This document shows positions 1 to 64,000 of a stretch of 64,000 bases of DNA, one piece after another (position 1 is the stretch's first letter; each line of letters begins with the position of its first letter). The notes under the pieces were generated by a model. The model did no database searches and had not been told where the DNA came from. It saw only the letters and a program-made list of their open reading frames with translations. Source of the DNA: Actinomycetes bacterium. GTDB lineage: Bacteria; Actinomycetota; Acidimicrobiia; Acidimicrobiales; RAAP-2. The DNA lies in NCBI GenBank assembly GCA_021791845.1, contig JAJYVT010000002.1, positions 1-64,000 on the forward strand, in the 5' to 3' direction. The position numbers and the translations under genes are program-made.

Positions 1-334
1 GCTCGAGGCCGCCGGCCACGGCGTAGCCCTCGATGGCGGCGATCACGGGCTTGCCGAGCACCATGCGGGTCGGCCCCATCGGCCCCGCGCCGTTCTCGGC
101 GATCGGGCGCGGCTCGCCGGCGTCGAGCGCCTTGAGGTCGGCGCCGGCGCAGAACGTGCCGCCGGCGCCGGCGAGCACGGCGACGTCGGCGTCGGGGTCC
201 GCTGTGAAGGTCGCGAATGCGTCCTGCAGCCGACCGGCGGTCATCGCGTCGACGGCGTTGCGAACGTGCGGACGGTCGATGGTGACCACCGTCACCGGTC
301 CGCGCCGGGCGACGACGACACCTTCCCGATCCAT
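1..334 (-). CDS. Enoyl-CoA hydratase/isomerase, N-terminal part (runs off the window)
   Basis: The first 111 residues of a crotonase-fold protein are present, and the C-terminal part lies outside the window. The reading starts at an ATG and contains the family's first conserved block: the acyl-CoA oxyanion segment CAGADLKAL near residue 67 and the GKPVIAAIEGYAVAGGLE segment at the cut end. Crotonases hydrate or isomerise enoyl-CoA esters in fatty-acid or aromatic degradation. The exact substrate cannot be told without the missing half, where one of the catalytic glutamates usually lies. It is divergent from the peroxiredoxin gene, with about 155 bp between the starts. Confidence 0.9.
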   Translation of the reverse strand, partial: MDREGVVVARRGPVTVVTIDRPHVRNAVDAMTAGRLQDAFATFTADPDADVAVLAGAGGTFCAGADLKALDAGEPRPIAENGAGPMGPTRMVLGKPVIAAIEGYAVAGGLE

Positions 335-490
335 GGTCCGACGATCTTCTCACGCGCCGGTCCCCGGTCATGGGACCACAGAGGGCCGAATCCCGAGCGG
401 CCCGATCGACATTCGCTGGTAGCCTCGGTGAGCCGGTGTCCGTGGCCGGCGCCCGTCACGCAGAGACCGAACCACGCACAAGGAGGCCGC

Positions 491-1126
491 ATGGCGATCC
501 GACTCGGAGACACCGCTCCGGACTTCACCGCCGACACCACCGAGGGGAGGATCAACTTCCACCAGTGGCTGGGTGACAGTTGGGGCATCCTCTTCTCCCA
601 CCCGAAGGACTTCACGCCGGTGTGCACGACCGAGCTCGGGGCCTTCTCCAAGGCGAAGCCCGAGTTCGACAAGCGCAACACCAAGCTGATCGGCCTGTCG
701 GTCGACTCGGTCGAGTCGCACAAGGACTGGGCCGGCGACATCGAGGACACCCAGGGCAGCGCCCTCAACTTCCCGATCATCGGGGACGAGGACCACCAGG
801 TGGCCGACCTGTACGACATGATCCACCCGAACGCCAACGACACCCTCACGGTGCGCTCGGTCTTCATCATCGGCCCGGACAAGAAGGTGAAGCTCACGCT
901 CACCTATCCGGCGTCCACCGGGCGCAACGTGGACGAGATCCTCCGGGTGCTGGACTCCCTGCAGCTGACCAGCCAGTACCAGGTGTCGACCCCGGTGAAC
1001 TGGACCGACGGGGGCGAGGTGATCATCGCTCCGGCCATCAGCGACGAGGAGGCGGAGACGAAGTTCCCCAAGGGCTTCAAGACGCTCCGCCCGTACCTCC
1101 GGATGACGCCGCAGCCGAACAAGTGA
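491..1126 (+). CDS. 1-Cys peroxiredoxin (Prx6 type)
   Basis: A 211-residue thiol peroxidase that reduces H2O2, peroxynitrite or lipid peroxides in the cytoplasm. The active-site signature is DFTPVCTTE, with peroxidatic Cys45 and Thr42. Cys45 is the only cysteine in the protein, which fits the 1-Cys Prx6 group, as does the long C-terminal extension after residue 150 (PVNWTDGGEVII). The ATG at 491 is chosen because an AAGGAGGC ribosome binding site lies 5-6 bases upstream and the family N-terminus (LGDTAPDF) follows at once. Reading further upstream in frame gives only non-homologous sequence. It appears to be a single-gene unit ending in a hairpin. Confidence 0.95.
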   Translation: MAIRLGDTAPDFTADTTEGRINFHQWLGDSWGILFSHPKDFTPVCTTELGAFSKAKPEFDKRNTKLIGLSVDSVESHKDWAGDIEDTQGSALNFPIIGDEDHQVADLYDMIHPNANDTLTVRSVFIIGPDKKVKLTLTYPASTGRNVDEILRVLDSLQLTSQYQVSTPVNWTDGGEVIIAPAISDEEAETKFPKGFKTLRPYLRMTPQPNK

Positions 1127-1164
1127 GCCGGTGCGGCCGCGTGCGGCCGCACCACCGGGCTCGT

Positions 1165-1200
1165 CGACGGGAGCCGGCTCCACGGGGCCGGCTCCCGTCG
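1165..1200. terminator. Hairpin terminator between convergent genes
   Basis: A perfect 14-bp GC-rich stem (1165-1178 pairing with 1187-1200) with an 8-base loop lies between the stop of the peroxiredoxin gene and the stop of the convergent acyl-CoA synthetase. No T-run follows on either strand, so it is a strong hairpin of the kind seen in high-GC actinobacteria rather than a classical intrinsic terminator. It may act in both directions. Confidence 0.6.
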
Positions 1201-1247
1201 CGCGTCCGCCCGCGTCGGGCGGGGACGAAGGCTGCTTCGCGAGCTGC

Positions 1248-3041
1248 TCAGGAGCGGTCGGGCCCGGGCACGTCCCACGCCGAGGGGTCCCCGCCCCAGT
1301 CGGCGGTGGCTCCCTCGCCACCCTCGAGGACGTGGGATCGCAGCGCCCGCTTCAAGAGCTTGCCGGCCGGGTTGCGCGGGAGCGGGGTGCTGCGGAACCA
1401 GAACCGGGTCGGGACGTTGAAGGCCGCCAACCGCGCCCGCACGTGGTCCGCCAGTTCGTCGGCGCTCACCCTTTGGCCGGGCCGCAGCACGACCACCGCC
1501 CCCACCTCTTCGCCGAGCACGGGGTGGGGAACCCCGATCACGGCGCACTCGGCCACCGCCGGGTGGGAGAAGAGGGCGTCCTCGACCTCGACCGAGTAGA
1601 CGTTCTCACCCCCGCGGATCACCATGTCCTTCGCCCGGTCCACGATGGTGATGAAGCCCTCCTCGTCGATGCGGGCGACGTCGCCGGTGTGGAGCCAGCC
1701 GTTCGTGATGGCCCGACGCGTGTCGTCGGGCTTGTTCCAGTACCCACGGACCACGTGCGGGCCCTTGATCCACAGCTCGCCGGTGGTCCCCGGCGGTGCC
1801 GCCGGGGGGTCCTCCCCGGTGAACCCCTCGGGGACGACGGCCACGTCGGCGACGGGGACGGCCCGGCCCACGCTGTCGGGACGCTGCACGTAGTCCTCCG
1901 CGCCGTTGAGCGCCGTGGCCGCCGAGGTCTCCGTCAACCCGTAGCCGTTGCCGGCCTGACCGGTGGAGAAGGCCTCGTTGATGCGCCGGACGAGGTCGGG
2001 CGGTGCCGGTGCGCCGCCGTAGGAGACGGAGCGGACGGAGGAGACGTCGCGGCGTTGCAGGTCGGGGGAGTCCAGGATGCGCATGACCACGGTGGGCACG
2101 CCGCCGAAGACGGTCACGCGTTCGCGCTCGATGAGCTCGAGGGCCTGCTCGGGGTCGAAGTGGTGCATGAGGACGAGCTTCGAGCCGGCGGCCGTGTTGG
2201 TGACGAGCACGGCGTGGCAGCCCGTGGCGTGGAAGAGCGGGACGTTCAAGAGGTAGCAACGCTGCGGGGCGTCGCCCTGGTCCCCTGGTCCGACGCCGAA
2301 GCGGAGCTGGGACGCCGACTGGGCGAAGAAGAGGTTCATGAGGTTGGTGCAGGCGTTGCGATGGGTCCCGACCGCCCCCTTGGGTCGCCCGGTGGTGCCC
2401 GAGGTGTAGAAGATGGTGGCGTCGTCGTCGGGGTCGATGGCCACGTCCGGCGGCACGGCGTCGCCGGCCACCTCGCCCAGGACCTCCTCGTAGGCACGGG
2501 TGCCGCCGGTTCCCGCCACCCCGGCACCCTCGTCGTCGACCACGACCGTCGCCCGGAGCGCGGGCAGCGTTCCTGCGACCGACGCGAGGCGGCGGGCACG
2601 CTCGGTGTCGGCAAAGGCCACCACCGCGCCGGAGTCGGCGAGCCCGTAGGCCAGCTCGCCCCCGGTCCACCAGGCGTTGAGGGGGACGGCGACGGCGCCG
2701 GTGGCGATGGTGGCCCAGAAGGCGACGATCCACTCGGGCAGGTTCCGCATGGCGATGGCGACCCGGTCGCCCGCCACGACCCCGAGCTCGTCTCGGAGCC
2801 GATGGGCCAGGGTGGCCGCCTCCCGGTAGTGGCGGTCGTAGGAGACACGGCGGTCCTCGTAGACGATGTAGTCCGCGTTGCCGTAGCCGAGCGAGAGGTC
2901 CAGGACCGTCCGCAGCGAGGGGGGCGCCGCCTTCCAGGTCCGCACCGTGACGCCGCGGATCTCCTGCTCCTCCATCTCGAAGAGCTGGCCGGGAGCGGTG
3001 AGGCGGGCCACCGCGTCGGCGTAGGTCATCTGCTCGGTCAT
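1248..3041 (-). CDS. AMP-binding fatty-acid/acyl-CoA synthetase
   Basis: A 597-residue ANL-superfamily ligase that activates a carboxylic acid as acyl-AMP and then transfers it to CoA. Visible motifs are the P-loop FYTSGTTGRPKG near residue 211, the A5 motif YGLTET, the A7 motif TGDVARIDEEGF, the hinge IVDRAKDMVIRGGENVY, and the C-terminal lysine region RNPAGKLLKRALR. The substrate is probably a medium or long-chain fatty acid. The ATG at 3041 overlaps the stop of orn by ATGA, so the pair is translationally coupled. A longer reading to 3278 would bury orn and has no homology. Confidence 0.92.
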   Translation of the reverse strand: MTEQMTYADAVARLTAPGQLFEMEEQEIRGVTVRTWKAAPPSLRTVLDLSLGYGNADYIVYEDRRVSYDRHYREAATLAHRLRDELGVVAGDRVAIAMRNLPEWIVAFWATIATGAVAVPLNAWWTGGELAYGLADSGAVVAFADTERARRLASVAGTLPALRATVVVDDEGAGVAGTGGTRAYEEVLGEVAGDAVPPDVAIDPDDDATIFYTSGTTGRPKGAVGTHRNACTNLMNLFFAQSASQLRFGVGPGDQGDAPQRCYLLNVPLFHATGCHAVLVTNTAAGSKLVLMHHFDPEQALELIERERVTVFGGVPTVVMRILDSPDLQRRDVSSVRSVSYGGAPAPPDLVRRINEAFSTGQAGNGYGLTETSAATALNGAEDYVQRPDSVGRAVPVADVAVVPEGFTGEDPPAAPPGTTGELWIKGPHVVRGYWNKPDDTRRAITNGWLHTGDVARIDEEGFITIVDRAKDMVIRGGENVYSVEVEDALFSHPAVAECAVIGVPHPVLGEEVGAVVVLRPGQRVSADELADHVRARLAAFNVPTRFWFRSTPLPRNPAGKLLKRALRSHVLEGGEGATADWGGDPSAWDVPGPDRS

Positions 3042-3571
3042 GGAGCCCGGAAGACCGCCTCCCGGTAGTACGCGAGCTCGGCGATGCTCTCTTTGATGTC
3101 GTCCATCGCCCGGTGGGACCCGCGTTTGTGCGGAGCAGCGGCGAGGGCGCCAGGGAGCCAGCGGCGCGCCAGCTCCTTCACCGTCGAGACGTCGACCGAG
3201 CGGTAGTGCAGGAACCGCTCCACCTCGGGCAGCTGGAGCGCCAGGAAGCGCCGGTCCACGCCGATCGAGTTGCCGCACAACGGGACGGTCCCGGGCGCCA
3301 TGTGGGACTGGAGGAACGCCAAGGTCGCCTTGCCGGCGTCGTCGAGGGTGAGGGTGGACGCCTCGATGGCCGCCAGGAGCCCCGAGCGGGTGTGCATCTC
3401 GCGCACCACGTCGCTCATGGCCCCGAGCGCCTCGTCGGGGGCGCCGATCACGAGGTCGGGGCCTTCCGCCACGATCTCGAGGTTGTCGTCGGTGACGAGG
3501 GTCGCGATCTCGACGATGGCGTCACGGGTCGGGTCGAGACCCGTCATCTCGAGGTCCATCCAGGCCAGCAT
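3038..3571 (-). CDS. orn: Oligoribonuclease
   Basis: A 177-residue DEDDh 3'-5' exoribonuclease that finishes mRNA decay by degrading 2-5 nucleotide RNAs (and pGpG from c-di-GMP turnover). Family motifs are in order: MDLEMTGL (D-x-E, residues 5-12), GNSIGVDRRFL, YRSVDVSTVKEL and HRAMDDIKESI with the catalytic His and Asp. The ATG at 3571 gives the standard Orn N-terminus (MLAWMDLEMTG). An upstream in-frame ATG adds about 42 low-complexity Ala/Pro residues not expected in the family. It is the first gene of a two-gene unit with the downstream CoA ligase. Its upstream region is shared with the divergent dut. Confidence 0.95.
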   Translation of the reverse strand: MLAWMDLEMTGLDPTRDAIVEIATLVTDDNLEIVAEGPDLVIGAPDEALGAMSDVVREMHTRSGLLAAIEASTLTLDDAGKATLAFLQSHMAPGTVPLCGNSIGVDRRFLALQLPEVERFLHYRSVDVSTVKELARRWLPGALAAAPHKRGSHRAMDDIKESIAELAYYREAVFRAP

Positions 3572-3704
3572 CTGCGAGATGGTAATCGGGGGTCGTGCCG
3601 GGCAGGCGGTAGCGGCGGGGGCCGGGCCGTGCGGCGAGGCGGCGGGCCCGGCGGTCGTGGCGGGGGCGCCGGGCCGGCGCGGTGGGCCGTCTACCATCGC
3701 CGGG

Positions 3705-4148
3705 GTGCTCAGGGTGCCCGTCCACCAGCTCGACCCCGAGCTGCCGCTGCTCTCCTACGCCAGGCCCGACGACGCCGGCGCCGACCTGGTCGCCCGGACC
3801 GGCGCCCGCCTGGCCGCCGGCGGGGGCCGGGCGCTGGTGCCGACCGGCGTCGTGGTGGCCATCCCGCCCGGCTACGCCGGCTTCGTGCAGCCCCGCAGCG
3901 GGCTCGCCCTCCGGCACGGCGTCACCTGCCTCAACACGCCCGGCCTGATCGACGCCGGTTACCGCGGGGAGGTGTCGGTGCTGCTCGTGAACACCGACCC
4001 CACCGAGGACTACGAGGTGCACCGGGGCGACCGCATCGCCCAGCTCGTGATCCAGCAGGTGGCGTCGGCCGCGTTCGAGCCGGTGCCCGCCGAGGGGCTC
4101 ACCACCACGGCCCGGGGCGACGGAGGCTTCGGGCACAGCGGGCGGTAG
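3705..4148 (+). CDS. dut: dUTP diphosphatase (trimeric dUTPase)
   Basis: A 147-residue enzyme that hydrolyses dUTP to dUMP and PPi, keeping uracil out of DNA and feeding dTMP synthesis. All five dUTPase motifs can be read: DDAGADL, PRSGLA, GLIDAGYRGEVSVLLVN (with the catalytic Asp and Tyr), DRIAQLVI, and the C-terminal arm RGDGGFGHSG that closes over the active site. The start is GTG at 3705, matching the usual dUTPase N-terminus. The gene is divergent from orn with about 130 bp between. The wax ester synthase reading begins 4 bp after its TAG stop. Confidence 0.95.
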   Translation: MLRVPVHQLDPELPLLSYARPDDAGADLVARTGARLAAGGGRALVPTGVVVAIPPGYAGFVQPRSGLALRHGVTCLNTPGLIDAGYRGEVSVLLVNTDPTEDYEVHRGDRIAQLVIQQVASAAFEPVPAEGLTTTARGDGGFGHSGR

Positions 4149-4152
4149 GCCA

Positions 4153-5660
4153 CTGGAACCGCTCTCGGGTCTCGGCGCCGCCTTCCTGGCGCTCGAGACG
4201 GCCACCAGCCGGCCCTATGTGGCAGGGGTCCTCCTGCTCGACCCTCCGCCCGGTGACGACCCGGCCGACGAGCCCGCGTGGGGTCCGGCGGCCTTCGACC
4301 GGATCCGGGCCACGATCGTGGCGCGCCTGCCGCTGGTCCCGCGGCTGCGACAGCGCGCGCTCCGGATGCCGCTCGACCTCGCCCGACCGGTCTGGGCGGA
4401 CGACCCGGCGTTCGACCTCGACGCGCACGTCCGGCGGGCCGCCCTTCCCTCACCGGGCGGCCGCCCCGAGCTCGACGAGCTCTTGGGCGAGGTGATGGCG
4501 CGGCCATTGCCACCCGACCGCCCGCTGTGGGAGATGGTCGTTGTCGAAGGTCTCGAGGAGGGGCGCTCGGCGGTGGTGGCGCGGCTCCACCATGCCGTCC
4601 TGGACGGTGTCTCGGGGGCCACGGCGATGGCGGCCTTCCTGGACCTCGGGCCCGAGCCGATGGCGGCACCTCCCGAGGGGCAGCCCGGTGCGCCCGTGCC
4701 CGGCAGGGCGCTACCGCCGGCCACCTGCTGCTCCGCCACGCCGCCGCGTCCGTCGTTCGCCAGCCCGCCGCGGTGCTGGACGCGTGCAACCGGAGCCTCG
4801 ACGCCATGGTGGCCCTGGCCGGGCAGAACCGGCGGCTGGCGGCGGAAGGGCGGACGCCGCCTCCGACGCCGTTTCGCGTCCCGAGGACGAGCCTCAACGG
4901 CAACGTCACGGCGGAGCGGCGGGTGGCCACGATGACGGTGCCGCTGGCCGACCTCGACCTCGTCCGCTCGACGTGCGGCGGCGTCACGGTGAACGACGTC
5001 ATCCTGTGCGCGGTGGGGGACGCCACGCGCCGGCTGCTGACGTCACGGGGGGAGCAGCCGCCGGCACCCCTGGTGGCGCTGGTGCCCGTGTCGACGAGAG
5101 GGCCGGCCGCCGTGCCCGAGGAAGGGGCGCCGGCGCGGGTGGGGAACGCCATCTCGGGGATGCTCGTGCCCCTCCCCGTCGAGGCGTCCGACCCGTTCGA
5201 GCGCCTCCGGTCCGTCGCCCAGGCGGCGCAGGTGTCGAAGGACCAGGAGGCGCTGGCCGGCGGCGACTTCCTGGAAGGCCTCACCCGCGCCCTGCCGCCC
5301 GCCGCCGTCCGGGCCCTGATGCTCGGGATCGGCCGGTTCCGCGTCTTCGACCGGCTGCCGCCACCCTGCAACCTCGCCGTGTCGACCGTGGTGGTCCCCG
5401 ACGTCACGCTGTGGTGGGCGGGGCGCGAGGTGTCTGCCGTCTATCCACTGGGGCCCGTGGTCGACGGTGTCGCCCTCAACGTGACCGCCATGACGTACCG
5501 GGGCACCGTCTACGTGGGCCTGGTGGCCTGTCCTCGCCAGGTCCCCGATGTCGCCGGCCTGGCCGCACTCCTCGGCACCGCCTTCGACGACCTGGTGGTC
5601 CGGGCGGCGACGGGCCGTCCGCACCGGGCGGGATCGACCGACGAGGCGGTGCCGGGCTAA
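4153..5660 (+). pseudogene. Wax ester synthase/diacylglycerol acyltransferase, broken by a frameshift
   Basis: WS/DGAT enzymes make wax esters or triacylglycerol from acyl-CoA. The N-terminal half is in one frame: LEPLSGLGAAFLALE at 4153, and the active-site LHHAVLDGVSG (HHxxxDG) around 4582-4614. The C-terminal half continues in a different frame after about 4705 (GATAGHLLLRHAAASVV, then PRTSLNG, GVTVNDVIL, YPLGPVVDGVALNVT), ending at TAA 5658-5660. Joining them requires a one-base frame change in a C/G-rich stretch. No ATG or GTG exists at the expected start: the codon at the family methionine position is CTG (4153), and the first GTG in frame (4219) would remove about 22 conserved residues. 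The family GLDA motif is GLGA. It could be a decaying gene, a sequencing error or programmed frameshifting. Apart from the shift the body looks intact. Confidence 0.8.
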
Positions 5661-5674
5661 GGTGGTCGCCACAC

Positions 5675-5750
5675 GCGGACGTGGCTCAGTTGGTAGAGCA
5701 TCACCTTGCCAAGGTGAGGGTCGCGGGTTCGAGTCCCGTCGTCCGCTCCA
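5675..5750 (+). tRNA. tRNA-Gly (anticodon GCC)
   Basis: A 76-base cloverleaf. The acceptor stem GCGGACG pairs with CGTCCGC. The anticodon stem TCACC/GGTGA (5701-5705 and 5713-5717) encloses the loop TTGCCAA with anticodon GCC at 5708-5710. The T-loop GGGTTCGAGTCCC is present, the discriminator is T5747, and CCA is encoded in the gene. It starts 14 bases after the acyltransferase stop. No integrase or repeated tRNA end was seen nearby, so there is no sign that it serves as an attachment site. Confidence 0.97.
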
Positions 5751-5818
5751 GAAAATTCCCAGCTCGGGCGCACGCCAGGCGCCTGCCCGCTCATGCCGGC
5801 GTGGTCGCCGGTCGCCGA

Positions 5819-6560
5819 TCAGGCCGCCATCCCGACGACCGGTGCGTTGAGCGGCCCTTTCCCAATCGAGCCGGAGAACCGGGCCGTCCCGAAGCTGAAG
5901 ACCCCGCCGTCGGCCGCCACCAGCCAGTAGCCGTGCCCTGTCGGGGCGGCGGCCACCCCGACGACCGGTGCGTTGAGCGGCCTCTTCCCCATCGAGCCGG
6001 AGAACCGGGCCGTCCCGAAGCTGAAGACCCCGCCGTCGGCCGCCACCAGCCAGTAGCCCCCGCCTGTCGGGGTGGCGGCCATCCCGACGACCGGTGCGTT
6101 GAGCGGCCCTTTCCCCATCGAGCCGGAGAACCGGGCCGTCCCGAAGCTGAAGACCCCGCCGTCGGCCGCCACCAGCCAGTAGCCCCCGCCTGTGGGCGCG
6201 GCCGCCATCCCGACCACGGGTGCGGCGAGCCGGTGGCCGGCCATCGAGCCGAGGTAGGTGGCGTTCCCGAAGCTGAAAACCGCCCCGTCGGCGGTGGCGA
6301 GCCAGTAGCCGCCGCCGGTGGGGGTGGCGGCCATTCCGACCACGGGTGCCGAGAGCCGGTGGCCGCCCGTCGAGCCGAAGAAGGGTGCGTGGAAGCTGAA
6401 GACCCCGCCGTCGGCCGCCACCTCCCAGTACCCGCCGGTGGCGGGATCGGTGGCCACCCCGACGACCGGCTCGTCGAGCGGCGTGGCCCCCATCGAGCCG
6501 TCGAAGGGGGCGTCGCCGAAGGTGAAGATCCCCCCGTCGGCCGCCGCCTCGACGTAACCA
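5819..6560 (-). repeat. Six tandem 126-bp repeats (42 codons) in the surface protein
   Basis: The same block recurs every 126 bp (copies of GGTGCGTTGA start at 5841, 5967 and 6093, with diverged copies near 6219, 6345 and 6471). The three copies nearest the 3' end of the gene are almost identical at DNA level, while the three N-terminal copies have diverged. This suggests recent duplication or homogenisation at the C-terminal end. Confidence 0.95.
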
Positions 6561-8608
6561 GCGGCCGGCGCCGGTGCGACCGTGAGGGTGTGAGTGTCGT
6601 CCGCCGAGGGGGCGAAGGCGCCGCCCGCATCGCTGTAGGCGGCATGGATGCTGTAGGTGCCCGGTACGGTGTTCGCCGGGAGCCTGTAGGAGACCTGCGC
6701 CACCCCCTTTGCCACCGGGGCCGAGGTGGCGCCCCCGATGAGGGTGGGGCCCTGGTACACGCCGAAGGTGACGGTGCCCGTGCGCACCGTCGTGCCGGGG
6801 GAGGTGACGCTCGCAGCGAGCGTGACGTCGTGCGACGAGGTCGAGGCGGTCGTGGTGGCGTTTGCAGCCGTGGTCGTGGTCGGGGCGAGCGCCTTGTGCT
6901 CGGGGGACCCGACGCTGAGCGTGACCGTTGCGCTCGAGGGCCCGAACAGCCCGCCGGTGTCGGCGTAGGCGGCGTCGACGGTGACCGTCCCCGCCGTCTT
7001 GAACGAGGTGGTGCAGGTGGCGCTGCCCGAAGAGACCGGCACCGCCCCACAGCCGGTGAGCGACGTGGCGGCCACCGAGAAGTCGACCGCCCCGGAGCCC
7101 GGAGGCGTGGTGGCCTTCACCGTGGCCGTGAGGGTGACCGGTTGGCCGGGGTTCGGGTGGGGGGGTGTGGCCACGACGGCGGTGGTGGTGGTGATGGGGG
7201 CGACCGTGAGGGTGTGGGTGTCATCCGCCGAGGGGCCGAAGGCGCCGCCGGTGTCTTTGTAGGCGGCTTCGATGGTGTAGGTGCCCGGCGCGGTCGCGCC
7301 CGGGAGTGTGTAGGCGACCTCCGCCGCCCCCTTGGACACCGGGGCCGAGGCGGCGGTCCCGACCAGGGTGGGGCCCCGGTACAGGCCGAAGGTGACGGTG
7401 CCCGAGCCCACCGTCGTGCCGCTCGCGGTCACCGTGGCCTTCAGGTTCACCGTCTGGCTCGAGGGCGACGCGGAGACGGTGGGGACTGTGGCGACGGTCG
7501 TGGTGGTGGCCGTGGCCGTGGCCGTGGTCGGGGCCTGGTAGCTGATGAGCACCTCGCCGTTCCCCGACCACACCCCCGACGTCATCCCGGTGCCGGTGGG
7601 CGTGTGGCCTGAGCCGCCACCCCCTCCGGTGGCCGTGACGGCTCCCGCGGCCCGCCCTGTTGACCCGAGAGGAACGTAGTACCCGGAGGACCCGCCGCCA
7701 CCTCCGTACCAGCCGCCGCCGCCGCCGCCTCCGCCGAAGCCGTCGTCTCGAACAACCACTGTGTTGCTCGTGGTCGGCGTGGCGGCGGCGCCACCCACGC
7801 CGAAGCTTCCACTTGCCCCATCCAGGCCGGTCGTTGTCAACGCGCGCCGCGTGGTAGCTCCCGCGCCGCCGGCTGCCTGGGTCCCCCCTCCCGCCGGTGT
7901 CTCGATCTGCCCCTTTGTTTCAGGGGATGTGCTCGTCGACTGATGGAAGCAGGACTTGTACGACTGTGTCGACGTTGTGGTGACGGCTGTGCCGCCGGAG
8001 GTGCCTCCGCCGGGTCCGCCTGGACAGACGGCGAGGATCTCTGTGGGGGCGCCGACCGTAGCGTCGGTGAAGCCGCCGCCTCCGCCGCCACCGGCCACCA
8101 CCACCCGGCTGGCGAGTGATGTGCCGTCCTCACGGACGTCAGAGGCCCCGCCGCCACCGCCCCCTGTGGCACCGCCGCCGTAGATGACGGTCGCGGTGCC
8201 GACGCCCGGGGAGCCCCCGCCGTTGTAGCCGCCCCCGGTGTAGCTGCCCTTACCACCGACGTACACGCGCAGGGTCGCACCCGGGGTCACGGCCAGCGTG
8301 GCGTGCGCCTCGCCGCCCAGCCCTCCCGCCACGGCGTCTTTGGCCGATCCGCCCTGGGCGCCGTAGGCGGTGACGGTCACGTGGGTCACTGTCGAAGGGA
8401 CGGTGAAGGTCTGTGCGGCCCCGGTGTAGCTGAAGGTGCACGTCACGGTGGTCGTGCCGGTGCAGTTGGAGGCAGGGGTCGCCGAAGCGGGCGTGCTGGC
8501 GAACACGAGGAGCCCTGCACCGAGGGCGATCGCACCGAGGATGCTGGTGGACCGGGGCGCGAGGCGCGTCCGCTGCGCCGTGCCTCGGAGATGCTCCCAC
8601 CGTTGCAC
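5819..8608 (-). CDS. Secreted glycine-rich, Ig-like and 42-residue-repeat surface protein
   Basis: About 929 residues from a GTG at 8608. That start is chosen because a signal peptide follows (RTRLAPRS, a hydrophobic ILGAIALGAGLLVF core, cleavage near TPASA). A start up to 8749 is possible but adds a non-homologous leader. Order of parts: signal peptide; a bacterial glycine-rich domain (YGAQGG, VYVGGKG, GGGASDVR, long G runs) of about 300 residues; three Ig-like domains of about 90 residues each ending in HTLTVAP-type strands; then six tandem 42-residue repeats built on GYWLVAADGGVFSFG and NAPVVGMAATPTG. The function is unknown. The layout suggests an adhesive or scaffold protein outside the cell, with the repeats likely forming a beta-rich, propeller-like domain. 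No sortase motif or membrane anchor is visible at the C-terminus. Confidence 0.8.
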   Translation of the reverse strand: MQRWEHLRGTAQRTRLAPRSTSILGAIALGAGLLVFASTPASATPASNCTGTTTVTCTFSYTGAAQTFTVPSTVTHVTVTAYGAQGGSAKDAVAGGLGGEAHATLAVTPGATLRVYVGGKGSYTGGGYNGGGSPGVGTATVIYGGGATGGGGGGASDVREDGTSLASRVVVAGGGGGGGFTDATVGAPTEILAVCPGGPGGGTSGGTAVTTTSTQSYKSCFHQSTSTSPETKGQIETPAGGGTQAAGGAGATTRRALTTTGLDGASGSFGVGGAAATPTTSNTVVVRDDGFGGGGGGGGWYGGGGGSSGYYVPLGSTGRAAGAVTATGGGGGSGHTPTGTGMTSGVWSGNGEVLISYQAPTTATATATTTTVATVPTVSASPSSQTVNLKATVTASGTTVGSGTVTFGLYRGPTLVGTAASAPVSKGAAEVAYTLPGATAPGTYTIEAAYKDTGGAFGPSADDTHTLTVAPITTTTAVVATPPHPNPGQPVTLTATVKATTPPGSGAVDFSVAATSLTGCGAVPVSSGSATCTTSFKTAGTVTVDAAYADTGGLFGPSSATVTLSVGSPEHKALAPTTTTAANATTTASTSSHDVTLAASVTSPGTTVRTGTVTFGVYQGPTLIGGATSAPVAKGVAQVSYRLPANTVPGTYSIHAAYSDAGGAFAPSADDTHTLTVAPAPAAGYVEAAADGGIFTFGDAPFDGSMGATPLDEPVVGVATDPATGGYWEVAADGGVFSFHAPFFGSTGGHRLSAPVVGMAATPTGGGYWLATADGAVFSFGNATYLGSMAGHRLAAPVVGMAAAPTGGGYWLVAADGGVFSFGTARFSGSMGKGPLNAPVVGMAATPTGGGYWLVAADGGVFSFGTARFSGSMGKRPLNAPVVGVAAAPTGHGYWLVAADGGVFSFGTARFSGSIGKGPLNAPVVGMAA

Positions 8609-8887
8609 GGTGCAAAGTTCACCACACTGGTGCGTTCTTGTCCGCGCGCCCCTCTCTCCCGGGCCGCTGTCTGTCAGATGCGACCGTCTGGGCGCCACCT
8701 CGGATGCCCGCACCAGGCGATGGCCGTTCAGGGCGCGCCCGCACATCACGAATACTGAGAGTCATTACGAATAGTGACGAACTTGAGGTAGCGTTGGCAC
8801 CCGGTCAGGGAAGGACGAGCGCCCGCCGCTCGCGCCGGGCGGCGGTGCCGGAGCGGTGGGGCGCCCTCGCGAGGGGGGGTCGTCGAA
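8609..8887. other. Intergenic region between divergent genes, no gene seen
   Basis: No protein-coding stretch with homology or good start signals was recognised. The only A/T-richer part (8745-8785) contains two partial copies of ATTACGAATAGTGACGAA-like sequence, which could belong to a promoter or operator, but no convincing -35/-10 pair could be fixed. An RBS-like run of G (8871-8879) precedes the heme A synthase GTG. Confidence 0.4.
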
Positions 8888-9961
8888 GTGCAGCACCACG
8901 GGGCAGTGCTCGACGCCGAGCCGGGACCTCGGCCGGCGGAGGAGAGCGTGCGAGCCGGCTCCAGGGCCGATCGCATCGTGGTGGCGTTGGCGGTGGCCAC
9001 GATGGTCTGCGCGTACGCGTTGGTCGTGCTCGGCAGCACCGTCCGGGTGACCAACTCGGGGATGGGCTGCCCCAGCTGGCCCCTGTGCTACGGGCACCTC
9101 GGCCCGGTCGACCGGTTCCACGCGCTCTTGGAGCAGTCGCATCGCTACCTGGTGGCGTTGGTGACGGTGGGTGCCTTCTCGACCGCGGCCGTCGCTCGCC
9201 GGGCGCGGGCCCGGGCCCGACGCGTGGCGTTCGTTCCCGCCGCTGCGGCCGCCGCCCTGGTCGTCTTCCAGGCCGCGCTCGGCGCGCTGACCGTGTTGGC
9301 GAAGAACGCGCCGTGGACCGTGTCGGTCCATCTCGTCGTCGGTCTCGTCTTCTTCGCCGTCACGGTGGTCACGGCGGTCGCCGCCGTCCGAGGGCCCCGT
9401 GGCCGGTGGTCGCCGGGAGCGGTCGGAGGATGGGGGTGGGCGGCGCTGGCTGCAACGCTCGCCACCATCGTGGGCGGGACCCTCGTGGTCGCCAAGGGCG
9501 CCGGAGCCGCCTGTCCCGCGTGGCCGCTGTGCCCCTCGTCAGCGTCAGGCCTCGCCGACTGGCAGCTGGTCCACCGCTCGCTCGCCGGCATCGCCGCCAT
9601 CAGCCTGGCCGGGTTCGTCGTCAGCCGCTGGCGGGCGCTGGCCGGCCGGTGGCGCGTCGCCGCCGGCGGGACCGTCGGGCTGTTCGTCGCCGTCGCTGGC
9701 TTCGGCGCGGCCAGCGCGCTCTCGCGCGCCGCGCCGGCCTGGCAGGACGTCCACCTGGCGATGGTCGCCCTCCTCTGGGGGTTCGTGGTGGCCACGGTGA
9801 CGGCACTGGCGACCGGCGCCGCGACGGCACTGGCGACCGGCGCCGCGACGGCACTGGCGACCGGCGCCGCGACGGCACCGGCGACCGGCGCCGCGACGGC
9901 ACCGGCGACCGGTGCCCCCTCGCACCGGCCGGCGGTGACGGGAGAGGGGTCGTCTGGTTAA
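8888..9961 (+). CDS. ctaA: Heme A synthase (CtaA/Cox15 family)
   Basis: A 357-residue integral membrane enzyme that oxidises the C8 methyl of heme O to make heme A for aa3-type cytochrome oxidase. Two pseudo-symmetric halves are visible, each with a cysteine-containing loop after a membrane helix: STVRVTNSGMGCPSWPLC and AKGAGAACPAWPLC. Heme-ligand histidine segments are QSHRYL, VSVHLVVG, VHRSLAG and QDVHLAM. There are about eight transmembrane helices. The start is GTG 8888. The last 50 residues are unusual: an in-frame 24-bp tandem repeat codes TALATGAA/TAPATGAA units after the last helix, followed by a short polar tail. Heme O synthase (ctaB) is not in the window. Confidence 0.93.
   Translation: MQHHGAVLDAEPGPRPAEESVRAGSRADRIVVALAVATMVCAYALVVLGSTVRVTNSGMGCPSWPLCYGHLGPVDRFHALLEQSHRYLVALVTVGAFSTAAVARRARARARRVAFVPAAAAAALVVFQAALGALTVLAKNAPWTVSVHLVVGLVFFAVTVVTAVAAVRGPRGRWSPGAVGGWGWAALAATLATIVGGTLVVAKGAGAACPAWPLCPSSASGLADWQLVHRSLAGIAAISLAGFVVSRWRALAGRWRVAAGGTVGLFVAVAGFGAASALSRAAPAWQDVHLAMVALLWGFVVATVTALATGAATALATGAATALATGAATAPATGAATAPATGAPSHRPAVTGEGSSG
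9799..9918 (+). repeat. Five tandem 24-bp repeats at the 3' end of ctaA
   Basis: The unit GACGGCACTGGCGACCGGCG plus CCGC is repeated from 9799 in five consecutive 24-base copies. Copies 1-3 are identical, copies 4-5 change CTG to CCG, and the last ends in GGTGCC. Each unit adds eight Ala/Thr/Gly residues without breaking the frame, as in a variable-number repeat. Confidence 0.95.
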
Positions 9962-9987
9962 ACGAATAACCGGATGTCCGTACATTT

Positions 9988-9996
9988 TGCTACAAT
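9988..9996 (+). promoter_or_regulatory. Extended -10 promoter for the TauE gene (leaderless transcript)
   Basis: TGCTACAAT at 9988-9996 matches an extended -10 element (TGNTANNNT) in an A/T-rich stretch (9961-9998) within otherwise GC-rich DNA. The predicted start of transcription, 6-7 bases downstream, falls on the GTG start codon at 10003, so the message would have no leader. No clear -35 is seen. Confidence 0.6.
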
Positions 9997-10002
9997 AGGG
10001 GT

Positions 10003-10842
10003 GTGACCCCGCTCGACTTCGTGATCTCCCTGGCACTGATCTCGGTTGCCGCCGGGGTCCTCGGGTCGTTGGTCGGGCTCGGAGGCGGGGTGGTGATCGT
10101 GCCCGTCCTCACGCTCCTGTACCACGTGGACATCCGCCTGGCCATCGGGGCGAGCATCGTGTCGGTGATCGCCACCTCGAGCGGGGCGGCGGCCGCCTAC
10201 GTGCGCGAGCGGATGACCAATCTCCGGGCCGGGATGTTCCTCGAGATCGCCACGACGACGGGGGCGGTCAGCGGCGCTTACCTCACGACCCTGCTGCCCA
10301 CCCGGTTCCTGTTCGTCTTCTTCGGGCTCGTGCTCGCCTACTCCTCGTTCGCCACGTTCCGGCGGCGCCACGTCGCCGAGCCCCTGACGGTGTCGAACGA
10401 CCGGCTCGCCAACTACTTCGACCTGCACGGCTCCTACTTCGACGCGGCCGAGCAGCGCGAGATCCCCTACAAGGTGGTCGGCACCAGGATGGGGCTCGCC
10501 CTCATGTACGTCGCCGGGTTGGTGAGCGCCCTGCTCGGCATCGGCTCGGGGGCCCTGAAGGTCCCGGCCATGGACAGCGCCATGCACCTCCCGATGAAGG
10601 TGTCGTCGGCCACCAGCAACTTCATGATCGGGGTCACCGCCGCCGCCAGCGCCGGGGTCTACTTCATGCGGGGACAGATCGACCCCATCATCGCCGCCCC
10701 CGTGGCGGCCGGGGTGCTCCTCGGGGCGACGGTGGGCGCGCGGGTGCTGGGCCGGATCGCGAGCAGGACCGTCCGGCTGGTGTTCGTGGTGGTCCTCGTC
10801 GTCATCTCCCTCGAGATGCTGCAGAAAGGAGTCTTCCCGTGA
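10003..10842 (+). CDS. TauE/SafE-family membrane transporter
   Basis: A 279-residue membrane protein of the TauE/SafE (DUF81) anion export/permease family. It starts with the family signature GVLGSLVGLGGGVVIVP in the first repeat and has a second repeat with SALLGIGSGALKVPAM, the two inverted glycine-rich motifs of the family. There are about seven or eight helices, with a cytoplasmic insert near residues 125-160. Family members export sulfite, sulfoacetate or related organic anions, but the substrate here is not evident. It overlaps the next gene by GTGA and is probably co-transcribed with it. Confidence 0.88.
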   Translation: MTPLDFVISLALISVAAGVLGSLVGLGGGVVIVPVLTLLYHVDIRLAIGASIVSVIATSSGAAAAYVRERMTNLRAGMFLEIATTTGAVSGAYLTTLLPTRFLFVFFGLVLAYSSFATFRRRHVAEPLTVSNDRLANYFDLHGSYFDAAEQREIPYKVVGTRMGLALMYVAGLVSALLGIGSGALKVPAMDSAMHLPMKVSSATSNFMIGVTAAASAGVYFMRGQIDPIIAAPVAAGVLLGATVGARVLGRIASRTVRLVFVVVLVVISLEMLQKGVFP

Positions 10843-11375
10843 CCGACGCGCCCGCCGGGACCGGCAGTTCGCACGGGCAGGTCCCCGTGGAGCCTCCGGG
10901 GGGCGGTCCGGACGGAGCACCTGGAGGTGAGCCGGGACACCGGAGCCGGCGGCGCCAGCACACCCCCGAAGAGGCGGCGCTGATGGAGGAGAAGGTCCGC
11001 AAGGTCGAGGTCGCGATCAGCCTGGTCCTGCGGGTCGGCGTCGTCGTGAGCGTCCTCGTCATCGCCGTCGGGCTCGGGCTGATGTTCGCCCACCACAGCG
11101 CCTACGTCCCGCTCCGCGGGCACTTCTCTTACCACGAGCTCACGTCGAAGACGACGCCGTTCCCGCACTCGCTCTCGTCCCTCGGGCACTCGATCGCCGC
11201 GGGGGAGGGACGTGGGATCGTGGTGCTCGGCGTGCTGATCCTGATCCTCACGCCGGTGCTGCGGGTGGCAGTCGGCGTGCTGTCCTTCCTCTACGAGAAG
11301 GACCCGCCCATGGCCATCGTCACGCTGTACGTCCTGGTCGTGCTCGTCGGCTCGTTCTTCCTCGCCGGAGCCTGA
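10839..11375 (+). CDS. DUF1634 membrane protein
   Basis: A 178-residue protein. About 50 hydrophilic residues rich in Gly/Pro/Arg are followed by three membrane helices (about 58-80, 125-147 and 158-177). The C-terminal part (LRVGVVVSVLVIAVGL, GRGIVVLGVLILILTPVLRV, FLYEKDPPMAIVTLYVLVVL) matches the DUF1634 pattern. DUF1634 genes very commonly follow TauE-type genes, so this is probably an accessory subunit of that transporter. The GTG start lies inside the TauE stop (GTGA), preceded by an AAAGGAG ribosome site. It converges on the next gene with only 9 bp between. Confidence 0.85.
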   Translation: MTDAPAGTGSSHGQVPVEPPGGGPDGAPGGEPGHRSRRRQHTPEEAALMEEKVRKVEVAISLVLRVGVVVSVLVIAVGLGLMFAHHSAYVPLRGHFSYHELTSKTTPFPHSLSSLGHSIAAGEGRGIVVLGVLILILTPVLRVAVGVLSFLYEKDPPMAIVTLYVLVVLVGSFFLAGA

Positions 11376-11384
11376 GCTCGTACC

Positions 11385-11795
11385 TCACCGCCCGGTCTCG
11401 AGGCGGTCGGCGAACGGCGAGCCCGGAGGCTGGGGCAGGTCGGACGCCAGGGTGTCGAGGTCCCCGGTGTGCCGGGCCACGAGGGCCGCTTCGATGCGCC
11501 GGATCCCCTCGTCCAGGCCGAGCCGCCCCTGGGCCATCGCCTCGCCGATCGCTCTTGCCGTACGGTCCCGCTCGGCGTCGGACGCCAACGTGCGTGCCGG
11601 GCAGCGGCGCGTCTGCGGCCGGCTCCGGCCGCCCCCTCCGGCGACGCGATGGGCGTGCCGGTCGTCGACGCGTGAGGCGGCCCGGTCGTCGGCCCGGTCG
11701 TCGGCGCGGGACAGCTCCCGTGCGGCGAAGGCGGCGATCTGGGCCAGCTCGTAGACCACCACGAGCATGACTGCAGCGAGCACGACCTCGATCAT
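11385..11795 (-). CDS. DUF1707 (SHOCT-like) small membrane protein
   Basis: A 136-residue protein. An N-terminal membrane helix (residues 1-25) is followed by an Arg/Asp-rich charged linker with imperfect DDRA repeats. A C-terminal DUF1707 domain follows (ASDAERDRTARAIGEAMAQG, then RLGLDEGIRRIEAALVARHTGDLDTLASDLP). DUF1707 is widespread in actinobacteria and of unknown function. Here it sits after the membrane anchor rather than before it. A TATCG-N5 dyad lies about 65 bp upstream of the ATG, suggesting shared control with the neighbouring MarR/ClC genes. Confidence 0.8.
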   Translation of the reverse strand: MIEVVLAAVMLVVVYELAQIAAFAARELSRADDRADDRAASRVDDRHAHRVAGGGGRSRPQTRRCPARTLASDAERDRTARAIGEAMAQGRLGLDEGIRRIEAALVARHTGDLDTLASDLPQPPGSPFADRLETGR

Positions 11796-11858
11796 CGGCG
11801 CTCCACTCCCTCACGGCGGGGCTCCGTCGAACTGGTGCGACCGCACCGCCGCCATTCA

Positions 11859-11873
11859 TATCGTAGTACGAGC
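11859..11873. promoter_or_regulatory. Candidate MarR operator, copy A
   Basis: TATCG-TAGTA-CGAGC, with an inner perfect palindrome TCGTAGTACGA (11861-11871). It lies upstream of the DUF1707 gene and just past the end of the MarR gene. It shares its pattern with the sites at 14186 and 14865. Confidence 0.5.
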
Positions 11874-11887
11874 GTTCTCTCGGCAAC

Positions 11888-12433
11888 CTACCCGCCCCGC
11901 GTGACGGGGAAACCATCGGGAGCGCCGGTGCGGGCGCCGGCTGCGTCGTCGACGTCGGTGCCGTCGTCGAGCTCGGCAGGGAGGTCGGGGAGGAGGGTGC
12001 CGCCGGCGAGCGAGCGCAGTTCGGAGAGGTGGAGCGCGGTGAGTCGCTCGAGGACGCGGGCTCCCTCGGCACGCAGCTGGACGTGGGCCAGTCGCCGGTC
12101 GTGCGGGTCGCCCGCCCGCCGCACCAACCCGGCCGCCTCGGCGCGATCGACGAGCCCGACGGCCGAGTGGTGCCGGAGCTGGAGGTAGTCGGCGATGTCG
12201 CCGATCGTGGGTCCCTCGGCGTCGTCGTGCCCGCGCACGGCCAGGAGAAGCTGATGTTGCGCGGGCGTGATCCCGGCCGCCCGGGCCTGGTCGCCGGACC
12301 ACGCCAGGAACCGGCGGATGCGCGTCCGGAAACGGAGGATCGCCCGGTAGTCGTCTGCCGTGAACGACGTTCGCTCGCGGTCGTTCCCGTTGCGCCCGTC
12401 GCGCCGTCCCCGGTCGTTCCGGGCCGGCGTCAC
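11888..12433 (-). CDS. MarR-family transcriptional regulator
   Basis: A 181-residue winged-helix regulator. The DNA-binding core is GITPAQHQLLLAVRG, TIGDIADYLQLRHHSAVGLVDRAEAAGLVRR, then the wing GDPHDRRLAHVQLRAEG, all standard MarR features. MarR proteins bind semi-palindromic sites as dimers and are released by small ligands. The GTG start at 12433 overlaps the stop of the ClC gene (GTGA), so both come from one message. Dyads of the form TATCG-N5-CGATA occur at three intergenic sites around this cluster and are candidate operators. Confidence 0.9.
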   Translation of the reverse strand: MTPARNDRGRRDGRNGNDRERTSFTADDYRAILRFRTRIRRFLAWSGDQARAAGITPAQHQLLLAVRGHDDAEGPTIGDIADYLQLRHHSAVGLVDRAEAAGLVRRAGDPHDRRLAHVQLRAEGARVLERLTALHLSELRSLAGGTLLPDLPAELDDGTDVDDAAGARTGAPDGFPVTRGG

Positions 12434-14175
12434 GGGTCCACCTCGCCGGTGGCGTCCTCGTCACCGGGGCCGGCGGCCGCCAGCGCGCCGGCGCCGTGAG
12501 CTTCATCGAGCCGGCGGACGCGAGCCCGACGGGACGCCCGGGCGCGCAGGCGCGCGGCCGGTCCCGAGGGCCAACGCAATGCCGGCGGCTGCAACGTGGA
12601 CTCGGCGATCCGCCGGCCGAGCACCTCGGCCATGGTGTCGCGAGCGATGACCCCCACCGGTTTGCCGCCCTCGGTGACCACCACGCTGGTGGCGTCCTTC
12701 TCGACGAGAAAGATCGCCAGCGCGTCCCGGAGGTACGAGAAGCGGTCCACGCTCCGCCCGGCCACGGCGGCGGGCTCCTCGGGCAACGGGTCCATGGCCT
12801 GGCCGGCGACGGCCGTTCGGAAGGGGTCCACCTCGGTGTCGAACTCGACGCGGAACCCTCGCCGCACCAGCTTGTCGGTCATCAGCCGCTCGGTGAGGGC
12901 GAGCTCGCCCACCACCTCGGCGATCCCGAGTGCGAGCAGCATGGGGATCAATAGGTGGATCGCCCCGGTGACCTCGATGGCGAAGACGGCGCCGGTGAGC
13001 GGTGCCCGTGCTGCGACTCCGAAGCTGGCGCCCATGGCCACCAGCGCGAACGCCGCCGGGGCGACGTGGAGCGAGGGGAACAGGTGGGCGAAGCCGATGC
13101 CGACCGTCTCGCCCATGGTCGCCCCGATGAGGAAGATCGGGGCGAGGGTGCCGCCGGAGGTGTTGGACGCCAGCGCGATCCACCACGAGAACAGCTTGGC
13201 CACGCAGAGGGCCGCAGCCGCCCCCAGGAGGAACCTCCCGTTCACGGCGTCGCTGATGGCCCAGTAGCCGACCGAGAGGGACCCGGGGACCGCCAACCCG
13301 ATGGTGGTGAACGCCACAGCGCCGATGAGCGGGTGGTACGCCTCGGGTACCGGCAGCCGCCGGAAGCAGCCTTCGAAGGCGAACAAGCCCTTGTTGAGCA
13401 CGATTGCCAACGCGCCGGCCGCCACCCCGAGCACGCAGAAGAGCGGGAGTTGGGGCGCGGTGTAGGTGATCGGGAAGGTGACGGCAAAGAGGGGGTGGCC
13501 GCCGAGGAGGAGCGTGTGGAGCTCGCTCGAGATGCCGGTCGCCAGCACCAGCGGCAGAAGGGCGCGGAGCGACCGCTCGAAGAGGAGGAGCTCGAAGGCG
13601 AGGATGATGGCGGCCACCGGGGTGTCGAACACGCCGGCCATGCCCGCCGCCGCTCCGGTGGCGAGGAGGATCCGACGCTCCGCAGGCGACACGCGGATCC
13701 ACTGACCGAGGAGCGAGCCGATGCACCCGCCGGTGACGATGATCGGCCCCTCGGCGCCGAACGGACCACCGGTGCCCATGGCCACCGCGGCCGACAACGG
13801 CTTGGCCAACAGGACGCGGGGCTTGATCCGGCTCTCCCTGAGCAGGATCGACTCGAGGGACTCGGGGATCCCGTGGCCCTTGATGACGGGGCTCCACAGA
13901 GCGAGCAGCGCCACGACCACGGCGCCCCCCACCCCGACGGCCACGAGCTCGGGGACGGGGTGGTAGTGGCGGAGGACGGGCAGCTGGAACCCGACCCGGT
14001 GGAGCAGGGCGAGATTGCTGATCAAGCCGACCAGCCGGACCACCATGAACGCCGCCACCCCGCCGACCCCACCCAGCACCACCCCCAGGAGGGCCAGCAG
14101 CATCATCCGGGCCCGGGATGCCCCGAGGCTCACCTCCGCGCTCGCGGAGGTCCCCCGTGGCCGGCGGAAGGTCAT
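12430..14175 (-). CDS. ClC-type chloride channel/transporter with C-terminal CBS region
   Basis: A 581-residue ClC protein. The ion-pathway motifs are visible: KGHGIPE (GxGIP position, with His in place of the Ser of E. coli ClC), GGPFGAEGPI carrying the gating glutamate, and SGGTLAPIFLIGA (GxFxP region). About ten or more helices are followed by a cytoplasmic region with a CBS-like segment (FLVEKDATSVVVTEGGKPVGVIARDTMAEVL). ClC proteins exchange Cl- for H+ or act as channels, and some bacterial ones export fluoride, although the fluoride-type signature is not seen here. It starts at ATG 14175 and is divergent from the DUF3565-DUF1971 gene. It is coupled to the downstream MarR gene. Confidence 0.9.
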   Translation of the reverse strand: MTFRRPRGTSASAEVSLGASRARMMLLALLGVVLGGVGGVAAFMVVRLVGLISNLALLHRVGFQLPVLRHYHPVPELVAVGVGGAVVVALLALWSPVIKGHGIPESLESILLRESRIKPRVLLAKPLSAAVAMGTGGPFGAEGPIIVTGGCIGSLLGQWIRVSPAERRILLATGAAAGMAGVFDTPVAAIILAFELLLFERSLRALLPLVLATGISSELHTLLLGGHPLFAVTFPITYTAPQLPLFCVLGVAAGALAIVLNKGLFAFEGCFRRLPVPEAYHPLIGAVAFTTIGLAVPGSLSVGYWAISDAVNGRFLLGAAAALCVAKLFSWWIALASNTSGGTLAPIFLIGATMGETVGIGFAHLFPSLHVAPAAFALVAMGASFGVAARAPLTGAVFAIEVTGAIHLLIPMLLALGIAEVVGELALTERLMTDKLVRRGFRVEFDTEVDPFRTAVAGQAMDPLPEEPAAVAGRSVDRFSYLRDALAIFLVEKDATSVVVTEGGKPVGVIARDTMAEVLGRRIAESTLQPPALRWPSGPAARLRARASRRARVRRLDEAHGAGALAAAGPGDEDATGEVDP

Positions 14176-14185
14176 GGCACGACCT

Positions 14186-14200
14186 TATCGCGACACGACA
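14186..14200. promoter_or_regulatory. Candidate MarR operator, copy B
   Basis: TATCG-CGACA-CGACA lies 11 bases upstream of the ClC ATG, between the divergent ClC and DUF3565-DUF1971 genes. Four of five bases of the right arm match the CGATA of copy C. Confidence 0.45.
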
Positions 14201-14230
14201 TACAAGCGGCCGATGGGGTAGGGTGAGGCC

Positions 14231-14887
14231 GTGGAGCGCGGGATCGTGTCGTTCCATCGGGACGTCGAAGGCGCTTGGGTGGCGCGGCTCGAGTGCGGCC
14301 ACCGTCAGCACGTGCGTCACCGGCCGCCCTTCCAGCTCCGTCCTTGGGTCGAGGACGCCGCCGGGCGTGCCGGCCGCCTGGGCACCCCCCTCGACTGCCC
14401 GTTGTGCGACCGGGCCGAACTGCCGGAAGGTCTCGGTCCAGTTCGTCGCCGGGTGGCATGGGACGCAGAGACGCTGCCGGCGGCCATGCGCCGAGAGCAT
14501 CGGGTCGGGCCGTCCACGTGGGCGGTGCTGCGGGTCGAATCGGGTCGCGTCCGGTTCGTCTCCGACCGGGGGGTGGGGCTCGACCCGGAAGGGGACCGTG
14601 AGGGCTCCCGCCTGCTCGAGGCCGGGTCAGAGCAGAACATCCCGCCGGGCGTGCCGCACCGGCTGGAGCTGTCGGGGCCGGTGCGCCTCACCCTCGACTT
14701 CTTCGCAGTGCCGGCCGCCGAAGCCGGAGAGCAGCATCCCGACGAACCCGAGTGCGAAGGCGGGGATCCTGCGTGCCTGGCCGGCTTGGTGTGCGAGGAG
14801 TGCGGTGCGGTCGTCGGGCCGGATCCCCACCGCCCCGGGTGCGGACGGGCCGGCACCGACAGTTTATCGGGTCACGATATGAGGTAG
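14231..14887 (+). CDS. DUF3565-DUF1971 fusion with C-terminal cysteine motif
   Basis: A 218-residue soluble protein. Residues 1-65 match DUF3565 (VSFHRDVEGAWVARLECGHRQHVRH, then RPWVE and LGTPLDCPLCDRAELP) with Cys/His pairs that could bind a metal. Residues 70-155 match DUF1971, a cupin-like domain also found in tellurite-resistance-type proteins (WAVLRVESGRVRF, IPPGVPHRLE, DFFAVP). The C-terminus adds CEECGAVV with a further Cys pattern, possibly a second metal site. The function is unknown. The start is GTG 14231. It is divergent from ClC across operator copy B and followed by a small unknown gene. Confidence 0.75.
   Translation: MERGIVSFHRDVEGAWVARLECGHRQHVRHRPPFQLRPWVEDAAGRAGRLGTPLDCPLCDRAELPEGLGPVRRRVAWDAETLPAAMRREHRVGPSTWAVLRVESGRVRFVSDRGVGLDPEGDREGSRLLEAGSEQNIPPGVPHRLELSGPVRLTLDFFAVPAAEAGEQHPDEPECEGGDPACLAGLVCEECGAVVGPDPHRPGCGRAGTDSLSGHDMR
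14865..14879. promoter_or_regulatory. Candidate MarR operator, copy C (perfect dyad)
   Basis: TATCG-GGTCA-CGATA is a perfect 5+5+5 inverted repeat inside the last codons of the DUF1971 gene and 48 bases upstream of the ATG of the next gene. It is the best copy of the motif seen around the MarR/ClC cluster. Confidence 0.5.
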
Positions 14888-14926
14888 TTGCACTGCAAGA
14901 GGATCTCGATCGGGAGAGGAGTCACG

Positions 14927-15487
14927 ATGAGCGACCAAGCCGAGATCCCCAGGAGTGTGACCGGAGCGAACGGAGCGAACGGTACGCCCCACCGGGAGGC
15001 AGCGGTGAGCCGAGCGACGCGATGGCAACCGGGTCGTCGCCTCCGGCGGCTGTGGACGGCGGTCACGTTCGCCGAACGGCGGCTGCGGGACCCCGCGGTG
15101 CACGACGACCGGTTCGACAGCTCCAGCTCTGCCGTGGTCGACGCGGCGTGCGCGCTGGTCACCGGTCGGGCCGCCGAGGGCTACGTCGCCGACGGGCGCA
15201 CCGTGCCGTACTGGGCCTGGGTCAATGCATTGGCGCACCGCCCGCACGAAGCGGTGGTGTCGCTCGCGATCCAGCGGCCCGAGGAGCCGTGGGCATGGGC
15301 GACCGTCGCCATCGCGGCGGAGCTGGAACGGCTCGAGCCGGAGGAGGTGTCGGCGCTGCGGGCCGCGGTGTTCGCACCGGCGGAGCTCGACGCCCTTGCC
15401 CGTCGGGGAGGCTCACCTGATGCCGTGCTCCGCTCCGTTCGCCGGCACGCGGCCGCCGCCCGCCAGGGACGGACGCGCACGGTGTGA
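14927..15487 (+). CDS. Hypothetical protein
   Basis: 186 residues, no family recognised. The ATG at 14927 is chosen because GAGAGGAG lies 7-8 bases upstream. An upstream ATG at 14888 has no ribosome site. The N-terminal 45 residues are disordered and repetitive (GANGANG), followed by a helical Ala/Glu/Arg-rich body with tryptophans (YWAWVNALAH, EEPWAWATVAIAAELERLEPEEV). No signal peptide or membrane helix. Dyad copy C lies just upstream, so it may be controlled with the MarR/ClC genes. Confidence 0.7.
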   Translation: MSDQAEIPRSVTGANGANGTPHREAAVSRATRWQPGRRLRRLWTAVTFAERRLRDPAVHDDRFDSSSSAVVDAACALVTGRAAEGYVADGRTVPYWAWVNALAHRPHEAVVSLAIQRPEEPWAWATVAIAAELERLEPEEVSALRAAVFAPAELDALARRGGSPDAVLRSVRRHAAAARQGRTRTV

Positions 15488-15569
15488 GAGGGGGGCGGCG
15501 ACCCTCGGGCGTGCGTCGGGCCGACCTGCCTCGGAAGGGAGGCCCCGAGCGGCGATAGCGTGGCGGTCC

Positions 15570-16277
15570 GTGGCCCTTGGCCCATTCGACGAGGTCGACG
15601 CCGTGGTGCTCGACGCCGGCGGCGTGCTCATGCTCCCCGACCCCGAGGCGTTCCGCCACCGGCTGGCGCCGTTCGGCGTGGTACCCGACGATGCTGCGTG
15701 CGTGCAGGCGCACTACGCCGGCGTCGCGGTGATCGACGGGCTGGGTGTGGCGGACTACGTCGAGGCCGATCGCAGCATGGCGCGGCTGTTCGGGGTCGAC
15801 GAGGCGGACGTCGATGCGGCGGCCGCCGCCATCGAGGCCGTCTATCTGGAGGAGCCCTTCGTTCCCATCCTCGGGGTGGCCGACGCCCTGCGGCGCCTCG
15901 AGGCGTCGGGGACGCTGCTGGCGGTCGTGTCGAACGCGACGGGTCGGGTGGAAGCGGACCTGGCGGTCCACGGCATCTGTGCCGTCGGTGACGGTGACGG
16001 TGGGCGCGCGGGCGGTCCGGCCGAGGTGACCGTGGTGGTCGACTCCCACCACGTCGGGGTGGAGAAGCCCGACCCCGCCATCTTCGCCGTGGCGCTCGAG
16101 GCGCTGGGGGTGGAGCCGCGCCGGTGCCTCTATGTGGGTGACTCCGTGCACTTCGACGTCAACGGGGCGGCAGCGGCCGGGCTCCGGGCCGTGCACCTGA
16201 CCCTCCTCGCCCAATGCGCCGGCGAGCATCTGCACTTTCCTGCGCTCGGCGCGTTCGTCGACGCCTTCCTCGGCTGA
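15570..16277 (+). CDS. HAD-superfamily hydrolase
   Basis: A 235-residue haloacid-dehalogenase-fold phosphatase. Motif I is VVLDAGGVL (nucleophile Asp; the second Asp is replaced by Gly, as in many DxGGVL members), motif II is VVSNATG, motif III is the Lys of VEKPDPAIF, and motif IV is YVGDSVHFDVNGA. An alpha-helical cap lies between motifs I and II. The substrate is unknown. The GTG at 15570 is used, because upstream sequence in this frame is non-homologous. It is the last gene with typical high-GC codon use before the A/T-richer island. Confidence 0.88.
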   Translation: MALGPFDEVDAVVLDAGGVLMLPDPEAFRHRLAPFGVVPDDAACVQAHYAGVAVIDGLGVADYVEADRSMARLFGVDEADVDAAAAAIEAVYLEEPFVPILGVADALRRLEASGTLLAVVSNATGRVEADLAVHGICAVGDGDGGRAGGPAEVTVVVDSHHVGVEKPDPAIFAVALEALGVEPRRCLYVGDSVHFDVNGAAAAGLRAVHLTLLAQCAGEHLHFPALGAFVDAFLG

Positions 16278-16390
16278 CGGGGCACCGTCGGCGTGTAACG
16301 CCGCGTCATTCCTGCGGCAGTGAGTGTACGGGCGGGCCCCGTGGGAGGCGAGGCCTTCGCGCAGTCATTTGCCGTGCTGCGACCAGACGA

Positions 16391-16433
16391 TTGACGCGGC
16401 CCACTGGAATCTGGTATACCAGATTCCAGTGGG
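16391..16433. promoter_or_regulatory. Autoregulated promoter: 34-bp perfect palindrome over -10, start site and GTG
   Basis: Bases 16400-16433 form a perfect 34-bp palindrome centred on CTGGTATACCAG, the TGGTnnACCA-type core of GntR/FCD operators. A promoter reads through it: TTGACG (16391-16396), 18 bases, TATACC (16415-16420). The predicted transcription start is at about 16427-16429, on the GTG start codon, which is itself inside the right arm. Bound repressor would cover -10, start site and start codon. A second small dyad GTATC-G-GATAC follows at 16435-16445. Confidence 0.85.
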
Positions 16434-17106
16434 CGTATCGGATACCAAACTGCAGTTGCCGTCTCGTGCGGCCGCTGTTGCCGACGAACTCGAGCGAGCC
16501 ATCCTGAGCGGTGAGATTCGTCCAGGCGAACCGCTAGTCGAGCGGACGTTGGCGGAGAGTTTCGGTATCTCGAAGACGCCCGTGCGGGAAGCCCTCAAAG
16601 TCCTGTCCCATCGGGGCTTCGTGGAGGCCGCCCCATATCGGGCCATCAGGGTGCGGCTAATCAGCGCTCAGGAAGCTCGCCATATCTATCAGGTGCGCAG
16701 CCTGATCGAACCCGAAGCCGTTCGACTGGCTGTGCCGTACCACGACGAAGAGTCGCTCCGGCGAGCGGCTGCGGCCCTGGACGCAGCCGAGGCCGCGAAG
16801 CGAGATCTTGCAGCGAAGGCAAGTGCAAACCGGCGCTTTCACCGCGCATTGTATGAGCCCTGCCCAAACCGACTTCTGTGCTCTCTTGCCGATGGCATTC
16901 AGGGCCAGGTAGCTCTCATCAGCGTTACCGCATGGATGAACTCGTCAACCTGGACCGACGAAGCTGCCGAGCATTCCGCAATTCTGTTGGCTCTCCGGTC
17001 CGGGGACCCCGAACTCGCTGCAGGGCGCCTTAGGAACCACATCGAGAAGTTCACGACAAATATCGCCACCGGAACGGCGACGAACGCTGTCTCCAGCGAG
17101 ATCTAG
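16429..17106 (+). CDS. GntR-family (FCD/FadR subfamily) regulator of the island
   Basis: A 225-residue regulator. The N-terminal winged helix is VADELERAILSGEIRPGEPL, then LAESFGISKTPVREALKVLSHRGFVEAA. The C-terminal FCD effector domain has the metal-site pattern (YQVRSLIEPEAVRLA, NRRFHRALYE, EHSAILLALRSGD). FCD regulators typically sense an organic or sugar acid and repress its catabolic operon. The GTG at 16429 lies in the palindromic operator and is probably leaderless. An upstream reading to 16324 would place the operator inside the gene and is less likely. As the first gene of the island it is the obvious pathway repressor. Confidence 0.92.
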   Translation: MGVSDTKLQLPSRAAAVADELERAILSGEIRPGEPLVERTLAESFGISKTPVREALKVLSHRGFVEAAPYRAIRVRLISAQEARHIYQVRSLIEPEAVRLAVPYHDEESLRRAAAALDAAEAAKRDLAAKASANRRFHRALYEPCPNRLLCSLADGIQGQVALISVTAWMNSSTWTDEAAEHSAILLALRSGDPELAAGRLRNHIEKFTTNIATGTATNAVSSEI

Positions 17107-17125
17107 CCACGTGTGGGGTGGGAAC

Positions 17126-19078
17126 GTGAATGAGTTCGAGCCGGTGCTATCAGAGCCGCCCCGAGCTGGTGTGCTGCCGCAGTTCATTATCAACCAGGCG
17201 CAATTTCATGCACGGGAGAGGCACCAGATCGACATTTCCACAGCACACCAGCATAAGAAGGAGCTGCGTGAAAGGCTCGCCGACTCACTCGGCATCACAC
17301 GACTTCCGCGCTGTGAAGCCTCCGCAAGGTCTCTTGGCGTAATCGAGCGAAGAGACTTCACGATTGAAAAGCTCGTCTTCGAGGCGACGCCTGGCCTCCC
17401 AGTGCCCGCACATCTCTACGCGCCGCGGGCTCCCGGACCACATCCTGCGGTCGTCCACGTCCCCGGGCACTGGATGGAGAACGCGAAGCTGGCACCGGAC
17501 ATCCAGCGAATGAACCTCGAGCTCGTGCAGAACGGCGTTGTCACGCTCTGCTACGACCCGCTGGGGCAGGGCGAGCGTCGAGTTGGTTGGCACCAGCACG
17601 GGCAGCTGGCGCCGTTGCTGGTCGGATTCACGTCAATGGCGGTGATGGTTCGCGACAGCCTGGCGGGAATCGACATCCTGTGCTCACGTGAGGAAGTGGA
17701 CTCCTCATGCATCGGCATGATGGGTGCGTCCGGCGGAGGCTTCTCTACGATCTTTGCATCTGCGCTCGACGACAGGATTAGTGCTGCCGCGATTGGGTGC
17801 ATCGTCAATTCCCACGTTGGGCAACTGCGCGATGCTGCTTATGGGACCGGATGGGACAGCTGGGTCGATCTGTGCAACCAGGTCCCTCGGCTCTGCCTTA
17901 TAGGCACGATGGCCGAGATACTCTCAGCCACGCTTCCGCGCAACCTTCTGGTTGCCAACGCGGACCATGATCCGGCCATTCCGATCAGTAGCGCTTTGGA
18001 GGTTGCGCACGAATTGGCCGGCATCGCAGAAGACCAAGACTGTGGTGACAGCTTCGAGTTCGCCATCGTGCCTGGTGGCCACGGACTTCATCCGGCGATG
18101 CGCGACGTCATGGGAAGCTTCATGGTCAGCCGGCTTGGACGCCAGGTGCATCATCACCTGCGCGATACGACAGCACTTCTGGCGCCCGAGTGGGACGTGG
18201 TCCACAATCGCGCGACTGCTCTTCGTCCCCAGAGTATGCAAAGGCGCCCCTCGGAGGATGCGTGCTGGGACGAGCCCGTGGACTCAAATAGGCCCGTCGT
18301 CGCGCTCGCTCAATCCTTGGCGATCCAATGCCGAACGACCAGATCGGCGTGTGACGCAAGCACGTTGAGGGGTCTTCTCGGTCCGTACCCCGATAAGCCG
18401 CAAGAGCGGCCATCGGTATCACTTCACGTCCCGACTGCGAACGGATACGTGCAACGTGTCCGCATTCCAATCGAGGAGGGAATCTACCTCGATGCGGCTC
18501 TCGCACTGCCACGGAACTGGTCGGACCAGCTCCCGCCCGTCTTCGTGATGCTCGATGAGGGCGGAAAGAGTCAAGCAGCCGCCTCACGTGAAGTAGAAGT
18601 GGCGCTGGCCCTCGGATGCGCCGCGCTACTTCCGGACCTACGAGGCACTGGGGAGATGGCAGCTTCGGAGTTTGAAGTTGCCAGCGGAGCATGGATGCTC
18701 GAGAGAGATCTCTTCAACCAGCGGCTGTGCGACACGTTCGGTGCGATTGACTTTCTCTCCAATCGCTACTCAACGGGCGCGCAGATCGACAAGGGGCGCA
18801 TCGTCCTATGGGGAAACGATGCGTTCGGGTTCCTGGCACTGGTCGCGGCCGCACTCGACGACCGTGTCGCTGCGGTGGGCGTGGGTCGGTTGGAGTCGCT
18901 CGAGGACTTGCTCGGAGAGAGCTCCGACTGTACCCCGATGGCGTATCGATACGGCCTGCTTCACGTAGTCGACGTGCCGCAACTGGTGGATCTCATGCGC
19001 CCGCGGAAGGCCTTCATCGGGGTGAAGGCCTCCGACCTGAGCGAAGTGATCCCGCTCGCCACCCAGGGCAGCCGATAG
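17126..19078 (+). CDS. Two-domain alpha/beta-hydrolase (acetyl-xylan-esterase/Abhydrolase_7-like)
   Basis: About 650 residues. The N-terminal domain has a full hydrolase triad: nucleophile elbow GASGGG, acid ADHDPAIP, and His in PGGHGLHP. PGHWMENAKLAPDIQ and YDPLGQGER resemble the acetyl-xylan-esterase-like bacterial group. The C-terminal half (from about residue 445) repeats the fold, but the elbow reads GNDAFG with no serine, so it is probably non-catalytic. It has no signal peptide, so the enzyme acts on an imported ester or lactone in the cytoplasm. The start is GTG 17126 with GGGGTGGG just upstream; GTG 17111 is an alternative. It follows gntR by about 20 bp. Confidence 0.8.
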   Translation: MNEFEPVLSEPPRAGVLPQFIINQAQFHARERHQIDISTAHQHKKELRERLADSLGITRLPRCEASARSLGVIERRDFTIEKLVFEATPGLPVPAHLYAPRAPGPHPAVVHVPGHWMENAKLAPDIQRMNLELVQNGVVTLCYDPLGQGERRVGWHQHGQLAPLLVGFTSMAVMVRDSLAGIDILCSREEVDSSCIGMMGASGGGFSTIFASALDDRISAAAIGCIVNSHVGQLRDAAYGTGWDSWVDLCNQVPRLCLIGTMAEILSATLPRNLLVANADHDPAIPISSALEVAHELAGIAEDQDCGDSFEFAIVPGGHGLHPAMRDVMGSFMVSRLGRQVHHHLRDTTALLAPEWDVVHNRATALRPQSMQRRPSEDACWDEPVDSNRPVVALAQSLAIQCRTTRSACDASTLRGLLGPYPDKPQERPSVSLHVPTANGYVQRVRIPIEEGIYLDAALALPRNWSDQLPPVFVMLDEGGKSQAAASREVEVALALGCAALLPDLRGTGEMAASEFEVASGAWMLERDLFNQRLCDTFGAIDFLSNRYSTGAQIDKGRIVLWGNDAFGFLALVAAALDDRVAAVGVGRLESLEDLLGESSDCTPMAYRYGLLHVVDVPQLVDLMRPRKAFIGVKASDLSEVIPLATQGSR

Positions 19079-19082
19079 CGCG

Positions 19083-20048
19083 ATGAGGATCACCCAGCCC
19101 GTACCTTGCGTAGCACGGCTCGATCAGGAGGATGGCGCACGGCTCTTGTCGCAGTTTGCGGTGCTTGGCGAGGGACGGTCTCTCATCGTGGACTCCGGTC
19201 TGCCGGAAACGCCCCGCCAAGTCCTTGCCCCATTTCTTGAGGAGCACGGGAGGGCGAACACACCCCTCGCGCTGGTGATTACCCACATGGACGCGGATCA
19301 CTGTGGGGGTACCGCGAACCTGAAACGTCTGGTCGGACCCACGACCATCATCGCTCACGCGAAGGAGAGTCCGCCCCTGGGCGATCCGGGAGCAACGCTC
19401 CGTCATCGCTATTCGCAGTTCGCGGCATCAGATGGCCTCCACCTCGATGTCGCCGCGGAGCGGCGCATCAGAGCACGACTTGGGGATCCATTCCGTGTTG
19501 ACATGCGGGTCAGTGCCAACTGCGAGGTGTCTCTTGGCTCTACGACTTGTGTCGTAGTCCACCTTCCCGGTCACACCGCAGGCCACTTGGGTGTGTGGAT
19601 ACCTGACGAGTCGGCGCTGATCGCAGGTGACGCCTTCATGGGAGCAGGGATCCGGACGCTCGAAGGGCGCGTCCTGTTTCCTCCGCAATTCGTAAGACCG
19701 TCCCTCTACCTGAGCACGATTCGGTTTGCACAAGAGCTTGATCCGGCCGTTCTGTTGTGCGCGCACGAAGAGACGATGATGCAGAGCAGCGCGTCGGCAT
19801 TCTTGGACAGCTGTCTAGTCATGGCCGAAGCGATCGTCGAGGCAGTTGAAGAGTCCGTCAGCGCAGGGGCGAAGTCGCTGCTTAACGTCTGTCACGAAGT
19901 CAAGCTCATCAATCGTGAGTGGGGGAATCTTCCTGACTCTGACTTCGCGATCAGTGTCGCTGGCTGCCTTTGCGAGATGACTGAAGAGGGTCGCGTGACA
20001 GTGGGTTTGCGAAATGGAGTGCGCACGTTTGAGAGGAGTGCCAAGTGA
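19083..20048 (+). CDS. Metallo-beta-lactamase-fold hydrolase
   Basis: A 321-residue MBL-fold protein. The metal motif reads THMDADHCGG (HxDxDH, with Asp at the usual second His), followed by HLPGHTAGHLGVWI, LIAGDAF and a late CAHEE. Members hydrolyse lactones, thioesters or other esters, so a lactonase step is plausible here, but the substrate is not known. The ATG at 19083 is 5 bases after the upstream stop, and its stop overlaps the next start (GTGA). It is translationally coupled inside the island. Confidence 0.85.
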   Translation: MRITQPVPCVARLDQEDGARLLSQFAVLGEGRSLIVDSGLPETPRQVLAPFLEEHGRANTPLALVITHMDADHCGGTANLKRLVGPTTIIAHAKESPPLGDPGATLRHRYSQFAASDGLHLDVAAERRIRARLGDPFRVDMRVSANCEVSLGSTTCVVVHLPGHTAGHLGVWIPDESALIAGDAFMGAGIRTLEGRVLFPPQFVRPSLYLSTIRFAQELDPAVLLCAHEETMMQSSASAFLDSCLVMAEAIVEAVEESVSAGAKSLLNVCHEVKLINREWGNLPDSDFAISVAGCLCEMTEEGRVTVGLRNGVRTFERSAK

Positions 20049-21262
20049 AGATCGCGCAGTTGAGGACGACCGTCGTCGCGGTTCCCCAGTTGCGGTCGTA
20101 CAAGTCATCGTGGAGAAGGAGCTACCACGGACGAGGTGCGCAGTGCAGCGTGCTCGTCGAACTTGAGACCGACGACGGACTTGTCGGCATTGGGGAGTCA
20201 CCTGTGGTGTACGCGGGACACCCCGAAGTGACGGTCGCACTCATCGGGGCCATCGGTGAGCTTCTCCTTGATGCCAGCCCCATGGACCACGACATCCTCA
20301 GAAAGAGGATGTACGCCGAGACCGGAATGGCCCATCTCGGCACGCAAGGGATGGCTTGGGCGTTGTCCGGCGTGGACATGGCTCTCTGGGACCTGATCGG
20401 CAAGGTGTTCCACCAGCCGTTGCACAAGGTGTGGGGTAGCCCGTGGCGTCTACGTTCGCCGTTCTACGCCGACGTCCCCCCGGCCGAACCAAAGATCATG
20501 GCGGACGAGGCAATCGAGTGGGTCGCTCGGGGATTCGAAACCATTTACTTCAAGGTAGGGTTCGACCCCAAACTGGACGTCGCAAGAATGGCAGCGATTA
20601 GGAATGCAGTCGGCGAGGACGTGAAGATCCGAGTCGATGCAAACCAGGCATGGTCTCCTGGCGCTGCACGCCGCATCATCCAAAAAATGGCCGAGTTCGA
20701 GCCTGAGTACATTGAACAACCGGTGCTCGCGTCGAACATCGTCGAAATGGCGACAGTGCGAAAGTCTGTATCGGTTCCGATTCTGGCGCACGAGGCATCA
20801 TTGTCAGTAGAGGGAAGCCTGGCTGTGATCATGCACCATGCAGCTGACGCTCTCCAACTGGACCCTCGCTTCGATGCTGGCTTTCAGGGTGCTCGTGTGG
20901 CTGCCCAGCTGGCGGAGGTGGCGGGTCTTCCGGTTGTCACCCACACGTTTGGTGAGCTTGGCGTAGCCACGGCAGCGGTCTTACAACTCCACGCCGCATA
21001 TCCAAACTTTTTGCTCGACAATCAGACTTACTACTGGAATCTCAAGGATGACGTGATCGAAGGTGGCCTCATGCCATTCGATGGCCGCTATTTGCATGTA
21101 CCTGAGGGCCCGGGTATAGGCGTGACGCTGGATAACGATCGAGTTCGTTACTATGCCGAATACTACGAGCGGGAAGTGAGGGACCGAGGAGACCGTCTTG
21201 TCTCCAACACACAAGAAGATGCGTATTACGACCTGCAGTACATCATGCGCCCGCGGGCGTGA
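20045..21262 (+). CDS. Mandelate racemase/enolase-superfamily acid-sugar dehydratase-like enzyme
   Basis: A 405-residue enolase-superfamily protein. The capping domain (residues 1-130) is followed by a barrel with YFKVGF (base Lys; the first Lys of the usual KxK is Tyr), metal ligands in RVDANQAWS, YIEQPV and LAHEAS, and a mandelate-racemase-type Asp/His pair in LQLDPRFDAGF and VVTHTFGELG. This points to the MR subgroup, which removes water from aldonic or aldaric acids to give 2-keto-3-deoxy acids, or racemises alpha-hydroxy acids. The dehydratase role is supported by the DapA-type and semialdehyde dehydrogenase genes downstream. The substrate cannot be read from sequence. Confidence 0.9.
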   Translation: MKIAQLRTTVVAVPQLRSYKSSWRRSYHGRGAQCSVLVELETDDGLVGIGESPVVYAGHPEVTVALIGAIGELLLDASPMDHDILRKRMYAETGMAHLGTQGMAWALSGVDMALWDLIGKVFHQPLHKVWGSPWRLRSPFYADVPPAEPKIMADEAIEWVARGFETIYFKVGFDPKLDVARMAAIRNAVGEDVKIRVDANQAWSPGAARRIIQKMAEFEPEYIEQPVLASNIVEMATVRKSVSVPILAHEASLSVEGSLAVIMHHAADALQLDPRFDAGFQGARVAAQLAEVAGLPVVTHTFGELGVATAAVLQLHAAYPNFLLDNQTYYWNLKDDVIEGGLMPFDGRYLHVPEGPGIGVTLDNDRVRYYAEYYEREVRDRGDRLVSNTQEDAYYDLQYIMRPRA

Positions 21263-21344
21263 GCGCAGGGCAATACCCGAGCAAAGGGCGTGCAGCACAA
21301 GCAAGAACGGCTTCGAAGAGAATCGTTTAGGGGAGGAGAAGCGG

Positions 21345-22787
21345 ATGTCAGTGGGAAGTGGCAAGAGGGTGGGAGAGGGGAACCGAAGTGACTTGGGCGA
21401 TGGACGCGTCATGGGGTCACCGAAGAAATCCCTCGTTTCGGGATGGGCATGGCGAGCTCTTGCGATTGCCGGCCTCTGCGTGGCACTTAGCGCAACCTGT
21501 GCGACGGTCGCGTCGGCTTCGGGACGGGTGAGGTCAGACAAGAAGTCGCAGTCGGCGCACCTCGTCTGGTGGTTTTGGGGCACAGGAGACGTTCCCGGCA
21601 TTCTGAAGTGGCTCCAGAGCGAGGGAAAGACTTACAAGAAGGCGCATCCAGGGGTGTCCGTCACAATCGTGCCTCAGGCTACGACAACGCTCATCGGAGC
21701 GTTTCAGACCGCAGCCTCGTCCAAGTCGGGGCCCACAATCGCGACGCAGTGGGCAACGTTGCCAACGCTGACGCCTGTCTGGGAAGGGGACGTCACTCCA
21801 GTCACATCTCTCGTGAAAAAGAAGACAATCGCCACCTGGCTCAACACGTCAGAGAACACGTACAAGAAGAAGCTGTGGGCGGTCCCCATCTACTTGCTCG
21901 GTACGCCGTTCGTATGGAACAAGAGCTTGTTCAAAAAGGCTGGACTGAACCCTACAAACGGGCCGAAAACGTGGGGACAGTTCATTTCCGACTGTGCCAA
22001 GCTCAAGGCCGCCGGCATCGTGCCGATCGTCTCGGGAGACAAGACAGGGGCTATCGGAGCATGGTTGCTCGGACTCGTCGGTGACCAGGGCCTCAACTCT
22101 GTGAAGCAGATCGAGGAGCTCGCGACCGGGAAGTACAGCTTGGACAGTAAGGCATATCGTACCGGCTTCGGCAAAATTGACCAACTTATCAAGCGCGGGT
22201 ACTTCAACTCCAACGTGTCCTCGATCACCTTGACACAGGCTTGGCAGCAATTCGCTCAAGGCAAGGGGGCGATGACGTGGGCGACGGACGGACAGACGCT
22301 TGCCATGCAGAAGGTGTTGCCCGCCGGCGCTGAAGGCGTAGAAAAGACGCCTGTGTGGGGCCGCGGAAAACTTGCAGGCTACTACGATGTGACGCAGTCC
22401 TCCGACGAGTTCATCACCTCATGGGCTGGGAACAAGCCTGCAGCGGCAGCCTTTCTGTCGTGGCTCAAGGAGCCCAAGCAGGTCAACAGCTTCTACTCAA
22501 CGCTCGGAGCGTTCCCCGCCTCGAAGGAGTTCGCGGCCTCGAAGGTCACGGATCCTCTCGCAAAGCAGCTCTACACGCTCGACACCGGGAAAAGGCAGGT
22601 ATGGACGGAGAACTTCTGGCCACCGCAAGTGACAACAAACGGCGTCCGACCCGCCTTGGAGACGATGTTCACCGGAGCGAGCGTGACAGCCACGATCAAG
22701 TCGATTCAACAGAGCTTCGCGACCTGGCGCCAAGAGCAGCCAACGCAGCTCCGGTACTTCACACGCTGGGTCAAGAGCCAGTCCTGA
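21345..22787 (+). CDS. Carbohydrate ABC transporter substrate-binding protein
   Basis: A 480-residue extracellular solute-binding protein, family 1. The ATG at 21345 has a GGGGAGGAG ribosome site 6-7 bases upstream. A long basic N-region, hydrophobic core (ALAIAGLCVALSATCATVA) and ASASG cleavage site form a signal peptide. No convincing lipobox is present, although a Cys lies in the core. The mature protein shows LVWWFWGTG, WAVPIYLLGTPFVWNKSLFKKAGL, GAMTWATDG and a C-terminal lobe typical of sugar-binding proteins. It catches the island's substrate for the two permeases encoded directly downstream. Confidence 0.92.
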   Translation: MSVGSGKRVGEGNRSDLGDGRVMGSPKKSLVSGWAWRALAIAGLCVALSATCATVASASGRVRSDKKSQSAHLVWWFWGTGDVPGILKWLQSEGKTYKKAHPGVSVTIVPQATTTLIGAFQTAASSKSGPTIATQWATLPTLTPVWEGDVTPVTSLVKKKTIATWLNTSENTYKKKLWAVPIYLLGTPFVWNKSLFKKAGLNPTNGPKTWGQFISDCAKLKAAGIVPIVSGDKTGAIGAWLLGLVGDQGLNSVKQIEELATGKYSLDSKAYRTGFGKIDQLIKRGYFNSNVSSITLTQAWQQFAQGKGAMTWATDGQTLAMQKVLPAGAEGVEKTPVWGRGKLAGYYDVTQSSDEFITSWAGNKPAAAAFLSWLKEPKQVNSFYSTLGAFPASKEFAASKVTDPLAKQLYTLDTGKRQVWTENFWPPQVTTNGVRPALETMFTGASVTATIKSIQQSFATWRQEQPTQLRYFTRWVKSQS

Positions 22788-22879
22788 GCAGTGGCGGACA
22801 TGCCGGTTCGAAGCAACACGTGGTGCGCGTCATCGCTGTACGCGCAAGGGGCTGGTAGAGGCGCAAAGGAGTACCACGC

Positions 22880-23833
22880 GTGACCCAGCTCAGCAGAGAG
22901 ATGGTGCCGGCACCCGAGACGGTCGTGACTCTCCGGTCGCGACCGTCTCGGAGGGCCGCCCGCCGACGGAGGGGCTCGGGAAGGTTATGGCCGTACCTCT
23001 TTGCGCTTCCAGCGCTGGCCGTTCTCGGGCTCGTGTTCGCGTATCCGCTGGTCGCCGTGGTCAGAGACAGCTTCTATAGCGGAACAGCCTCGAACCTATC
23101 CTTTAGCGGACTCAGCAACTATCACTTGGTTCTCTCAAATCCGATCTTCATCCAGTCGCTGTTGAACAACCTTCGTCTCTTGACGACGGTGCCGGTCATG
23201 ACGGTGATTGCCTTGATTATTGCTCTCGTCCTGAACGAGATCGTGCGGGGGTGGAAGGCCTACAGGTTCATTGTCTTCATTCCTTACATTCTGCCTGCGG
23301 TTGCCATGGGCCTCGCATTTTCGTACATTTTGCAACAGAACGGATCACTGAACTCCCTTCTCGGAGATCTTCACCTTCGGGCTTTGGCACTTGACTGGCT
23401 GGGATCTGAGCAGATTTCGATCTACTCGGTCGGGGGAGTGATCGTGTGGCAACAACTTGGGTTCGGCATCGTGCTCTTCACCGCTGGGCTGTTGTCACTG
23501 CCACAGGAGGTGATCGAGGCGTCGGTTGTCGATGGCGCAAGTTGGTGGCAGCGTCAGTTGTATGTGGTCTTGCCGCAATTGAGGCGCGTCATCGAGTTGT
23601 TTGTCGTGCTGCAAGCGATCACGGTGCTTTCATGGGTATTTACCTATGTATACGTGATCACCCATGGAGGTCCGGGAACCTCCTCGAGCGTTATGACATA
23701 CTACATTTGGCAAAATGGCTTCGAATTTGGAGCGGTAGGAATCGCATCGACTGCGGCGGTTATTCTCCTGGCTATGGCGGGGGTCCTTATCACGATCTAT
23801 GTAACGCTCAGGGTTCGAAGAGGAGACCTGTGA
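22880..23833 (+). CDS. ABC sugar permease, MalF/UgpA type
   Basis: A 317-residue inner-membrane permease with six helices and a basic N-terminal tail. The ATPase-docking EAA loop is EASVVDGASWWQRQLYVVLPQL-like near residue 215. The GTG start at 22880 follows AAAGGAG. The stop is fused to the GTG of the second permease (GTGA), so the two subunits are made together. It pairs with the binding protein upstream and the ATPase at 27606. Confidence 0.92.
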   Translation: MTQLSREMVPAPETVVTLRSRPSRRAARRRRGSGRLWPYLFALPALAVLGLVFAYPLVAVVRDSFYSGTASNLSFSGLSNYHLVLSNPIFIQSLLNNLRLLTTVPVMTVIALIIALVLNEIVRGWKAYRFIVFIPYILPAVAMGLAFSYILQQNGSLNSLLGDLHLRALALDWLGSEQISIYSVGGVIVWQQLGFGIVLFTAGLLSLPQEVIEASVVDGASWWQRQLYVVLPQLRRVIELFVVLQAITVLSWVFTYVYVITHGGPGTSSSVMTYYIWQNGFEFGAVGIASTAAVILLAMAGVLITIYVTLRVRRGDL

Positions 23834-24654
23834 TCGCATCTGGAACGCGCGCGGCCATGCGCCACATCATCATGGTGCTCCTGAGTCTGGTAAGTCTCTA
23901 CCCGATCTGGTTCACGCTTCAGACTGCCCTGAAGTCGCAACGGACATTTGTTCTGGCTCCCGTGGCGCTTCCACTGCATCCGACGTTCGCCAACTTCGGG
24001 AATGTCCTTGCCCAGACTCCGCTGTTGACCTGGACGGTGAACAGCGTTGTCGTCACTGTCTCAGCGGTGGCCGCTTCTGTGGTGCTCGCGCTGCTTGCGA
24101 GCTTTGCGCTTGTGTTCGGAACATTTCGGGGGCGCGCCGCACTGTTGCGAGCGGATCTGGTCTTTATGGTGGTGCCTCCTGTTGTTCTGCTCTTGCCGAT
24201 GTTCACCTTGATGCTTACGATTCATTTGTTCAACACGCTGGAATCGGTAATCATCTTTTATGTCGGCTTGAATTTGCCGTTCTCGATTTTCTTTCTCGTG
24301 AACTTTCTTCGTACGGTGCCGAGAGAAATCGTGGAAGCGGGAACGATGGACGGGTGTTCGCCCTGGCGGCTGCTATGGCAGATCGTTACGCCGATGGCAG
24401 GGGCCGGGGTTTTCACGCTTGTCGTCGTCAATGCTGTATATGTCTGGAACGAGACGCTGGTCGCTCTTGTATTTCTCCAAAGTCAAGGGAAGCGCACTCT
24501 CATGGCGGGTCTTGCGGAGTATGTGGGGAGGTTCGGTTCCAATGAGCCATTGATTCTTGCGGGTGCCTTCTTGTCAATGATACCCATGTTGTTGCTGTAC
24601 TTTGCGGGTCAGCGGTTCTTCATTCGGGGACTGACTGCTGGTATCGGCAAGTGA
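23830..24654 (+). CDS. ABC sugar permease, MalG/UgpE type
   Basis: A 274-residue second permease with six helices. The EAA loop is EAGTMDGCSPWRLLWQIVTP. It starts YPIWFTLQTALKSQRTF after the first helix, as in MalG-type subunits. The start is GTG 23830, inside the stop of the first permease and preceded by GAGGAGA. This subunit is among the most A/T-rich stretches of the island. Confidence 0.92.
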   Translation: MIASGTRAAMRHIIMVLLSLVSLYPIWFTLQTALKSQRTFVLAPVALPLHPTFANFGNVLAQTPLLTWTVNSVVVTVSAVAASVVLALLASFALVFGTFRGRAALLRADLVFMVVPPVVLLLPMFTLMLTIHLFNTLESVIIFYVGLNLPFSIFFLVNFLRTVPREIVEAGTMDGCSPWRLLWQIVTPMAGAGVFTLVVVNAVYVWNETLVALVFLQSQGKRTLMAGLAEYVGRFGSNEPLILAGAFLSMIPMLLLYFAGQRFFIRGLTAGIGK

Positions 24655-24725
24655 TCCCAGCAAAGTGGGGGCGATAGGGAGTGAATGTGGTTGAGAAAGA
24701 GCCTGAACAGGGAGGAAGGTGTCCC

Positions 24726-25628
24726 GTGAGTGTGGTTGCGACGCGGGGTGGAGAATTTGCAGGGGTCAATGGCATCCCCGTGACGCCGTTCCAAGATGGT
24801 GGCTGCGTGGATCATGAGGCACTCGGCACGGTTGTGGAACGCATGGTGGCGGCCGGTGTGGATGTAATTGTCGCGTGTGGTAACACGAGTGAGTACGGCA
24901 GCTTGACGTCTGCCGAGGCGATCGCTGTCGCTGGCTCCACGATTGAGGCAGCGGGCAGGTGTTCGTCGTTGGTGGGCATTGGGGGGGACGTGGAGACCGC
25001 CATTCAAGAAGCTCGTGCAGGTGTAGCTCGGGGAGCATCGGGCATCATGGTGCACTATCCGGCCGATGTATATGTGTCGGACGCGGGGCTGATCGAGTAC
25101 TACGGGAGAATCGTGTCCGCCATCGAGGCCCCGGTGGTGCTGTACGTTCGAGATCGGGGTTTGGGCGGCCGCGTCCTGGAGAATGTGCTTCGGTTCGAGA
25201 ACGTGGTGGCTGTGAAGTATGCACTGCCCGATCTACTGGGGTTTGCTGGCTTCGTTCGGGAGTTTGGCAGCGACGTGGTTGCTCTGTGTGGACTTGCGGA
25301 GATGTGGGCGCCGTTTTTCTGGCTCCTCGGAGCGAAAGGCTTCACCTCGGGGCTTGTCAACGTTGAACCGGGGCTGTCGCTCGGGCTCTGGACAGCGTTG
25401 AAGTCGGGAGATTTCAAGTTGGCGTTGGCGTACTGGGAGAAGATCCGTCCATTTGAGGAGCTGCGGGCGCGACATCGGAGCGGGCTGAACGTCTCCGTTG
25501 TCAAGGCAGCAATGCTGCTCCGGGGGCTTCTCTCGGACGGAACGGTTCGACCTCCGATCACGGACTTGGACGAAGCGGAGCTGAGCGAGGTCAAGGCCGT
25601 GTTGAGCTCCTGGGACGCAGGGGCCTGA
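24726..25628 (+). CDS. DapA-family lyase/dehydratase (KDG aldolase or 5-keto-4-deoxyglucarate dehydratase type)
   Basis: A 300-residue Schiff-base TIM-barrel enzyme. Visible are GIPVTPF at the N-terminus, GNTSEYGSLTSAEA (in place of GTTGE, as in non-DHDPS members), the catalytic Tyr in VVLYVRDRG and the Schiff-base Lys in VVAVKYALPD. The GTG at 24726 is preferred: GGAGGAAGG lies upstream and the length is then family-standard. A GTG at 24681 is possible. With the MR-type dehydratase and the aldehyde dehydrogenase it suggests 2-keto-3-deoxy acid to 2-oxoglutarate semialdehyde, but retro-aldol cleavage cannot be excluded. Confidence 0.88.
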   Translation: MSVVATRGGEFAGVNGIPVTPFQDGGCVDHEALGTVVERMVAAGVDVIVACGNTSEYGSLTSAEAIAVAGSTIEAAGRCSSLVGIGGDVETAIQEARAGVARGASGIMVHYPADVYVSDAGLIEYYGRIVSAIEAPVVLYVRDRGLGGRVLENVLRFENVVAVKYALPDLLGFAGFVREFGSDVVALCGLAEMWAPFFWLLGAKGFTSGLVNVEPGLSLGLWTALKSGDFKLALAYWEKIRPFEELRARHRSGLNVSVVKAAMLLRGLLSDGTVRPPITDLDEAELSEVKAVLSSWDAGA

Positions 25629-25631
25629 GCC

Positions 25632-26369
25632 GTGGGGGTGGTCGTCATAACCGGGAGCAGCGGCGGGCTGGGTTCGGCTGCGGCTCGGGCGTTTTCAGTG
25701 GCAGGGTTTGAGGTGATCGGTCTCGACCGGGTCGCCACGGGGTCGGAGTCGATCCGTCACGTCCAAGTGGACGTTGCGGATGAGGCGTCGATGGAGCGGG
25801 CGTTGGCGGACATTGGGGCAGTGCAACATCTCGTGGCGATCGCAGGCGGAGCTCTCGTAGAGGAGAAGGCCGCGCCGGACATAGCAGCGTTGCCAATTGA
25901 TCTGGTGCGGCGCTCACTTGAGCAGAACTTGATCAGTGCGTTTGTCACGCTGCGTACCGCGATGCCGAAGCTCCGGGAGGCATCGGGAGACCGCAGCGTG
26001 ACGTTCGTCACGTCCACCGACGCGCTGTTGTCTTACGGCATGCCGGGTTATGCGGCAGCAAAAGCTGGAATCATCGGCTTGGTGCGGTCGTTGGCGAGCC
26101 CGTTGGGTGCCGAGGGAATCAGAGTCAATGCGATTGCACCAGGTGATATACCTACTCCGCGGAACGCGAGGGAGTGGGCCCATCTTCCCATGTGGTATGA
26201 GCACTTGGCTGGTTCGACTGCGCTGAGACGACTCTGTAGTGCTGAGGAGCTAGCTGACGCGTTTGTCAGTGTGGCGACGCAACTACGGGGAGTCACTGGG
26301 CAGGTGATCGTTGTGGATGCGGGACTGACCGTGTCAGCTGGCGTTAGTGCCGCGGTGACCCACGAGTGA
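25632..26369 (+). CDS. Short-chain dehydrogenase/reductase
   Basis: A 245-residue SDR. The cofactor motif TGSSGGLG, the AIAGG variant of NNAG, the catalytic Ser in FVTSTDALLS, the Tyr-Lys pair YAAAK and the PG motif NAIAPGDIPTP are all present. LDR in the second strand suggests NAD(H). In the island it could oxidise a sugar or hydroxy acid before dehydration, or reduce a keto group. It starts 4 bases after the DapA-type gene and its stop overlaps the next GTG. Confidence 0.9.
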   Translation: MGVVVITGSSGGLGSAAARAFSVAGFEVIGLDRVATGSESIRHVQVDVADEASMERALADIGAVQHLVAIAGGALVEEKAAPDIAALPIDLVRRSLEQNLISAFVTLRTAMPKLREASGDRSVTFVTSTDALLSYGMPGYAAAKAGIIGLVRSLASPLGAEGIRVNAIAPGDIPTPRNAREWAHLPMWYEHLAGSTALRRLCSAEELADAFVSVATQLRGVTGQVIVVDAGLTVSAGVSAAVTHE

Positions 26370-27586
26370 AGGACGTCGCACCACTGGGCACCGGGCACGG
26401 GTCAGGCGTGGGTGAGCTGTTGCGTGATGCGTGGCCTTCCCCGGTTGGTGTGGTCCGGATGGATCGCCTGGACCGAAACATCGTGGGCATGCAAGAATGG
26501 GCCGAGGGTGCGCGAGTTGAGCTCGCGCCACATGCAAAGACGACGCTTGCTCCAGTGATCCTACGCAAGCAAGTTGACGCCGGAGCATGGGGACTGACCG
26601 TTGCCAACGTGGAACAAGCTTCGATCGCGTTGGACGTCGGTGCTGAGAACGTCCTGATTGCCAATGAAGTTGTCGACCCGATCTCCATCAGGCGCCTGGC
26701 AGAGCTGCGAGGGGTAAAGAGATTGATCTGTTATGTGGACAGCGTCAGGGGCGTAGAAATCTTGGACGGTGCTCTTGGAAGCTCGCAGCGTCCCGGCACA
26801 CGTCCACTCGATGTGTTGATTGAGCTCGGAGTCGTGGGCGGCAGAGCTGGTGTTCGTGATCTAACGACGGCGATTGAGGTCGCTCGTACTGCCGCCGCGG
26901 CTGCTTCGCTTCGGGTGGTCGGGGTTGGTGGGTTCGAAGGCGTGATTCCGCGGCGGGATGCCGCAGATGCTGCGGAGCGAGTGGCTGACTTCTGTCAGCA
27001 ACTGGTCGAGTGCGCGGACGTTCTGGTCGATAGGGGGTTCGTCGACTGTTCTGAATCCGATCCTGTGATCCTCACTGCGGGGGGTTCGCTGTTCTTCGAC
27101 GTAGTTGCAACAGTGCTGGTTTCTCAGAGTGCCCGTTGCGGCTATCCCACGAGAACGGTGATACGACCTGGGTGTTATGTGACCCATGACCATGGGATGT
27201 ACGAGCGGTTGTCCCCATTCACCCAGAGGCGGCGCGGCCCATCCCTTGAAGCGGCGCTCGAGGTTTGGGGGCGCGTCTTGTCACGGCCAGAGGTATCGCG
27301 AGTCATTGTCGATGTTGGTCGGCGTAACGCTTCATATGATCATGAACTTCCGCGCCCGCTTTGGTGGTGTGGGGCGTCGGGCGAGAGGTCACCATGTAAA
27401 GCTGTTGTCAGGAGTCTGGCCGACCAGCACGCGTTGGTTGACATCAAGGAGGAACTGACACTGGCGGTTGGTGACTGGATGGGCTTCGGCGTCTCGCATC
27501 CGTGCACGACGTTCGACAAGTGGCGGATGCTGATTGGAATCGACGCCTCCGGGCGCGTAGTGGAGGAGATAGCAACGTGCCTTTAG
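26366..27586 (+). CDS. D-threonine aldolase/D-serine dehydratase-like PLP enzyme (fold type III)
   Basis: A 406-residue enzyme with an alanine-racemase-type barrel carrying the PLP lysine in APHAKTTLAP near residue 58. A C-terminal D-serine-dehydratase-like domain has the metal-binding His-Cys pair in GVSHPCTTFDKW. Relatives cleave or dehydrate D-beta-hydroxy amino acids using PLP and a divalent metal. Such an enzyme is unusual in a sugar-acid operon and suggests that the imported molecule carries an amino group, or that the pathway makes a beta-hydroxy amino acid. The start is GTG 26366, coupled to the SDR by GTGA. Confidence 0.85.
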   Translation: MKDVAPLGTGHGSGVGELLRDAWPSPVGVVRMDRLDRNIVGMQEWAEGARVELAPHAKTTLAPVILRKQVDAGAWGLTVANVEQASIALDVGAENVLIANEVVDPISIRRLAELRGVKRLICYVDSVRGVEILDGALGSSQRPGTRPLDVLIELGVVGGRAGVRDLTTAIEVARTAAAAASLRVVGVGGFEGVIPRRDAADAAERVADFCQQLVECADVLVDRGFVDCSESDPVILTAGGSLFFDVVATVLVSQSARCGYPTRTVIRPGCYVTHDHGMYERLSPFTQRRRGPSLEAALEVWGRVLSRPEVSRVIVDVGRRNASYDHELPRPLWWCGASGERSPCKAVVRSLADQHALVDIKEELTLAVGDWMGFGVSHPCTTFDKWRMLIGIDASGRVVEEIATCL

Positions 27587-27605
27587 TGGGGGGGTCATCA
27601 TAGGT

Positions 27606-28736
27606 ATGGCTGAGATACATCTTGAGCAAGTGACCAAGAAGTATCCGAACGGAGTCGTTGCCGTCAAGGAAATAACACTGGCGATAGCCGACGGTGAATT
27701 CTTGGTGCTCGTCGGCCCGTCAGGATGCGGCAAGACGACGCTCCTTCGCATGATCGCCGGCCTCGAAAAAATCACTGAGGGCAAGATTCTGATTGGCTCG
27801 CGGGTGGTTAACGATGTAGGACCTCGGGACCGGGATATTGCGATGATATTCCAGAACTATGCGCTCTACCCGCATATGACGGTAGGCCAGAATATCGGAT
27901 TCGCGCTCAAGTTGCGTGGCGTTCCGAAAGGTGAAGTCAGCCAGAAGGTGGCTGAAGCTGCCAACCTCCTGGGGTTAGGCGAATGGCTCGATCGGCGACC
28001 TGCACAACTGTCGGGCGGACAGCGGCAACGGGTTGCAATGGGACGAGCCATCGTCCGGGAGCCCGCAGCGTTTTTGATGGATGAGCCCCTTTCGAATTTG
28101 GACGCGAAACTTCGAGTGCAGATGCGTGCGGAGGTGAGCCGGCTGCAGCGGCGACTTGCCGTTGCCACGGTCTACGTGACCCACGATCAAATGGAAGCGA
28201 TGACGATGGGCGACCGGGTGGCCGTGATGAAGGACGGGGTGCTGCAGCAGTGCGCCGACCCTCAGAGTCTTTACGATCACCCGTCGAATGTCTTCGTTGC
28301 CGGGTTCATTGGATCCCCAGCGATCAACCTCTTCGAAGCAGTACTGGAAGACGGACACACGCTTCGACTGGGTTCTCAGCGGATTCCGCTGCCAGCCAGT
28401 GGTAGCGCATCTGCGCTTCCGAAGTATTACGGGCAAAAGGTGTTGGTAGGAATACGGCCCGAGCATCTGTCTACGCATGCCAATGGGTCGACTGCATCAC
28501 TCGAAGTAGACGTGGATCTAGTTGAGGCCTTGGGAAGCGAGCAGCTTGTGCACTTCTCGATTGACGCCCCTCGAGCGCTGTCGGAAGGCGTGGGACAGAG
28601 CGGGCTGAGCCTTCGGGGAGAAGGTATTGCTCGGGCGGAGGCGCGCGCTGCCATTAGGCGAGGTGAACGAAGAACCTTGGCCATCGACGCTTCCGAGCTG
28701 CACTACTTTGACTGCGAGAGTGGCCTTGCCATATGA
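27606..28736 (+). CDS. ABC transporter ATPase (MsmK/UgpC/MalK type)
   Basis: A 376-residue ATPase. Walker A is GPSGCGKTT (residues 38-46), the Q-loop is QNYALYPH, the signature is LSGGQRQRV, Walker B is FLMDEPLS and the H-loop is VTHD. It ends in a TOBE/regulatory domain (GIRPEHL). It drives the importer formed by the binding protein at 21345 and the permeases at 22880 and 23830. The ATG is 19 bases after the PLP enzyme stop. The ATPase is separated from its permeases by three enzyme genes, which tightly ties transport to catabolism. Confidence 0.95.
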   Translation: MAEIHLEQVTKKYPNGVVAVKEITLAIADGEFLVLVGPSGCGKTTLLRMIAGLEKITEGKILIGSRVVNDVGPRDRDIAMIFQNYALYPHMTVGQNIGFALKLRGVPKGEVSQKVAEAANLLGLGEWLDRRPAQLSGGQRQRVAMGRAIVREPAAFLMDEPLSNLDAKLRVQMRAEVSRLQRRLAVATVYVTHDQMEAMTMGDRVAVMKDGVLQQCADPQSLYDHPSNVFVAGFIGSPAINLFEAVLEDGHTLRLGSQRIPLPASGSASALPKYYGQKVLVGIRPEHLSTHANGSTASLEVDVDLVEALGSEQLVHFSIDAPRALSEGVGQSGLSLRGEGIARAEARAAIRRGERRTLAIDASELHYFDCESGLAI

Positions 28737-28761
28737 GTAGCCGAGGGCTTAAGGGGATTCG

Positions 28762-30270
28762 GTGAGTCAAGCTCAGTCGTCTAGGGAGTCGATCCCGTTG
28801 CCAACCACGGCAATAGCGGTGGATCAAGTGGCCGAGGCAGCCAGTGGTGCGGCGCACTGGTTCAAGGAGCGCACCCCTGACGAGAGAAGCGAGCTTCTCG
28901 AGGCTATTGCTGGCGCATTGGATGCGGTCCAGGTTGACGCTGTGAGGATCGCCGAGGAGGAGACGCATCTTGGGGTGGAGCGCCTGAGAGGTGAATTGGC
29001 GCGGACCACGTTCCAGCTGCGGTTCTTCGGGCAGGTATTGACGGCCGGTTGGGTTGCTCCGCTGGTCATCGACCACGCAGACTCCCAGTGGCCGGTGGCG
29101 CCTCGGCCGGACCTTCGGCGGGTGCTTGTCCCAATTGGGCCGGTTGTCGTCTTTGCTGGAGGGAACTTCCCCTTCGCATTCAGCGTGGCGGGAGGCGATG
29201 TAGCTTCGGCGTTGGCCGCTGGTTGCCCAGTGATTGTCAAGGCGCACCCGGGTCACCTGAGACTGAGCCGGTTGGTTGCGGACACCGTTGCGGCTGCGCT
29301 TCAGAGGCGGGGGGCTCCGTCTGGCACCTTTCAGCTTGTGGTCGGCGACGAAGCTGGAAGGGCAATCCTGAGTCATCCGTGCGTGAGGGCAGCCGCATTC
29401 ACGGGTTCTGTGCGGGTGGGACGGATGCTCTTTGATTTGGCGAATCGGCGACCTGTACCCATCCCCTTCTACGGTGAGCTGGGGAGTCTCAATCCCGTCT
29501 TCATCACCGAGCGAGCAGCGTCGGAGCGCCTGGATGCGATTCTTGATGGGTTCCTCCAGTCCTTCACCCTCGGCAACGGTCAGTTTTGCACCAAGCCAGG
29601 CCTTCTAGTCGCACCTGAAGCATGTTCAGCGGCGGACTTGCTCGCCGAACGGTTGGCTTCGAATGGCCCGCAGCGGATGCTCTCGGATGCGATTGCCTCG
29701 GCTCACGCTGCGAGGTGCGGTGAACTTGTTGCTAGTGACGGCGTGCGCGTCGTGAAGCAGGGGCAAGTCACGGAAGACGGTGTTACCTCAACGATCGTCG
29801 AAGCTTCTATGGCGGTGATGCGATCGGAGTTCGCGAACCTCACTGCGGAGAGCTTCGGACCGGCTGCCGTCGTTGCGGTGTGTTCGTCTCATAACGAAAT
29901 GCTTGAGCTCGCGGGACTGTTAGATGGCCAGCTCACTGGCGCTGTCTTCGGGGACGAAGATGACCCGGCTGCAGCCGACCTCGTGAAGGTGCTCGTCGAG
30001 CGTGTGGGTCGGATCGTGTGGAACGGATGGCCGACGGGCGTGGCCGTTAGCTGGGCGATGCACCATGGCGGTCCTTACCCCGCGACGACGTCGCCGCTGA
30101 CTTCTTCTGTTGGGGCGTCGGCTCTTGCGAGATTTCTTCGGCCCGTGGTCTTCCAAGGGTTCCCGGACCGGATGTTGCCGGATGCCGCACGCGATGAGAA
30201 CTTGGCCGAAAGTGCCATCGTCCGCGATGGCGCCTGGCAACCTGCGCGGCTGGCAGCAGATCACCGCTGA
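28762..30270 (+). CDS. Aldehyde dehydrogenase, 2-ketoglutarate-semialdehyde-dehydrogenase type
   Basis: A 502-residue NAD(P)-dependent aldehyde dehydrogenase close to the sugar-acid-pathway KGSADH group. The nucleotide-binding segment is PIGPVVVFAGGNFPFAFSVA, the general base Glu is in YGELGSLNPVFI and the catalytic Cys in NGQFCTKPG. The C-terminal GRIVWNGWPTGVAVSWAMHHGGPYPATT is characteristic of the group. It would oxidise 2-oxoglutarate semialdehyde to 2-oxoglutarate, the last step into the TCA cycle. The start is GTG 28762. It is the last gene of the island. Confidence 0.93.
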   Translation: MSQAQSSRESIPLPTTAIAVDQVAEAASGAAHWFKERTPDERSELLEAIAGALDAVQVDAVRIAEEETHLGVERLRGELARTTFQLRFFGQVLTAGWVAPLVIDHADSQWPVAPRPDLRRVLVPIGPVVVFAGGNFPFAFSVAGGDVASALAAGCPVIVKAHPGHLRLSRLVADTVAAALQRRGAPSGTFQLVVGDEAGRAILSHPCVRAAAFTGSVRVGRMLFDLANRRPVPIPFYGELGSLNPVFITERAASERLDAILDGFLQSFTLGNGQFCTKPGLLVAPEACSAADLLAERLASNGPQRMLSDAIASAHAARCGELVASDGVRVVKQGQVTEDGVTSTIVEASMAVMRSEFANLTAESFGPAAVVAVCSSHNEMLELAGLLDGQLTGAVFGDEDDPAAADLVKVLVERVGRIVWNGWPTGVAVSWAMHHGGPYPATTSPLTSSVGASALARFLRPVVFQGFPDRMLPDAARDENLAESAIVRDGAWQPARLAADHR

Positions 30271-30347
30271 CCTTCGGAGATGTAGGTACACGGGGGCGAG
30301 TCGAGGGCCCGCATCCGATGTCCCGGTCGGCGTTCGCCGCGCCTGTG

Positions 30348-32666
30348 CTATCGGGTGCCCCCGTGGCAGGGGTCGGTAGCGCCCAGAGCCTCGTCCAGCC
30401 GGCTCGCCACCAGGTCGGCGTCGGCAGGGGAGAAGACGAGCGGTGGACGCACCTTCAGCACGTTGCCGGCCGGGCTGGTCTTCCCGACCAGCACCCCACG
30501 CCGGCGCAGCTCGTCCACCACCGCCCGGGCTCGGGCCGCGTCCGGCGCGCCGTGGGGGTCGAGGAGCTCGAGGGCCAGGAGCAGCCCCCAGTTCCGCACC
30601 GCCCCGGTCCCCGCATGGCCGGCGGCAACCCGCTCGACCCGCTGGCGGAGCACGGCACCCACCGACGCCGCGTTCTCCACCAACCCCTCCTGCTCCACCA
30701 CCTCCAGCGTCGCCAGGGCGGCGGCGCAGGCCAGGGTGTTTCCTCCGAAGGTGCTGAAGTAGCCCGTCGCCTCCATGAACGGGTCGACGAGGTCGGAGCG
30801 GGCCAGGACAGCGGCGACGGGAAAGCCGTTGCCCATCGGCTTGCCCAGCGTCATCAGGTCGGGAGCGACACCGGACGAGGTGATGCTCCACAGGTGCCCG
30901 CCCGTCCGCCCGTAGCCGGCCTGGACCTCGTCGCCCACCACCAGGCCGCCGGCCGCCCGCACCGCTGCCGCCACCTCCCGGATCCACCCGTCCCCCGGGC
31001 CGAGGATCCCGTCGCTGGTGAAGGCCGGGTCGACGAAGAAGGCTGCCGGCGGCACCGGCCCGTCGGCGAGGGCCTCGACCGCGGCCACCGCCCGGCGGAC
31101 GGCGTCCTGCCCGCCGCCGGGCCGCCCCTCCGGAGGAGGGAGCAGACCGACGTTGTCGGGGGAGTAGCCGGCTGGCCACTCCTCGGGGGACAGGTCGGTC
31201 GCCGCCTCGGTCACGCCGTGGTAGGCGAACTCGGTGACGAGGGCGCCCCGGCGGCCGGTGGCGAACCGGGCGATGCGCCAGGCCACGTCGTTCGCCTCGC
31301 TGCCCGAGTTCACGAACAGCACCCGGTCCAGGTGGTCGGGGGCCAGGGCCAGGAGGCGCTCGGCCAGGGCGATCCCGGCCTCGTGGAGATAGCGGGTGTT
31401 GGTGACGAGCGTCGACGCCTGGGCGCCGATGGCCGCGGCCACCTGGGGATGGCAGTGGCCCGCTACGGGCACGTTGTTGTAGGCGTCCAGATAGCGCCGG
31501 CCGTCGGCGTCGACGAGGACGGCGCCGCTGCCGCGCACCGGGTGCAGCGGCTCGGCGTAGCTCAGCTCGAGCGGGCCCAGCACCCGGGCACGGGCCGCGG
31601 CCAGGTCGGCGGTCGTGCGATGGGCGTACGGGAGCGAAGCGGCCGCCGGCACGCGGCGGCACATCCGGGCAAGCCGCGCACCGGTGTCGTCGTAGCCGGC
31701 CTCTGCCATGCGCCGGAGCAGGGAGACGGCACCGTCGAGCCTCCCGTCGACGTCGGGGTGCGCGGTCTGGCGCCATCGCGTGACGACGATCTCGATCGCC
31801 GCCCGGGCCGCCACCAGGTCGCCGAGGAGGCGCGCCTCGGCGTCCTCGAGGGGGGTGAGCGAGGTGTAGCCGGCGATGATCGGCTCGGCGAGCTCCAGCC
31901 CCCCTTGCTCGTCCGAGCTTTCCTGGAGGACCTCCGAGAGGACGACGGCCAGGTCGCACACGAGGGCGGTGTGCGTCATGTCCCCGAAGTCGAGGACACC
32001 GGAGACCCGCCGGTCGTCACCGAACAGCACGTTCGGCGGACCCATGTCGGCGTGGAGGACCTGCGCGCGCAATTGGGCGAAGCGGGGGGCGACGACGGCG
32101 TCGAAGCGGTCGACCACCGTCGAGACCAGGACGCGGGCGTCACCGTCCACGAAGGACAGCCGGTCGCGCAGTGCGCCGGTCCGCTGGACGTCCCACTGGA
32201 TCGGGTAGCCGGCGGCGGGATGGAAGAAGCCGCGCAGCGCCCGTCCCAGGCGGGCTGCCGTGCGGCCCCAGTGGAAGAGCAGGGGTCCGTCCAGATCCGC
32301 GGCCGACACGTGGTGGCCGTCGAGGAACGTGAAGAGCTGGATCCTCGACACCCGGCCGTCGGGACCGGTGATGGTGGCCATGCTTCCGCCGGCGGCCGTC
32401 GGCAGCACGGCGGGCACGGGGAAGGAGGGGTCGACGGCCCGCACGTGGGCGATGGCTCGCGTGCGCATCTCCACCACCCCGGCACCGTCGGCGGGGTTGT
32501 GGACCTTGAACAGGTAGCGGCCCGACGGCGCGTCGACCCGGAAGTTGCGGTCGCGCTCGCCGTGGAGCGGCGTGAGGGTGCCCTCCAGCTCGTAGCAGTC
32601 GGCGAGGAGCGCGGAGGCGGTGGCGACGTCGACGGCGGGCCGGGGTGCGAGCAACGGGTCTGACAT
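30348..32666 (-). CDS. Phosphotransferase-aminotransferase (class III) fusion
   Basis: A 772-residue two-domain protein. Residues 1-330 are an aminoglycoside-phosphotransferase-like kinase with VLHADMGPPNVLF (HxDxxxxN) and VLDFGD. Residues 340-772 are a class III PLP enzyme with GSGAVLVDADGRRYLDAYNN, FVNSGSEANDVA, GDEVQAGYGRTG and the PLP lysine in TLGKPMGNGFP. The same pairing is known from hydroxylysine kinase and phospho-lyases related to ethanolamine-phosphate phospho-lyase. The protein may therefore phosphorylate an amino alcohol and eliminate the phosphate. The ATG at 32666 is chosen over 32696 because MSDPLL fits better. It is divergent from the GH76-like gene. Confidence 0.9.
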   Translation of the reverse strand: MSDPLLAPRPAVDVATASALLADCYELEGTLTPLHGERDRNFRVDAPSGRYLFKVHNPADGAGVVEMRTRAIAHVRAVDPSFPVPAVLPTAAGGSMATITGPDGRVSRIQLFTFLDGHHVSAADLDGPLLFHWGRTAARLGRALRGFFHPAAGYPIQWDVQRTGALRDRLSFVDGDARVLVSTVVDRFDAVVAPRFAQLRAQVLHADMGPPNVLFGDDRRVSGVLDFGDMTHTALVCDLAVVLSEVLQESSDEQGGLELAEPIIAGYTSLTPLEDAEARLLGDLVAARAAIEIVVTRWRQTAHPDVDGRLDGAVSLLRRMAEAGYDDTGARLARMCRRVPAAASLPYAHRTTADLAAARARVLGPLELSYAEPLHPVRGSGAVLVDADGRRYLDAYNNVPVAGHCHPQVAAAIGAQASTLVTNTRYLHEAGIALAERLLALAPDHLDRVLFVNSGSEANDVAWRIARFATGRRGALVTEFAYHGVTEAATDLSPEEWPAGYSPDNVGLLPPPEGRPGGGQDAVRRAVAAVEALADGPVPPAAFFVDPAFTSDGILGPGDGWIREVAAAVRAAGGLVVGDEVQAGYGRTGGHLWSITSSGVAPDLMTLGKPMGNGFPVAAVLARSDLVDPFMEATGYFSTFGGNTLACAAALATLEVVEQEGLVENAASVGAVLRQRVERVAAGHAGTGAVRNWGLLLALELLDPHGAPDAARARAVVDELRRRGVLVGKTSPAGNVLKVRPPLVFSPADADLVASRLDEALGATDPCHGGTR

Positions 32667-32730
32667 GGGCCCAATCCTGGCCCAGATCGCCGGCACCCCG
32701 TGACGCCGCCTCTCGCGCTATGCAGGGCCG

Positions 32731-33891
32731 GTGCACGCTGCGGGTGACCAGGCTGCCGACGCTTCCGTGTGGAAGGGGAGGGCGGCGGCCCTGCTCGACG
32801 CCGTGACCGCCGCCCGGGGGTTCGACCGCCGCCGGGGGCTCTTCGGGGTCCGGCGGGTCCGCCCTGGTAGGGCGTATGCGCATCTGTGGCCCTTCGCCTG
32901 CGCCTGGTCGGCGATGGAGACGGCGTCGGACCTCGGCGGAGCCACCGGGTCTTCGGCCGCCGAGGTGGCTGGCTTGCTCCTGTCGGGTCTGGCCGCCTAT
33001 GCACCGGCGAACGGCACGCACCGTGCGAACGGCACGCACGGCACGCAGGACACGCACGACACGGTCGGCACGCACGGTGCGGCGGACGGGCGGGTCGGCG
33101 GCGAGCCCGTCGGGTTCCAGTCGTCGGTCGCCCCGCCGCTCGGCCGCGGCGGCGACGTCTACTACGACGACAACGCCTGGGTGGCGCTGGCCCTCCTCGA
33201 GCACCACCGGCGCCGTCACGACCAGGGCTCGCTGTCCCTGGCTCGGCGGGTGGTCGCCTTCTGCTGCACGGGGTGGCACCCCGACCCCGGGTGGTCCGTC
33301 CCCGGTGGGATCCGGTGGAAGGTGCGGGCCGCCAGCCGATCCCGGAACACCTGCGCCAACGGGCCGGTCGCCGAAGCTGCGGCGCTGGTGCACGCCAGGA
33401 CCGGCGACCCCGACGCGCTGGCCTGGGCCGTGCGCATCTACGGCTGGGTGCGAGCCGCCCTCCTGGGGCCCGACGGCCTCTACCTCGACCGGATCATGCC
33501 CGACGGCACGCGGGCGCCGGAGCGCTGGACGTACAACCAGGGAACGATGATCGGAGCCGGGGTCCTGCTGGCGGAGGCGACGGGGGAGCGGCGGTACCTG
33601 GAGGACGCCTGCGCCACCGCCGACGCCTCGCTGGCGTCGTACGACGTGGCGACGTTGCTCCGAAACGGGCCGGCGTTCAACGCCATCTTCTTCCGCAACC
33701 TCTTCCTCTTGGACCGCCAGGTGCCCGACTCGCGCATCGGGGCCCTCGCCGCCGCCTATGCCGATGCCGTGTGGGACGGGGTGCTCGGGCGGCGGGCGGT
33801 GCGCGCCACGGGCAGGCTGGGCACCCTCAATGCCACCGCGCCCTTGGTCGAGGTGTACGCGCTGCTCGCCGGCGCCACGCCCCACCCCTAA
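32731..33891 (+). CDS. Glycoside hydrolase family 76-like protein
   Basis: 386 residues with an (alpha/alpha)6-barrel pattern. The paired catalytic aspartates of GH76 mannanases appear in VYYDDNAWVALALLE near residue 150. TCANGPVAEAAALV and YNQGTMIGAGVLLAEATG match further family blocks. No signal peptide is seen, which is unusual for alpha-1,6-mannanases and suggests a cytoplasmic substrate. A Thr/His/Gly-rich insert (GTHRANGTHGTQDTHDT-like) sits at about residues 93-115. The start is GTG 32731. Genomic neighbours give no clue to the substrate. Confidence 0.8.
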   Translation: MHAAGDQAADASVWKGRAAALLDAVTAARGFDRRRGLFGVRRVRPGRAYAHLWPFACAWSAMETASDLGGATGSSAAEVAGLLLSGLAAYAPANGTHRANGTHGTQDTHDTVGTHGAADGRVGGEPVGFQSSVAPPLGRGGDVYYDDNAWVALALLEHHRRRHDQGSLSLARRVVAFCCTGWHPDPGWSVPGGIRWKVRAASRSRNTCANGPVAEAAALVHARTGDPDALAWAVRIYGWVRAALLGPDGLYLDRIMPDGTRAPERWTYNQGTMIGAGVLLAEATGERRYLEDACATADASLASYDVATLLRNGPAFNAIFFRNLFLLDRQVPDSRIGALAAAYADAVWDGVLGRRAVRATGRLGTLNATAPLVEVYALLAGATPHP

Positions 33892-33914
33892 TGGCAGGCG
33901 TCCCGGCGCCAGCC

Positions 33915-35294
33915 TCAGCAGGTGGCGAACCGCCCGAGATCGAGGGCGCGCACCGCCTCCTCGAGACCGGCGGGCCACGCCAGGAGGAACCCCTGGGCCA
34001 GGCGGATCCCCAAGTCCCGCACGGCGGCCAGCTCCGACGGCGTCTCCACCGCCTCGGCCACCACGTCGGCGCCGATGTCGGCGGCAAAGTGCACGATCGC
34101 CGTGGCCAGGCTCTGGCGCACCGGGTCGCCGTCGATGCCCCGGATGAGCTCTCGATCGAGCTTGATGATGTCGGGATGCAGCTTCAGGATGTGCGAGAGA
34201 CTGGCGAAGCCCGCCCCCGTGTCGTCGATGGCCAGCTGCATGCCCATGGACCGCAGGCCGTCGAGCACCCGTCGCACCGTCGGGTAGTCCTCCACGGCGA
34301 CGTGCTCGGTCAACTCGAGCACGATCCGCTGCGGGCCGGCACCTTCCAGTGCCGGCACGAGCGCCGGGTGGCCAACCAGCTGGGGACTCAGGTTCACCGC
34401 CATGCGCGTCCCCGGCGGGAGACCGCCGATGCCGGCCAACGCGGCTTCGAGCGCCGAAAGCTCCAGGTCGGGTCCGAAGCCGGTGCGCCAGGCGTCGGCG
34501 AACCAGGTGTCGGGCGGCTGGGCGGGGTGGGGCGGGAAGCGGGTCAGCGCCTCCACCATCTCGACGCGCCCGGTGCACACGTCCACGATCGGCTGGTACA
34601 CCGTGGCCACCTCCCGCCGGGCGAGGACCTGTTCGACCCGGCGGGCCGTCCGGACGTCGGTGAGGACGCCGGGACGCAGCACGTTGGCCACGAACCCGGA
34701 CATGCCGGCGGTGTCCGCCCCATCGGCGCTGCCGGCCGCCGACATGAGCTCGTCGGCGGCGCCCGTGAGATCCGACGCCGCCGTCACCATCGCAGTCATG
34801 AACGAGGACAGACCGGCCAGCGTGGCGACGTCTCCCTCGGTGAAGGCGCCGGCCGACGTGGCGGCCACGTTCAGCGCGCCGACGAGCCGCTCTGTGCACC
34901 GGAGGGGAACGACCACGACGGAGATCGCCCCCAGCCCGGCCGCGGCCACCCGGTCGATGCGCGGGTCCTGCCGGGCGTCGTGACAGAGCAGCGTCGTCCC
35001 CTGCTGGACCGCCAGGCCGGAGAGGCTGGCGTCCACCGACACCCGGGTCCCGACCATCTCTCGAAGCGTCCCCGTGCCGCACACGGCGCGCATCGCGCCG
35101 CCGTCAACCAGTTCGACGGCAGCACCCTCGGCAGCGTCGACCAGCTCGAGCACCTCGTCGGTGATGCGTTGCATGACCGTCAGCGGATCGCTGGCCTCCC
35201 GCAGGAGGAGCGCCAGTGTCTCGAGAGGGTCGGCGGGGCGCGCCGGGCCACGTTCGTCCGGCACGGCTCCGGCCCGGTCCGCAGGTGCCTCCAC
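33915..35294 (-). CDS. GAF-EAL protein, probable c-di-GMP phosphodiesterase
   Basis: 459 residues. The N-terminal GAF-like sensor (about residues 25-175) is followed by an EAL domain with VEALTRF, NLSPQL, LELTEH, IDDTGAGFASL (Thr where Phe is usual), KLDREL, AEAVET and AQGF. Most metal and catalytic residues are kept, so it probably hydrolyses c-di-GMP to pGpG, which the orn product elsewhere in the window can degrade. The GTG at 35294 is chosen because AAAGGGG lies about 8 bases upstream. Longer readings add a non-homologous Ser/Arg-rich leader. Confidence 0.87.
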   Translation of the reverse strand: MEAPADRAGAVPDERGPARPADPLETLALLLREASDPLTVMQRITDEVLELVDAAEGAAVELVDGGAMRAVCGTGTLREMVGTRVSVDASLSGLAVQQGTTLLCHDARQDPRIDRVAAAGLGAISVVVVPLRCTERLVGALNVAATSAGAFTEGDVATLAGLSSFMTAMVTAASDLTGAADELMSAAGSADGADTAGMSGFVANVLRPGVLTDVRTARRVEQVLARREVATVYQPIVDVCTGRVEMVEALTRFPPHPAQPPDTWFADAWRTGFGPDLELSALEAALAGIGGLPPGTRMAVNLSPQLVGHPALVPALEGAGPQRIVLELTEHVAVEDYPTVRRVLDGLRSMGMQLAIDDTGAGFASLSHILKLHPDIIKLDRELIRGIDGDPVRQSLATAIVHFAADIGADVVAEAVETPSELAAVRDLGIRLAQGFLLAWPAGLEEAVRALDLGRFATC

Positions 35295-35406
35295 CCCATG
35301 GCCCCTTTCCCCTCGGAGGCGCGATGCCTGTGGCGCGAATTGTACGGTGTCACGGGGTGAGCGGGGGAGCGTGGCCCCGCCAGACGGAAGCGGCGATACT
35401 GGCGGC

Positions 35407-35991
35407 ATGGAGCTCGCCGACCTCGACCTCGACCCGCTTCGGCAGCTCGAGCGCTGGATGGAGGAGGCTCGGGCGGCCGGGGAGCCGATGCCCGAGGCCA
35501 TGTGCGTGGCCACGGCCGGGGCGGACGGTCAGCCGGCGGCCCGCATGGTATTGATGCGCGGGCTCGACACCGGTGTCGTCTTCTACACCGACTACGGCAG
35601 CGACAAGTCCAGGGACCTGGCAGCCAACCCCCGCGCCGCCGCCCTGTTCCACTACTTCGCCCCCGTCCATCGCCAGGTCCGGGTGACCGGCGCCGTCGAG
35701 CGCACCAGTGCCGCCGACTCCGATCGCTACTGGGCGACCCGGCCGGCGGCGTCGCGGCGCAGCGCGCTGGTCTCGCACCAGAGCAGCGTGGTCGAGAGCC
35801 GGACGGTGCTGGAGGACGGCGTCGCCGCCCTGGCTGGCGTGGAGGAGCCCGTCCGTCCCGACCGGTGGGGCGGCTTCCGCATCACCCCGGTGCGAATCGA
35901 GTTCTGGGAGGAAGGCCCGGCGCGGCTCCACGACCGCATCCGGTTCGTGCGCCACGGCGACGGCTGGCGGACCGAGCGCCTCTCCCCTTGA
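35407..35991 (+). CDS. pdxH: Pyridoxamine 5'-phosphate oxidase
   Basis: A 194-residue FMN enzyme that oxidises PNP or PMP to PLP. Visible are MCVATAGADGQPAARMVLMRGL (FMN/PLP region), FYTDYGSDKSRDLAANPRAAALFHY, VRVTGAVERTSAADSDRYWATRP, SALVSHQSSVVESR, and the C-terminal dimerisation segment WGGFRITPVRIEFWEEGPARLHDR. The start is ATG 35407. PLP is the cofactor of at least two enzymes in this window. It is divergent from the GAF-EAL gene. Confidence 0.95.
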   Translation: MELADLDLDPLRQLERWMEEARAAGEPMPEAMCVATAGADGQPAARMVLMRGLDTGVVFYTDYGSDKSRDLAANPRAAALFHYFAPVHRQVRVTGAVERTSAADSDRYWATRPAASRRSALVSHQSSVVESRTVLEDGVAALAGVEEPVRPDRWGGFRITPVRIEFWEEGPARLHDRIRFVRHGDGWRTERLSP

Positions 35992-36118
35992 CCGGCCCGC
36001 CCGCCTGGCCGCCGGCCGCCCGCCGACCGGCTCGCCCCGCCTGGCCGCCAGCCGCCGCCGGCGTCCGGAGGCAGGGAAGCGTCGCTCCGGGAGCTTTTGG
36101 GGTCCGGAGGTCGGGGGG

Positions 36119-39100
36119 TCAGGGACGTGACCGGCGGTGCACCACATTGCCGTGACGGTGCATGGTGGTGCTGACGGCCTGCTCGTGGGTCCATCGCAGG
36201 AGCTCGTAGGTGCCGGCCGCCACCAGGGGCTCCACGTCGACCTCGGCCCCGGCGTCGAGGAGGGCCAGGCGCAGCGACGGGGGCGTCCCGACGAGCCGGA
36301 TGCGCGCCGGGAGGTCGGCGGCCGCCCGGGCGGTGAAGGCGGCGTCGTCCTCCACCCGGGCGCCGGCGGGCAGCCCGGGGAAGGGCTCGGACGCCGAGAC
36401 CTCGACGGGCACCCCGAGCTCCGAGGCGACGCCGAGCGAGAGCTCCAGTACGGCCGGGTCGGGTGCGGCACCGAGCCGGAGGGCGGCCCGCGGGAGCGGG
36501 CGCAGCCGGAACACGTTGCTCTCGGCCATGAGGCCGCTCGGGTCCTCGCCGGCCAGGAGCCGCTTGGCTGCCAGGCGCGCCGCGGCGAGCCCGGCAGAGA
36601 CGTCCGGCGTGCCCCGTACCTGCCAGCGCCCCATCGACGCGACGTAGTTCGGGCCGCCGGCCTTGGCGCCGGGGCCGATCGACGACCGCTTCCAGCCACC
36701 GAAGGGCTGCCGCCGGATGACCGCCCCGGTGGTGTGCCGGTTGACGTAGGCGTTCCCGGCCGCCACCCGGTCGGTCCAGGTGGCGATCTCCCGGTTGTCG
36801 AGGGTGGAGATCCCGGCGGTCAGCCCGTAGGGGACGGCGTTCTGCAGCTCGATGGCGTGGTCCAGGTCGCGGGCCCGCATGAGCCCCAGCACCGGCCCGA
36901 AGCACTCGGTCAGGTGGAACTCGCTTGTGGGGGCGACGCCGAGCTTCACACCGGGCGACCACAGGTGGGGGTTGTCGCCGACCTGGAAGGGCTGGACCAG
37001 CCACCGCTCGCCCGGCCCGAGGGTGGTGAACGCCCGCTCGAGCGGGCCACCCGGCGGCCGGATCAACGGGCCGACGGCGGTGGCCGGGTCCTCGGCCGGC
37101 CCCACCCGCAGGGACGCCACGGCGTCGGCCAGCCGGGTGAGGAAGCGCCGGTCGTCGTAGACGGGAGCCTCCAGGATGGCCAGGCTGGCCGCCGAGCACT
37201 TCTGGCCGGCGTGGGAGTAGGCCGAGTGCACGATGTCGCGCACGGCGTCCTCCAGGTCGGCCGCGGCGGTGACGACCACCGCGTTCTTGCCGCTCGTCTC
37301 GGCGTGGAGCGCGAGGCCGGGCCGCCACTCGAGGAAGCGCCGCGCCGTGTCCCAGGCGCCGGTCAGCACGACGGCGTCCACGTCGGGGTGGGTCACCAGG
37401 CGTTGGCCGGGCTCGGCGTCGGCGCAGGGGAGGAACTCCAGCACGTCGGTGGGGACACCCGCGGCGTGGCACTGCTCGACGATGGCGGCGGCCGTCAGCA
37501 CCGTCTCGGGGGCGGGCTTCAAGATGACGGCGTTCCCTGCCGCCAGGGCGGCCATCACCCCGCCCGAAGGGATGGCGTAGGGGAAGTTCCACGGCGGGGT
37601 CACGACCACGACCCCGTGCGGCCGGAAGGCGGCGCCCTCGTGGTGGTGGGGGAGCGTGGTGGCCTGGTCACCGTAGTAGCGGGCGCCGTCGATCGCCTCG
37701 GAGATCTCCGGGTCGGCCTCCCGGACCACCTTCCCCGCGTCGGCGATCATGAGGGCGGTGGTGCGGGCCCGCTGGGCCTCCATCACGTCCGCGACGGCGT
37801 GGAGCAGCGCCCGGCGGTGCTCGGGCGGGGTGGCCGCCCAGCCGGGGGCCGCCCGGCGGGCGGTGGCGACGGCCCGCTCCACCGTGGGGAGGTCGGCCTC
37901 CACGTAGCGGTACCAGGGGCGCTCGGGGTGGGACGGGTCGACGCCGGTCCCGGTCATGGGCCCGGTGACCGGCCCGCCGTCAACGACGGCGGGCACCGGG
38001 CCGGGCGGCGACGCCACGAGGTCGGCCAGGGCGCCGGCCACCGCCGCCCGCCGGTCGGCCTGGGTGAAGTCGGTATCGGGGGCGTTGGCGAAGCTGCCGG
38101 GCTCCGGGAGGCTCGACTCCCGGTCGCCCGCCTGCTCGCCGGCACCCCCGGCCACCCCCGCGTCGCCCGCCCCCGGGTCGCCCGCCCCCGCGTCGCCCGC
38201 CCCCGCGTCGCCCGCCCCCGCGTCGCCCGCCCCGGTCCCCGTCGCCCGCCGTGGGGACCCGGCGGGGCGGTGCCGGTCGGCCACCGCTGCGTCGAACCGG
38301 CGCCGCTGCTCCTCCCAGGCCGCCGATCCCGGTGCGAGGGACGCCTGGTGGGCGAGGAAGTTCTCGGGCTCGGTGTTCTCGTCGAAGCGCCGGACGAGGT
38401 AGGCGACGGCCGACTCGAAGTCCCCGCGGCGCACGACGGGGGCGTAGAGCAGGATCCCCCCGGCGCGGGCGGCGACCGCCTGGGCCTCGGCCACCGCCAT
38501 GCCCTCGAGCATCTCGATCTCGAGGCGACCGCCCCCGGCCTCGTCGTTGCGGACGAGCGCCCACCCCACGTCGAAGAGGTTGTGGCTGGCCACGCCCACC
38601 TGGAGCGCCCCGGCGTTCTCGGGGGCGAGCGCGAGGTCGAGCAGCCGCTTGTAGTTGGCGTCGACCTCCGCCTTGGTCGCATACGGCGCCTGGGCCCATC
38701 CCCGCAGCTCGGCTTCGACGCGTTCCATGGCCAGGTTGGCTCCCTTCACCAGCCGGACCCGCACCGGTGCCCCCGTCCGGGCGAAGCGGCGGCGGGCGAA
38801 GGCGCAGAGGTCGGCCAGGACCTCGGCGCTGTCGGGCAGGTAGGCCTGCAGGGCGAGGCCGGCCACCGTCGATGTGAACGGCGGGGCGTCCAGGAGGGAG
38901 GTGAAGGCGTCGACCGTGAGGTGGAGGTCGCGGTACTCCTCCATGTCGAGGTAGACGAGCTTGGCGGGGGAGCGGCGGACCGCGGCCTCGAAGATCGGCC
39001 GGAGGCGCTCGCGCACCCGCTCGAGGCTCTGGTCGTAGGCGAGCACGTCCAGTTGGGAGTCGAGGGACGAGAGCTTCACCGAGACGCAGTCCACGTCGGG

Positions 39101-39613
39101 CCGCCCGAGGAGCTCGATCACGAGGCGCGCCCGCTCCCGGGCCTGGTCCTCCCCCAGTACGGCCTCGCCCAGCAGGTTGACGTTGAGCCGCATGCCCTGG
39201 GACCGCCGCTGGCGGAGGTGGCGACCGAGGGGGCGGGGCTCGGCCGGCAGCACCAGGGTGGCGAGCTCGCGCCGGAGCCGGGCCGTGGCCAGGGCGACGA
39301 CGAGGCGCGGCGCGGTCCGGGCCAGCCTCCCGGCCAGTGCCAGGGCGGCACGGTCGAGCGGGCCGGCCATGGCCGGCGAGCGGAAGGTGTCGACCAGGTC
39401 GGCCAGCCGGGCCGCGGCTCGCCGGGGTGTGCGGATGCGCAGCACCTGGTCGGTGAGCTCGAGCAGGAACTCCCGGCTGGGCTCGTCCTCGACGAGGGCG
39501 GCGATGCGCCGGCGCTGGCGCCGCTCCGCCGGGGTGATGCGGGTCCGGGCGTCGCGCAACAGGTCGGCGGCGAGAGCTGCGGCCGCCGCGCTGCGTCGCT
39601 CGTCGTCGGTCAT
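36119..39613 (-). CDS. Bifunctional proline dehydrogenase/P5C dehydrogenase (PutA-like)
   Basis: 1164 residues. The proline dehydrogenase barrel occupies about residues 130-460 (MRLNVNLLGEAVLG, VSVKLSSL, VRLVKGANLAMER, VASHNLFDV, and a C-terminal NTEPENFLAHQ), and a P5C dehydrogenase follows from about 560 (TPPWNFPYAIPSGG, LHAETSGKNAVVV with the Glu base, HAGQKCSAASL with the Cys nucleophile, RQPFGGWKRS). It converts proline to glutamate. The N-terminal ribbon-helix-helix of autoregulatory PutA is absent. The linker contains an in-frame 15-bp repeat (GAGDA units). The ATG at 39613 is used; GTG 39622 is an alternative. Confidence 0.93.
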   Translation of the reverse strand: MTDDERRSAAAAALAADLLRDARTRITPAERRQRRRIAALVEDEPSREFLLELTDQVLRIRTPRRAAARLADLVDTFRSPAMAGPLDRAALALAGRLARTAPRLVVALATARLRRELATLVLPAEPRPLGRHLRQRRSQGMRLNVNLLGEAVLGEDQARERARLVIELLGRPDVDCVSVKLSSLDSQLDVLAYDQSLERVRERLRPIFEAAVRRSPAKLVYLDMEEYRDLHLTVDAFTSLLDAPPFTSTVAGLALQAYLPDSAEVLADLCAFARRRFARTGAPVRVRLVKGANLAMERVEAELRGWAQAPYATKAEVDANYKRLLDLALAPENAGALQVGVASHNLFDVGWALVRNDEAGGGRLEIEMLEGMAVAEAQAVAARAGGILLYAPVVRRGDFESAVAYLVRRFDENTEPENFLAHQASLAPGSAAWEEQRRRFDAAVADRHRPAGSPRRATGTGAGDAGAGDAGAGDAGAGDPGAGDAGVAGGAGEQAGDRESSLPEPGSFANAPDTDFTQADRRAAVAGALADLVASPPGPVPAVVDGGPVTGPMTGTGVDPSHPERPWYRYVEADLPTVERAVATARRAAPGWAATPPEHRRALLHAVADVMEAQRARTTALMIADAGKVVREADPEISEAIDGARYYGDQATTLPHHHEGAAFRPHGVVVVTPPWNFPYAIPSGGVMAALAAGNAVILKPAPETVLTAAAIVEQCHAAGVPTDVLEFLPCADAEPGQRLVTHPDVDAVVLTGAWDTARRFLEWRPGLALHAETSGKNAVVVTAAADLEDAVRDIVHSAYSHAGQKCSAASLAILEAPVYDDRRFLTRLADAVASLRVGPAEDPATAVGPLIRPPGGPLERAFTTLGPGERWLVQPFQVGDNPHLWSPGVKLGVAPTSEFHLTECFGPVLGLMRARDLDHAIELQNAVPYGLTAGISTLDNREIATWTDRVAAGNAYVNRHTTGAVIRRQPFGGWKRSSIGPGAKAGGPNYVASMGRWQVRGTPDVSAGLAAARLAAKRLLAGEDPSGLMAESNVFRLRPLPRAALRLGAAPDPAVLELSLGVASELGVPVEVSASEPFPGLPAGARVEDDAAFTARAAADLPARIRLVGTPPSLRLALLDAGAEVDVEPLVAAGTYELLRWTHEQAVSTTMHRHGNVVHRRSRP
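38161..38235 (-). repeat. Five tandem 15-bp repeats in the PutA linker
   Basis: CGTCGCCCGCCCCCG units run without gaps from 38161 to 38235 (copy 2 begins G, copy 5 ends GG). They code GAGDA/GAGDP units in a flexible linker between the two enzyme domains and keep the frame. Confidence 0.95.
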
Positions 39614-39742
39614 GCCAGGCACCGTACCGGAGCGGCCCGCGGATCCCCCGGCGTCATCCGACCGGCGTCATCCGACGGCTTCGGCCGCCCCCGGCCGGCA
39701 GCCGCCGGCGGCCACGCCACCGGTCGCGCCGCCGGGCGCAGG

Positions 39743-40672
39743 TCACGGCGGGCCGGCGCCCACGCCGCCCCGGGCGTTGCCGGCGTCCAGCCCCGGGGGG
39801 TGCGGGGGCCCGGGCGTGGGCCGACCCAACGGCCGGGTGGCAAGGAAGCACCCCGCCAGGACGAGGACGAACCCGACGCCGGTCGCCACCCCGAACGGCT
39901 CTCCCAGGACGGCCACGCCCAGGACGACCGCCACCGCCGGGTTCACATAGGTGATCAGGGTCGAGCGCATCGCCCCGACCTCCTTGATCAGGGCGAAGGC
40001 GACGAGGAAGGCCGCCACGGTGCACAGCACCGTCAGCGCGGCGGCGGACTCGATGACGCTCGCCGACAGGGGACGCGAGGGCAGGGCGAAGGCGAGGGAC
40101 GGTGAGTAGAGCACGGCGCAGATGACGAAGGACCAGGCGATGGCGCCGAGCGGCGGCACCCCGTCCAGCCGGTGGGCCACGATCCACGGGCCGACGGCGT
40201 ACCCGACGACCACGGCGGCCATGGACGCCACCGCCGCCAGCTGCGATCCGGCGACGTCGAAGCCCACGAGCGCCCCCACGCCGCCGACTCCGAGTGCCAG
40301 CCCCGCCAGGCGCCGGAGGTCCACCCGGTCCGAGCCGGTGGCGAAGGCCAGCACGGCCGCCACCAGGGGGACGGCGGCCACGAGGAGGCCGGCCAGGGAG
40401 CTCGGCAGGCGTCGCTCGGCGTTGGAGAGGAGCACCCAGGGGATCGCCAGCTCGCACAGGGTGTAGAGCGCGAGGGGTCGCCAGCGGCGCAGCGCCGGGC
40501 GCAGCGCCCCGGACGCCGCCGCCACGGGGACGAGCACGACCGCCGCCCCGCCCGTGCGGATGAAGACCAGGAGGGGGGGGCTGATCTCGCGCACCGAGAC
40601 CTTGATCAACAGGTACGGCAGGCCCCAGAGCACGCCCAGCGCGACAAAGAGGACCCATCCCCGCCGCGTCAT
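39743..40672 (-). CDS. EamA/DMT-family transporter
   Basis: A 309-residue drug/metabolite transporter-type protein with ten predicted helices in two EamA repeats (GVLWGLPYLLIKVSVREISPP in the first; TVAAFLVAFALIKEVGAMRSTLITYVNPAVAVVLG in the second). A Pro/Gly-rich tail follows the last helix. Family members export amino acids, nucleosides or drugs, and the substrate is unknown. The ATG at 40672 gives the standard N-terminus (MTRRGWVLFVALGVLWG). An upstream in-frame start would extend into the next gene. Confidence 0.9.
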   Translation of the reverse strand: MTRRGWVLFVALGVLWGLPYLLIKVSVREISPPLLVFIRTGGAAVVLVPVAAASGALRPALRRWRPLALYTLCELAIPWVLLSNAERRLPSSLAGLLVAAVPLVAAVLAFATGSDRVDLRRLAGLALGVGGVGALVGFDVAGSQLAAVASMAAVVVGYAVGPWIVAHRLDGVPPLGAIAWSFVICAVLYSPSLAFALPSRPLSASVIESAAALTVLCTVAAFLVAFALIKEVGAMRSTLITYVNPAVAVVLGVAVLGEPFGVATGVGFVLVLAGCFLATRPLGRPTPGPPHPPGLDAGNARGGVGAGPP

Positions 40673-40685
40673 CGCCTGCGGAGAG

Positions 40686-41135
40686 TCAGGAGGTCGGCCG
40701 CCCCGGCTGGAAGCGGGCGACCGAGAAGGCGAACAGCACCGGGATGTCGACGGCAAAGATGACGAGCGAGACGGTCACGAGGGCGAGCATGGACCCGCCG
40801 GTCCCGTCCCGTACGAACACGAACTCCAGCATCCCGGCGATGACTCCGTACGCCAAGAGGGCCCACTTGGCGACCTGGAAGAAGCTGGGCCACGCGAAGT
40901 CCGCCAGCCGGGCGAGCATGACCACGGCCACTGCCAGCGCAGCCGCCGCGGCGCAGACGAGCCCGAGGGCGGGGCCGAGCGGCGCGTGGCGGGGGAGGAA
41001 GGCGGCGAGGTACACGCCGCTGGCGAGGACGAGCGCCATGGACGCCACGCAGGCGGCGGGGACGGGTGGCCGCCCGGCGAAGGGATCCCCGGCGCCATGG
41101 GCAAGGGCGCCACCGGGGTCGCCACCGGGCTTCAC
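40686..41135 (-). CDS. Small integral membrane protein (unknown)
   Basis: 149 residues with four predicted helices after a Gly/Pro-rich N-terminal tail (ACVASMALVLASGVYLAAF, LGLVCAAAAALAVAVVMLARL, VAKWALLAYGVIAGMLEFVF, LALVTVSLVIFAVDIPVLFAF). No family recognised. The GTG start at 41135 overlaps the stop of the upstream membrane protein (GTGA), so the two probably form a complex. Its last residues are basic and polar (SVARFQPGRPTS), likely cytoplasmic. Confidence 0.7.
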   Translation of the reverse strand: MKPGGDPGGALAHGAGDPFAGRPPVPAACVASMALVLASGVYLAAFLPRHAPLGPALGLVCAAAAALAVAVVMLARLADFAWPSFFQVAKWALLAYGVIAGMLEFVFVRDGTGGSMLALVTVSLVIFAVDIPVLFAFSVARFQPGRPTS

Positions 41136-41764
41136 GATGCCAGCCTGCTCATGATGACCAGGGTGGCGACCTGCATCGCGCCGGTGATACCCGCCGCGTA
41201 GACGAACCGCCGCATCAGCCGGCCGATCAGCATCCCGTCGGGTCGGTCCTTCTTGAATTCGAAGAGGACGGCCAGATTGGCCGGCTCCAGCAGGCCGATG
41301 GCGACGACGGACATCACGGCGACCACGATGAACGATGCCACGACCCAGCCGTGGTGGGGATAGGCGCTCGAGATGGTGCCCAGGTGGCGCGCCAGCTGCC
41401 ATCCCGCCGCCAGCGTGCACACCACGAGCGTCGGCATGAGAAGGAGCATCTTCGGCATGAAGCGCTTGGCGAACTCGACGCGGGCGGGGACGGGCAGGCG
41501 GCCGAGGATCGGCCCGACGATGAACCCGACGAACAGGTCGATCCCGGTCCACAGCGCCCCGCTGGCCACGTGGAAGAAGTCGAGGGCCCACAGCCAGTTG
41601 CCGACGATCGCCACGACGAGGAAGGCGAGCACCCCGCCCACGACGGGCAGGGCGCGCACGGGGACGATCCGGAACTCGTCGGCGTCGGCGTCGGCGACCG
41701 GCGGGGCGTGGCCGGCAGCGAGATCGGGGAGGGCCGGCGGTGGTCCTGTTCTCGTGATCGCCAT
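41132..41764 (-). CDS. Integral membrane protein, CopD/DUF2269-like topology (unknown)
   Basis: 210 residues with about five helices. The block FFHVASGALWTGIDLFVGFIVGPILGRL recalls the His-containing LHxxxxxLWxGG helix of CopD/DUF2269-type membrane proteins, but the match is weak. A conserved-looking loop ARVEFAKRFMPKMLLLMPTLVVCTLAAGWQ follows. The start is ATG 41764. It is translationally coupled to the smaller membrane protein downstream. No function is assigned. Confidence 0.7.
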   Translation of the reverse strand: MAITRTGPPPALPDLAAGHAPPVADADADEFRIVPVRALPVVGGVLAFLVVAIVGNWLWALDFFHVASGALWTGIDLFVGFIVGPILGRLPVPARVEFAKRFMPKMLLLMPTLVVCTLAAGWQLARHLGTISSAYPHHGWVVASFIVVAVMSVVAIGLLEPANLAVLFEFKKDRPDGMLIGRLMRRFVYAAGITGAMQVATLVIMSRLAS

Positions 41765-41914
41765 TCCGAACCTCTCCGCCTCGGCCCGCTCCGGTCGACG
41801 GCCGCGGGTGCCGCGGCGCGGCGGGACGACACGAACGTTACCGAGGTGTCCCGGACGCTGCAATGGTCGCCGGCGCACCCGCAGCCCGGGACGGGCGCCG
41901 GGTAGCCTGGGGCG

Positions 41915-42424
41915 ATGGAGGTCCTCGTGGTGCGGCACGCCCATGCAGGCTCCAAGGAGGAGTGGGACGGGGACGACCGGCTGCGCCCGCTGAGCGAGCG
42001 CGGCCGTGCCGAGGCGATGGGCGTTGCCGACGTCCTCGCCGGCTTCTCGCCGCGGCGGGTCGTCTCGAGCCCGTACCTCCGGTGCCTCCAGACGGTGCAG
42101 CCCCTGGCCTTGCGCCTGGACCTCGAGATCGAGGAGTCCGACCTCTTGGCCCCCGACGCCGGTCGCAGGGCGGCGACGTTCTTGCACTCGCTGGCGCGCC
42201 AGGGCGGCGGACCGGTGGTGGTGTGCACCCACGGCGAGACCATCGAGGGGCTGCAGAAGCGGGTCGTGCAGTCCACACGGCTGCCCTTCGAGCCGGGGAG
42301 CCCCCACGAGAAGGGGTCCACCTGGGTGCTGCGCGCCACCGGCGGGCGCTTCGTGGGCGCCGAGTACCTCCCGCCCGCCCGGCCCGGCGCCGTGTCGCTG
42401 GCCGGCGGGGCCCCGATCGGCTGA
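41915..42424 (+). CDS. Histidine phosphatase (SixA/phosphoglycerate-mutase-like)
   Basis: A 169-residue branch-1 histidine phosphatase. The phospho-accepting His is in VVRHAHAG (RHxH) at residues 7-10, with the supporting arginine in VSSPYLRCLQT and the second His in VVCTHGE. The short length and RHAHAG start fit SixA-like phosphohistidine phosphatases or a Nudix-partner domain, but no Nudix or polyphosphate kinase gene is adjacent. The start is ATG 41915, preceded by the TAGCCTGGGGCG spacer. Confidence 0.88.
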   Translation: MEVLVVRHAHAGSKEEWDGDDRLRPLSERGRAEAMGVADVLAGFSPRRVVSSPYLRCLQTVQPLALRLDLEIEESDLLAPDAGRRAATFLHSLARQGGGPVVVCTHGETIEGLQKRVVQSTRLPFEPGSPHEKGSTWVLRATGGRFVGAEYLPPARPGAVSLAGGAPIG

Positions 42425-42480
42425 CCCCGCCCGTCCGGTGAGCCGGCGGTCGCCCAGGGCCGGCTCGTGGTGCGCCGGGA

Positions 42481-42501
42481 CGAACATGTGTTCGCTACAC
42501 T
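42481..42501 (+). promoter_or_regulatory. LexA (SOS) box overlapping the alkB-like promoter
   Basis: CGAACATGTGTTCG at 42481-42494 is a perfect match to the Gram-positive/actinobacterial LexA box (CGAAC-N4-GTTCG). It is followed at once by a -10 element TACACT (42496-42501), with the start codon ATG at 42510 only 8 bases further. LexA bound here would sit on the core promoter. The transcript would be nearly or fully leaderless. Confidence 0.85.
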
Positions 42502-42509
42502 TCGGACCG

Positions 42510-43130
42510 ATGCTGCCCCAGACGCTGTTCTCGGCCGGCGAGCGCGCCACGCTGCGGCCGGTGGACGACGGGCGGGAGCGGGTCGTGCTGGGCGACGGCG
42601 CGTGGGTGGACGTCCGGCCCGGCTGGGTTGCCGGCGCCGGTCCGCTGTACGACCGGCTCTCCAGACGCGTCCCGTGGCGGGCCGAGCGCCGCCGCATGTA
42701 CGACCGGGTCGTCGACGTGCCCCGGCTTCTCAGCTTCTACGACGAGGGGCAGCCGCTGCCGGACCCGTTGCTGGGGGAGATGCGGGACGCCCTGAACGCG
42801 GCGTACGGCCACGAGCTCGGTGAGCCGTTCGCCACCGTGGGCCTCTGTCTCTACCGCGACGGCGCCGACAGCGTGGCCTGGCACGGCGACACGATCGGCC
42901 GGGGCGCCACGCACGACACGATGGTGGCCATCGTCTCCCTCGGAGCGCCGCGGCGGTTCTTGCTCCGCCGGCGCGGCGGCGGTCCCGCACGGCGCATCGC
43001 GCCCGGTCCGGGCGACCTGCTGGTCATGGGCGGCAGCTGCCAGCGGACGTGGGAGCACGCCGTGCCCAAGTGCGCCCGTGCCACCGGGCCCCGGATCAGC
43101 GTCCAGTTCCGGCCGCGGGGGGTCCGCTGA
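42510..43130 (+). CDS. AlkB-like 2-oxoglutarate/Fe(II) dioxygenase, SOS-controlled
   Basis: A 206-residue demethylase-type dioxygenase of the AlkB/ALKBH family, which repairs alkylated bases. The iron ligands are H and D in VAWHGDTIG and the distal H in RTWEHAVPK; the 2-oxoglutarate arginine is in GPRISVQFRPR. LCLYRDGADSVAWHGD is the usual AlkB core. The ATG at 42510 is preferred to 42486, because the latter lies inside the LexA box. The LexA box shows that it belongs to the DNA-damage response. Confidence 0.92.
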   Translation: MLPQTLFSAGERATLRPVDDGRERVVLGDGAWVDVRPGWVAGAGPLYDRLSRRVPWRAERRRMYDRVVDVPRLLSFYDEGQPLPDPLLGEMRDALNAAYGHELGEPFATVGLCLYRDGADSVAWHGDTIGRGATHDTMVAIVSLGAPRRFLLRRRGGGPARRIAPGPGDLLVMGGSCQRTWEHAVPKCARATGPRISVQFRPRGVR

Positions 43131-43257
43131 GGCCGGGAACGCCCGGCGCCCTTCCGGTCGCCCCCCGGTTCGGGGCCGGACCGCCCGGGCCGGAACCCGG
43201 CGCCCCGGATTTTCTGGGCTCCCTGTGTTTGAGCTGGGAGCGACATCGGTAGAATTG

Positions 43258-43334
43258 CTGGTGCCTGGCCACGAGCCAGGTGCCAGCCAAAGACGAGGCC
43301 CCTGGTAACCCCCCTCCGCCCCAGGGGCTTCGTC
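43258..43334. other. Two adjacent strong hairpins, one with a C6 loop: terminator or small RNA
   Basis: Hairpin 1 is a 12-bp stem (43258-43269 with 43275-43286, two G-U pairs) and a 5-base loop. Hairpin 2 is a 14-bp stem (43292-43305 with 43321-43334, one G-U) with a 15-base loop holding six consecutive Cs (43309-43314). They lie between the convergent alkB-like and CoA ligase genes. Read on the minus strand, hairpin 2 is followed by TTT, so it may terminate the CoA ligase message. A possible plus-strand promoter (TTGAGC 43229, TAGAAT 43250) would allow a small RNA instead. The C6 loop resembles actinobacterial 6C RNA, but the first loop lacks Cs. Confidence 0.5.
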
Positions 43335-43359
43335 GCGCTGGCCCTTCTTCGGGTGCCCC

Positions 43360-45108
<1,749 letters not shown>

Positions 45109-45190
45109 TGCCCCCTCCTCGGCTCCGACTCGTGCCGAGGCTACGCCGCCTGCGCTCCAGCCGGAAGGGGGATGGTGTCGGGCTGCCGGG

Positions 45191-45571
45191 TCAGCGCTCC
45201 TCGACGTGCACGGCCGCCTCCTCTGCGGGCAGCCCGGCGTCGTCGGGCTCCCAGGACGCTGTGGTCGGGCCGTCCCCGGGGTCCGTCGCACCCGCCGCCA
45301 GGCGTCCGCCGGGCCGGTCCGGCGGCCGTTGCGGGACGTCGGGCCGCAGTCGAGCCGCCCGCTCTTCCGCCGACTCCGGCCGCGACTCCTCGAGTTCGGT
45401 GGTGCCCCGTTCCTCCACCCCGACCGGGTGGTCGCCGGGCAGCGGCGACCCTTCGACGGCGTTCTCGTCTGTGATCCCCGGCGGCTGTGCCTCGAGCACG
45501 GGGAGCCCCTCGCGCTCTGCGTCCGTCCAGTCCTGGTCGCGCCCCGACCTGTGGTCGTCAGCTGTGGTCAT
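45191..45571 (-). CDS. Small acidic hydrophilic protein (DUF5709-like)
   Basis: 126 residues, highly charged, with no membrane helix. The motifs EGLPVLEAQPPGITDENAVEG, PLPGDHPVGVEERGTTELEE and RPESAEERAARLRPDV resemble the repeated glycine/acid pattern of DUF5709-type actinobacterial proteins (function unknown, often stress-associated). The ATG at 45571 is followed by a consistent acidic frame, and longer readings lose this character. It lies in the same direction as the CoA ligase, 82 bp upstream of that gene. Confidence 0.65.
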   Translation of the reverse strand: MTTADDHRSGRDQDWTDAEREGLPVLEAQPPGITDENAVEGSPLPGDHPVGVEERGTTELEESRPESAEERAARLRPDVPQRPPDRPGGRLAAGATDPGDGPTTASWEPDDAGLPAEEAAVHVEER

Positions 45572-45707
45572 GCCCGGGCAGATACCCGGCGCCCGCCTGC
45601 CGGTACCGGTGGCGCGGGCCTGCCCGGTCAGGCCGGCGGGCCGGCACCGCGCCCTCCTCACCACGCCAACCTCTCGGGGCCCGTGGGACCCGGGCCGACC
45701 GTCGCTG

Positions 45708-46202
45708 TCAGGCGGGGATGCTGCGCTCGACCAGCGCGGCGCGGGCGGGGGCGACGTCGAGCTTTGCCAGGATCGCCATGACCCGCCGACGCTCCTCGGG
45801 GGTGATCCGGTCGACGATCTCCGCCCATGCGCCGGCGGTGCGGGTGCGGACGGTGTCGAGCAGCCGGGTCCCGGTGTCGGTGAGCTGGATCTGCAGCTCC
45901 CTGCGGTCACGGCCACGCCGGTGTCGGACGATCAGCTGGCGGTCGGCCAGGGTGTCGCACAGGCGGGTGGCGGTGGAGGGTGCGATCGAGAGCGCGTCCG
46001 CCAGGTCGATGAGGCGCGACTCGCCGAGCCGCTCGAGGCGGTCCAAGAGCCGCAGCTGGGTCGTGGTGATGCCGCCGCCCAGCTCGCCCAGCGCCTGGTC
46101 GGCGACGGACCGCAGGACAGCCTGCGCGGCGTCGAGGGCGTCGACGAACGCCACCACGTCGGCGTTGGTGGCGCCGACTGCTCGGGGTGCGGAGGCGGTC
46201 AT
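45708..46202 (-). CDS. MarR-family transcriptional regulator
   Basis: 164 residues. It has a winged helix with GGITTTQLRLLDRLE, RLIDLADALSIAPSTATRLCDTLADRQLIVRH and the wing RGRDRRELQIQLTDTGTRLL. The start is ATG 46202; a longer in-frame reading to 46388 has an unstructured Ser/Arg/Pro leader. It is divergent from a membrane protein gene. The intervening A/T-richer stretch 46280-46310 (TTACTCTTGGACAGGATACTC) probably holds both promoters, but no clear dyad operator is visible. Confidence 0.88.
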   Translation of the reverse strand: MTASAPRAVGATNADVVAFVDALDAAQAVLRSVADQALGELGGGITTTQLRLLDRLERLGESRLIDLADALSIAPSTATRLCDTLADRQLIVRHRRGRDRRELQIQLTDTGTRLLDTVRTRTAGAWAEIVDRITPEERRRVMAILAKLDVAPARAALVERSIPA

Positions 46203-46389
46203 CGACGGTCTCCGCGGTCGTTGTGGGAGATCGGCATCGGTCCCTCCGCTCTCACTGAAGTGCTCTCGCTGGTGCACCGGGTTACTCTTGGACAGGATAC
46301 TCCAGCAGGGCAGGTCGAGCGGCTGTGGGGCCCACGTGGCGGATTCCGGCGCATCCGCGGCCCCACCCCGACGGCGTGAGGAGCACACG

Positions 46390-47118
46390 ATGGACGCCGA
46401 AGCCTACGCGGACATGTTGCCGTGGCTGGTGTTCTTGGTCATCGACCGGCGGGCGGGGCTCAGCGTCGCCTGGGCCGCCGGCTGTGCGACGGGGTGCAGC
46501 GTCGGGCTGGCCGCCTGGTCGTACTGGCGTGGACGCCGTGCCCCGTTCCCCCTGGTGGCGCTGACCATCTTCGTGCCCTGCTACGTCGCCGCCCTGGTCT
46601 TCCCGGTCTGGAACGGTGCGATCGGCGTGTCCCGGTCCATGGCGGTGCTGGCCGTCAGCGTCAGCGCCTTCACGTCGCTGCGGTTCACGCCCGTCAGCGA
46701 GGCGTACACCACGCCGCTCGTCGCCCCCGACGTGCTCCTGTTGCCCCGGTTCCGCCAGGTGAACGTGGAGATGACGGCGGCATGGGGCGTGGGGAGCCTG
46801 CTCGTGTCGGTGGTCGGCGCGGTCGCGACCCTCGTGCGGGGGACGTTCGCCTTCACCTTCATGGACTGGGTCGTGCCGCTCGTCATCGCCGTCAGCACCG
46901 TGCTGTGGGCCACCCGCCGCTGGGAGCTGTTCCGGCTCGGGCTCGACAGCGGCGCCGTGCGGCTCGGGACGCGCCCGGACGAGATGGACGCGGCCGAGCA
47001 CGAGGTCGCCGAGGCGGCGCAGGGCCGGGGAGCGGAGGCGGTCATCCGCGAGCTGCCGGTGGGTCGCGCCCAGCGCGCCGCGCGCAGAACGACCCTCTGG
47101 AGGGAGGCCCATGACTGA
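46390..47118 (+). CDS. Integral membrane protein (unknown)
   Basis: 242 residues with about five helices (LAAWSYW, PLVALTIFVPCYVAALVFPVW, VLAVSVSAFTSL, GVGSLLVSVVGAVATLV, FMDWVVPLVIAVSTVLWATRR) and a 65-residue cytoplasmic tail rich in Glu/Ala/Arg. No family recognised. ATG 46390 follows GAGGAGCAC. Its last 8 bases overlap the start of the rhodanese-MBL gene, so the two are coupled. The divergent MarR may control both. Confidence 0.75.
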   Translation: MDAEAYADMLPWLVFLVIDRRAGLSVAWAAGCATGCSVGLAAWSYWRGRRAPFPLVALTIFVPCYVAALVFPVWNGAIGVSRSMAVLAVSVSAFTSLRFTPVSEAYTTPLVAPDVLLLPRFRQVNVEMTAAWGVGSLLVSVVGAVATLVRGTFAFTFMDWVVPLVIAVSTVLWATRRWELFRLGLDSGAVRLGTRPDEMDAAEHEVAEAAQGRGAEAVIRELPVGRAQRAARRTTLWREAHD

Positions 47119-48262
47119 GATGGACGGGACGGCGAACGGCGCCGCCGACCGGCCGGCGGCCGAGGTGGCAGCGGGGGAGGTGTCGGCGGCCGAGCTGGCC
47201 GCCGTCCTCGGCACCGCCACGACGCCCCTCCTCCTGGACGTGCGCGAGCCGGACGAGTTCGCGGCGTGGGCGATCCCCGGCGCCCGCAACCTCCCGCTGT
47301 CGCAGCTCGAGGCGGGCTTCGAGCGGCAAGTGGCGTCGGTGCCCCGGACAGCGCCGGTCGTGGTGGTGTGCGCCAGCGGCATCCGGTCCGCCCGGGCCAC
47401 CGCCATGCTCCGGGCGGTCGGGGTGGACGCGGCGAACCTGAGCGGTGGCATGGAGGCGTGGTCCGGTGTCTACGACACGGCAACGGCCGCCGACGGGCCG
47501 TTGGAGATCGTCCAGGTGCGTCGCCGGGGCAAGGGGTGCCTGTCCTATGTGGTCGGCGGGGGCGGCGCGGCGGTCGTCGTGGACCCCTCCACCGACGGCT
47601 CGCGCTACGTGGACGTGGCCCGCGCCCGCGGCTGGCGCATCACGGGCGTGGTGGACACCCACCTGCACGCCGACCACGTGAGCGGGGCCCGCGCCCTCGC
47701 CGGCGAGCTGGGTGTCCCGCTCTACCGCGGCCCTGCCGACGCCGTGCGGTATCCCTTCGTGCCGGCCGGCGACGGCACGCAGATCCCCGTGGGCGCGGCG
47801 AGCGCCCTCAGGGTCCTGGCGGCCCCGGGCCACACTGCGTGCTCGCTCGTGCTCGAAGCCCCCGGCGGGTCGCTGCTCACCGGCGACACCCTGTTCGTCG
47901 ACGGCGTCGGCCGCCCGGACCTGGCGGACCACGCCGAGCACGACGCCCGCGACCTCCACCGGACGCTGGACCGCCTCATGGCCGGGCGCGACGGCTCGAC
48001 CGCCGTGTTCCCCGCCCACTACGGCGAGCAGGTGGCGGTGGCCCCGGACGTGCCGGTGTCGGCCACGCTTTCCGACGTGCGGGCGCGGGTGCCCCAGCTC
48101 GGGTGGGACGAGGCGAGCTTCGTCGCCTGGGCTGCCGGCCGGGCCGCGCCGCGGCCCCCTCGCTACCAGGAGATCGTCCGGGTGAACACCGGTGAGCGCC
48201 AACTGCCGCTGGAGGAGTGCCGGGCGCTCGAGCTCGGGCCCAACCGCTGCGCCGCGGCCTGA
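47111..48262 (+). CDS. Rhodanese-persulfide dioxygenase fusion (MBL fold)
   Basis: 383 residues. An N-terminal rhodanese domain (LLLDVREPDEFAAWAIPGARN, catalytic Cys in VVCASGIRSARA, NLSGGMEAW) is followed by an ETHE1-like metallo-beta-lactamase domain (VVDTHLHADHVSGA, APGHTACSLVLEA, LLTGDTLFVDGVGRPDL, VFPAHYGEQ). These proteins oxidise glutathione or other low-molecular-weight persulfide to sulfite, with rhodanese handling sulfane sulfur. Rhodanese first and dioxygenase second is the reverse of the commoner order. ATG 47111 overlaps the upstream gene by 8 bases. Confidence 0.92.
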   Translation: MTEMDGTANGAADRPAAEVAAGEVSAAELAAVLGTATTPLLLDVREPDEFAAWAIPGARNLPLSQLEAGFERQVASVPRTAPVVVVCASGIRSARATAMLRAVGVDAANLSGGMEAWSGVYDTATAADGPLEIVQVRRRGKGCLSYVVGGGGAAVVVDPSTDGSRYVDVARARGWRITGVVDTHLHADHVSGARALAGELGVPLYRGPADAVRYPFVPAGDGTQIPVGAASALRVLAAPGHTACSLVLEAPGGSLLTGDTLFVDGVGRPDLADHAEHDARDLHRTLDRLMAGRDGSTAVFPAHYGEQVAVAPDVPVSATLSDVRARVPQLGWDEASFVAWAAGRAAPRPPRYQEIVRVNTGERQLPLEECRALELGPNRCAAA

Positions 48263-48281
48263 AGGACCCGGCCCTTCAGGC
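48257..48281. terminator. Bidirectional hairpin containing both stop codons
   Basis: GCCTGAAGG (48257-48265) pairs perfectly with CCTTCAGGC (48273-48281) around a 7-base loop. The TGA of the rhodanese-dioxygenase gene lies in the left arm and the TGA of the convergent DinB-like gene in the right arm, so one 25-bp element ends both genes and both transcripts. Confidence 0.65.
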
Positions 48282-48782
48282 GCCGAGCAGGCCCCGGACG
48301 TAGGCGGCCTGGCCGGCGTGCTGGAGGTCGTCGGCGAGGACGCTCACGAGCCGGACGCCCAGGGTGACCGGCGGGTCCCAGCGGGTGTCGACGATGCGGT
48401 CGAGGTCCGCGTCTCGGAGCGGCCGGAGGAACCCTGCGGTGGCGGCGTGCACCGCGTCGTGGTAGGCGGCGAGGAGATCGGCGCCCACCGCCACCTTGGC
48501 GACCTCCTCCGGGTCCTGGCCGTACCCGGTGGCATCGCCGGGGAAGGGGAGGTCGAAGCGCTCGGCCCAGCCGTCGGCGTGCCAGCGCTGCTCGACGCCG
48601 GCGGCGTCGGCCAGGTGGTCGTCCTGGACCCGGGTGAGGTGCCAGGCCAGCCACCCGATCGGATTGGCGCCCGGCGCCGGGCGCCAGCACAGGGACTCGA
48701 CCGAGAGCCCGTCGAGCACGGTATGCACCACGTCGCGCACCCGGTCGAACCCGTCGAGGAGGACGTCACTGGTGGTAGCCAT
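48276..48782 (-). CDS. DinB/DUF664-family protein
   Basis: A 168-residue four-helix-bundle protein. Candidate metal-ligand histidines are in LAWHLTRVQDDHLAD, AAYHDAVH and ADDLQHAGQAAYVRG, the layout of the DinB/mycothiol-dependent group. Members are thiol-dependent transferases or isomerases using mycothiol or bacillithiol, and the substrate is unknown. It starts at ATG 48782 and overlaps the end of the phosphoribosyltransferase gene by 17 bases, so both are on one message. Confidence 0.85.
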   Translation of the reverse strand: MATTSDVLLDGFDRVRDVVHTVLDGLSVESLCWRPAPGANPIGWLAWHLTRVQDDHLADAAGVEQRWHADGWAERFDLPFPGDATGYGQDPEEVAKVAVGADLLAAYHDAVHAATAGFLRPLRDADLDRIVDTRWDPPVTLGVRLVSVLADDLQHAGQAAYVRGLLGA

Positions 48783-49470
48783 GCGTGCGACCGTAGCCGT
48801 CGTCGCCTGCCGACAGGAGCGCCCACACCAGCGCCTCCGTCGTCTGGGAGAAGTCCCGGTACCACTGCCCGATGGCGACGAACCCCTCGGGCACGTGCAC
48901 GGCGTCGAGCTCGTCGGCCACGCTCGAGAGCCGGGCCAGCGACCGCGACGGCGCCACCGGTGCGGCGAGGACCACCCGGCACGCCCCGCGTGCCCGGACG
49001 ACGGCGCACGCCGCGGCGGCGGTCGAGCCGGTGGCGATGCCGTCGTCGACGATGAGGACGCAGCGTCCCTCGAGCGGGACCGGGCGCCGTCCCCGGGACC
49101 CCGCCTCGGCGGCCTGCCGGTCGAGGACGTCGCGCTCGTGGGACTCCAGGGTCGCCAGCGTGTGGGCGTCGACGTGGGCCGCCCGGCGGACCTCCTCGTT
49201 CACCACCCGCACCCCGCCCTCGCCGACGGCGCCCACGGCCAGCTCGGGCCGGCCCGGAACGCCGAGCTTGCGCACGAGGACCACGTCGAGCGGCGCGGCG
49301 AGCACCCGTGCGACCTCGGCGGCGACGGGCACACCGCCCCGGGGCAGGCCGAGCACCACCGGCCGGGCCGGGCCGAGGTGGTGGAGCCGGGCCGCCAGCC
49401 GGCGGCCGGCGTCCGCCCGGTCGGCGAAGGCGCCCACCGAGGGGACGTCGCCCGCGGTGCCGTGCTGCAC
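48766..49470 (-). CDS. Phosphoribosyltransferase-like protein
   Basis: 234 residues with a type I PRTase fold. The PRPP-binding loop is CVLIVDDGIATGSTAAAA, and ADRADAGRRLAARL plus VVLGLPRGGVPVAAEVARVL and LVRKLGVPGRPELAVGAVGEGG match the predicted phosphoribosyltransferases common next to erythromycin-esterase or hydrolase genes. The substrate is unknown. GTG 49470 is a reasonable start but its ribosome site is weak. It is divergent from the acetyltransferase gene. Confidence 0.85.
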   Translation of the reverse strand: MQHGTAGDVPSVGAFADRADAGRRLAARLHHLGPARPVVLGLPRGGVPVAAEVARVLAAPLDVVLVRKLGVPGRPELAVGAVGEGGVRVVNEEVRRAAHVDAHTLATLESHERDVLDRQAAEAGSRGRRPVPLEGRCVLIVDDGIATGSTAAAACAVVRARGACRVVLAAPVAPSRSLARLSSVADELDAVHVPEGFVAIGQWYRDFSQTTEALVWALLSAGDDGYGRTHGYHQ

Positions 49471-49589
49471 CTTTCCAGTCTCGCGGCCGCGCCGGGTCCG
49501 GCGGGACGGCCGTCGGCCCGATCGCCCAGCGCTGCGCTCGGGACGTTGCGCCCTGGGCACCCCGGGCGCAGTCGGAGGAAGATGGGGCG

Positions 49590-50216
49590 ATGGCTGACGG
49601 CGCGACTGCCGCCCCGGAGGGGGTGGAGCCGGCCGGGTACCCGGTCGACCTCGAGCGGGCGGCCCGGACCCGAGCGGGCACGGTGGTGCGCGTCCGTCCC
49701 ATCCGCCCCGACGACGCGGCGGCGCTGATCGCCTTCCACTCCGCGCTGAGCGCCCACACCGTCTACCTCAGGTTCTTCGGGTTCCATCCCGTGCTCACCG
49801 CCACCGAGGTGGAGCGCTTCACCCAGGTCGACTACGCCGACCGCCTGGCGCTGGTGGCGCTCGTCGGCACAAGGATGGTCGGGGTCGGCCGCTACGATCG
49901 CATCCCTCGAACGAGCGAGGCCGAGGTGGCGTTCATCGTGGACGACGACTACCAGCACCAGGGCATCGGGACGCTCCTCGCCGACGAGCTGGTCCGTGCC
50001 GCCCGCCGGCAGGGGGTGCGGAGCTTCCTCGCCGACACGCTGGCGGAGAACACCGGCATGCTCGAGCTCTTCCACTCCATGGGCTTCCCGGTGCGCAGCG
50101 CCTTCGTGGACGGCGTCGTCCGGGTGCGCTTCCCGATCGACGACGTGCCCTCCTACGCCGAGGCGCTGGCCCGGCGCGAAGCGGCTCGGTCGACCGGAGA
50201 TCCGGACCGATGCTGA
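49590..50216 (+). CDS. GNAT acetyltransferase, Pat-like catalytic domain
   Basis: A 208-residue stand-alone GNAT domain strongly resembling the acetyltransferase part of bacterial protein lysine acetyltransferases (VRVRPIRPDDAAALIAFHSALS, VYLRFFGFHP, ERFTQVDYADRLALVALVG, EAEVAFIVDDDYQHQGIGTLLADELV, FLADTLAENTGMLELFHSMGF). The acetyl-CoA loop is QHQGIG. The regulatory NDP-forming or cyclic-nucleotide domains of larger Pat proteins are missing. ATG 49590 has GGAGGAAG upstream. It overlaps the deacetylase gene by 7 bases, which points to reversible protein acetylation. Confidence 0.88.
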   Translation: MADGATAAPEGVEPAGYPVDLERAARTRAGTVVRVRPIRPDDAAALIAFHSALSAHTVYLRFFGFHPVLTATEVERFTQVDYADRLALVALVGTRMVGVGRYDRIPRTSEAEVAFIVDDDYQHQGIGTLLADELVRAARRQGVRSFLADTLAENTGMLELFHSMGFPVRSAFVDGVVRVRFPIDDVPSYAEALARREAARSTGDPDRC

Positions 50217-51301
50217 TCATGGCCGGCCCGGTGGGGGAGACGGTGCACGACGGCGGGCCGCACCCTGAGCGCCCCGCCCGCATCACGGCCGTCCTCCAGG
50301 GCATCGGCGACCTGCGGCTGGGCACCGACCTCGTGACCGTCGACCCGCTGCCTGCCAGCCGGGCCGACCTGGCGCGGGTGCACTCCGAGCGCTACCTGGA
50401 CGAGCTCGAGGCCTTCGCCCAGCGCGGCGGGGGCTCGCTCGACCCCGACACGTACGTGACCCCCAGCTCCTGGGACGCGGCGTGCGACGCCGCCGGCGCC
50501 GGCCTGGCCGCCGTCCATGCGCTGCGGGAACGGGGGGAGGGCGTCGGGTTCGCCGTCGCCCGGCCGCCCGGCCACCACGCCGAGCGGGGGAGGGGCATGG
50601 GGTTCTGCCTCGTCAACAACGTGGCGGTGACCGCGGCGTCGCTGCTGGCCGAGGGCGAGCGGGTGCTGGTCGTGGACTGGGACGTGCACCACGGCAACGG
50701 GACCCAGGAGATCTTCTGGGACGAACCGGACCTTCTCTACGTGTCGACCCACCAGTGGCCGCTCTATCCGGGGACGGGCAGGCCGCAGGAGGTGGGCGGC
50801 GAGGGCGCGATCGGCAGCACCGTGAACGTCCCGGTGCCCCCCGGGGCGACGGGAGACGTCCTGCGCCTGGCGCTCGACGAGGTGGCGGCGCCGGCCGTGG
50901 GGGCCTTCCGGCCCGACTGGGTGCTCGTGTCGTGCGGCTTCGACGCCCACCGGGCGGATCCCCTGGCCGAGCTGGCCCTGTCGAGCGCCGACTTCGCCGA
51001 CCTGGCGCGCGCCGTGGCCGAGTTCGCTCCCGGTCCTGGGCGGACGGTGCTCTTCTTGGAAGGGGGCTACGACATGACGGCGGTTCGACGGTCCACGGCG
51101 GCCACGGTGGCCGCCCTCTTGGGCGATCTCGCCTCGCCCGAACAGCCGACGTTCGGCGGACCGGGGGCCGACGCGGTGCGGGCGGTGGCCGGCCTCCGGG
51201 AGCGGGCCATGGCCGAGGTGCACGATCGGACGGACGGAGGGAGCCTGGACGCGCCGGTCACAGGCCCCGCCGGTGCGCCGTCGGAGCGGCGGCCCTGGTG
51301 A
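50210..51301 (+). CDS. Class II HDAC/AcuC-like deacetylase
   Basis: A 363-residue zinc-dependent deacetylase fold. The catalytic motifs are FAVARPPGHHAERGRGMGFCLVNN-type (His pair), VVDWDVHHGNGTQ (zinc Asp-His), SCGFDAHRADPL (zinc Asp) and LEGGYD (loop before the last strand). Bacterial homologues remove acetyl groups from protein lysines or from acetylpolyamines. It lies between a Pat-like acetyltransferase and a universal stress protein. It ends in GTGA, overlapping the latter. Confidence 0.92.
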   Translation: MLIMAGPVGETVHDGGPHPERPARITAVLQGIGDLRLGTDLVTVDPLPASRADLARVHSERYLDELEAFAQRGGGSLDPDTYVTPSSWDAACDAAGAGLAAVHALRERGEGVGFAVARPPGHHAERGRGMGFCLVNNVAVTAASLLAEGERVLVVDWDVHHGNGTQEIFWDEPDLLYVSTHQWPLYPGTGRPQEVGGEGAIGSTVNVPVPPGATGDVLRLALDEVAAPAVGAFRPDWVLVSCGFDAHRADPLAELALSSADFADLARAVAEFAPGPGRTVLFLEGGYDMTAVRRSTAATVAALLGDLASPEQPTFGGPGADAVRAVAGLRERAMAEVHDRTDGGSLDAPVTGPAGAPSERRPW

Positions 51302-51723
51302 CCCGGCGCGCCGATGCCGCCGCCGTTCCCACCGCCATCGCCGTGGGCTACGACGGGTCACCCGACGCCGCTGCCGCGCTCCGGTGGGCGGCCGCCCTGG
51401 CGACCCGGACCGGGGCGGAGCTCCGGGTGGTGCACGCCGTCGGGCTCCTCGAGCACGCCGGGATGGCGGGCGGACCGGCGCGGGACGCGGCCCTGGCGGT
51501 TGCCGCCGAGGCCGGAGCCGACGAGGCGAGGGTGACGTGGCGCCGCGTCGACGGCGAGCCGGCGTCGGTCCTCGTCCGGGAAGCAGAGGACGGGGCCGAC
51601 CTCCTCGTCGTGGGGAGCAGGGGCTTCTGGGCCCATCCCGGGGTGCTCGGCAGCACCAGCTTGGAGTTGGCCGAGCGCGCCCCCGTGCCCGTGGTCATCG
51701 TGCCCCGGCGCGAGCAGCCCTGA
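51298..51723 (+). CDS. Universal stress protein (UspA family)
   Basis: A 141-residue single UspA domain. The start IAVGYDGSPDAAAALRWAA and the ATP-binding loop VVGSRGFWAHPGVLGSTS (G-x2-G-x9-G-S/T) followed by VPVVIVPR are present, so it probably binds ATP. The GTG start is in the stop of the deacetylase gene. Membership in the acetylation operon suggests that it may be a target or an energy-state sensor for it, which is inference. Confidence 0.9.
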   Translation: MTRRADAAAVPTAIAVGYDGSPDAAAALRWAAALATRTGAELRVVHAVGLLEHAGMAGGPARDAALAVAAEAGADEARVTWRRVDGEPASVLVREAEDGADLLVVGSRGFWAHPGVLGSTSLELAERAPVPVVIVPRREQP

Positions 51724-51757
51724 GGCGGCGCAGCCCTGAGGCGGCGCAGCCCTGAGG
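51715..51757 (+). repeat. Short 16-bp tandem repeat after the Usp gene
   Basis: CAGCCCTGAGGCGGCG is repeated 2.7 times from 51715 to 51757, covering the Usp stop codon (each copy carries a TGA). It is probably replication slippage without coding effect. Confidence 0.8.
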
Positions 51758-51758
51758 C

Positions 51759-52433
51759 TCAGGACCCGCCCGCCGGCTCCTCCCTCTCGGCTCGACCGGA
51801 GCGCTCGGCCAGCCGGGCCGCGAACACGGCCGCCTCGGTCCGCCGCTGCATCCCCAGCTTCGCCAGCAGGTTCGACACGTAGTTCTTCACCGTCTTCTCG
51901 GCGAGGAACAGCTCCTCGCCGATCTGGCGGTTGGTACGACCCTCGGCGATGCGGTCGAGGATCCGCCGCTCCTGGGGGGTGAGGGACGCCAGGCGCTCGT
52001 CCTCGTCGGGACCGCGGCGCAGGCGGTTGATGACCCGCTCGGTGATGGCGGGGTCCAGGAGCGACCCCCCGGCGCCGACGGTCCGGATGTCCGCCACCAG
52101 GTCGCGGCCGCCCACCTGCTTCAGCACGTAGCCGGCGGCGCCGGCCATGACCGCCCCCAGGAGGGCCTCGTCGTCGGCGTAGGAGGTCAGCATGAGGCAG
52201 GCGATCTCGGGGTGGTCGGAGCGGATCTGGCGGCACACCTCGATCCCGGAGCCGTCCGGCAGCCGGACGTCCAGGATGGCCACGTCCGGGCGGGCCAGCG
52301 GGATCCGGACCAGGGCGTCGTCGGCCGACCCGGCCTCACCGACGACCTCGATGTCGTCGGTGCTCTCGAGGAGTGAACGCAGCCCGGCCCGCACGACCTC
52401 GTGGTCGTCGAGCAGGAAGACCCGCAGCGCCAT
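51759..52433 (-). CDS. DevR/DosR-like NarL-family response regulator
   Basis: 224 residues. The receiver domain has VFLLDDHEVVRAGL (acidic pocket), the phospho-accepting Asp in AILDVRLPDGSGIEVC, Thr/Ser in LMLTSYADDE and Lys in YVLKQVGG. The linker AGGSLLDPA leads to a LuxR helix-turn-helix, LTPQERRILDRIAEGRTNRQIGEELFLAEKTVKNYVSNLLAKLGMQRR, very close to mycobacterial DosR/DevR, the hypoxia/NO dormancy regulator. The ATG at 52433 is used. No cognate DevS/DosT-type histidine kinase is in the window. Two GGGAC-type boxes lie between this gene and the divergent membrane protein gene, suggesting autoregulation. Confidence 0.92.
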   Translation of the reverse strand: MALRVFLLDDHEVVRAGLRSLLESTDDIEVVGEAGSADDALVRIPLARPDVAILDVRLPDGSGIEVCRQIRSDHPEIACLMLTSYADDEALLGAVMAGAAGYVLKQVGGRDLVADIRTVGAGGSLLDPAITERVINRLRRGPDEDERLASLTPQERRILDRIAEGRTNRQIGEELFLAEKTVKNYVSNLLAKLGMQRRTEAAVFAARLAERSGRAEREEPAGGS

Positions 52434-52484
52434 GGCCTCAGTCTGCCACCCGCGAGGGTGTTCGGGCCGCACAGTGGGGCCAGG

Positions 52485-52524
52485 TCGGGACCTTGGTCCC
52501 TCGGACGCGGGACCTTGGGCCCTC
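52485..52524. promoter_or_regulatory. Two DevR-type GGGAC boxes
   Basis: GGGACCTTGGTCCC (52487-52500) and GGGACCTTGGGCCC (52509-52522) are near-palindromes shaped like the DosR box (GGGAC-centre-GTCCC). They are exactly 22 bp apart, two helical turns, between the divergent DevR-like gene and the membrane protein gene at 52610. Matching boxes occur before the cytochrome b gene at 62686 and 62730. Confidence 0.75.
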
Positions 52525-52609
52525 GTTCGCTGCTCGCACAAGGCGCACCGTAGGGGCAGAGCGAACGCCACGGGGCGCCGCCGAGAAAGACCCGACAAGG
52601 GGGCAGACC

Positions 52610-53200
52610 ATGAAGCGCAAGACGTTCGACCTGATCCTCACGGCAGTGGGTGGGGCACTGACGGTGATCCTGGTGGTTGCCGGGGCGCTGCTGCTCGTCG
52701 GCGCCAACTACGCCAACAGCAACGTCCACGACCAGCTGGCCCGCCAGCAGATCACCTTCCCGACCAAGGCGCAGATCCTGACAAAGAAGGGCGAGGACTA
52801 CATCTCCCGCAACGTGCAGCTGCCGTACGCCGGCCAGCAGGTCCTCACCGGGACACAGGCCAAGGCCTACGCCTACAAGGTGCAGATGGACGTGTACCCG
52901 ATGCCGTTCCACGGCGTGTACTCGAAGGTCTCCGCCTTCGCGATGACCCACCCGACAACAGCGAAGGCGGCCGCCCTCGTGACAACGAGCTTCCGGGCGA
53001 CCACGCTCCAGGGGCTGCTCCTCGAGGCCTACGCCTTCTCGCAGTTCGGGACGATCGCCACTGACGGCGCCATCGCCGCCTTCTCCCTGGCCTTCTTGAT
53101 GCTCCTCCTGACCGGCCTCGGCCTCTGGCACGTGCGCCGCACCCCGGTCAGCGAGGAGTTCCCGAAGTCCTTCGCAACCGAGACCCGTCAGGCTGCCTGA
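52610..53200 (+). CDS. Two-helix membrane protein, probable DevR target (unknown)
   Basis: 196 residues: an N-terminal helix (about residues 9-32), an external domain of about 100 residues (KAQILTKKGEDYISRN, VLTGTQAKAYAYKVQMD), and a second helix (about 150-172) with a short basic tail. No family assigned with confidence. ATG 52610 follows AAGGGGGCAG. It is directly downstream of the two DevR-type boxes, so it is probably induced by low oxygen or NO if the regulator behaves like DosR. Confidence 0.75.
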   Translation: MKRKTFDLILTAVGGALTVILVVAGALLLVGANYANSNVHDQLARQQITFPTKAQILTKKGEDYISRNVQLPYAGQQVLTGTQAKAYAYKVQMDVYPMPFHGVYSKVSAFAMTHPTTAKAAALVTTSFRATTLQGLLLEAYAFSQFGTIATDGAIAAFSLAFLMLLLTGLGLWHVRRTPVSEEFPKSFATETRQAA

Positions 53201-53235
53201 GCAGCACCGGGCGCTCGGCGCCCCGAGGCGGGGAC

Positions 53236-53266
53236 GCTGCCCCTCCGGTTCGTCCGGGGGGGCAGC
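53236..53266 (+). terminator. Hairpin terminator with UUCG-type loop
   Basis: A 13-bp stem (53236-53248 with 53254-53266, one G-U pair) and loop TTCGT lies 36 bases past the stop of the membrane protein gene. No U-run follows, as is usual at this GC content. Confidence 0.6.
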
Positions 53267-53343
53267 GCCGCGTCCGGCCTCGGCGCCGGACTGGCGGGGC
53301 GGTGGACCGCTGCGGCGCGCCTCGGACCGCTAGACATGGCCCG

Positions 53344-53856
53344 ATGGCGGGCAGGCCGCGACGCGACGTGGAGACGATCGAGTTCGACCCCGGCACCACC
53401 GACGCCGTGGTGGCGCGCATGGAGGAACTGGCGAGCGCCGGTGACGGATGGATCAACGTGCTGCCCGGGGTGCCCGAGGAGGAGGTGGAGGAGCCGCCGC
53501 GAGGCGTCTTCACCGCCCTGTTCGGCACGGCGCAGCCGCCGGTCAGCATGGGGACCTGGGTGCCGGCCGGCGGGGGCCGGCGCGACAGCGGCGCGGAGAC
53601 CGTCGGGTTCATGCACCCCCGGGGCCGGCGGGCGGTGAACCAGCTCGCCTCGGCCGGGGTGATGGTGCCCGCCGGATGGCGCGTGGGCCAGGACCACCCC
53701 CGCCGCGGGCTGATCGTCCGCCCGCCGTCTGGCACCCCGCACGCCGAAGTGCTGTCGTGGGTCCTGCGCGCCGGCGCCGCCCTTGCCGTGGTGCCCCTGA
53801 CCGGGCGCTGGCAGGCCCGGGTCTACCTGCCCAAACCGAGATCGACCACGTCGTAG
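53344..53856 (+). CDS. Hypothetical protein
   Basis: 170 residues, no family recognised. The sequence is evenly mixed and looks folded (VETIEFDPGTTDAVVARMEEL, GWINVLPGVPEEEVEEP, WRVGQDHPRRGLIVRPP, LTGRWQARVYLP). No signal peptide or membrane helix. The ATG at 53344 is preferred to 53302, because the earlier stretch is Arg-rich and non-structured. Its 3' end overlaps the convergent monooxygenase-domain gene by 34 bases. Confidence 0.7.
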   Translation: MAGRPRRDVETIEFDPGTTDAVVARMEELASAGDGWINVLPGVPEEEVEEPPRGVFTALFGTAQPPVSMGTWVPAGGGRRDSGAETVGFMHPRGRRAVNQLASAGVMVPAGWRVGQDHPRRGLIVRPPSGTPHAEVLSWVLRAGAALAVVPLTGRWQARVYLPKPRSTTS

Positions 53857-54254
53857 CTCCACAGCTCGCTGTGGGTGGCGACCGGGGGCGCCTCACCTCC
53901 AGGGTGCCCGCCTCCGGGGTGCCCGCTTCCGGGGTGCCCGCCTCCAGGGTGCCCGCCTCCGGGGTGCCCGCCCGACCCGCCGCCTTCGTGCGCCGCCCCC
54001 GGGTCGTCTCCTTCGCCCGCAGCTCGGTGCCCGTGGGCGAAGGCAGGCGAGCGCACCCACGCCTGGAACGACTCCTCGTCCCGCCAGCGGGTGAGGACCA
54101 GCCAGGTGTCGCGGCCATCGGTCGGCCGGAGCAGCTCGAATCCCACGAGCCCCTCTGCCTGGTCCACCGCCCCGGCGCGGTTGGCGAAGCGGCGGGCCAG
54201 CTCGTCGCCGGATCCCGGGGGGACGGTGATGGCGTTGATGCGCACGACGGTCAT
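53823..54254 (-). CDS. ABM-domain protein (heme-degrading monooxygenase-like) with a repeat insert
   Basis: 143 residues. The antibiotic-biosynthesis-monooxygenase fold is visible: VVRINAITVPPGSGDELARRFANRAGAV, LVGFELLRPTDGRDTWLVLTRWRDEESFQAWVRSPAFAHGHR, as in IsdG/MhuD-type heme-degrading enzymes and related ABM proteins. The last strand (HSELWSYDVVDLGLG) is separated from the body by a Gly/His/Pro insert made of GGGHP units, coded by a 15-bp tandem repeat. The start is ATG 54254. It converges on the preceding gene with overlapping ends. Confidence 0.85.
   Translation of the reverse strand: MTVVRINAITVPPGSGDELARRFANRAGAVDQAEGLVGFELLRPTDGRDTWLVLTRWRDEESFQAWVRSPAFAHGHRAAGEGDDPGAAHEGGGSGGHPGGGHPGGGHPGSGHPGGGHPGGEAPPVATHSELWSYDVVDLGLGR
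53896..53970 (-). repeat. Five tandem 15-bp repeats inside the ABM gene
   Basis: The unit CCTCCAGGGTGCCCG, with one or two base changes, is repeated five times without gaps from 53896 to 53970 and codes GHPGG-type units in frame. Confidence 0.95.
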
Positions 54255-54285
54255 CCCCCCATCATGGAGCGTCCGGCCGGCGGCG

Positions 54286-55140
54286 TCAGATCCCCAGGAG
54301 GCTGGTGCGGGCCGCCCGGTCGACCAGGCGAGCCGGGACCAGCCCGTTGAGGAACCACCCCACCCGGGCCTCGACCCCCACGGGCACCACGGGCCGGTTG
54401 CCCGCGACCGCGTCCACCACGGCGCCGGCCACGAGCTCGGGGGGGTGGCCGCGGGCGAAGAGCCGTCGGATCCGGGCCCTCGACTCGGCGGCCGCCCGGT
54501 CGCCGCGGAACCGGGTCCGGGACGTGATGGCGGTGGCGATGACGCCCGGGCACACCGCCGAGACGCCCACCCCGCAAGGGCCCCAGTCGGCGCGCAGGCA
54601 CTGGCTCAGTGCCAGGACGGCGGCCTTGGTCGTCACGTAGGCGGGCTCCGTCGCCCGGGGGGTGAAGGCGAGCCCCGAGGAGACGTTCACGACGTGGCCC
54701 CGCCCCTGGGCCACCATGGAGGGACCGAACGCCCGGCACCCGTTGATCACGCCGCCGAGGTTGATGCCCAGGATCCACCGCCAGTCGTCGTCGGTCGTGT
54801 CGAGGAAGCGCCCCGTCATGCCGACGCCTGCGTTGTTCACGAGGACGTCGGGTGGGCCGTGCTCGTGGACGACGGCGCGGGCGGCCGCTTCCATCGCCGG
54901 GCCGTCCGACACGTCGACCTGATGGGCCTCGCCGCCGGTCTCCGCCGCCACCGCCCGGGCCGCCGGCCCGTCGACGTCCAGGGCGACGACGTGCATGCCC
55001 CGGGAGCGCAGCGTCCGTGCCGTCGCCCGGCCGATACCGCTCCCCGCTCCGGTGACGACGGCCAGCCGTCCCGGCCCGACCAGGGCCTCGCGGGAGGCGG
55101 TGCCCCCGCCGGCGCTCACGGTGCCCCCGCCGGCGCTCAC
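54286..55140 (-). CDS. Short-chain dehydrogenase/reductase
   Basis: A 284-residue SDR. It has the cofactor motif VVTGAGSGIG, LDVDGPAA (NAD preference), VLVNNAGVG, the catalytic Ser in VNVSSGLAF, the YVTTK pair and VCPGVIATAI. The start is GTG 55140, inside the stop of the monooxygenase gene (GTGA). The first 14 codons include a 21-bp duplication that carries a second GTG at 55119, so either codon could be used. It is the third gene of an AurF-like/BVMO/SDR operon. Confidence 0.9.
   Translation of the reverse strand: MSAGGGTVSAGGGTASREALVGPGRLAVVTGAGSGIGRATARTLRSRGMHVVALDVDGPAARAVAAETGGEAHQVDVSDGPAMEAAARAVVHEHGPPDVLVNNAGVGMTGRFLDTTDDDWRWILGINLGGVINGCRAFGPSMVAQGRGHVVNVSSGLAFTPRATEPAYVTTKAAVLALSQCLRADWGPCGVGVSAVCPGVIATAITSRTRFRGDRAAAESRARIRRLFARGHPPELVAGAVVDAVAGNRPVVPVGVEARVGWFLNGLVPARLVDRAARTSLLGI
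55099..55140 (-). repeat. Duplicated 21-bp unit carrying the SDR start codon
   Basis: GGTGCCCCCGCCGGCGCTCA plus C occurs twice in direct tandem (55099-55119 and 55120-55140), with a diverged partial third copy from 55141. Each perfect copy contains a potential GTG start and the TGA of GTGA. Confidence 0.9.
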
Positions 55141-56723
55141 GGTGCCCCCGCCGGGGCGCCGGGCGCCCACGGGCCCCGGGCCGGAGCGACCGGCGCACCG
55201 CCGGCCGCCGCCGGCCGCGGCCGGGGGAAGGCGGTGGACCGGGTGGTCACCGCGTAGGCGCCGAGGTCGAAGCGGCGGGTGGCACGCCGGTAGCTCCAGC
55301 TGGACCCGGGCCAGATGGCGACGTTGCGACCCTCGGCGTCCAGGTACCAGCTCCGGCAGCCGCCCTGGGTCCACACGCTCTGTCCGCTTCGCCTGCCGAT
55401 CTCGGCATCCCACGCGGCCAGTGCCGCCGGGCGCACCTCGATGGACGCCGCCCCGGCCCGTTCCATGGCGTCCAGGGCGCCCAGCAGGTAGGCGATCTGC
55501 GACTCGATCACGAAGACCATTGACGAATGGCCGAGCCCGGTGTTGGGGCCGACCATGAGGAAGAGGTTGGGGAAGCCCGGCACCGTCATGCCCTTGTAGG
55601 CGGCGAGCCGGGGTCGCCACGCTTCGGCCAGCGGGCGGTGCTGGCGACCGAAGGTGCGGGCCGCCGCGCCGGTGCCTGCGACGTCGAACCCGGTCCCGAA
55701 GACGATGGTGTCGACGGGGCGCTCGCGGCCGTCCCGGGTCACGACGCCGCGCTCGGTCACTTGCGCGATGGGATCGGTGACCAGCTCCACGTTGGGCCGG
55801 CCGAGGGAGGGGTAGTAGTCGCTCGACACGAGGATGCGCTTGCAGCCCAGCTCGTAGTCCGGCGTGAGCCTGGCCCGCAGCGCGGGGTCGGGCACCTGGC
55901 GCTCGAGGTGGCGCCGGGCCATGTCGACCGCGATCCTGGCCCTGCGCCGTCGGCGGACCGGGCTGCCGACGAAGCCGAGGACGTAGGCCTCCCGCGCCCA
56001 GTAGACGGCGGCCCGGGCGGCCAGCTGGGTGCCGGGGACCCAGCGGAAGAGGGCGTGCTCGAAGCCCGAGAGGGCCCGGTCGCGCCGCGGCACGATCCAT
56101 GGCGGGGTGCGCTGGAAGACGTGCAGCTGGGCCACCCTCGGCTGGATGCGGGGCACGAACTGGACGGCGGAGGCGCCGGTGCCCACCACCGCCACCCGCT
56201 CGCCGGTCAGGTCGTGGTGGTGGTCCCAGCGGGCGGAGTGGAAGAGCGTGCCCCGGAAGTCCGCGAGCCCCGGGAGGTCGGGAAGGCTCGGCTCGCTCAA
56301 CGGCCCGCGCGCAGACACCAGCACCGTCGCCCGGACCCGCCCCCGGACCGTGTCCACGTCCCAGCACGCGTCCTCGTCGTTCCACACCGCCTGCGTGACC
56401 TCGTGGCCGAACCGGACATGGGGCAGGACGCCCGACCGGGCGGCGCTGTCCTCGAGGTAGGCCTGGATCTCGCGCTGGGCCGAGAAGGACCGGCTCCACG
56501 ACGGGTTGGGGGCGAACGAGAACGAATAGAGGTTCGAGGGCACGTCGCAGGCGGCGCCCGGATAGGTGTTGTCCCGCCACGTGCCGCCGACCGTGGCGCC
56601 CCGCTCGAGGACGACGAAGTCCGTTGTGCCCCGCTGGCGCAGGCGGATGGCCAGGCCGAGCCCGGCGAAGCCCGCACCGATGATGGCCAGGCGGAACCGG
56701 CCGCCGGCCGGAGCCCCGCTCAC
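55137..56723 (-). CDS. Flavin monooxygenase, Baeyer-Villiger type
   Basis: A 528-residue FAD/NADPH monooxygenase. It has the FAD motif IIGAGFAGLGLAI at residues 14-26, the NADPH motif VVGTGASAVQFVP, and the Baeyer-Villiger fingerprint FRGTLFHSARWD between them. GGTWRDNTYPGAACDVPSNLYS is the usual FAD-domain block of this group. It would insert oxygen next to a ketone or oxidise a heteroatom. The last 30 residues are Pro/Ala/Gly-rich. The GTG start overlaps the stop of the AurF-like gene, and the stop overlaps the SDR start. Confidence 0.93.
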   Translation of the reverse strand: MSGAPAGGRFRLAIIGAGFAGLGLAIRLRQRGTTDFVVLERGATVGGTWRDNTYPGAACDVPSNLYSFSFAPNPSWSRSFSAQREIQAYLEDSAARSGVLPHVRFGHEVTQAVWNDEDACWDVDTVRGRVRATVLVSARGPLSEPSLPDLPGLADFRGTLFHSARWDHHHDLTGERVAVVGTGASAVQFVPRIQPRVAQLHVFQRTPPWIVPRRDRALSGFEHALFRWVPGTQLAARAAVYWAREAYVLGFVGSPVRRRRRARIAVDMARRHLERQVPDPALRARLTPDYELGCKRILVSSDYYPSLGRPNVELVTDPIAQVTERGVVTRDGRERPVDTIVFGTGFDVAGTGAAARTFGRQHRPLAEAWRPRLAAYKGMTVPGFPNLFLMVGPNTGLGHSSMVFVIESQIAYLLGALDAMERAGAASIEVRPAALAAWDAEIGRRSGQSVWTQGGCRSWYLDAEGRNVAIWPGSSWSYRRATRRFDLGAYAVTTRSTAFPRPRPAAAGGAPVAPARGPWAPGAPAGAP

Positions 56724-57730
56724 CGGCGGGCTGGGGCCGGCGCGCCGTCAGGAGCGGGCGCCTCCCAGATGCCCATCGCCCGCCACAGGGGGTGGGCCCA
56801 CCGGGGGAGCAACCCGGTCTCGGCGCACAGGCGGCGGATGCCGGCCACCGACCCGGCCACCAGGGCACGCTGCTCGGGTGAGCGTCGCCCGGACCGCACC
56901 ACCGATGGCGGGATGGCGTTCGCCCGGGCGAAGCCCCCCGGGGTGTCGAGCATCAACCGGACCATCGTCCCGAGCAGGAGCGGTACCGCCACGGCCAGGG
57001 TCCGTCGACGTACCGGGTGCAGGCGCGGGATCTCCCGCTCGAGGTAGTGCCGGGCGAAGGAGCGGTGCCTCGCCTCCTCGGTGACGTGGATGCGGATGAT
57101 CCGCTCCAGCAGCGGGTGGGCGATGCCGGCGCGCAGGCGCCGTCGTTGGACGTAGTCGATGGGCTCCTCGCCGCCGAGCACGAAGAAGAAGAAGAGCGCT
57201 GGCGCACGCCGGGCGAGGGGCACCACCAAGCGCTCGGCGGCGCGCTTCACGAACGCCGGCATGCCGGGGGCCGGCACGCCGGCACGGTTCACGAGCTCCT
57301 GGAACATCATGGTGTGCTGCGACTCCTCGATGACCTCGTGGTGGAGGTAGCGGAACTCCGGCCGCCCGTTCTCCAGCCAGAAGGCCCGCGCCAGGAGGCC
57401 CCGCTGCAGGACGTTCTCGAACTCCCACCCGGTCCGCATGGTGATCGCGATGCGCTGGAGCCCGAGCCGCGACCGCACGTCGGGAGGTTGCGACCGGTAC
57501 CACTCGGTCGTGGCGACGGGGTCGAAGTCCTGCAGCTCCCACCGGAGGTCGCGGCTGTCCACCCGGTGCTCGGGGGCGTCCCACTCCACGTCGGCGTAGG
57601 CGTCGAAGTGCTTGTCGACCGACTGGCGGCTCAGCCGCGCGCACAGGGCCTCGAACGCCCCGGCCCCGTCGGGCGCGGGCGCCGGGGGCCGGGGAGGGTC
57701 GGCGGGTTCGGGACGGGTGGCGACGGACAT
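56720..57730 (-). CDS. AurF-like diiron oxygenase
   Basis: A 336-residue four-helix diiron protein of the AurF (p-aminobenzoate N-oxygenase)/metal-dependent hydrolase-like group. Ligand motifs are ENVLQRG, HHEVIEESQHTMMFQEL, FFFVLGGEEPIDYVQ and IHVTEEARHRSFARHYLE (E and ExxH pairs). It probably hydroxylates or N-oxygenates a substrate with O2. ATG 57730 has GGAGGT exactly 5 bases upstream. It is first in an operon with the Baeyer-Villiger enzyme and SDR, divergent from a MerR regulator. Confidence 0.88.
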   Translation of the reverse strand: MSVATRPEPADPPRPPAPAPDGAGAFEALCARLSRQSVDKHFDAYADVEWDAPEHRVDSRDLRWELQDFDPVATTEWYRSQPPDVRSRLGLQRIAITMRTGWEFENVLQRGLLARAFWLENGRPEFRYLHHEVIEESQHTMMFQELVNRAGVPAPGMPAFVKRAAERLVVPLARRAPALFFFFVLGGEEPIDYVQRRRLRAGIAHPLLERIIRIHVTEEARHRSFARHYLEREIPRLHPVRRRTLAVAVPLLLGTMVRLMLDTPGGFARANAIPPSVVRSGRRSPEQRALVAGSVAGIRRLCAETGLLPRWAHPLWRAMGIWEAPAPDGAPAPARR

Positions 57731-57775
57731 GGAGACCTCCACGATGGTGCTACTCCGTTCCCACTGTGCAATGTA

Positions 57776-57796
57776 CCATTGGACAATGGCATTGTC
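57776..57796. promoter_or_regulatory. Overlapping MerR-type dyads covering the merR start codon
   Basis: CCATTG-GA-CAATGG (57776-57789) and GACAATG-G-CATTGTC (57782-57796) are perfect inverted repeats sharing the same half-sites. The ATG of the MerR gene at 57786 is inside both. A -10-like TACCAT at 57774-57779 would start a leaderless transcript at about 57786. The divergent AurF operon begins 56 bases away, so one regulator could serve both sides. Confidence 0.7.
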
Positions 57797-58619
57797 AACG
57801 GGCCAGGGAGCGGACGGCGGGAAGCGCTACCGGATCGACGAGCTGGCCCGGGTTGCCGGCACGACCGTGCGCAACGTCCGGGCGTACCAGGACCGGGGCC
57901 TGCTTCCCCCCCCGAGGCGCACAGGCAGGGCGGGCGTCTACTCCGACGCCCACCTGGCCCGCCTGCGACTGGTCGGATCGCTCCTGGAGCGCGGCTACAC
58001 CCTGGCCAACATCGGGGAGCTGCTCTCGGCGTGGGAGGGCGGCCAGGACGTGGCGGCCGTGCTCGGCCTGGAGGCGGCCCTGGTGACGCCGGCCGTCCCC
58101 CGGGCGCCCTCGATCGTGGACGCCGGCGAGCTGGCCGACGCCTTCGGCGCCGACGCCACGGGGCTCCTCGCCGAGGCGGTGGCCGTCGGGGTGCTCGAGC
58201 CCGCCGGACCGGGTCGGTACCGGGTGGCCGACCCCCTCGTGCTCGACGTCGGCCGGTTGCTGGTGGCGTCCGGGGTGCCGCTCGCCGCCGTGCTCGGGGC
58301 AGCCCGGACGCTGCGGACCGAGGTGGCCGTCCTGGCGCGGTTGTTCGTCGGCGTCGTGGAGGAGCAGGTGGTCGAGCCCATGGGCGACCCCATGCCGGCC
58401 GAAGGGGTCCGGGCGCTGGCCGACCTGGTGGCGGCGCTGCGCCCGCTGGCGTCGCAGGTGGTGGCGACGGAGCTGGCGCTGGCGATGGACGACGAGATCC
58501 GCCGGCGGCTGGGGGACCACCTGGCCCGACGGGCAGCACGGGACGCCGGGCCCGGGCGCGAGCCGGACGCCGCACCCCGGGGCGAGCCGGACGCCGGCGA
58601 GGACCCGCGACCGGAATAG
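57786..58619 (+). CDS. MerR-family transcriptional regulator
   Basis: 277 residues. The N-terminal MerR helix-turn-helix and wing are RYRIDELARVAGTTVRNVRAYQDRGLLPPPRRTGRAGVYSDAHLARLRLVGSLLERGYTLANIGELLSAWEGG. The C-terminal ligand or dimer domain is larger than in metal-sensing MerR proteins, as in the TipA/multidrug or lipid-related actinobacterial group. No cysteine metal site is seen. The ATG at 57786 lies within overlapping dyads, implying autoregulation. The C-terminal tail is Glu/Asp/Pro-rich and disordered. Confidence 0.9.
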   Translation: MALSTGQGADGGKRYRIDELARVAGTTVRNVRAYQDRGLLPPPRRTGRAGVYSDAHLARLRLVGSLLERGYTLANIGELLSAWEGGQDVAAVLGLEAALVTPAVPRAPSIVDAGELADAFGADATGLLAEAVAVGVLEPAGPGRYRVADPLVLDVGRLLVASGVPLAAVLGAARTLRTEVAVLARLFVGVVEEQVVEPMGDPMPAEGVRALADLVAALRPLASQVVATELALAMDDEIRRRLGDHLARRAARDAGPGREPDAAPRGEPDAGEDPRPE

Positions 58620-58701
58620 GAGCGGGGACTCCGGTTGTTGAACCCCTCATGCAGGTCGCGCCCTGGGGCCGAACCTGCTGCGGAAAGATCGGAGAAGCAC
58701 C

Positions 58702-61050
<2,349 letters not shown>

Positions 61051-61063
61051 GAGGATCGGCCTG

Positions 61064-61312
61064 GTGAGCGACGACGAGATCATCCATCGGATCGGCCAGC
61101 TGGCCGACGAGGAGCGCCGGCTGGAGGAGTCCCACGCGCAGTCCGCGGTGGGCTTGTCGGCCGAGGAGAAGGCCCGCCTGGACCAGCTGCAGGTGACGCT
61201 CGACCAGCTCTGGGACGTCCTACGCCAGCGCCGGGCCCTCCGGCGCGCCGGGCGCGACCCGGAGGAGGCGGCGGAGCGACCTCCCAGCACGGTCGAGCAC
61301 TACCAGCAGTAG
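61064..61312 (+). CDS. DUF2630 protein
   Basis: 82 residues, mostly one charged helical hairpin (DDEIIHRIGQLADEERRLEES, then LSAEEKARLDQLQVTLDQLWDVLRQRRALRRAGRDPEEA). This matches DUF2630, an actinobacterial family of unknown function. The start is GTG 61064. It lies 13 bases after lon, so they may be co-transcribed. Confidence 0.85.
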   Translation: MSDDEIIHRIGQLADEERRLEESHAQSAVGLSAEEKARLDQLQVTLDQLWDVLRQRRALRRAGRDPEEAAERPPSTVEHYQQ

Positions 61313-61479
61313 GCCGGCGCGCCGGGACGCGCGGGTGGTGCCGGGGCCCGCCGGCCCGGGCCGGCGCGCCGAACCGGTTGGCGCCAGAATCCGGCTGGTA
61401 CCGTGACCAGGCGAACCCCAACTGATCCCCGGCACCCCGTGGGCGGAGCGACCGACGGCGCCGGCCTGAGGAGGAGCGC

Positions 61480-61845
61480 ATGGCGAACAGCGAAGGTCTT
61501 CACGAGCCCGAGGCGCTGCTGTCACCCGAGACCATCGACCGGCACCGGGCGCTGACGTCGCTGCAGGAGGAGCTCGAGGCGGCGGACTGGTACGACCAGC
61601 GGGTCGACGCCACCACCGACTCGGAGCTGGCGGCGATCCTCGCCCACAACCGGGACGAGGAGAAGGAGCACGCCATGATGCTGCTCGAGTGGCTGCGGCG
61701 GCACGACCCGGTCCTCGACGGCCACATGCGGACCTACCTGTTCAGCGAGGGGCCCCTGACCGAGATCGAGGCGCAGTCCGACGGCGGCTCGGGCGACGGC
61801 GGCTCGGGCTCGCTCGGGCTCGGCGACATGCGGGGGCAGTCGTGA
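61480..61845 (+). CDS. Encapsulated ferritin-like cargo protein (EncFtn)
   Basis: 121 residues. The ferroxidase helix pair is SLQEELEAADWYDQRVDAT and LAHNRDEEKEHAMMLLEWLRR. Glu31, Glu61 and His64 match the metal ligands of encapsulated ferritins, which form rings that oxidise Fe2+ inside encapsulin shells. After a Gly/Ser linker the C-terminus GSLGLGDMRGQS resembles the encapsulin targeting peptide. ATG 61480 has GGAGGAGCGC upstream. The stop overlaps the shell gene start (GTGA), so cargo and shell are made together. Confidence 0.93.
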   Translation: MANSEGLHEPEALLSPETIDRHRALTSLQEELEAADWYDQRVDATTDSELAAILAHNRDEEKEHAMMLLEWLRRHDPVLDGHMRTYLFSEGPLTEIEAQSDGGSGDGGSGSLGLGDMRGQS

Positions 61846-62642
61846 ACCACCTGCTGCGCTCCCACGCGCCGATCACCGACGAGGCGTGGCAGCAGCTGGA
61901 CGACGAGGCGCGCCAGCGACTCTCGCCGGCCCTCGCCGCCCGCAAGCTGGTGGACTTCGCCGGCCCGCTGGGCTGGAGGCACTCGGCCACCGACCTCGGG
62001 CGCACGGCCGAGATCGGTGGTCCCGAGGGCGTCCTCCGGGCCCGCCAGCGCAAGGTGCTCCCCCTCGTCGAGCTGCGGGCCCCCTTCACGGTCTCCCTCG
62101 ACGAGCTCCGTGACGCCGGCCGTGGCGCCCTCGACGTCGATCTCGACGCGCTGGACGACGCGGCCCGCCGGGTGGCGCGGGCCGAGAACGTCGCCGTGCT
62201 CCACGGCTGGAGCGAGGCGGGGATCGTGGGGATCTCCGAGGCCTCCTCGCTCGAGGCGGTCTCCCTCGGGTCCTCGTTCGCCGACTATCCCTCCCGGGTG
62301 GCGACGGCGGTCGAGGGGCTGCTCGAGCGCGGGGTGAGCGGTCCCTACGGCCTCGCCCTCGGCCCGGACGGGTACACCGGCGTGGTGGAGACCACCGAGC
62401 ACGGGGGCCTGGTCGTCTTCGACCATCTCCGCCAGATCCTGGGCGGCCCCATCGTGTGGGCACCCGGGGTCCGGGGCGCCGTGCTCGTGAGCCTGCGCGG
62501 CGGGGACCACCTGTTCGAGAGCGGGCAGGACATCTCCATCGGCTACGACCACCACGACGCCGAGTCCGTCCACCTCTACCTCGAGGAGTCCTTCAGCTTC
62601 CGCGTCGTGACCCCCGACGCCGGCGTAGCCCTCACGCTGTAG
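61842..62642 (+). CDS. Encapsulin shell protein
   Basis: A 266-residue encapsulin (linocin/HK97-fold) that assembles into a hollow shell. It has NHLLRSHAPITDEAWQQLDDEAR at the N-terminus (which binds the cargo peptide), ARKLVDFAGPLGWRHSATDLGR, RKVLPLVELRAPFTVSLDELRD, and the C-terminal QDISIGYDHHDAESVHLYLEESFSFRV. With EncFtn it forms an iron-storage nanocompartment. The GTG at 61842 sits in the cargo stop. Two GGGAC-type boxes follow about 45 bases after its stop, but they belong to the next gene. Confidence 0.95.
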   Translation: MNHLLRSHAPITDEAWQQLDDEARQRLSPALAARKLVDFAGPLGWRHSATDLGRTAEIGGPEGVLRARQRKVLPLVELRAPFTVSLDELRDAGRGALDVDLDALDDAARRVARAENVAVLHGWSEAGIVGISEASSLEAVSLGSSFADYPSRVATAVEGLLERGVSGPYGLALGPDGYTGVVETTEHGGLVVFDHLRQILGGPIVWAPGVRGAVLVSLRGGDHLFESGQDISIGYDHHDAESVHLYLEESFSFRVVTPDAGVALTL

Positions 62643-62684
62643 GCGAGGGACGCCGGCGGCGGCCGGTCCCGCCCGGCGGGGCAT

Positions 62685-62744
62685 CGGGACCTTCGCCCCT
62701 GTTGAAGGCCGCCGGGTGTCGCACGGCTCGGGACTTCCGCCCCT
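62685..62744 (+). promoter_or_regulatory. Two DevR-type GGGAC boxes upstream of the cytochrome b gene
   Basis: GGGACCTTCGCCCCT (62686-62700) and GGGACTTCCGCCCCT (62730-62744) share the GGGACYTYSGNCCCT pattern of the two boxes beside the DevR-like regulator at 52.5 kb. Their spacing is 44 bp, four helical turns. They lie about 110-170 bases upstream of the cytochrome b ATG. Confidence 0.65.
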
Positions 62745-62853
62745 ATTGGCGGTCGGCTCGGTCATGCGACCATCTAGGGAGCGGCGCCCTCGCCAGGCCC
62801 GTCGTGGTGCGGACCCCCGCGCCGCTCGAAGGGCGTGACCTCGAGGAGGAGCG

Positions 62854-64000
62854 ATGGGTGCCGAGCACTGGATGGCCGTGAACCTCAGCGCGCCAGGCAG
62901 CTACGTGCACTGGAACATCTTCACGGTGTCGGTGGCGAACCTGGTCCTGATCCTCGTCATGGTGGTGATCTTCGGCGTCGCGCTCCTCGTGCCGTTCCCC
63001 CACCGCGGCAAGGACGAGGTCGAGGGTCCCCGCGACGGCGACAAGGGGGCCTCGGGCAAGGAGGTCACGCTCACGGCCGTGGCCTCGCACGACGGCAACG
63101 GGTATGTGACCCAGCCCGGCGACGAGAAGATGTGGACGGCGCGCCTGCGCAACCGCGGCCTTCGGCTGCTGCCGCCGGGCAAGCTCCTGCCGGACCGGCA
63201 GCCTGCGTACGTTCGCTCGTGGATCTACGTGTTCGGCGTCGCCACGCTGGCGGCGTTGGGGGTGGCGATCGTCTCGGGCTTCGCCCTCGCGCTCGGGGGG
63301 CCCGACTGGTGGCACTACAACCCGGTGGGCCACTTCTTCAACAGCCTCCACCTGTGGAGCATCGAGCTGTTCATGGCCTTCATGGTCATCCACCTGTGGG
63401 GCAAGTTCTGGATGGCGGCGTGGCGCGGCCGCCGGTGGATGACGTGGATCAGCGGGGTGGTGGCGTTCCTCGTGTCGGTCATCGAGTGCTTCACCGGCTA
63501 CGTCTCCCAGCAGAACCTCGACTCGCAGTGGATCTCGACCAGCGGCAAGGACGCCTTCAACGCCGCCGGTATCGGGTCGTTCTTCAACCCCATGAACTTC
63601 GGGCAGATGCTCATGTGGCACATCGTCCTCGTCCCCCTCGTGCTGGTGGGCATCGTGGGCGCCCACGTGCTGCTCGTGCGGGTGCGCGGCGTGAGCCACC
63701 CGCTGCCGGTGCGGCCCGCCCGGGGCCGGGTGGCGCGCCGCGCCCTCGCCGCTTCCGACGCAGCGGAATGGCGCGGGCCCACCCGGCGCTACGACATTCT
63801 GAAGGAGGCCGGGATCGCGGGCACGGTGGTGCTGGTGCTCGTGGTCGTGCTGGCGTCGGTGCTCTCGTCGCCCAACGTGCCGCCGGTCACGGTGCAGAGC
63901 TGGGCCCACGCCACACCGGGCGACTTCATGGCGACGAGCGCCGCCGAGCTGGCCGGCACGAGCGAGACGGCGACGTACGGCCCGCCCTACAACAACAACG
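62854..64000 (+). CDS. Cytochrome b N-terminal-domain protein (runs off the window)
   Basis: At least 382 residues, with no stop before the window end. It has an N-terminal helix (about residues 21-48), a soluble loop, then a cytochrome b core with the two heme-ligand helix patterns: HLWSIELFMAFMVIH (H-x13-H) and HIVLVPLVLVGIVGAH (H-x14-H). SVIECFTGYVSQQNLDSQWIS lies between. The extra N-terminal helix and a long loop before the core differ from standard bc1 cytochrome b. ATG 62854 has GAGGAGGAGC upstream. DevR-type boxes upstream suggest control by oxygen or NO. Confidence 0.88.
   Translation, partial: MGAEHWMAVNLSAPGSYVHWNIFTVSVANLVLILVMVVIFGVALLVPFPHRGKDEVEGPRDGDKGASGKEVTLTAVASHDGNGYVTQPGDEKMWTARLRNRGLRLLPPGKLLPDRQPAYVRSWIYVFGVATLAALGVAIVSGFALALGGPDWWHYNPVGHFFNSLHLWSIELFMAFMVIHLWGKFWMAAWRGRRWMTWISGVVAFLVSVIECFTGYVSQQNLDSQWISTSGKDAFNAAGIGSFFNPMNFGQMLMWHIVLVPLVLVGIVGAHVLLVRVRGVSHPLPVRPARGRVARRALAASDAAEWRGPTRRYDILKEAGIAGTVVLVLVVVLASVLSSPNVPPVTVQSWAHATPGDFMATSAAELAGTSETATYGPPYNNN

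Follow-up and report, generated by a model that had tools for sequence, protein, structure and literature searches.

What do three copies of a short inverted repeat do around a gene for a MarR-family regulator and a gene for a ClC anion transporter or channel? The copies, of the form TATCG-N5-CGATA, had been placed by the initial annotation at positions 11859, 14186 and 14865 of the window (the whole stretch of 64,000 nucleotides analysed here). Coordinates and sequences were confirmed, with 2, 1 and 0 mismatches, respectively. The MarR protein, encoded mid-cluster, very probably uses the dyads as its operators, acting as an autoregulated repressor of ClC-MarR and of the DUF3565-DUF1971 gene. 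The genes and sites concerned are the following.

11385 to 11795, minus strand: DUF1707 protein (55.8 bits, cut-off 27.6), possible further target, through the 11859 site
11859 to 11873: predicted MarR operator in the gap between MarR and DUF1707 (18.6 bits, matrix rank 2)
11888 to 12433, minus strand: MarR-family regulator of 181 amino acids, no cysteine, recognition helix LRHHSAVGLVDRAEAAGLV (PF12802, MarR_2, 54.8 bits, cut-off 27)
12430 to 14175, minus strand: ClC anion transporter or channel of the GHGIP subtype (Voltage_CLC 251.3 bits, cut-off 24.8)
14186 to 14200: predicted MarR operator in the gap between ClC and DUF3565-DUF1971 (14.0 bits, matrix rank 3)
14231 to 14887, plus strand: DUF3565-DUF1971 protein (YeaR/TehB-type) with a C-terminal CxxC...HxPGC (DUF1971 39.8 bits, cut-off 23.1)
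14865 to 14879: predicted MarR operator, perfect dyad (exact match; 22.4 bits, matrix rank 1)
14927 to 15487, plus strand: orphan protein (no Pfam and no NCBIfam match), possible further target, through the 14865 site

The coupling of MarR to ClC noted earlier was borne out by an overlap of 4 bp between the two genes. DUF3565-DUF1971 is divergent from ClC across a 55-bp gap, and the 14186 site is common to both. The 14865 copy, described as perfect, was an exact match and the single one in the 64-kb window (0.00 in shuffles); it lies 679 bp from the 14186 dyad in the same cluster. Its position upstream of the 14927 gene was right in that it precedes the ATG by about 47 bp, and the same bases also fall within the last codons of DUF3565-DUF1971. 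At up to three mismatches, the motif occurred 84 times in the window versus a chance mean of 98.75 in shuffles, so that only strong sites are informative. In the genome-wide ranking, which was based on pattern searches, a maximum of one mismatch left just three places in the whole 3.55-Mb genome: 14865, 14186 and C150:8909. The last of these, the genome's second perfect dyad, is located between a SatP/YaaH transporter gene and an ArsR-type HTH homologue. One further site, C70:3927 (15.8 bits), adjoins an apparent aromatic-degradation cluster and was judged unrelated.

The consensus was sharpened to the 15-bp TATCGT-N3-ACGATA, with best copies reading ATATATCGTnnnACGATATAT and the half-sites TATCGT and ACGATA three bases apart in all conserved copies. 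A 21-bp weight matrix was constructed from 17 sites, all located at MarR or ClC genes in other genomes and none of them from the window. Among all positions of the 64 kb, the matrix placed 14865, 11859 and 14186 first, second and third, a ranking that is partly circular as the training sites were first chosen for resemblance to TATCG-N5-CGATA. The 14865 and 11859 copies were good sites; the 14186 copy, before ClC, was the weakest. Chance matches are a very improbable explanation. With three mismatches allowed, the motif does not exceed its chance frequency, and for the 14186 copy by itself 0.22 matches are expected in 64 kb of simulated sequence, but the top three ranks (expectations of 0, 0.018 and 0.22 for 14865, 11859 and 14186) fall in one cluster, the dyad is conserved over phyla, and for the ClC-promoter position chance is refuted by the ClC survey and the held-out loci given below.

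Relatives of the MarR protein were found in 75 of the 298 genomes of the order, plus some of the phylum, most of them draft assemblies. Their recognition region hardly varies and reads LRHHS(A/V)V(G/E)LVDRAE. The motif scan of related genomes proposed in the initial annotation showed that the dyad is conserved and accompanies ClC-MarR pairs in different genera, classes and phyla. Within 345 bp around the MarR start, sites of at least 16 bits were present at 20 of 41 held-out loci versus 3 of 261 control windows (Fisher 4e-17), and many of the remaining loci were co-directional ClC-MarR operons with the site upstream of ClC instead; in divergent and co-directional layouts alike, the dyad sits at the ClC start. 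When ClC-adjacent loci were compared with others, a contrast less circular than the window ranking, the dyad was located at the ClC/MarR promoter in 51 of 52 ClC-adjacent MarR loci versus 3 of 22 MarR loci without ClC (74 loci outside training, plasmids included, a few near-identical). A palindrome at the regulator's own or target promoter, as expected of a MarR operator, was thus found computationally at 51 of the 52 held-out ClC-adjacent loci. Pairs of dyads in tandem were spaced by 16 bp (L047, L048, L055, L058 and others) or 21 bp (L061, L065).

A survey of ClC genes in 60 relatives gave the same picture from the side of the target. All 17 MarR-adjacent ClCs had a site; 12 were scored by script, and those of G008, G011, G013, G016 and G018, whose ClCs have longer N-termini, were seen separately. 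For ClCs away from MarR in MarR-bearing genomes, the figure was 3/34 (G046, at a contig edge, G051 and G027), and for ClCs in genomes scored as lacking a close MarR, 1/28 (G048, adjoining a damaged MarR relative). In G027 and G051 the dyad stands at a GHGIP ClC distant from the only close MarR relative, as expected if the regulator acts in trans. Genome G056 contained 16 sites genome-wide, with uninformative gene context.

The dyad might instead be the operator of another regulator that controls ClC, with MarR as a mere neighbour. The same helix is found in some MarR relatives that have no dyad nearby, and several genomes have sites without a local MarR. At C61 of G006, a MarR of 75% identity apparently adjoins DUF3565-DUF1971 without a ClC and without a dyad. 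Against this reading, every genome with a dyad at a ClC gene also has the MarR or, in damaged form, a relative of it, two genomes with an unlinked dyad-bearing ClC still carry MarR, and in G057, which has a GHGIP ClC and lacks MarR, the dyad was not found. We therefore consider control by another regulator quite unlikely, and MarR is retained as the protein predicted to bind the dyad. An explanation at the RNA level was rejected following a search that gave no Rfam match and structure at the three sites that remained within shuffles (z −1.2 to 0.4).

MarR relatives of about 35–48% identity were also found on plasmids of Rhizobium, Mesorhizobium, Sphingobium, Novosphingobium, Polymorphobacter, Rhodococcus and Burkholderiaceae, and most of the annotated ones adjoin a 'chloride channel protein'. 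The trio of a MarR with the LRHHS helix, the dyad and a GHGIP ClC was present in the distantly related soil bacteria Rhizobium, Mesorhizobium, Sphingobium and Novosphingobium. For alphaproteobacterial ClC-MarR pairs, the interval between the two genes holds the dyad, which scores 20–36 bits (maximum 35.8), as in the Rhizobium example ATATATCGTGATACGATATAA; in 2.2 Mb of simulated sequence, no site of at least 25 bits was obtained. Betaproteobacterial copies were weaker and deviating (L302, 6.7 bits; L309, 16.0 bits), and the Rhodococcus locus L301 has a MarR with strong sites and no adjoining ClC. A search of genome contigs with the single protein returned only one weak relative.

Almost all dyad-controlled ClCs belong to one subtype, with GHGIP, GPFGAEGP and Leu at the proton-glutamate position; G039, G048 and G055 have a different one. 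Following alignment of the window ClC to ClcA, Ser107 was found replaced by His and the proton glutamate Glu203 by Leu, and the gating Glu148 was kept. The protein shares with the ClcA exchangers of E. coli and Salmonella the Voltage_CLC fold, Glu148 and the GxGIP and GxEGP motifs, but differs in having GHGIP for GSGIP, Leu at Glu203 and predicted transcriptional control by MarR. A ClC Cl−/H+ exchanger has both Glu148 and Glu203, and the loss of the latter argues against a standard exchanger of this kind. CLC-F fluoride exchangers have Asn or Met at the variable GxGIP position, and a crcB riboswitch is often found upstream of fluoride exporters. The window ClC has His at this position and no fluoride riboswitch was matched by Rfam in positions 9000–18000, so a CLC-F assignment was set aside. 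In the literature searched, with most subscription journals outside its coverage, nothing relevant was found on MarR together with ClC or on GHGIP, and the terms sought for the selectivity residue were absent from the AtCLCa structure paper.

Promoter elements around the dyads were read by eye, and a sigma-70 promoter scan gave nothing at the three sites, so they are best taken as putative. The 14186 dyad overlaps TAAGGT (14182–14187, minus strand), a leaderless-type −10 element of ClC six bases before the ATG, and also a possible −35 element of DUF3565-DUF1971 (ACGACA, 14195–14200), a gene with TAGGGT six bases ahead of its GTG start. Both promoters look like leaderless ones. The 11859 dyad overlaps a possible −10 element of DUF1707 (TACGAT, minus strand). 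In the scheme that we infer for binding, repression and signal, starting from computed sites, gene context, MarR-dyad-ClC co-occurrence and ClC subtype, a MarR dimer would bind TATCGT-N3-ACGATA. At 14186, the dimer would cover the start regions of both the ClC-MarR operon and the divergent DUF3565-DUF1971 gene and would block both promoters, since both appear leaderless. In this way MarR would hold down its own expression and that of ClC and DUF3565-DUF1971 up to the arrival of a releasing signal, and release by the ligand would raise all three together.

The sites at 11859 and 14865 would most likely control DUF1707 and the 14927 gene, or else act as auxiliary operators. Of the single small regulon suggested in the initial annotation, the part comprising ClC, MarR and DUF3565-DUF1971 held up, as linkage and dyad recur elsewhere: DUF3565-DUF1971 follows ClC in G013, G016 and G018, and MarR in G064. 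The inclusion of DUF1707 and the 14927 gene, whose control by the predicted sites is less sure, is less certain. DUF1707 was not seen beside ClC-MarR in relatives, and the orphan gene has only weak, unlinked relatives and no conserved counterpart at that place. This lack of conservation would fit two helper sites that aid repression of ClC by looping or local concentration instead of serving the flanking genes; the weak ClC site would gain from helpers, and tandem sites are common in relatives. However, both sites are in promoter position of the next gene, the distances are long (679 and 2327 bp), and L176, L315 and L316 also have a second site downstream of MarR, ahead of the gene that follows. 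An auxiliary role is possible, if less probable than its converse.

As a repressor-operator pair, the system is of a known kind. The PecS consensus has TCGT and ACGA half-sites spaced by five. The same half-sites occur in the TATCGT-N3-ACGATA consensus, but the spacing is three and the target is not a PecM efflux pump as in the urate-responsive PecS/HucR branch; curated NCBIfam models gave weak matches below cut-off to the window MarR, with PecS and HucR not among them. SCO3205/SCO3204 (PMC3737563) and M. smegmatis Ms6508 (PMC4143341) are likewise winged-helix MarR systems, autorepressors that are divergent from their target or share an operon with it, with one or two palindromic intergenic operators over promoters. 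Their operators are TTnAAnnnTCAA and ATACCTCTGTNACAGAGGTAT and their targets a dioxygenase-like protein and ABC transporters, whereas the window system would use TATCGT-N3-ACGATA and target ClC. The literature searched gave no description of the ClC subtype, the operator or their cross-phylum linkage.

An ion or acid stress response, as first suggested, was not established, and the genes found nearby in relatives are more suggestive of nitrate, nitrite and nitric oxide. These neighbours include an Rrf2 regulator and a globin (L310), cydAB for cytochrome bd (L306), HPP family genes (L309, L316), nar genes (L317) and nosRZD (L318, with a 28.8-bit site close to the MarR start); some neighbourhoods (Rhizobium ABC transporters, metB) are without nitrogen-oxide genes. 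HPP proteins are said, in the title of a cited work, to transport nitrite. In several genomes, the same operon or its vicinity encodes a hemerythrin-DUF2249 protein and an ArsR-type HTH protein whose cysteine pattern is SufR-like; the HTH gene next to C150:8909 is a homologue of the latter. An anti-phage database gave no match. The DUF3565-DUF1971 protein, which also has a weak TehB match (NCBIfam), resembles the E. coli YeaR-YoaG/NsrR nitric-oxide regulon in its DUF1971 part, and hemerythrin-type proteins in related loci recall YtfE; the E. coli genes, however, are controlled by NsrR and NarL and not by a MarR, and have no ClC linkage. The DUF1971 protein YeaR was among the most induced genes in nitrate-treated E. 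coli cultures (PMC5320621).

Alternatively, the module may serve a halide, osmotic or acid-stress response in which chloride or protons pass through ClC, with pH, chloride or a weak acid as the signal. ClC family biology is in line with this, an MscS-type channel is a neighbour of some MarR relatives, among them the paralogue in the window genome, and in the same genome the acetate transporter SatP/YaaH adjoins the C150 site. The loss of Glu203 goes against a standard Cl−/H+ exchanger, and many of the neighbours are nitrogen-oxide or respiratory genes. We hold this response to be possible though doubtful. Because of the neighbour genes and YeaR, which is guilt by association, nitrogen oxides are narrowly favoured over acid or chloride stress, and adjustment of anion movement (nitrate, nitrite or chloride) under nitrogen-oxide stress is put forward tentatively, as still short of an even chance. 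More speculatively, the MarR regulon with its one operator (ATATATCGTnnnACGATATAT) might control, across phyla, a ClC with His for the anion-selecting serine and without the proton glutamate. Along with DUF1971, hemerythrin-DUF2249 and HPP proteins, this ClC would move nitrite or nitrate, instead of chloride, under nitrosative or denitrification stress.

Few bacterial ClC proteins have an agreed physiological role, and a conserved module of repressor, operator and ClC shows which ClC genes switch with what. The operator is specific enough, with a handful of sites per genome, for regulon mapping in cultured Rhizobium, Mesorhizobium, Sphingobium and Rhodococcus. The GHGIP subtype poses a clear question of anion selectivity, and the ligand of MarR, once found, would directly reveal the signal.

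Besides the perfect dyad in the window, the genome has a second one, TATCGTCTAACGATA, on another contig (C150:8909-8923; extracted loci L002 and L039, the latter at 5910), where it is flanked by a GPR1/FUN34/YaaH (SatP) gene and a gene encoding an ArsR-type HTH protein. An HTH gene of the same kind was also found downstream of ClC-MarR in three relatives (G012, G014, and G033). The C150 locus is probably a further member of the dyad regulon.

A MarR paralogue with 68-70% identity and an identical recognition helix is encoded on own-genome contig C70 (17499-17918; L035). This gene adjoins an MscS-type channel gene, and neither ClC nor the dyad was found nearby. In the related genome G006, the MarR and DUF3565-DUF1971 genes are situated at two contig ends (L041:1-140 and L205:80-130), and one long inverted repeat (GGTAGCTCTCGGGCGTC...) is common to both ends. 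The two genes appear to be neighbours there, with neither ClC nor the dyad.

In the window itself, the product of the gene at 8888 carries a C-terminal tandem repeat (ALATGAAT/APATGAAT) specified by the gene's 3′ end (9600-9960). Directly past DUF1707, a TauE/SafE transporter gene overlaps a DUF1634 gene (10003-11375); both likely form a two-gene export unit, which has no link to the dyad.

Contigs of one order-level relative (G056; L088-L102) contained 16 near-matches to the dyad versus one for the reversed control; this could reflect an expanded regulon or, alternatively, sequence composition.

A 35.7-bit dyad was detected in Rhodococcus (L301:1755-1769) without any ClC. It has a 50-aa hypothetical gene on one side and an RGCVC-family gene on the other, with an SPFH gene nearby; the same type of MarR may target these genes independently of ClC. 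In Roseibium, a 28.8-bit dyad (L318:4374-4388) is located close to the annotated start of a MarR relative accompanying the nos cluster (nosR, nosZ, nosD), and the denitrification genes may be controlled via this dyad.

Follow-up and report, generated by a model that had tools for sequence, protein, structure and literature searches.

What does the compact run of catabolic genes at about 16.4-30.27 kb break down, and did it arrive as one unit? The window analysed here is a stretch of 64,000 nucleotides, in which the block consists of 12 intact, tightly packed genes in which neighbours overlap by 4 bp at the closest and lie 92 bp apart at the widest. An earlier note on this DNA placed twelve genes on one strand here and named their families. 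All 12 are present on the + strand (as is the tRNA gene named below), and domain matches confirmed the families, including D-ser_dehydrat (PF14031) for the PLP enzyme and a MalK OB domain on the ATPase. Starting from what can be read directly, namely gene families, residues of catalytic type, a gene order conserved in two genomes and constraint, we consider it rather probable that the block is an acquired GntR/FCD-controlled operon for CUT1-type import of a decorated sugar acid (or glycoside) and its non-phosphorylative degradation to 2-oxoglutarate. It is the gene order and the edges seen in the window itself that carry this judgement. We infer each of the reactions as well as a single transcript, and the favoured substrate class would be uronic or amino-uronic acids.

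Probable acquisition and conservation of the block

The GC content per 1 kb falls from 0.745 (15-16 kb) through 0.656 (16-17 kb) to 0.55-0.63 (17-30 kb) and returns to 0.719 (30-31 kb), which agrees with the sharp, clean-edged shift to A/T-richer DNA described earlier. Mean GC is 0.600 in the island versus 0.727-0.744 in the flanks, and GC3 is 0.63-0.75 in the 12 island genes versus 0.84-0.96 in four flank genes.

When 84,980 genomes were scanned using the enolase-superfamily (MR) enzyme as query, two orthologous loci were found. The MAG locus L013 contains 12 of 12 genes in the identical order, so that the search suggested in the earlier note recovered the arrangement complete. There too the DNA is GC-poor and begins sharply on the left; on the right, GC-poor DNA extends to the contig end and carries other sugar genes including a second sugar transporter. 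L014 (freshwater MAG, 43 % GC) has an 8-gene core, with GntR, the PLP enzyme, the ATPase and the aldehyde dehydrogenase (ALDH) missing at that place. Given these two loci, and since domain assignment of all 12 island genes revealed no glycosidase, the former description of a closed set was overstated. Loci L015-L018, among the six of the genome-contig scan, were set aside as their MR proteins are only 27 % identical; beside MR they gave only generic matches, to the ABC ATPase (L016-L018) and the SDR (L016).

No match was obtained in 171 other genomes of the host family. In the congener G003, both flanks are joined without the insert beside a tRNA-Gly, and tRNA-Gly(gcc) (5675..5750) marks the left end of the segment absent from that genome. 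A duplicate of the tRNA 3' end was sought as an attachment site, and only the tRNA's own copy was found with up to 3 mismatches allowed. Because the 12-gene order is shared with L013, the distribution is sporadic and one congener has an empty site, horizontal acquisition of the operon is strongly indicated, as the earlier note had proposed for a single catabolic unit. The order recurs elsewhere, and we know of no characterisation of an operon that has it, with or without a known substrate. A literature search of open-access papers, partly by title, did not find such a pathway or operon.

No internal stops were present in any of the 12 genes in the window or L013 (for GntR, the comparison begins in the region of GTG 16429). 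Between the two, third codon positions (38-47 % identity) are far less identical than second positions (76-92 %), and on this comparison purifying selection acts on all 12 genes.

The GntR/FCD regulator (16429..17106) shares 78 % amino acid identity with that of L013. Its reading frame is open from 16324, and the start may instead be GTG 16429, within a perfect 36-bp palindrome with 18-nt arms (16399..16434) that is the candidate GntR operator. This palindrome is the longest in the window (the runner-up has 11-nt arms, and 10 nt was the maximum among 20 mononucleotide shuffles). At the same position L013 keeps 26 of 34 bases and only 9 of 17 symmetric pairs, and the stretch could be coding if GntR starts at 16324. 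With up to one mismatch, the operator core TGGTATACCA occurs once in the window and in neither L013 nor L014. A promoter and terminator scan remained at chance level, a point against the proposed operon.

Catalytic residues and the proposed route

Import of the decorated sugar acid or its glycoside would be carried out by a CUT1 ABC transporter. Domain matches identified its carbohydrate-binding protein (21345..22787; also by solved relatives), permease 1 (22880..23833), permease 2 (23830..24654; also by comparison with L013) and a MalK-type ATPase (27606..28736). For permease 2, a start near 23830 replaces that of the listed reading frame (23446), which overlaps permease 1; the L013 counterpart starts at 9422. 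A CUT1-like binding protein stands in an island without a glycosidase, a point against the proposed route.

The ester would be taken off by a tandem alpha/beta hydrolase (17111..19078), AXE1-like by domain match and alignment. Its first half contains Ser207-Asp287-His324 and the second half is without a nucleophile Ser. The Ser/Asp/His triad is present in all nine aligned family members (Spirosoma L080 left out). The AlphaFold2 model was poor (pLDDT 41.5). In favour of the proposed route, the nearest solved sequence is 6goc, the pectin methylesterase BT1017, which shares the G-x-S-x-G-G nucleophile motif and the triad type, judging from the part of the BT1017 paper available to us (PMC7939467). 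The match covers residues 48-235 only, and the island protein differs in having no DUF3826 match, no signal peptide seen by eye and a second, degenerate hydrolase half. Neighbourhood evidence for this family comes from homologues of 26-31 % identity in 7 of 22 records examined, which weighs against the proposed route. Natrononativus L077 supports it by holding the hydrolase, DapA, a DgaE homologue (34 %) and a D-aminoacylase homologue together. L079 has an annotated DapA without a match to the island DapA, and two of the seven hydrolase-homologue loci examined (L080 and L081) contain no recognisable sugar-acid genes.

A classical SDR (25632..26369; domain match), presumably a sugar 1-dehydrogenase, would oxidise C1 to give a lactone. 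Lactone opening would fall to a metallo-beta-lactamase-fold (MBL) hydrolase (19083..20048; domain match), a presumed sugar lactonase from its context, with H68-x-D70-x-D72-H73, H164, D183 and H228 in all three orthologs. In haloarchaea, its homologues have an SDR gene as neighbour or MR and FAH genes nearby. The Haloferax pentonolactonase, which might be of MBL fold, was dropped as a precedent; the accessible parts of a review and a second paper place pentonolactonases in SMP-30 and name no fold, respectively. Our literature search found no paper on an MBL-fold pentonolactonase in Haloferax.

The MR/MLE enzyme (20045..21262; domain match and alignment), a presumed sugar-acid dehydratase, would dehydrate the acid to a 2-keto-3-deoxy acid. 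Asp198, Glu224, Glu250 and His300 are present in four of four aligned rows, Asp273 in the three orthologs, and Lys170 occurs with Gly172; among these residues are what we take to be the metal ligands and the His-Asp dyad. Scores against NCBIfam were 32.4 for glucarate dehydratase (cut-off 828.7) and 112.7 for talarate/galactarate dehydratase (cut-off 500). An MR gene lies near DapA homologues in two of four loci examined, in favour of the proposed route.

The 2-keto-3-deoxy acid would be converted to 2-oxoglutarate semialdehyde (KGSA) by a DHDPS-family enzyme with Tyr131 and Lys179 (24681..25628; domain match and alignment). Its best specific equivalog is TIGR03249 (KdgD, 5-dehydro-4-deoxyglucarate dehydratase) with 128.7 bits, far below the cut-off of 373.95, and it reaches 145.7 of 278 bits against the KdgD subfamily model. 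By these scores it resembles KdgD without belonging to it. Aldolase activity may also be expected of a DapA enzyme in which the catalytic Tyr is kept, a point against the proposed route. In the L-KDA dehydratase, Gln143 replaces Tyr and Glu173 lies two residues past the Schiff-base Lys171, according to the part of the review available to us (PMC9795676). That identity was rejected, as all three orthologs have Tyr131 and Lys179-Tyr-Ala (positions matched by eye). A hydroxyproline-pathway deaminase was also rejected, as the island DapA has no match at 1e-8 to the DapA of Arthrobacter L009, whose function is itself deduced from a hydroxyproline-type gene context.

KGSA would then be oxidised to 2-oxoglutarate by a KGSADH-type ALDH (28762..30270; domain match and alignment) with Glu239 and Cys276, presumably the catalytic residues. 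It scores 60.7 bits against the KGSADH equivalog NF042993 (cut-off 770), and its nearest solved structures are 1eyy and 3v4c. Two observations favour the proposed route. The ALDH shares 52 % identity with the one in a proline-racemase/DapA cluster of Arthrobacter, whose gene content is of the hydroxyproline type, and in the L014 genome a homologue (41 %) lies no more than 5 kb from PfkB, FAH and IlvD/EDD genes, Weimberg-like by gene content. The earlier proposal that the logic is non-phosphorylative and leads to a KGSADH-type enzyme is supported at the family level only. Against the route, none of the 10 proteins scanned with NCBIfam (permease 2 and the ATPase left out; best 25 of 218 matches for the SDR) reached a curated cut-off among the matches listed.

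The PLP enzyme (26366..27586) had been called D-threonine-aldolase-like. D-threonine aldolase has His347 and Asp349 as metal ligands and His193 as base, and D-serine dehydratase-like enzymes hold the metal by His and Cys and have no His193 equivalent, as described in the accessible part of one paper (PMC4401734). The island enzyme, with Lys58, carries His378-x-Cys380 in place of the aldolase's His-x-Asp, and Arg in place of its His193. Aldolase identity was rejected, and by this dehydratase-like metal site without base His the enzyme is probably an ammonia-lyase. It would provide a second entry, from D-configured 2-amino-3-hydroxy acids (amino-sugar acids) to the same kind of product. The proposed route as a whole is favoured by this metal site and by RidA near PLP-enzyme homologues in four of five plasmid loci examined and in L055. 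Further points in its favour come from L014: directly beside the core lie a gene for a DgaE-like PLP enzyme, whose score of 199.1 bits falls short of the 385.3 cut-off, and genes for a second MR, an SDR and an SMP-30 protein, and about 4 kb upstream there is an amidohydrolase homologous to annotated D-aminoacylases. The L013 genome has a D-aminoacylase-like homologue (28 %). In the window's genome (91 % complete) none was found at E 1e-10, and an N-acetyl-amino-sugar-acid route is therefore weakened there. A bolder form, to which we give low credence, is that both parts of a uronic/amino-uronic glycan are used. After oxidation at C1 and opening of the lactone, MR (on the uronate-derived acid) and the ammonia-lyase (on the amino-uronate-derived acid) would give the same 2-keto-3-deoxy-hexarate for the KdgD-like enzyme and KGSADH, and an unrelated DgaE-type enzyme would perform the PLP step in other lineages.

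Alternative readings and known systems

A Weimberg-type pentose route with an acetyl esterase appears rather unlikely. An acetylated pentose or xylo-oligosaccharide would be imported, deacetylated, oxidised (SDR), opened (MBL), dehydrated twice (MR, DapA) and then oxidised to 2-oxoglutarate with no carbon lost. The AXE1 match in the first hydrolase half fits this, as do a weak relation of the binding protein to the xylo-oligosaccharide-binding protein 3zkk (E 8.5e-12) and the locus around an MBL homologue (L057) with MR, FAH, an arabinofuranosidase-domain gene and a gene annotated xacR. However, the island has no beta-xylosidase, and its DapA-type enzyme retains Tyr and is without the Gln143 and Glu173 given in the available part of the review (PMC9795676). 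That enzyme might instead cut the 2-keto-3-deoxy acid to pyruvate and an aldehyde for the ALDH to oxidise, which we regard as quite unlikely. The type I aldolase residues Tyr131 and Lys179 are present, and in the profile search the YagE aldolase (89.6 bits) comes out slightly ahead of KdgD 4ur7 (81.7 bits), but KdgD is the top NCBIfam equivalog (128.7 bits versus 43.4 for archaeal KDG aldolase) and the ALDH relatives sit in clusters that yield KGSA, by gene content.

Very unlikely, in our view, is a conjugate of a sugar acid with a D-beta-hydroxy amino acid (e.g. D-serine or D-threonine), split by the hydrolase and with the PLP enzyme deaminating the amino acid for its own sake. That enzyme does resemble 3gwq, deposited as a D-serine deaminase, and amino acid ABC transporters accompany its homologues in Pantoea, Rahnella and Pseudomonas; yet the island transporter is of the CUT1 (carbohydrate) type. 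L014 keeps its core without the PLP gene, which speaks against the conjugate and also against the preferred sugar-acid route.

For this preferred route, the closest known logic is the oxidative hexuronate/aldarate pathway, with uronate dehydrogenase, aldarate dehydratase, KdgD and KGSADH. The order of chemistry is the same (C1 oxidation, lactone, MR-type dehydration, DHDPS-family dehydration/decarboxylation, KGSADH). The island differs by enzymes below curated cut-offs among the matches listed, a classical SDR, and an added esterase, MBL-fold hydrolase and PLP enzyme. The Weimberg pathway likewise has a dehydrogenase, a lactonase, two dehydratases and KGSADH, and in the part of the review available to us its lactonase is of the SMP-30 kind (PMC9795676), unlike the presumed MBL-fold lactonase here; the island is without the L-KDA dehydratase residues and has the esterase and PLP enzyme in addition. 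The GntR-DapA-ALDH-MR-MFS mini-operon on a plasmid of Streptomyces sp. NBC_00963 (L062) counts in favour of the proposed route by its similarity in GntR (42 %), DapA (40 %) and ALDH (44 %), but its MR is just 24 % identical, its carrier is MFS, and no esterase, MBL, SDR or PLP gene is annotated alongside. We regard the island as a variant of known pathway logic.

If the proposed route is true, it would be a rare, laterally spread way to 2-oxoglutarate in which a lactonase has an unusual fold and amino-sugar acids enter through a PLP step. Seven enzymes from large, poorly annotated superfamilies would then receive a common substrate, testable in series. If it proves an ordinary uronate or pentose route, an enzyme easily taken for D-threonine aldolase still has a dehydratase metal site, and a hydrolase family annotated 'acetylxylan esterase' or 'prolyl oligopeptidase' would still gain a context.

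Gene set, base composition and candidate operator

The host genome is a 3.5-Mb draft of 160 contigs (91 % complete), and the window covers positions 1-64000 of a 105,346-base contig. Twelve plus-strand genes occupy 16.4-30.27 kb, where neighbouring genes overlap by up to 4 bp or stand up to 92 bp apart, and Pfam matches bore out the gene families proposed in the earlier note. The sharp shift to A/T-richer DNA with clean edges described there was also seen in the GC profile, which falls from 0.745 through 0.656 to 0.610 on the left and climbs from 0.624 to 0.719 on the right. GC3 was 0.63-0.75 in the island genes versus 0.84-0.96 in four host genes.

Just beyond the island, a 782-aa protein (30348-32696, minus strand) combines an APH phosphotransferase domain with a class-III aminotransferase. 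This fusion was matched at 1e-50 in 11 of 13 genus genomes including its own, with one partial match (34 %). A GH76 gene follows (32704-33888, plus strand), and its homologue lies at the same place in the congener G003 (60 % identity).

A 36-bp perfect palindrome (16399-16434) overlaps the GTG at 16429, which is in frame with the GntR gene. Elsewhere in the window palindrome arms reach 11 nt at most, and the longest arms obtained in 20 mononucleotide shuffles were of 10 nt. The corresponding position of locus L013 (see below) is identical at 26 of 34 bases but keeps only 9 of 17 symmetric pairs. The palindrome is a candidate operator for GntR, and with a GntR start farther upstream this stretch might be coding as well.

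Orthologous loci and acquisition

Relatives were sought in genome contigs by one scan with the enolase-superfamily (MR) protein; distant loci may escape it because the patterns were six exact peptides. Of the six loci obtained, two were orthologous: L013 (MAG Actinomycetes bacterium FK5.bin99; MR 80 % identity) and L014 (MAG Actinomycetota bacterium UFOp-RH-14apr17-26; MR 69 % identity). L015-L018 were set aside, as MR identity was only 27 % and the other matches were generic.

The same gene order, which the earlier note had proposed to look for elsewhere, was found in L013, where all 12 genes occur in identical order (best-segment identity 58-82 %). On the left of this set, GC goes from 0.74-0.77 down to 0.58-0.67; on the right it stays at 0.58-0.68, and the GC-poor block, which is thus larger than the twelve genes, runs at least to the contig end. 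A sugar-isomerase-like TIM-barrel gene (AP_endonuc_2) lies in GC-poor DNA spanning the right end of L013 and L086 (the remainder of the contig), and a second ABC sugar transporter (periplasmic-binding-protein-4/BPD_transp_2 type) lies right of the twelve genes; both are absent from the window island. L014 is an eight-gene core (hydrolase, metallo-beta-lactamase-fold (MBL) protein, MR, binding protein, two permeases, DapA and SDR) in DNA of uniformly 39-47 % GC. Homologues of the PLP enzyme (38 %, same contig) and of the KGSADH-type dehydrogenase (ALDH; 41 %) lie elsewhere in that genome.

In an even phylum sample of 396 genomes, the hydrolase (E 1e-30) and MR (1e-60) each matched one genome, the window's own. 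In the host family, too, the window's own genome gave the one match at 1e-70 (1 of 172 genomes), and only L014's own genome matched among 151 sampled from its family. Since the L013 genome is in the database yet absent from the host-family matches, we infer that it belongs to another family; its PutA fragment, part of one gene, is 59 % identical to that of the window versus 80-83 % for a congener. The divergence between the window and L013 copies is old: third codon positions are 38-47 % and second positions 76-92 % identical.

Both flanks were visible in one of eight congeners fetched (G003), several other stretches stopping at contig ends near the gene. On one G003 contig, 1.3 kb separates the left flank, which reaches to the tRNA-Gly 3' end (5750), from the right flank, which begins with the aminotransferase gene (30351); the congener therefore lacks 5.75-30.35 kb. 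At 24.6 kb, this segment (5751-30350) exceeds the island by 10.5 kb of high-GC genes at its start (Big_3_5 repeat protein, CtaA/Cox15, TauE and HAD hydrolase), so that multiple insertions, or a loss on the G003 side, may be involved. The scanned proteins included none with an integrase domain, and no duplicate of the tRNA end was found. An assembly chimera is unlikely because the gene set recurs, again with a sharp GC edge, in an independent MAG.

Enzymes and homologue neighbourhoods

Hydrolase residues Ser207, Asp287 and His324 are conserved in all nine aligned members, haloarchaeal and planctomycete proteins included, and the second half has Ser at the matching position in none of them. No signal peptide was apparent by eye. 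The closest solved sequence is 6goc, described in PMC7939467 as the BT1017 pectin methylesterase. Among seven plasmid records (of 22), taken from the best matches, a DapA-family gene is annotated near the hydrolase homologue in three (matching the island DapA in two), D-aminoacylase and heparinase II/III in two each, and GH20 and a DgaE homologue in one each; two records have nothing of these kinds. On the haloarchaeal Natrononativus plasmid (L077, 1-15047), one cluster that may encode an amino-sugar-acid route contains the hydrolase, FAH, DapA, a DgaE homologue, D-aminoacylase and three Gfo/Idh oxidoreductases. MBL-fold homologues (~30 %) adjoin an SDR in two of three haloarchaeal loci fetched; in the third, the surrounding stretch also holds MR, FAH and an xacR-annotated gene (three of 97 matching records, all from outside the 85 Rhizobium records).

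MR (nearest solved protein 2pgw) has Lys170 (with Gly172), Asp198, Glu224, Glu250 and His300 in 4/4 aligned proteins and Asp273 in three orthologs. ALDH (nearest 1eyy and 3v4c) retains the catalytic Cys and Glu. The PLP enzyme has a His-x-Cys metal site and lacks the His193 equivalent, features by which PMC4401734 tells D-serine dehydratase apart from D-threonine aldolase. Directly downstream of the L014 core, a second catabolic set (16015-20841) comprises a DgaE-like PLP enzyme, an SDR, a 294-aa protein that matched no Pfam family, a second MR and an SMP-30 lactonase. Upstream lie a D-aminoacylase-like amidohydrolase, an SDR, RidA and the PLP homologue and, farther, UxaC and a mannitol-dehydrogenase-family gene.

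Predicted pathway and its alternatives

It is somewhat more likely than not that the operon takes up a sugar-acid-like substrate and converts it, by predicted non-phosphorylative reactions, to 2-oxoglutarate. Homologue contexts would point to uronic and amino-sugar acids, in small samples from the best matches and without a formal background rate. Among DapA homologues (4 of 827 fetched), GntR is beside or near all four, and MR and SMP-30 near two each; RidA lies near PLP enzyme homologues in four of five loci (from 550). The window's genome (91 % complete) gave no D-aminoacylase homologue at 1e-10, which weighs against this substrate class. The dual-entry reading with an amino-uronate branch is unlikely.

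A Weimberg-type pentose route is similarly doubtful; residue comparison found DapA to be without the L-KDA dehydratase residues. An aldolase route via DapA, which retains Tyr131 and Lys179 and has as nearest solved proteins 3e96 and 3d0c (each deposited as dihydrodipicolinate synthase), is somewhat less likely still. Least likely is a D-beta-hydroxy amino acid/sugar-acid conjugate as the substrate. The likelihoods of these readings overlap and need not sum to one.

No described operon of this kind was found in the open-access literature searched, at the level of titles. For the non-phosphorylative route to 2-oxoglutarate, the pathway logic is already known; what sets this operon apart from it is the gene combination, the MBL-fold hydrolase in the presumed place of the lactonase, and the PLP dehydratase.
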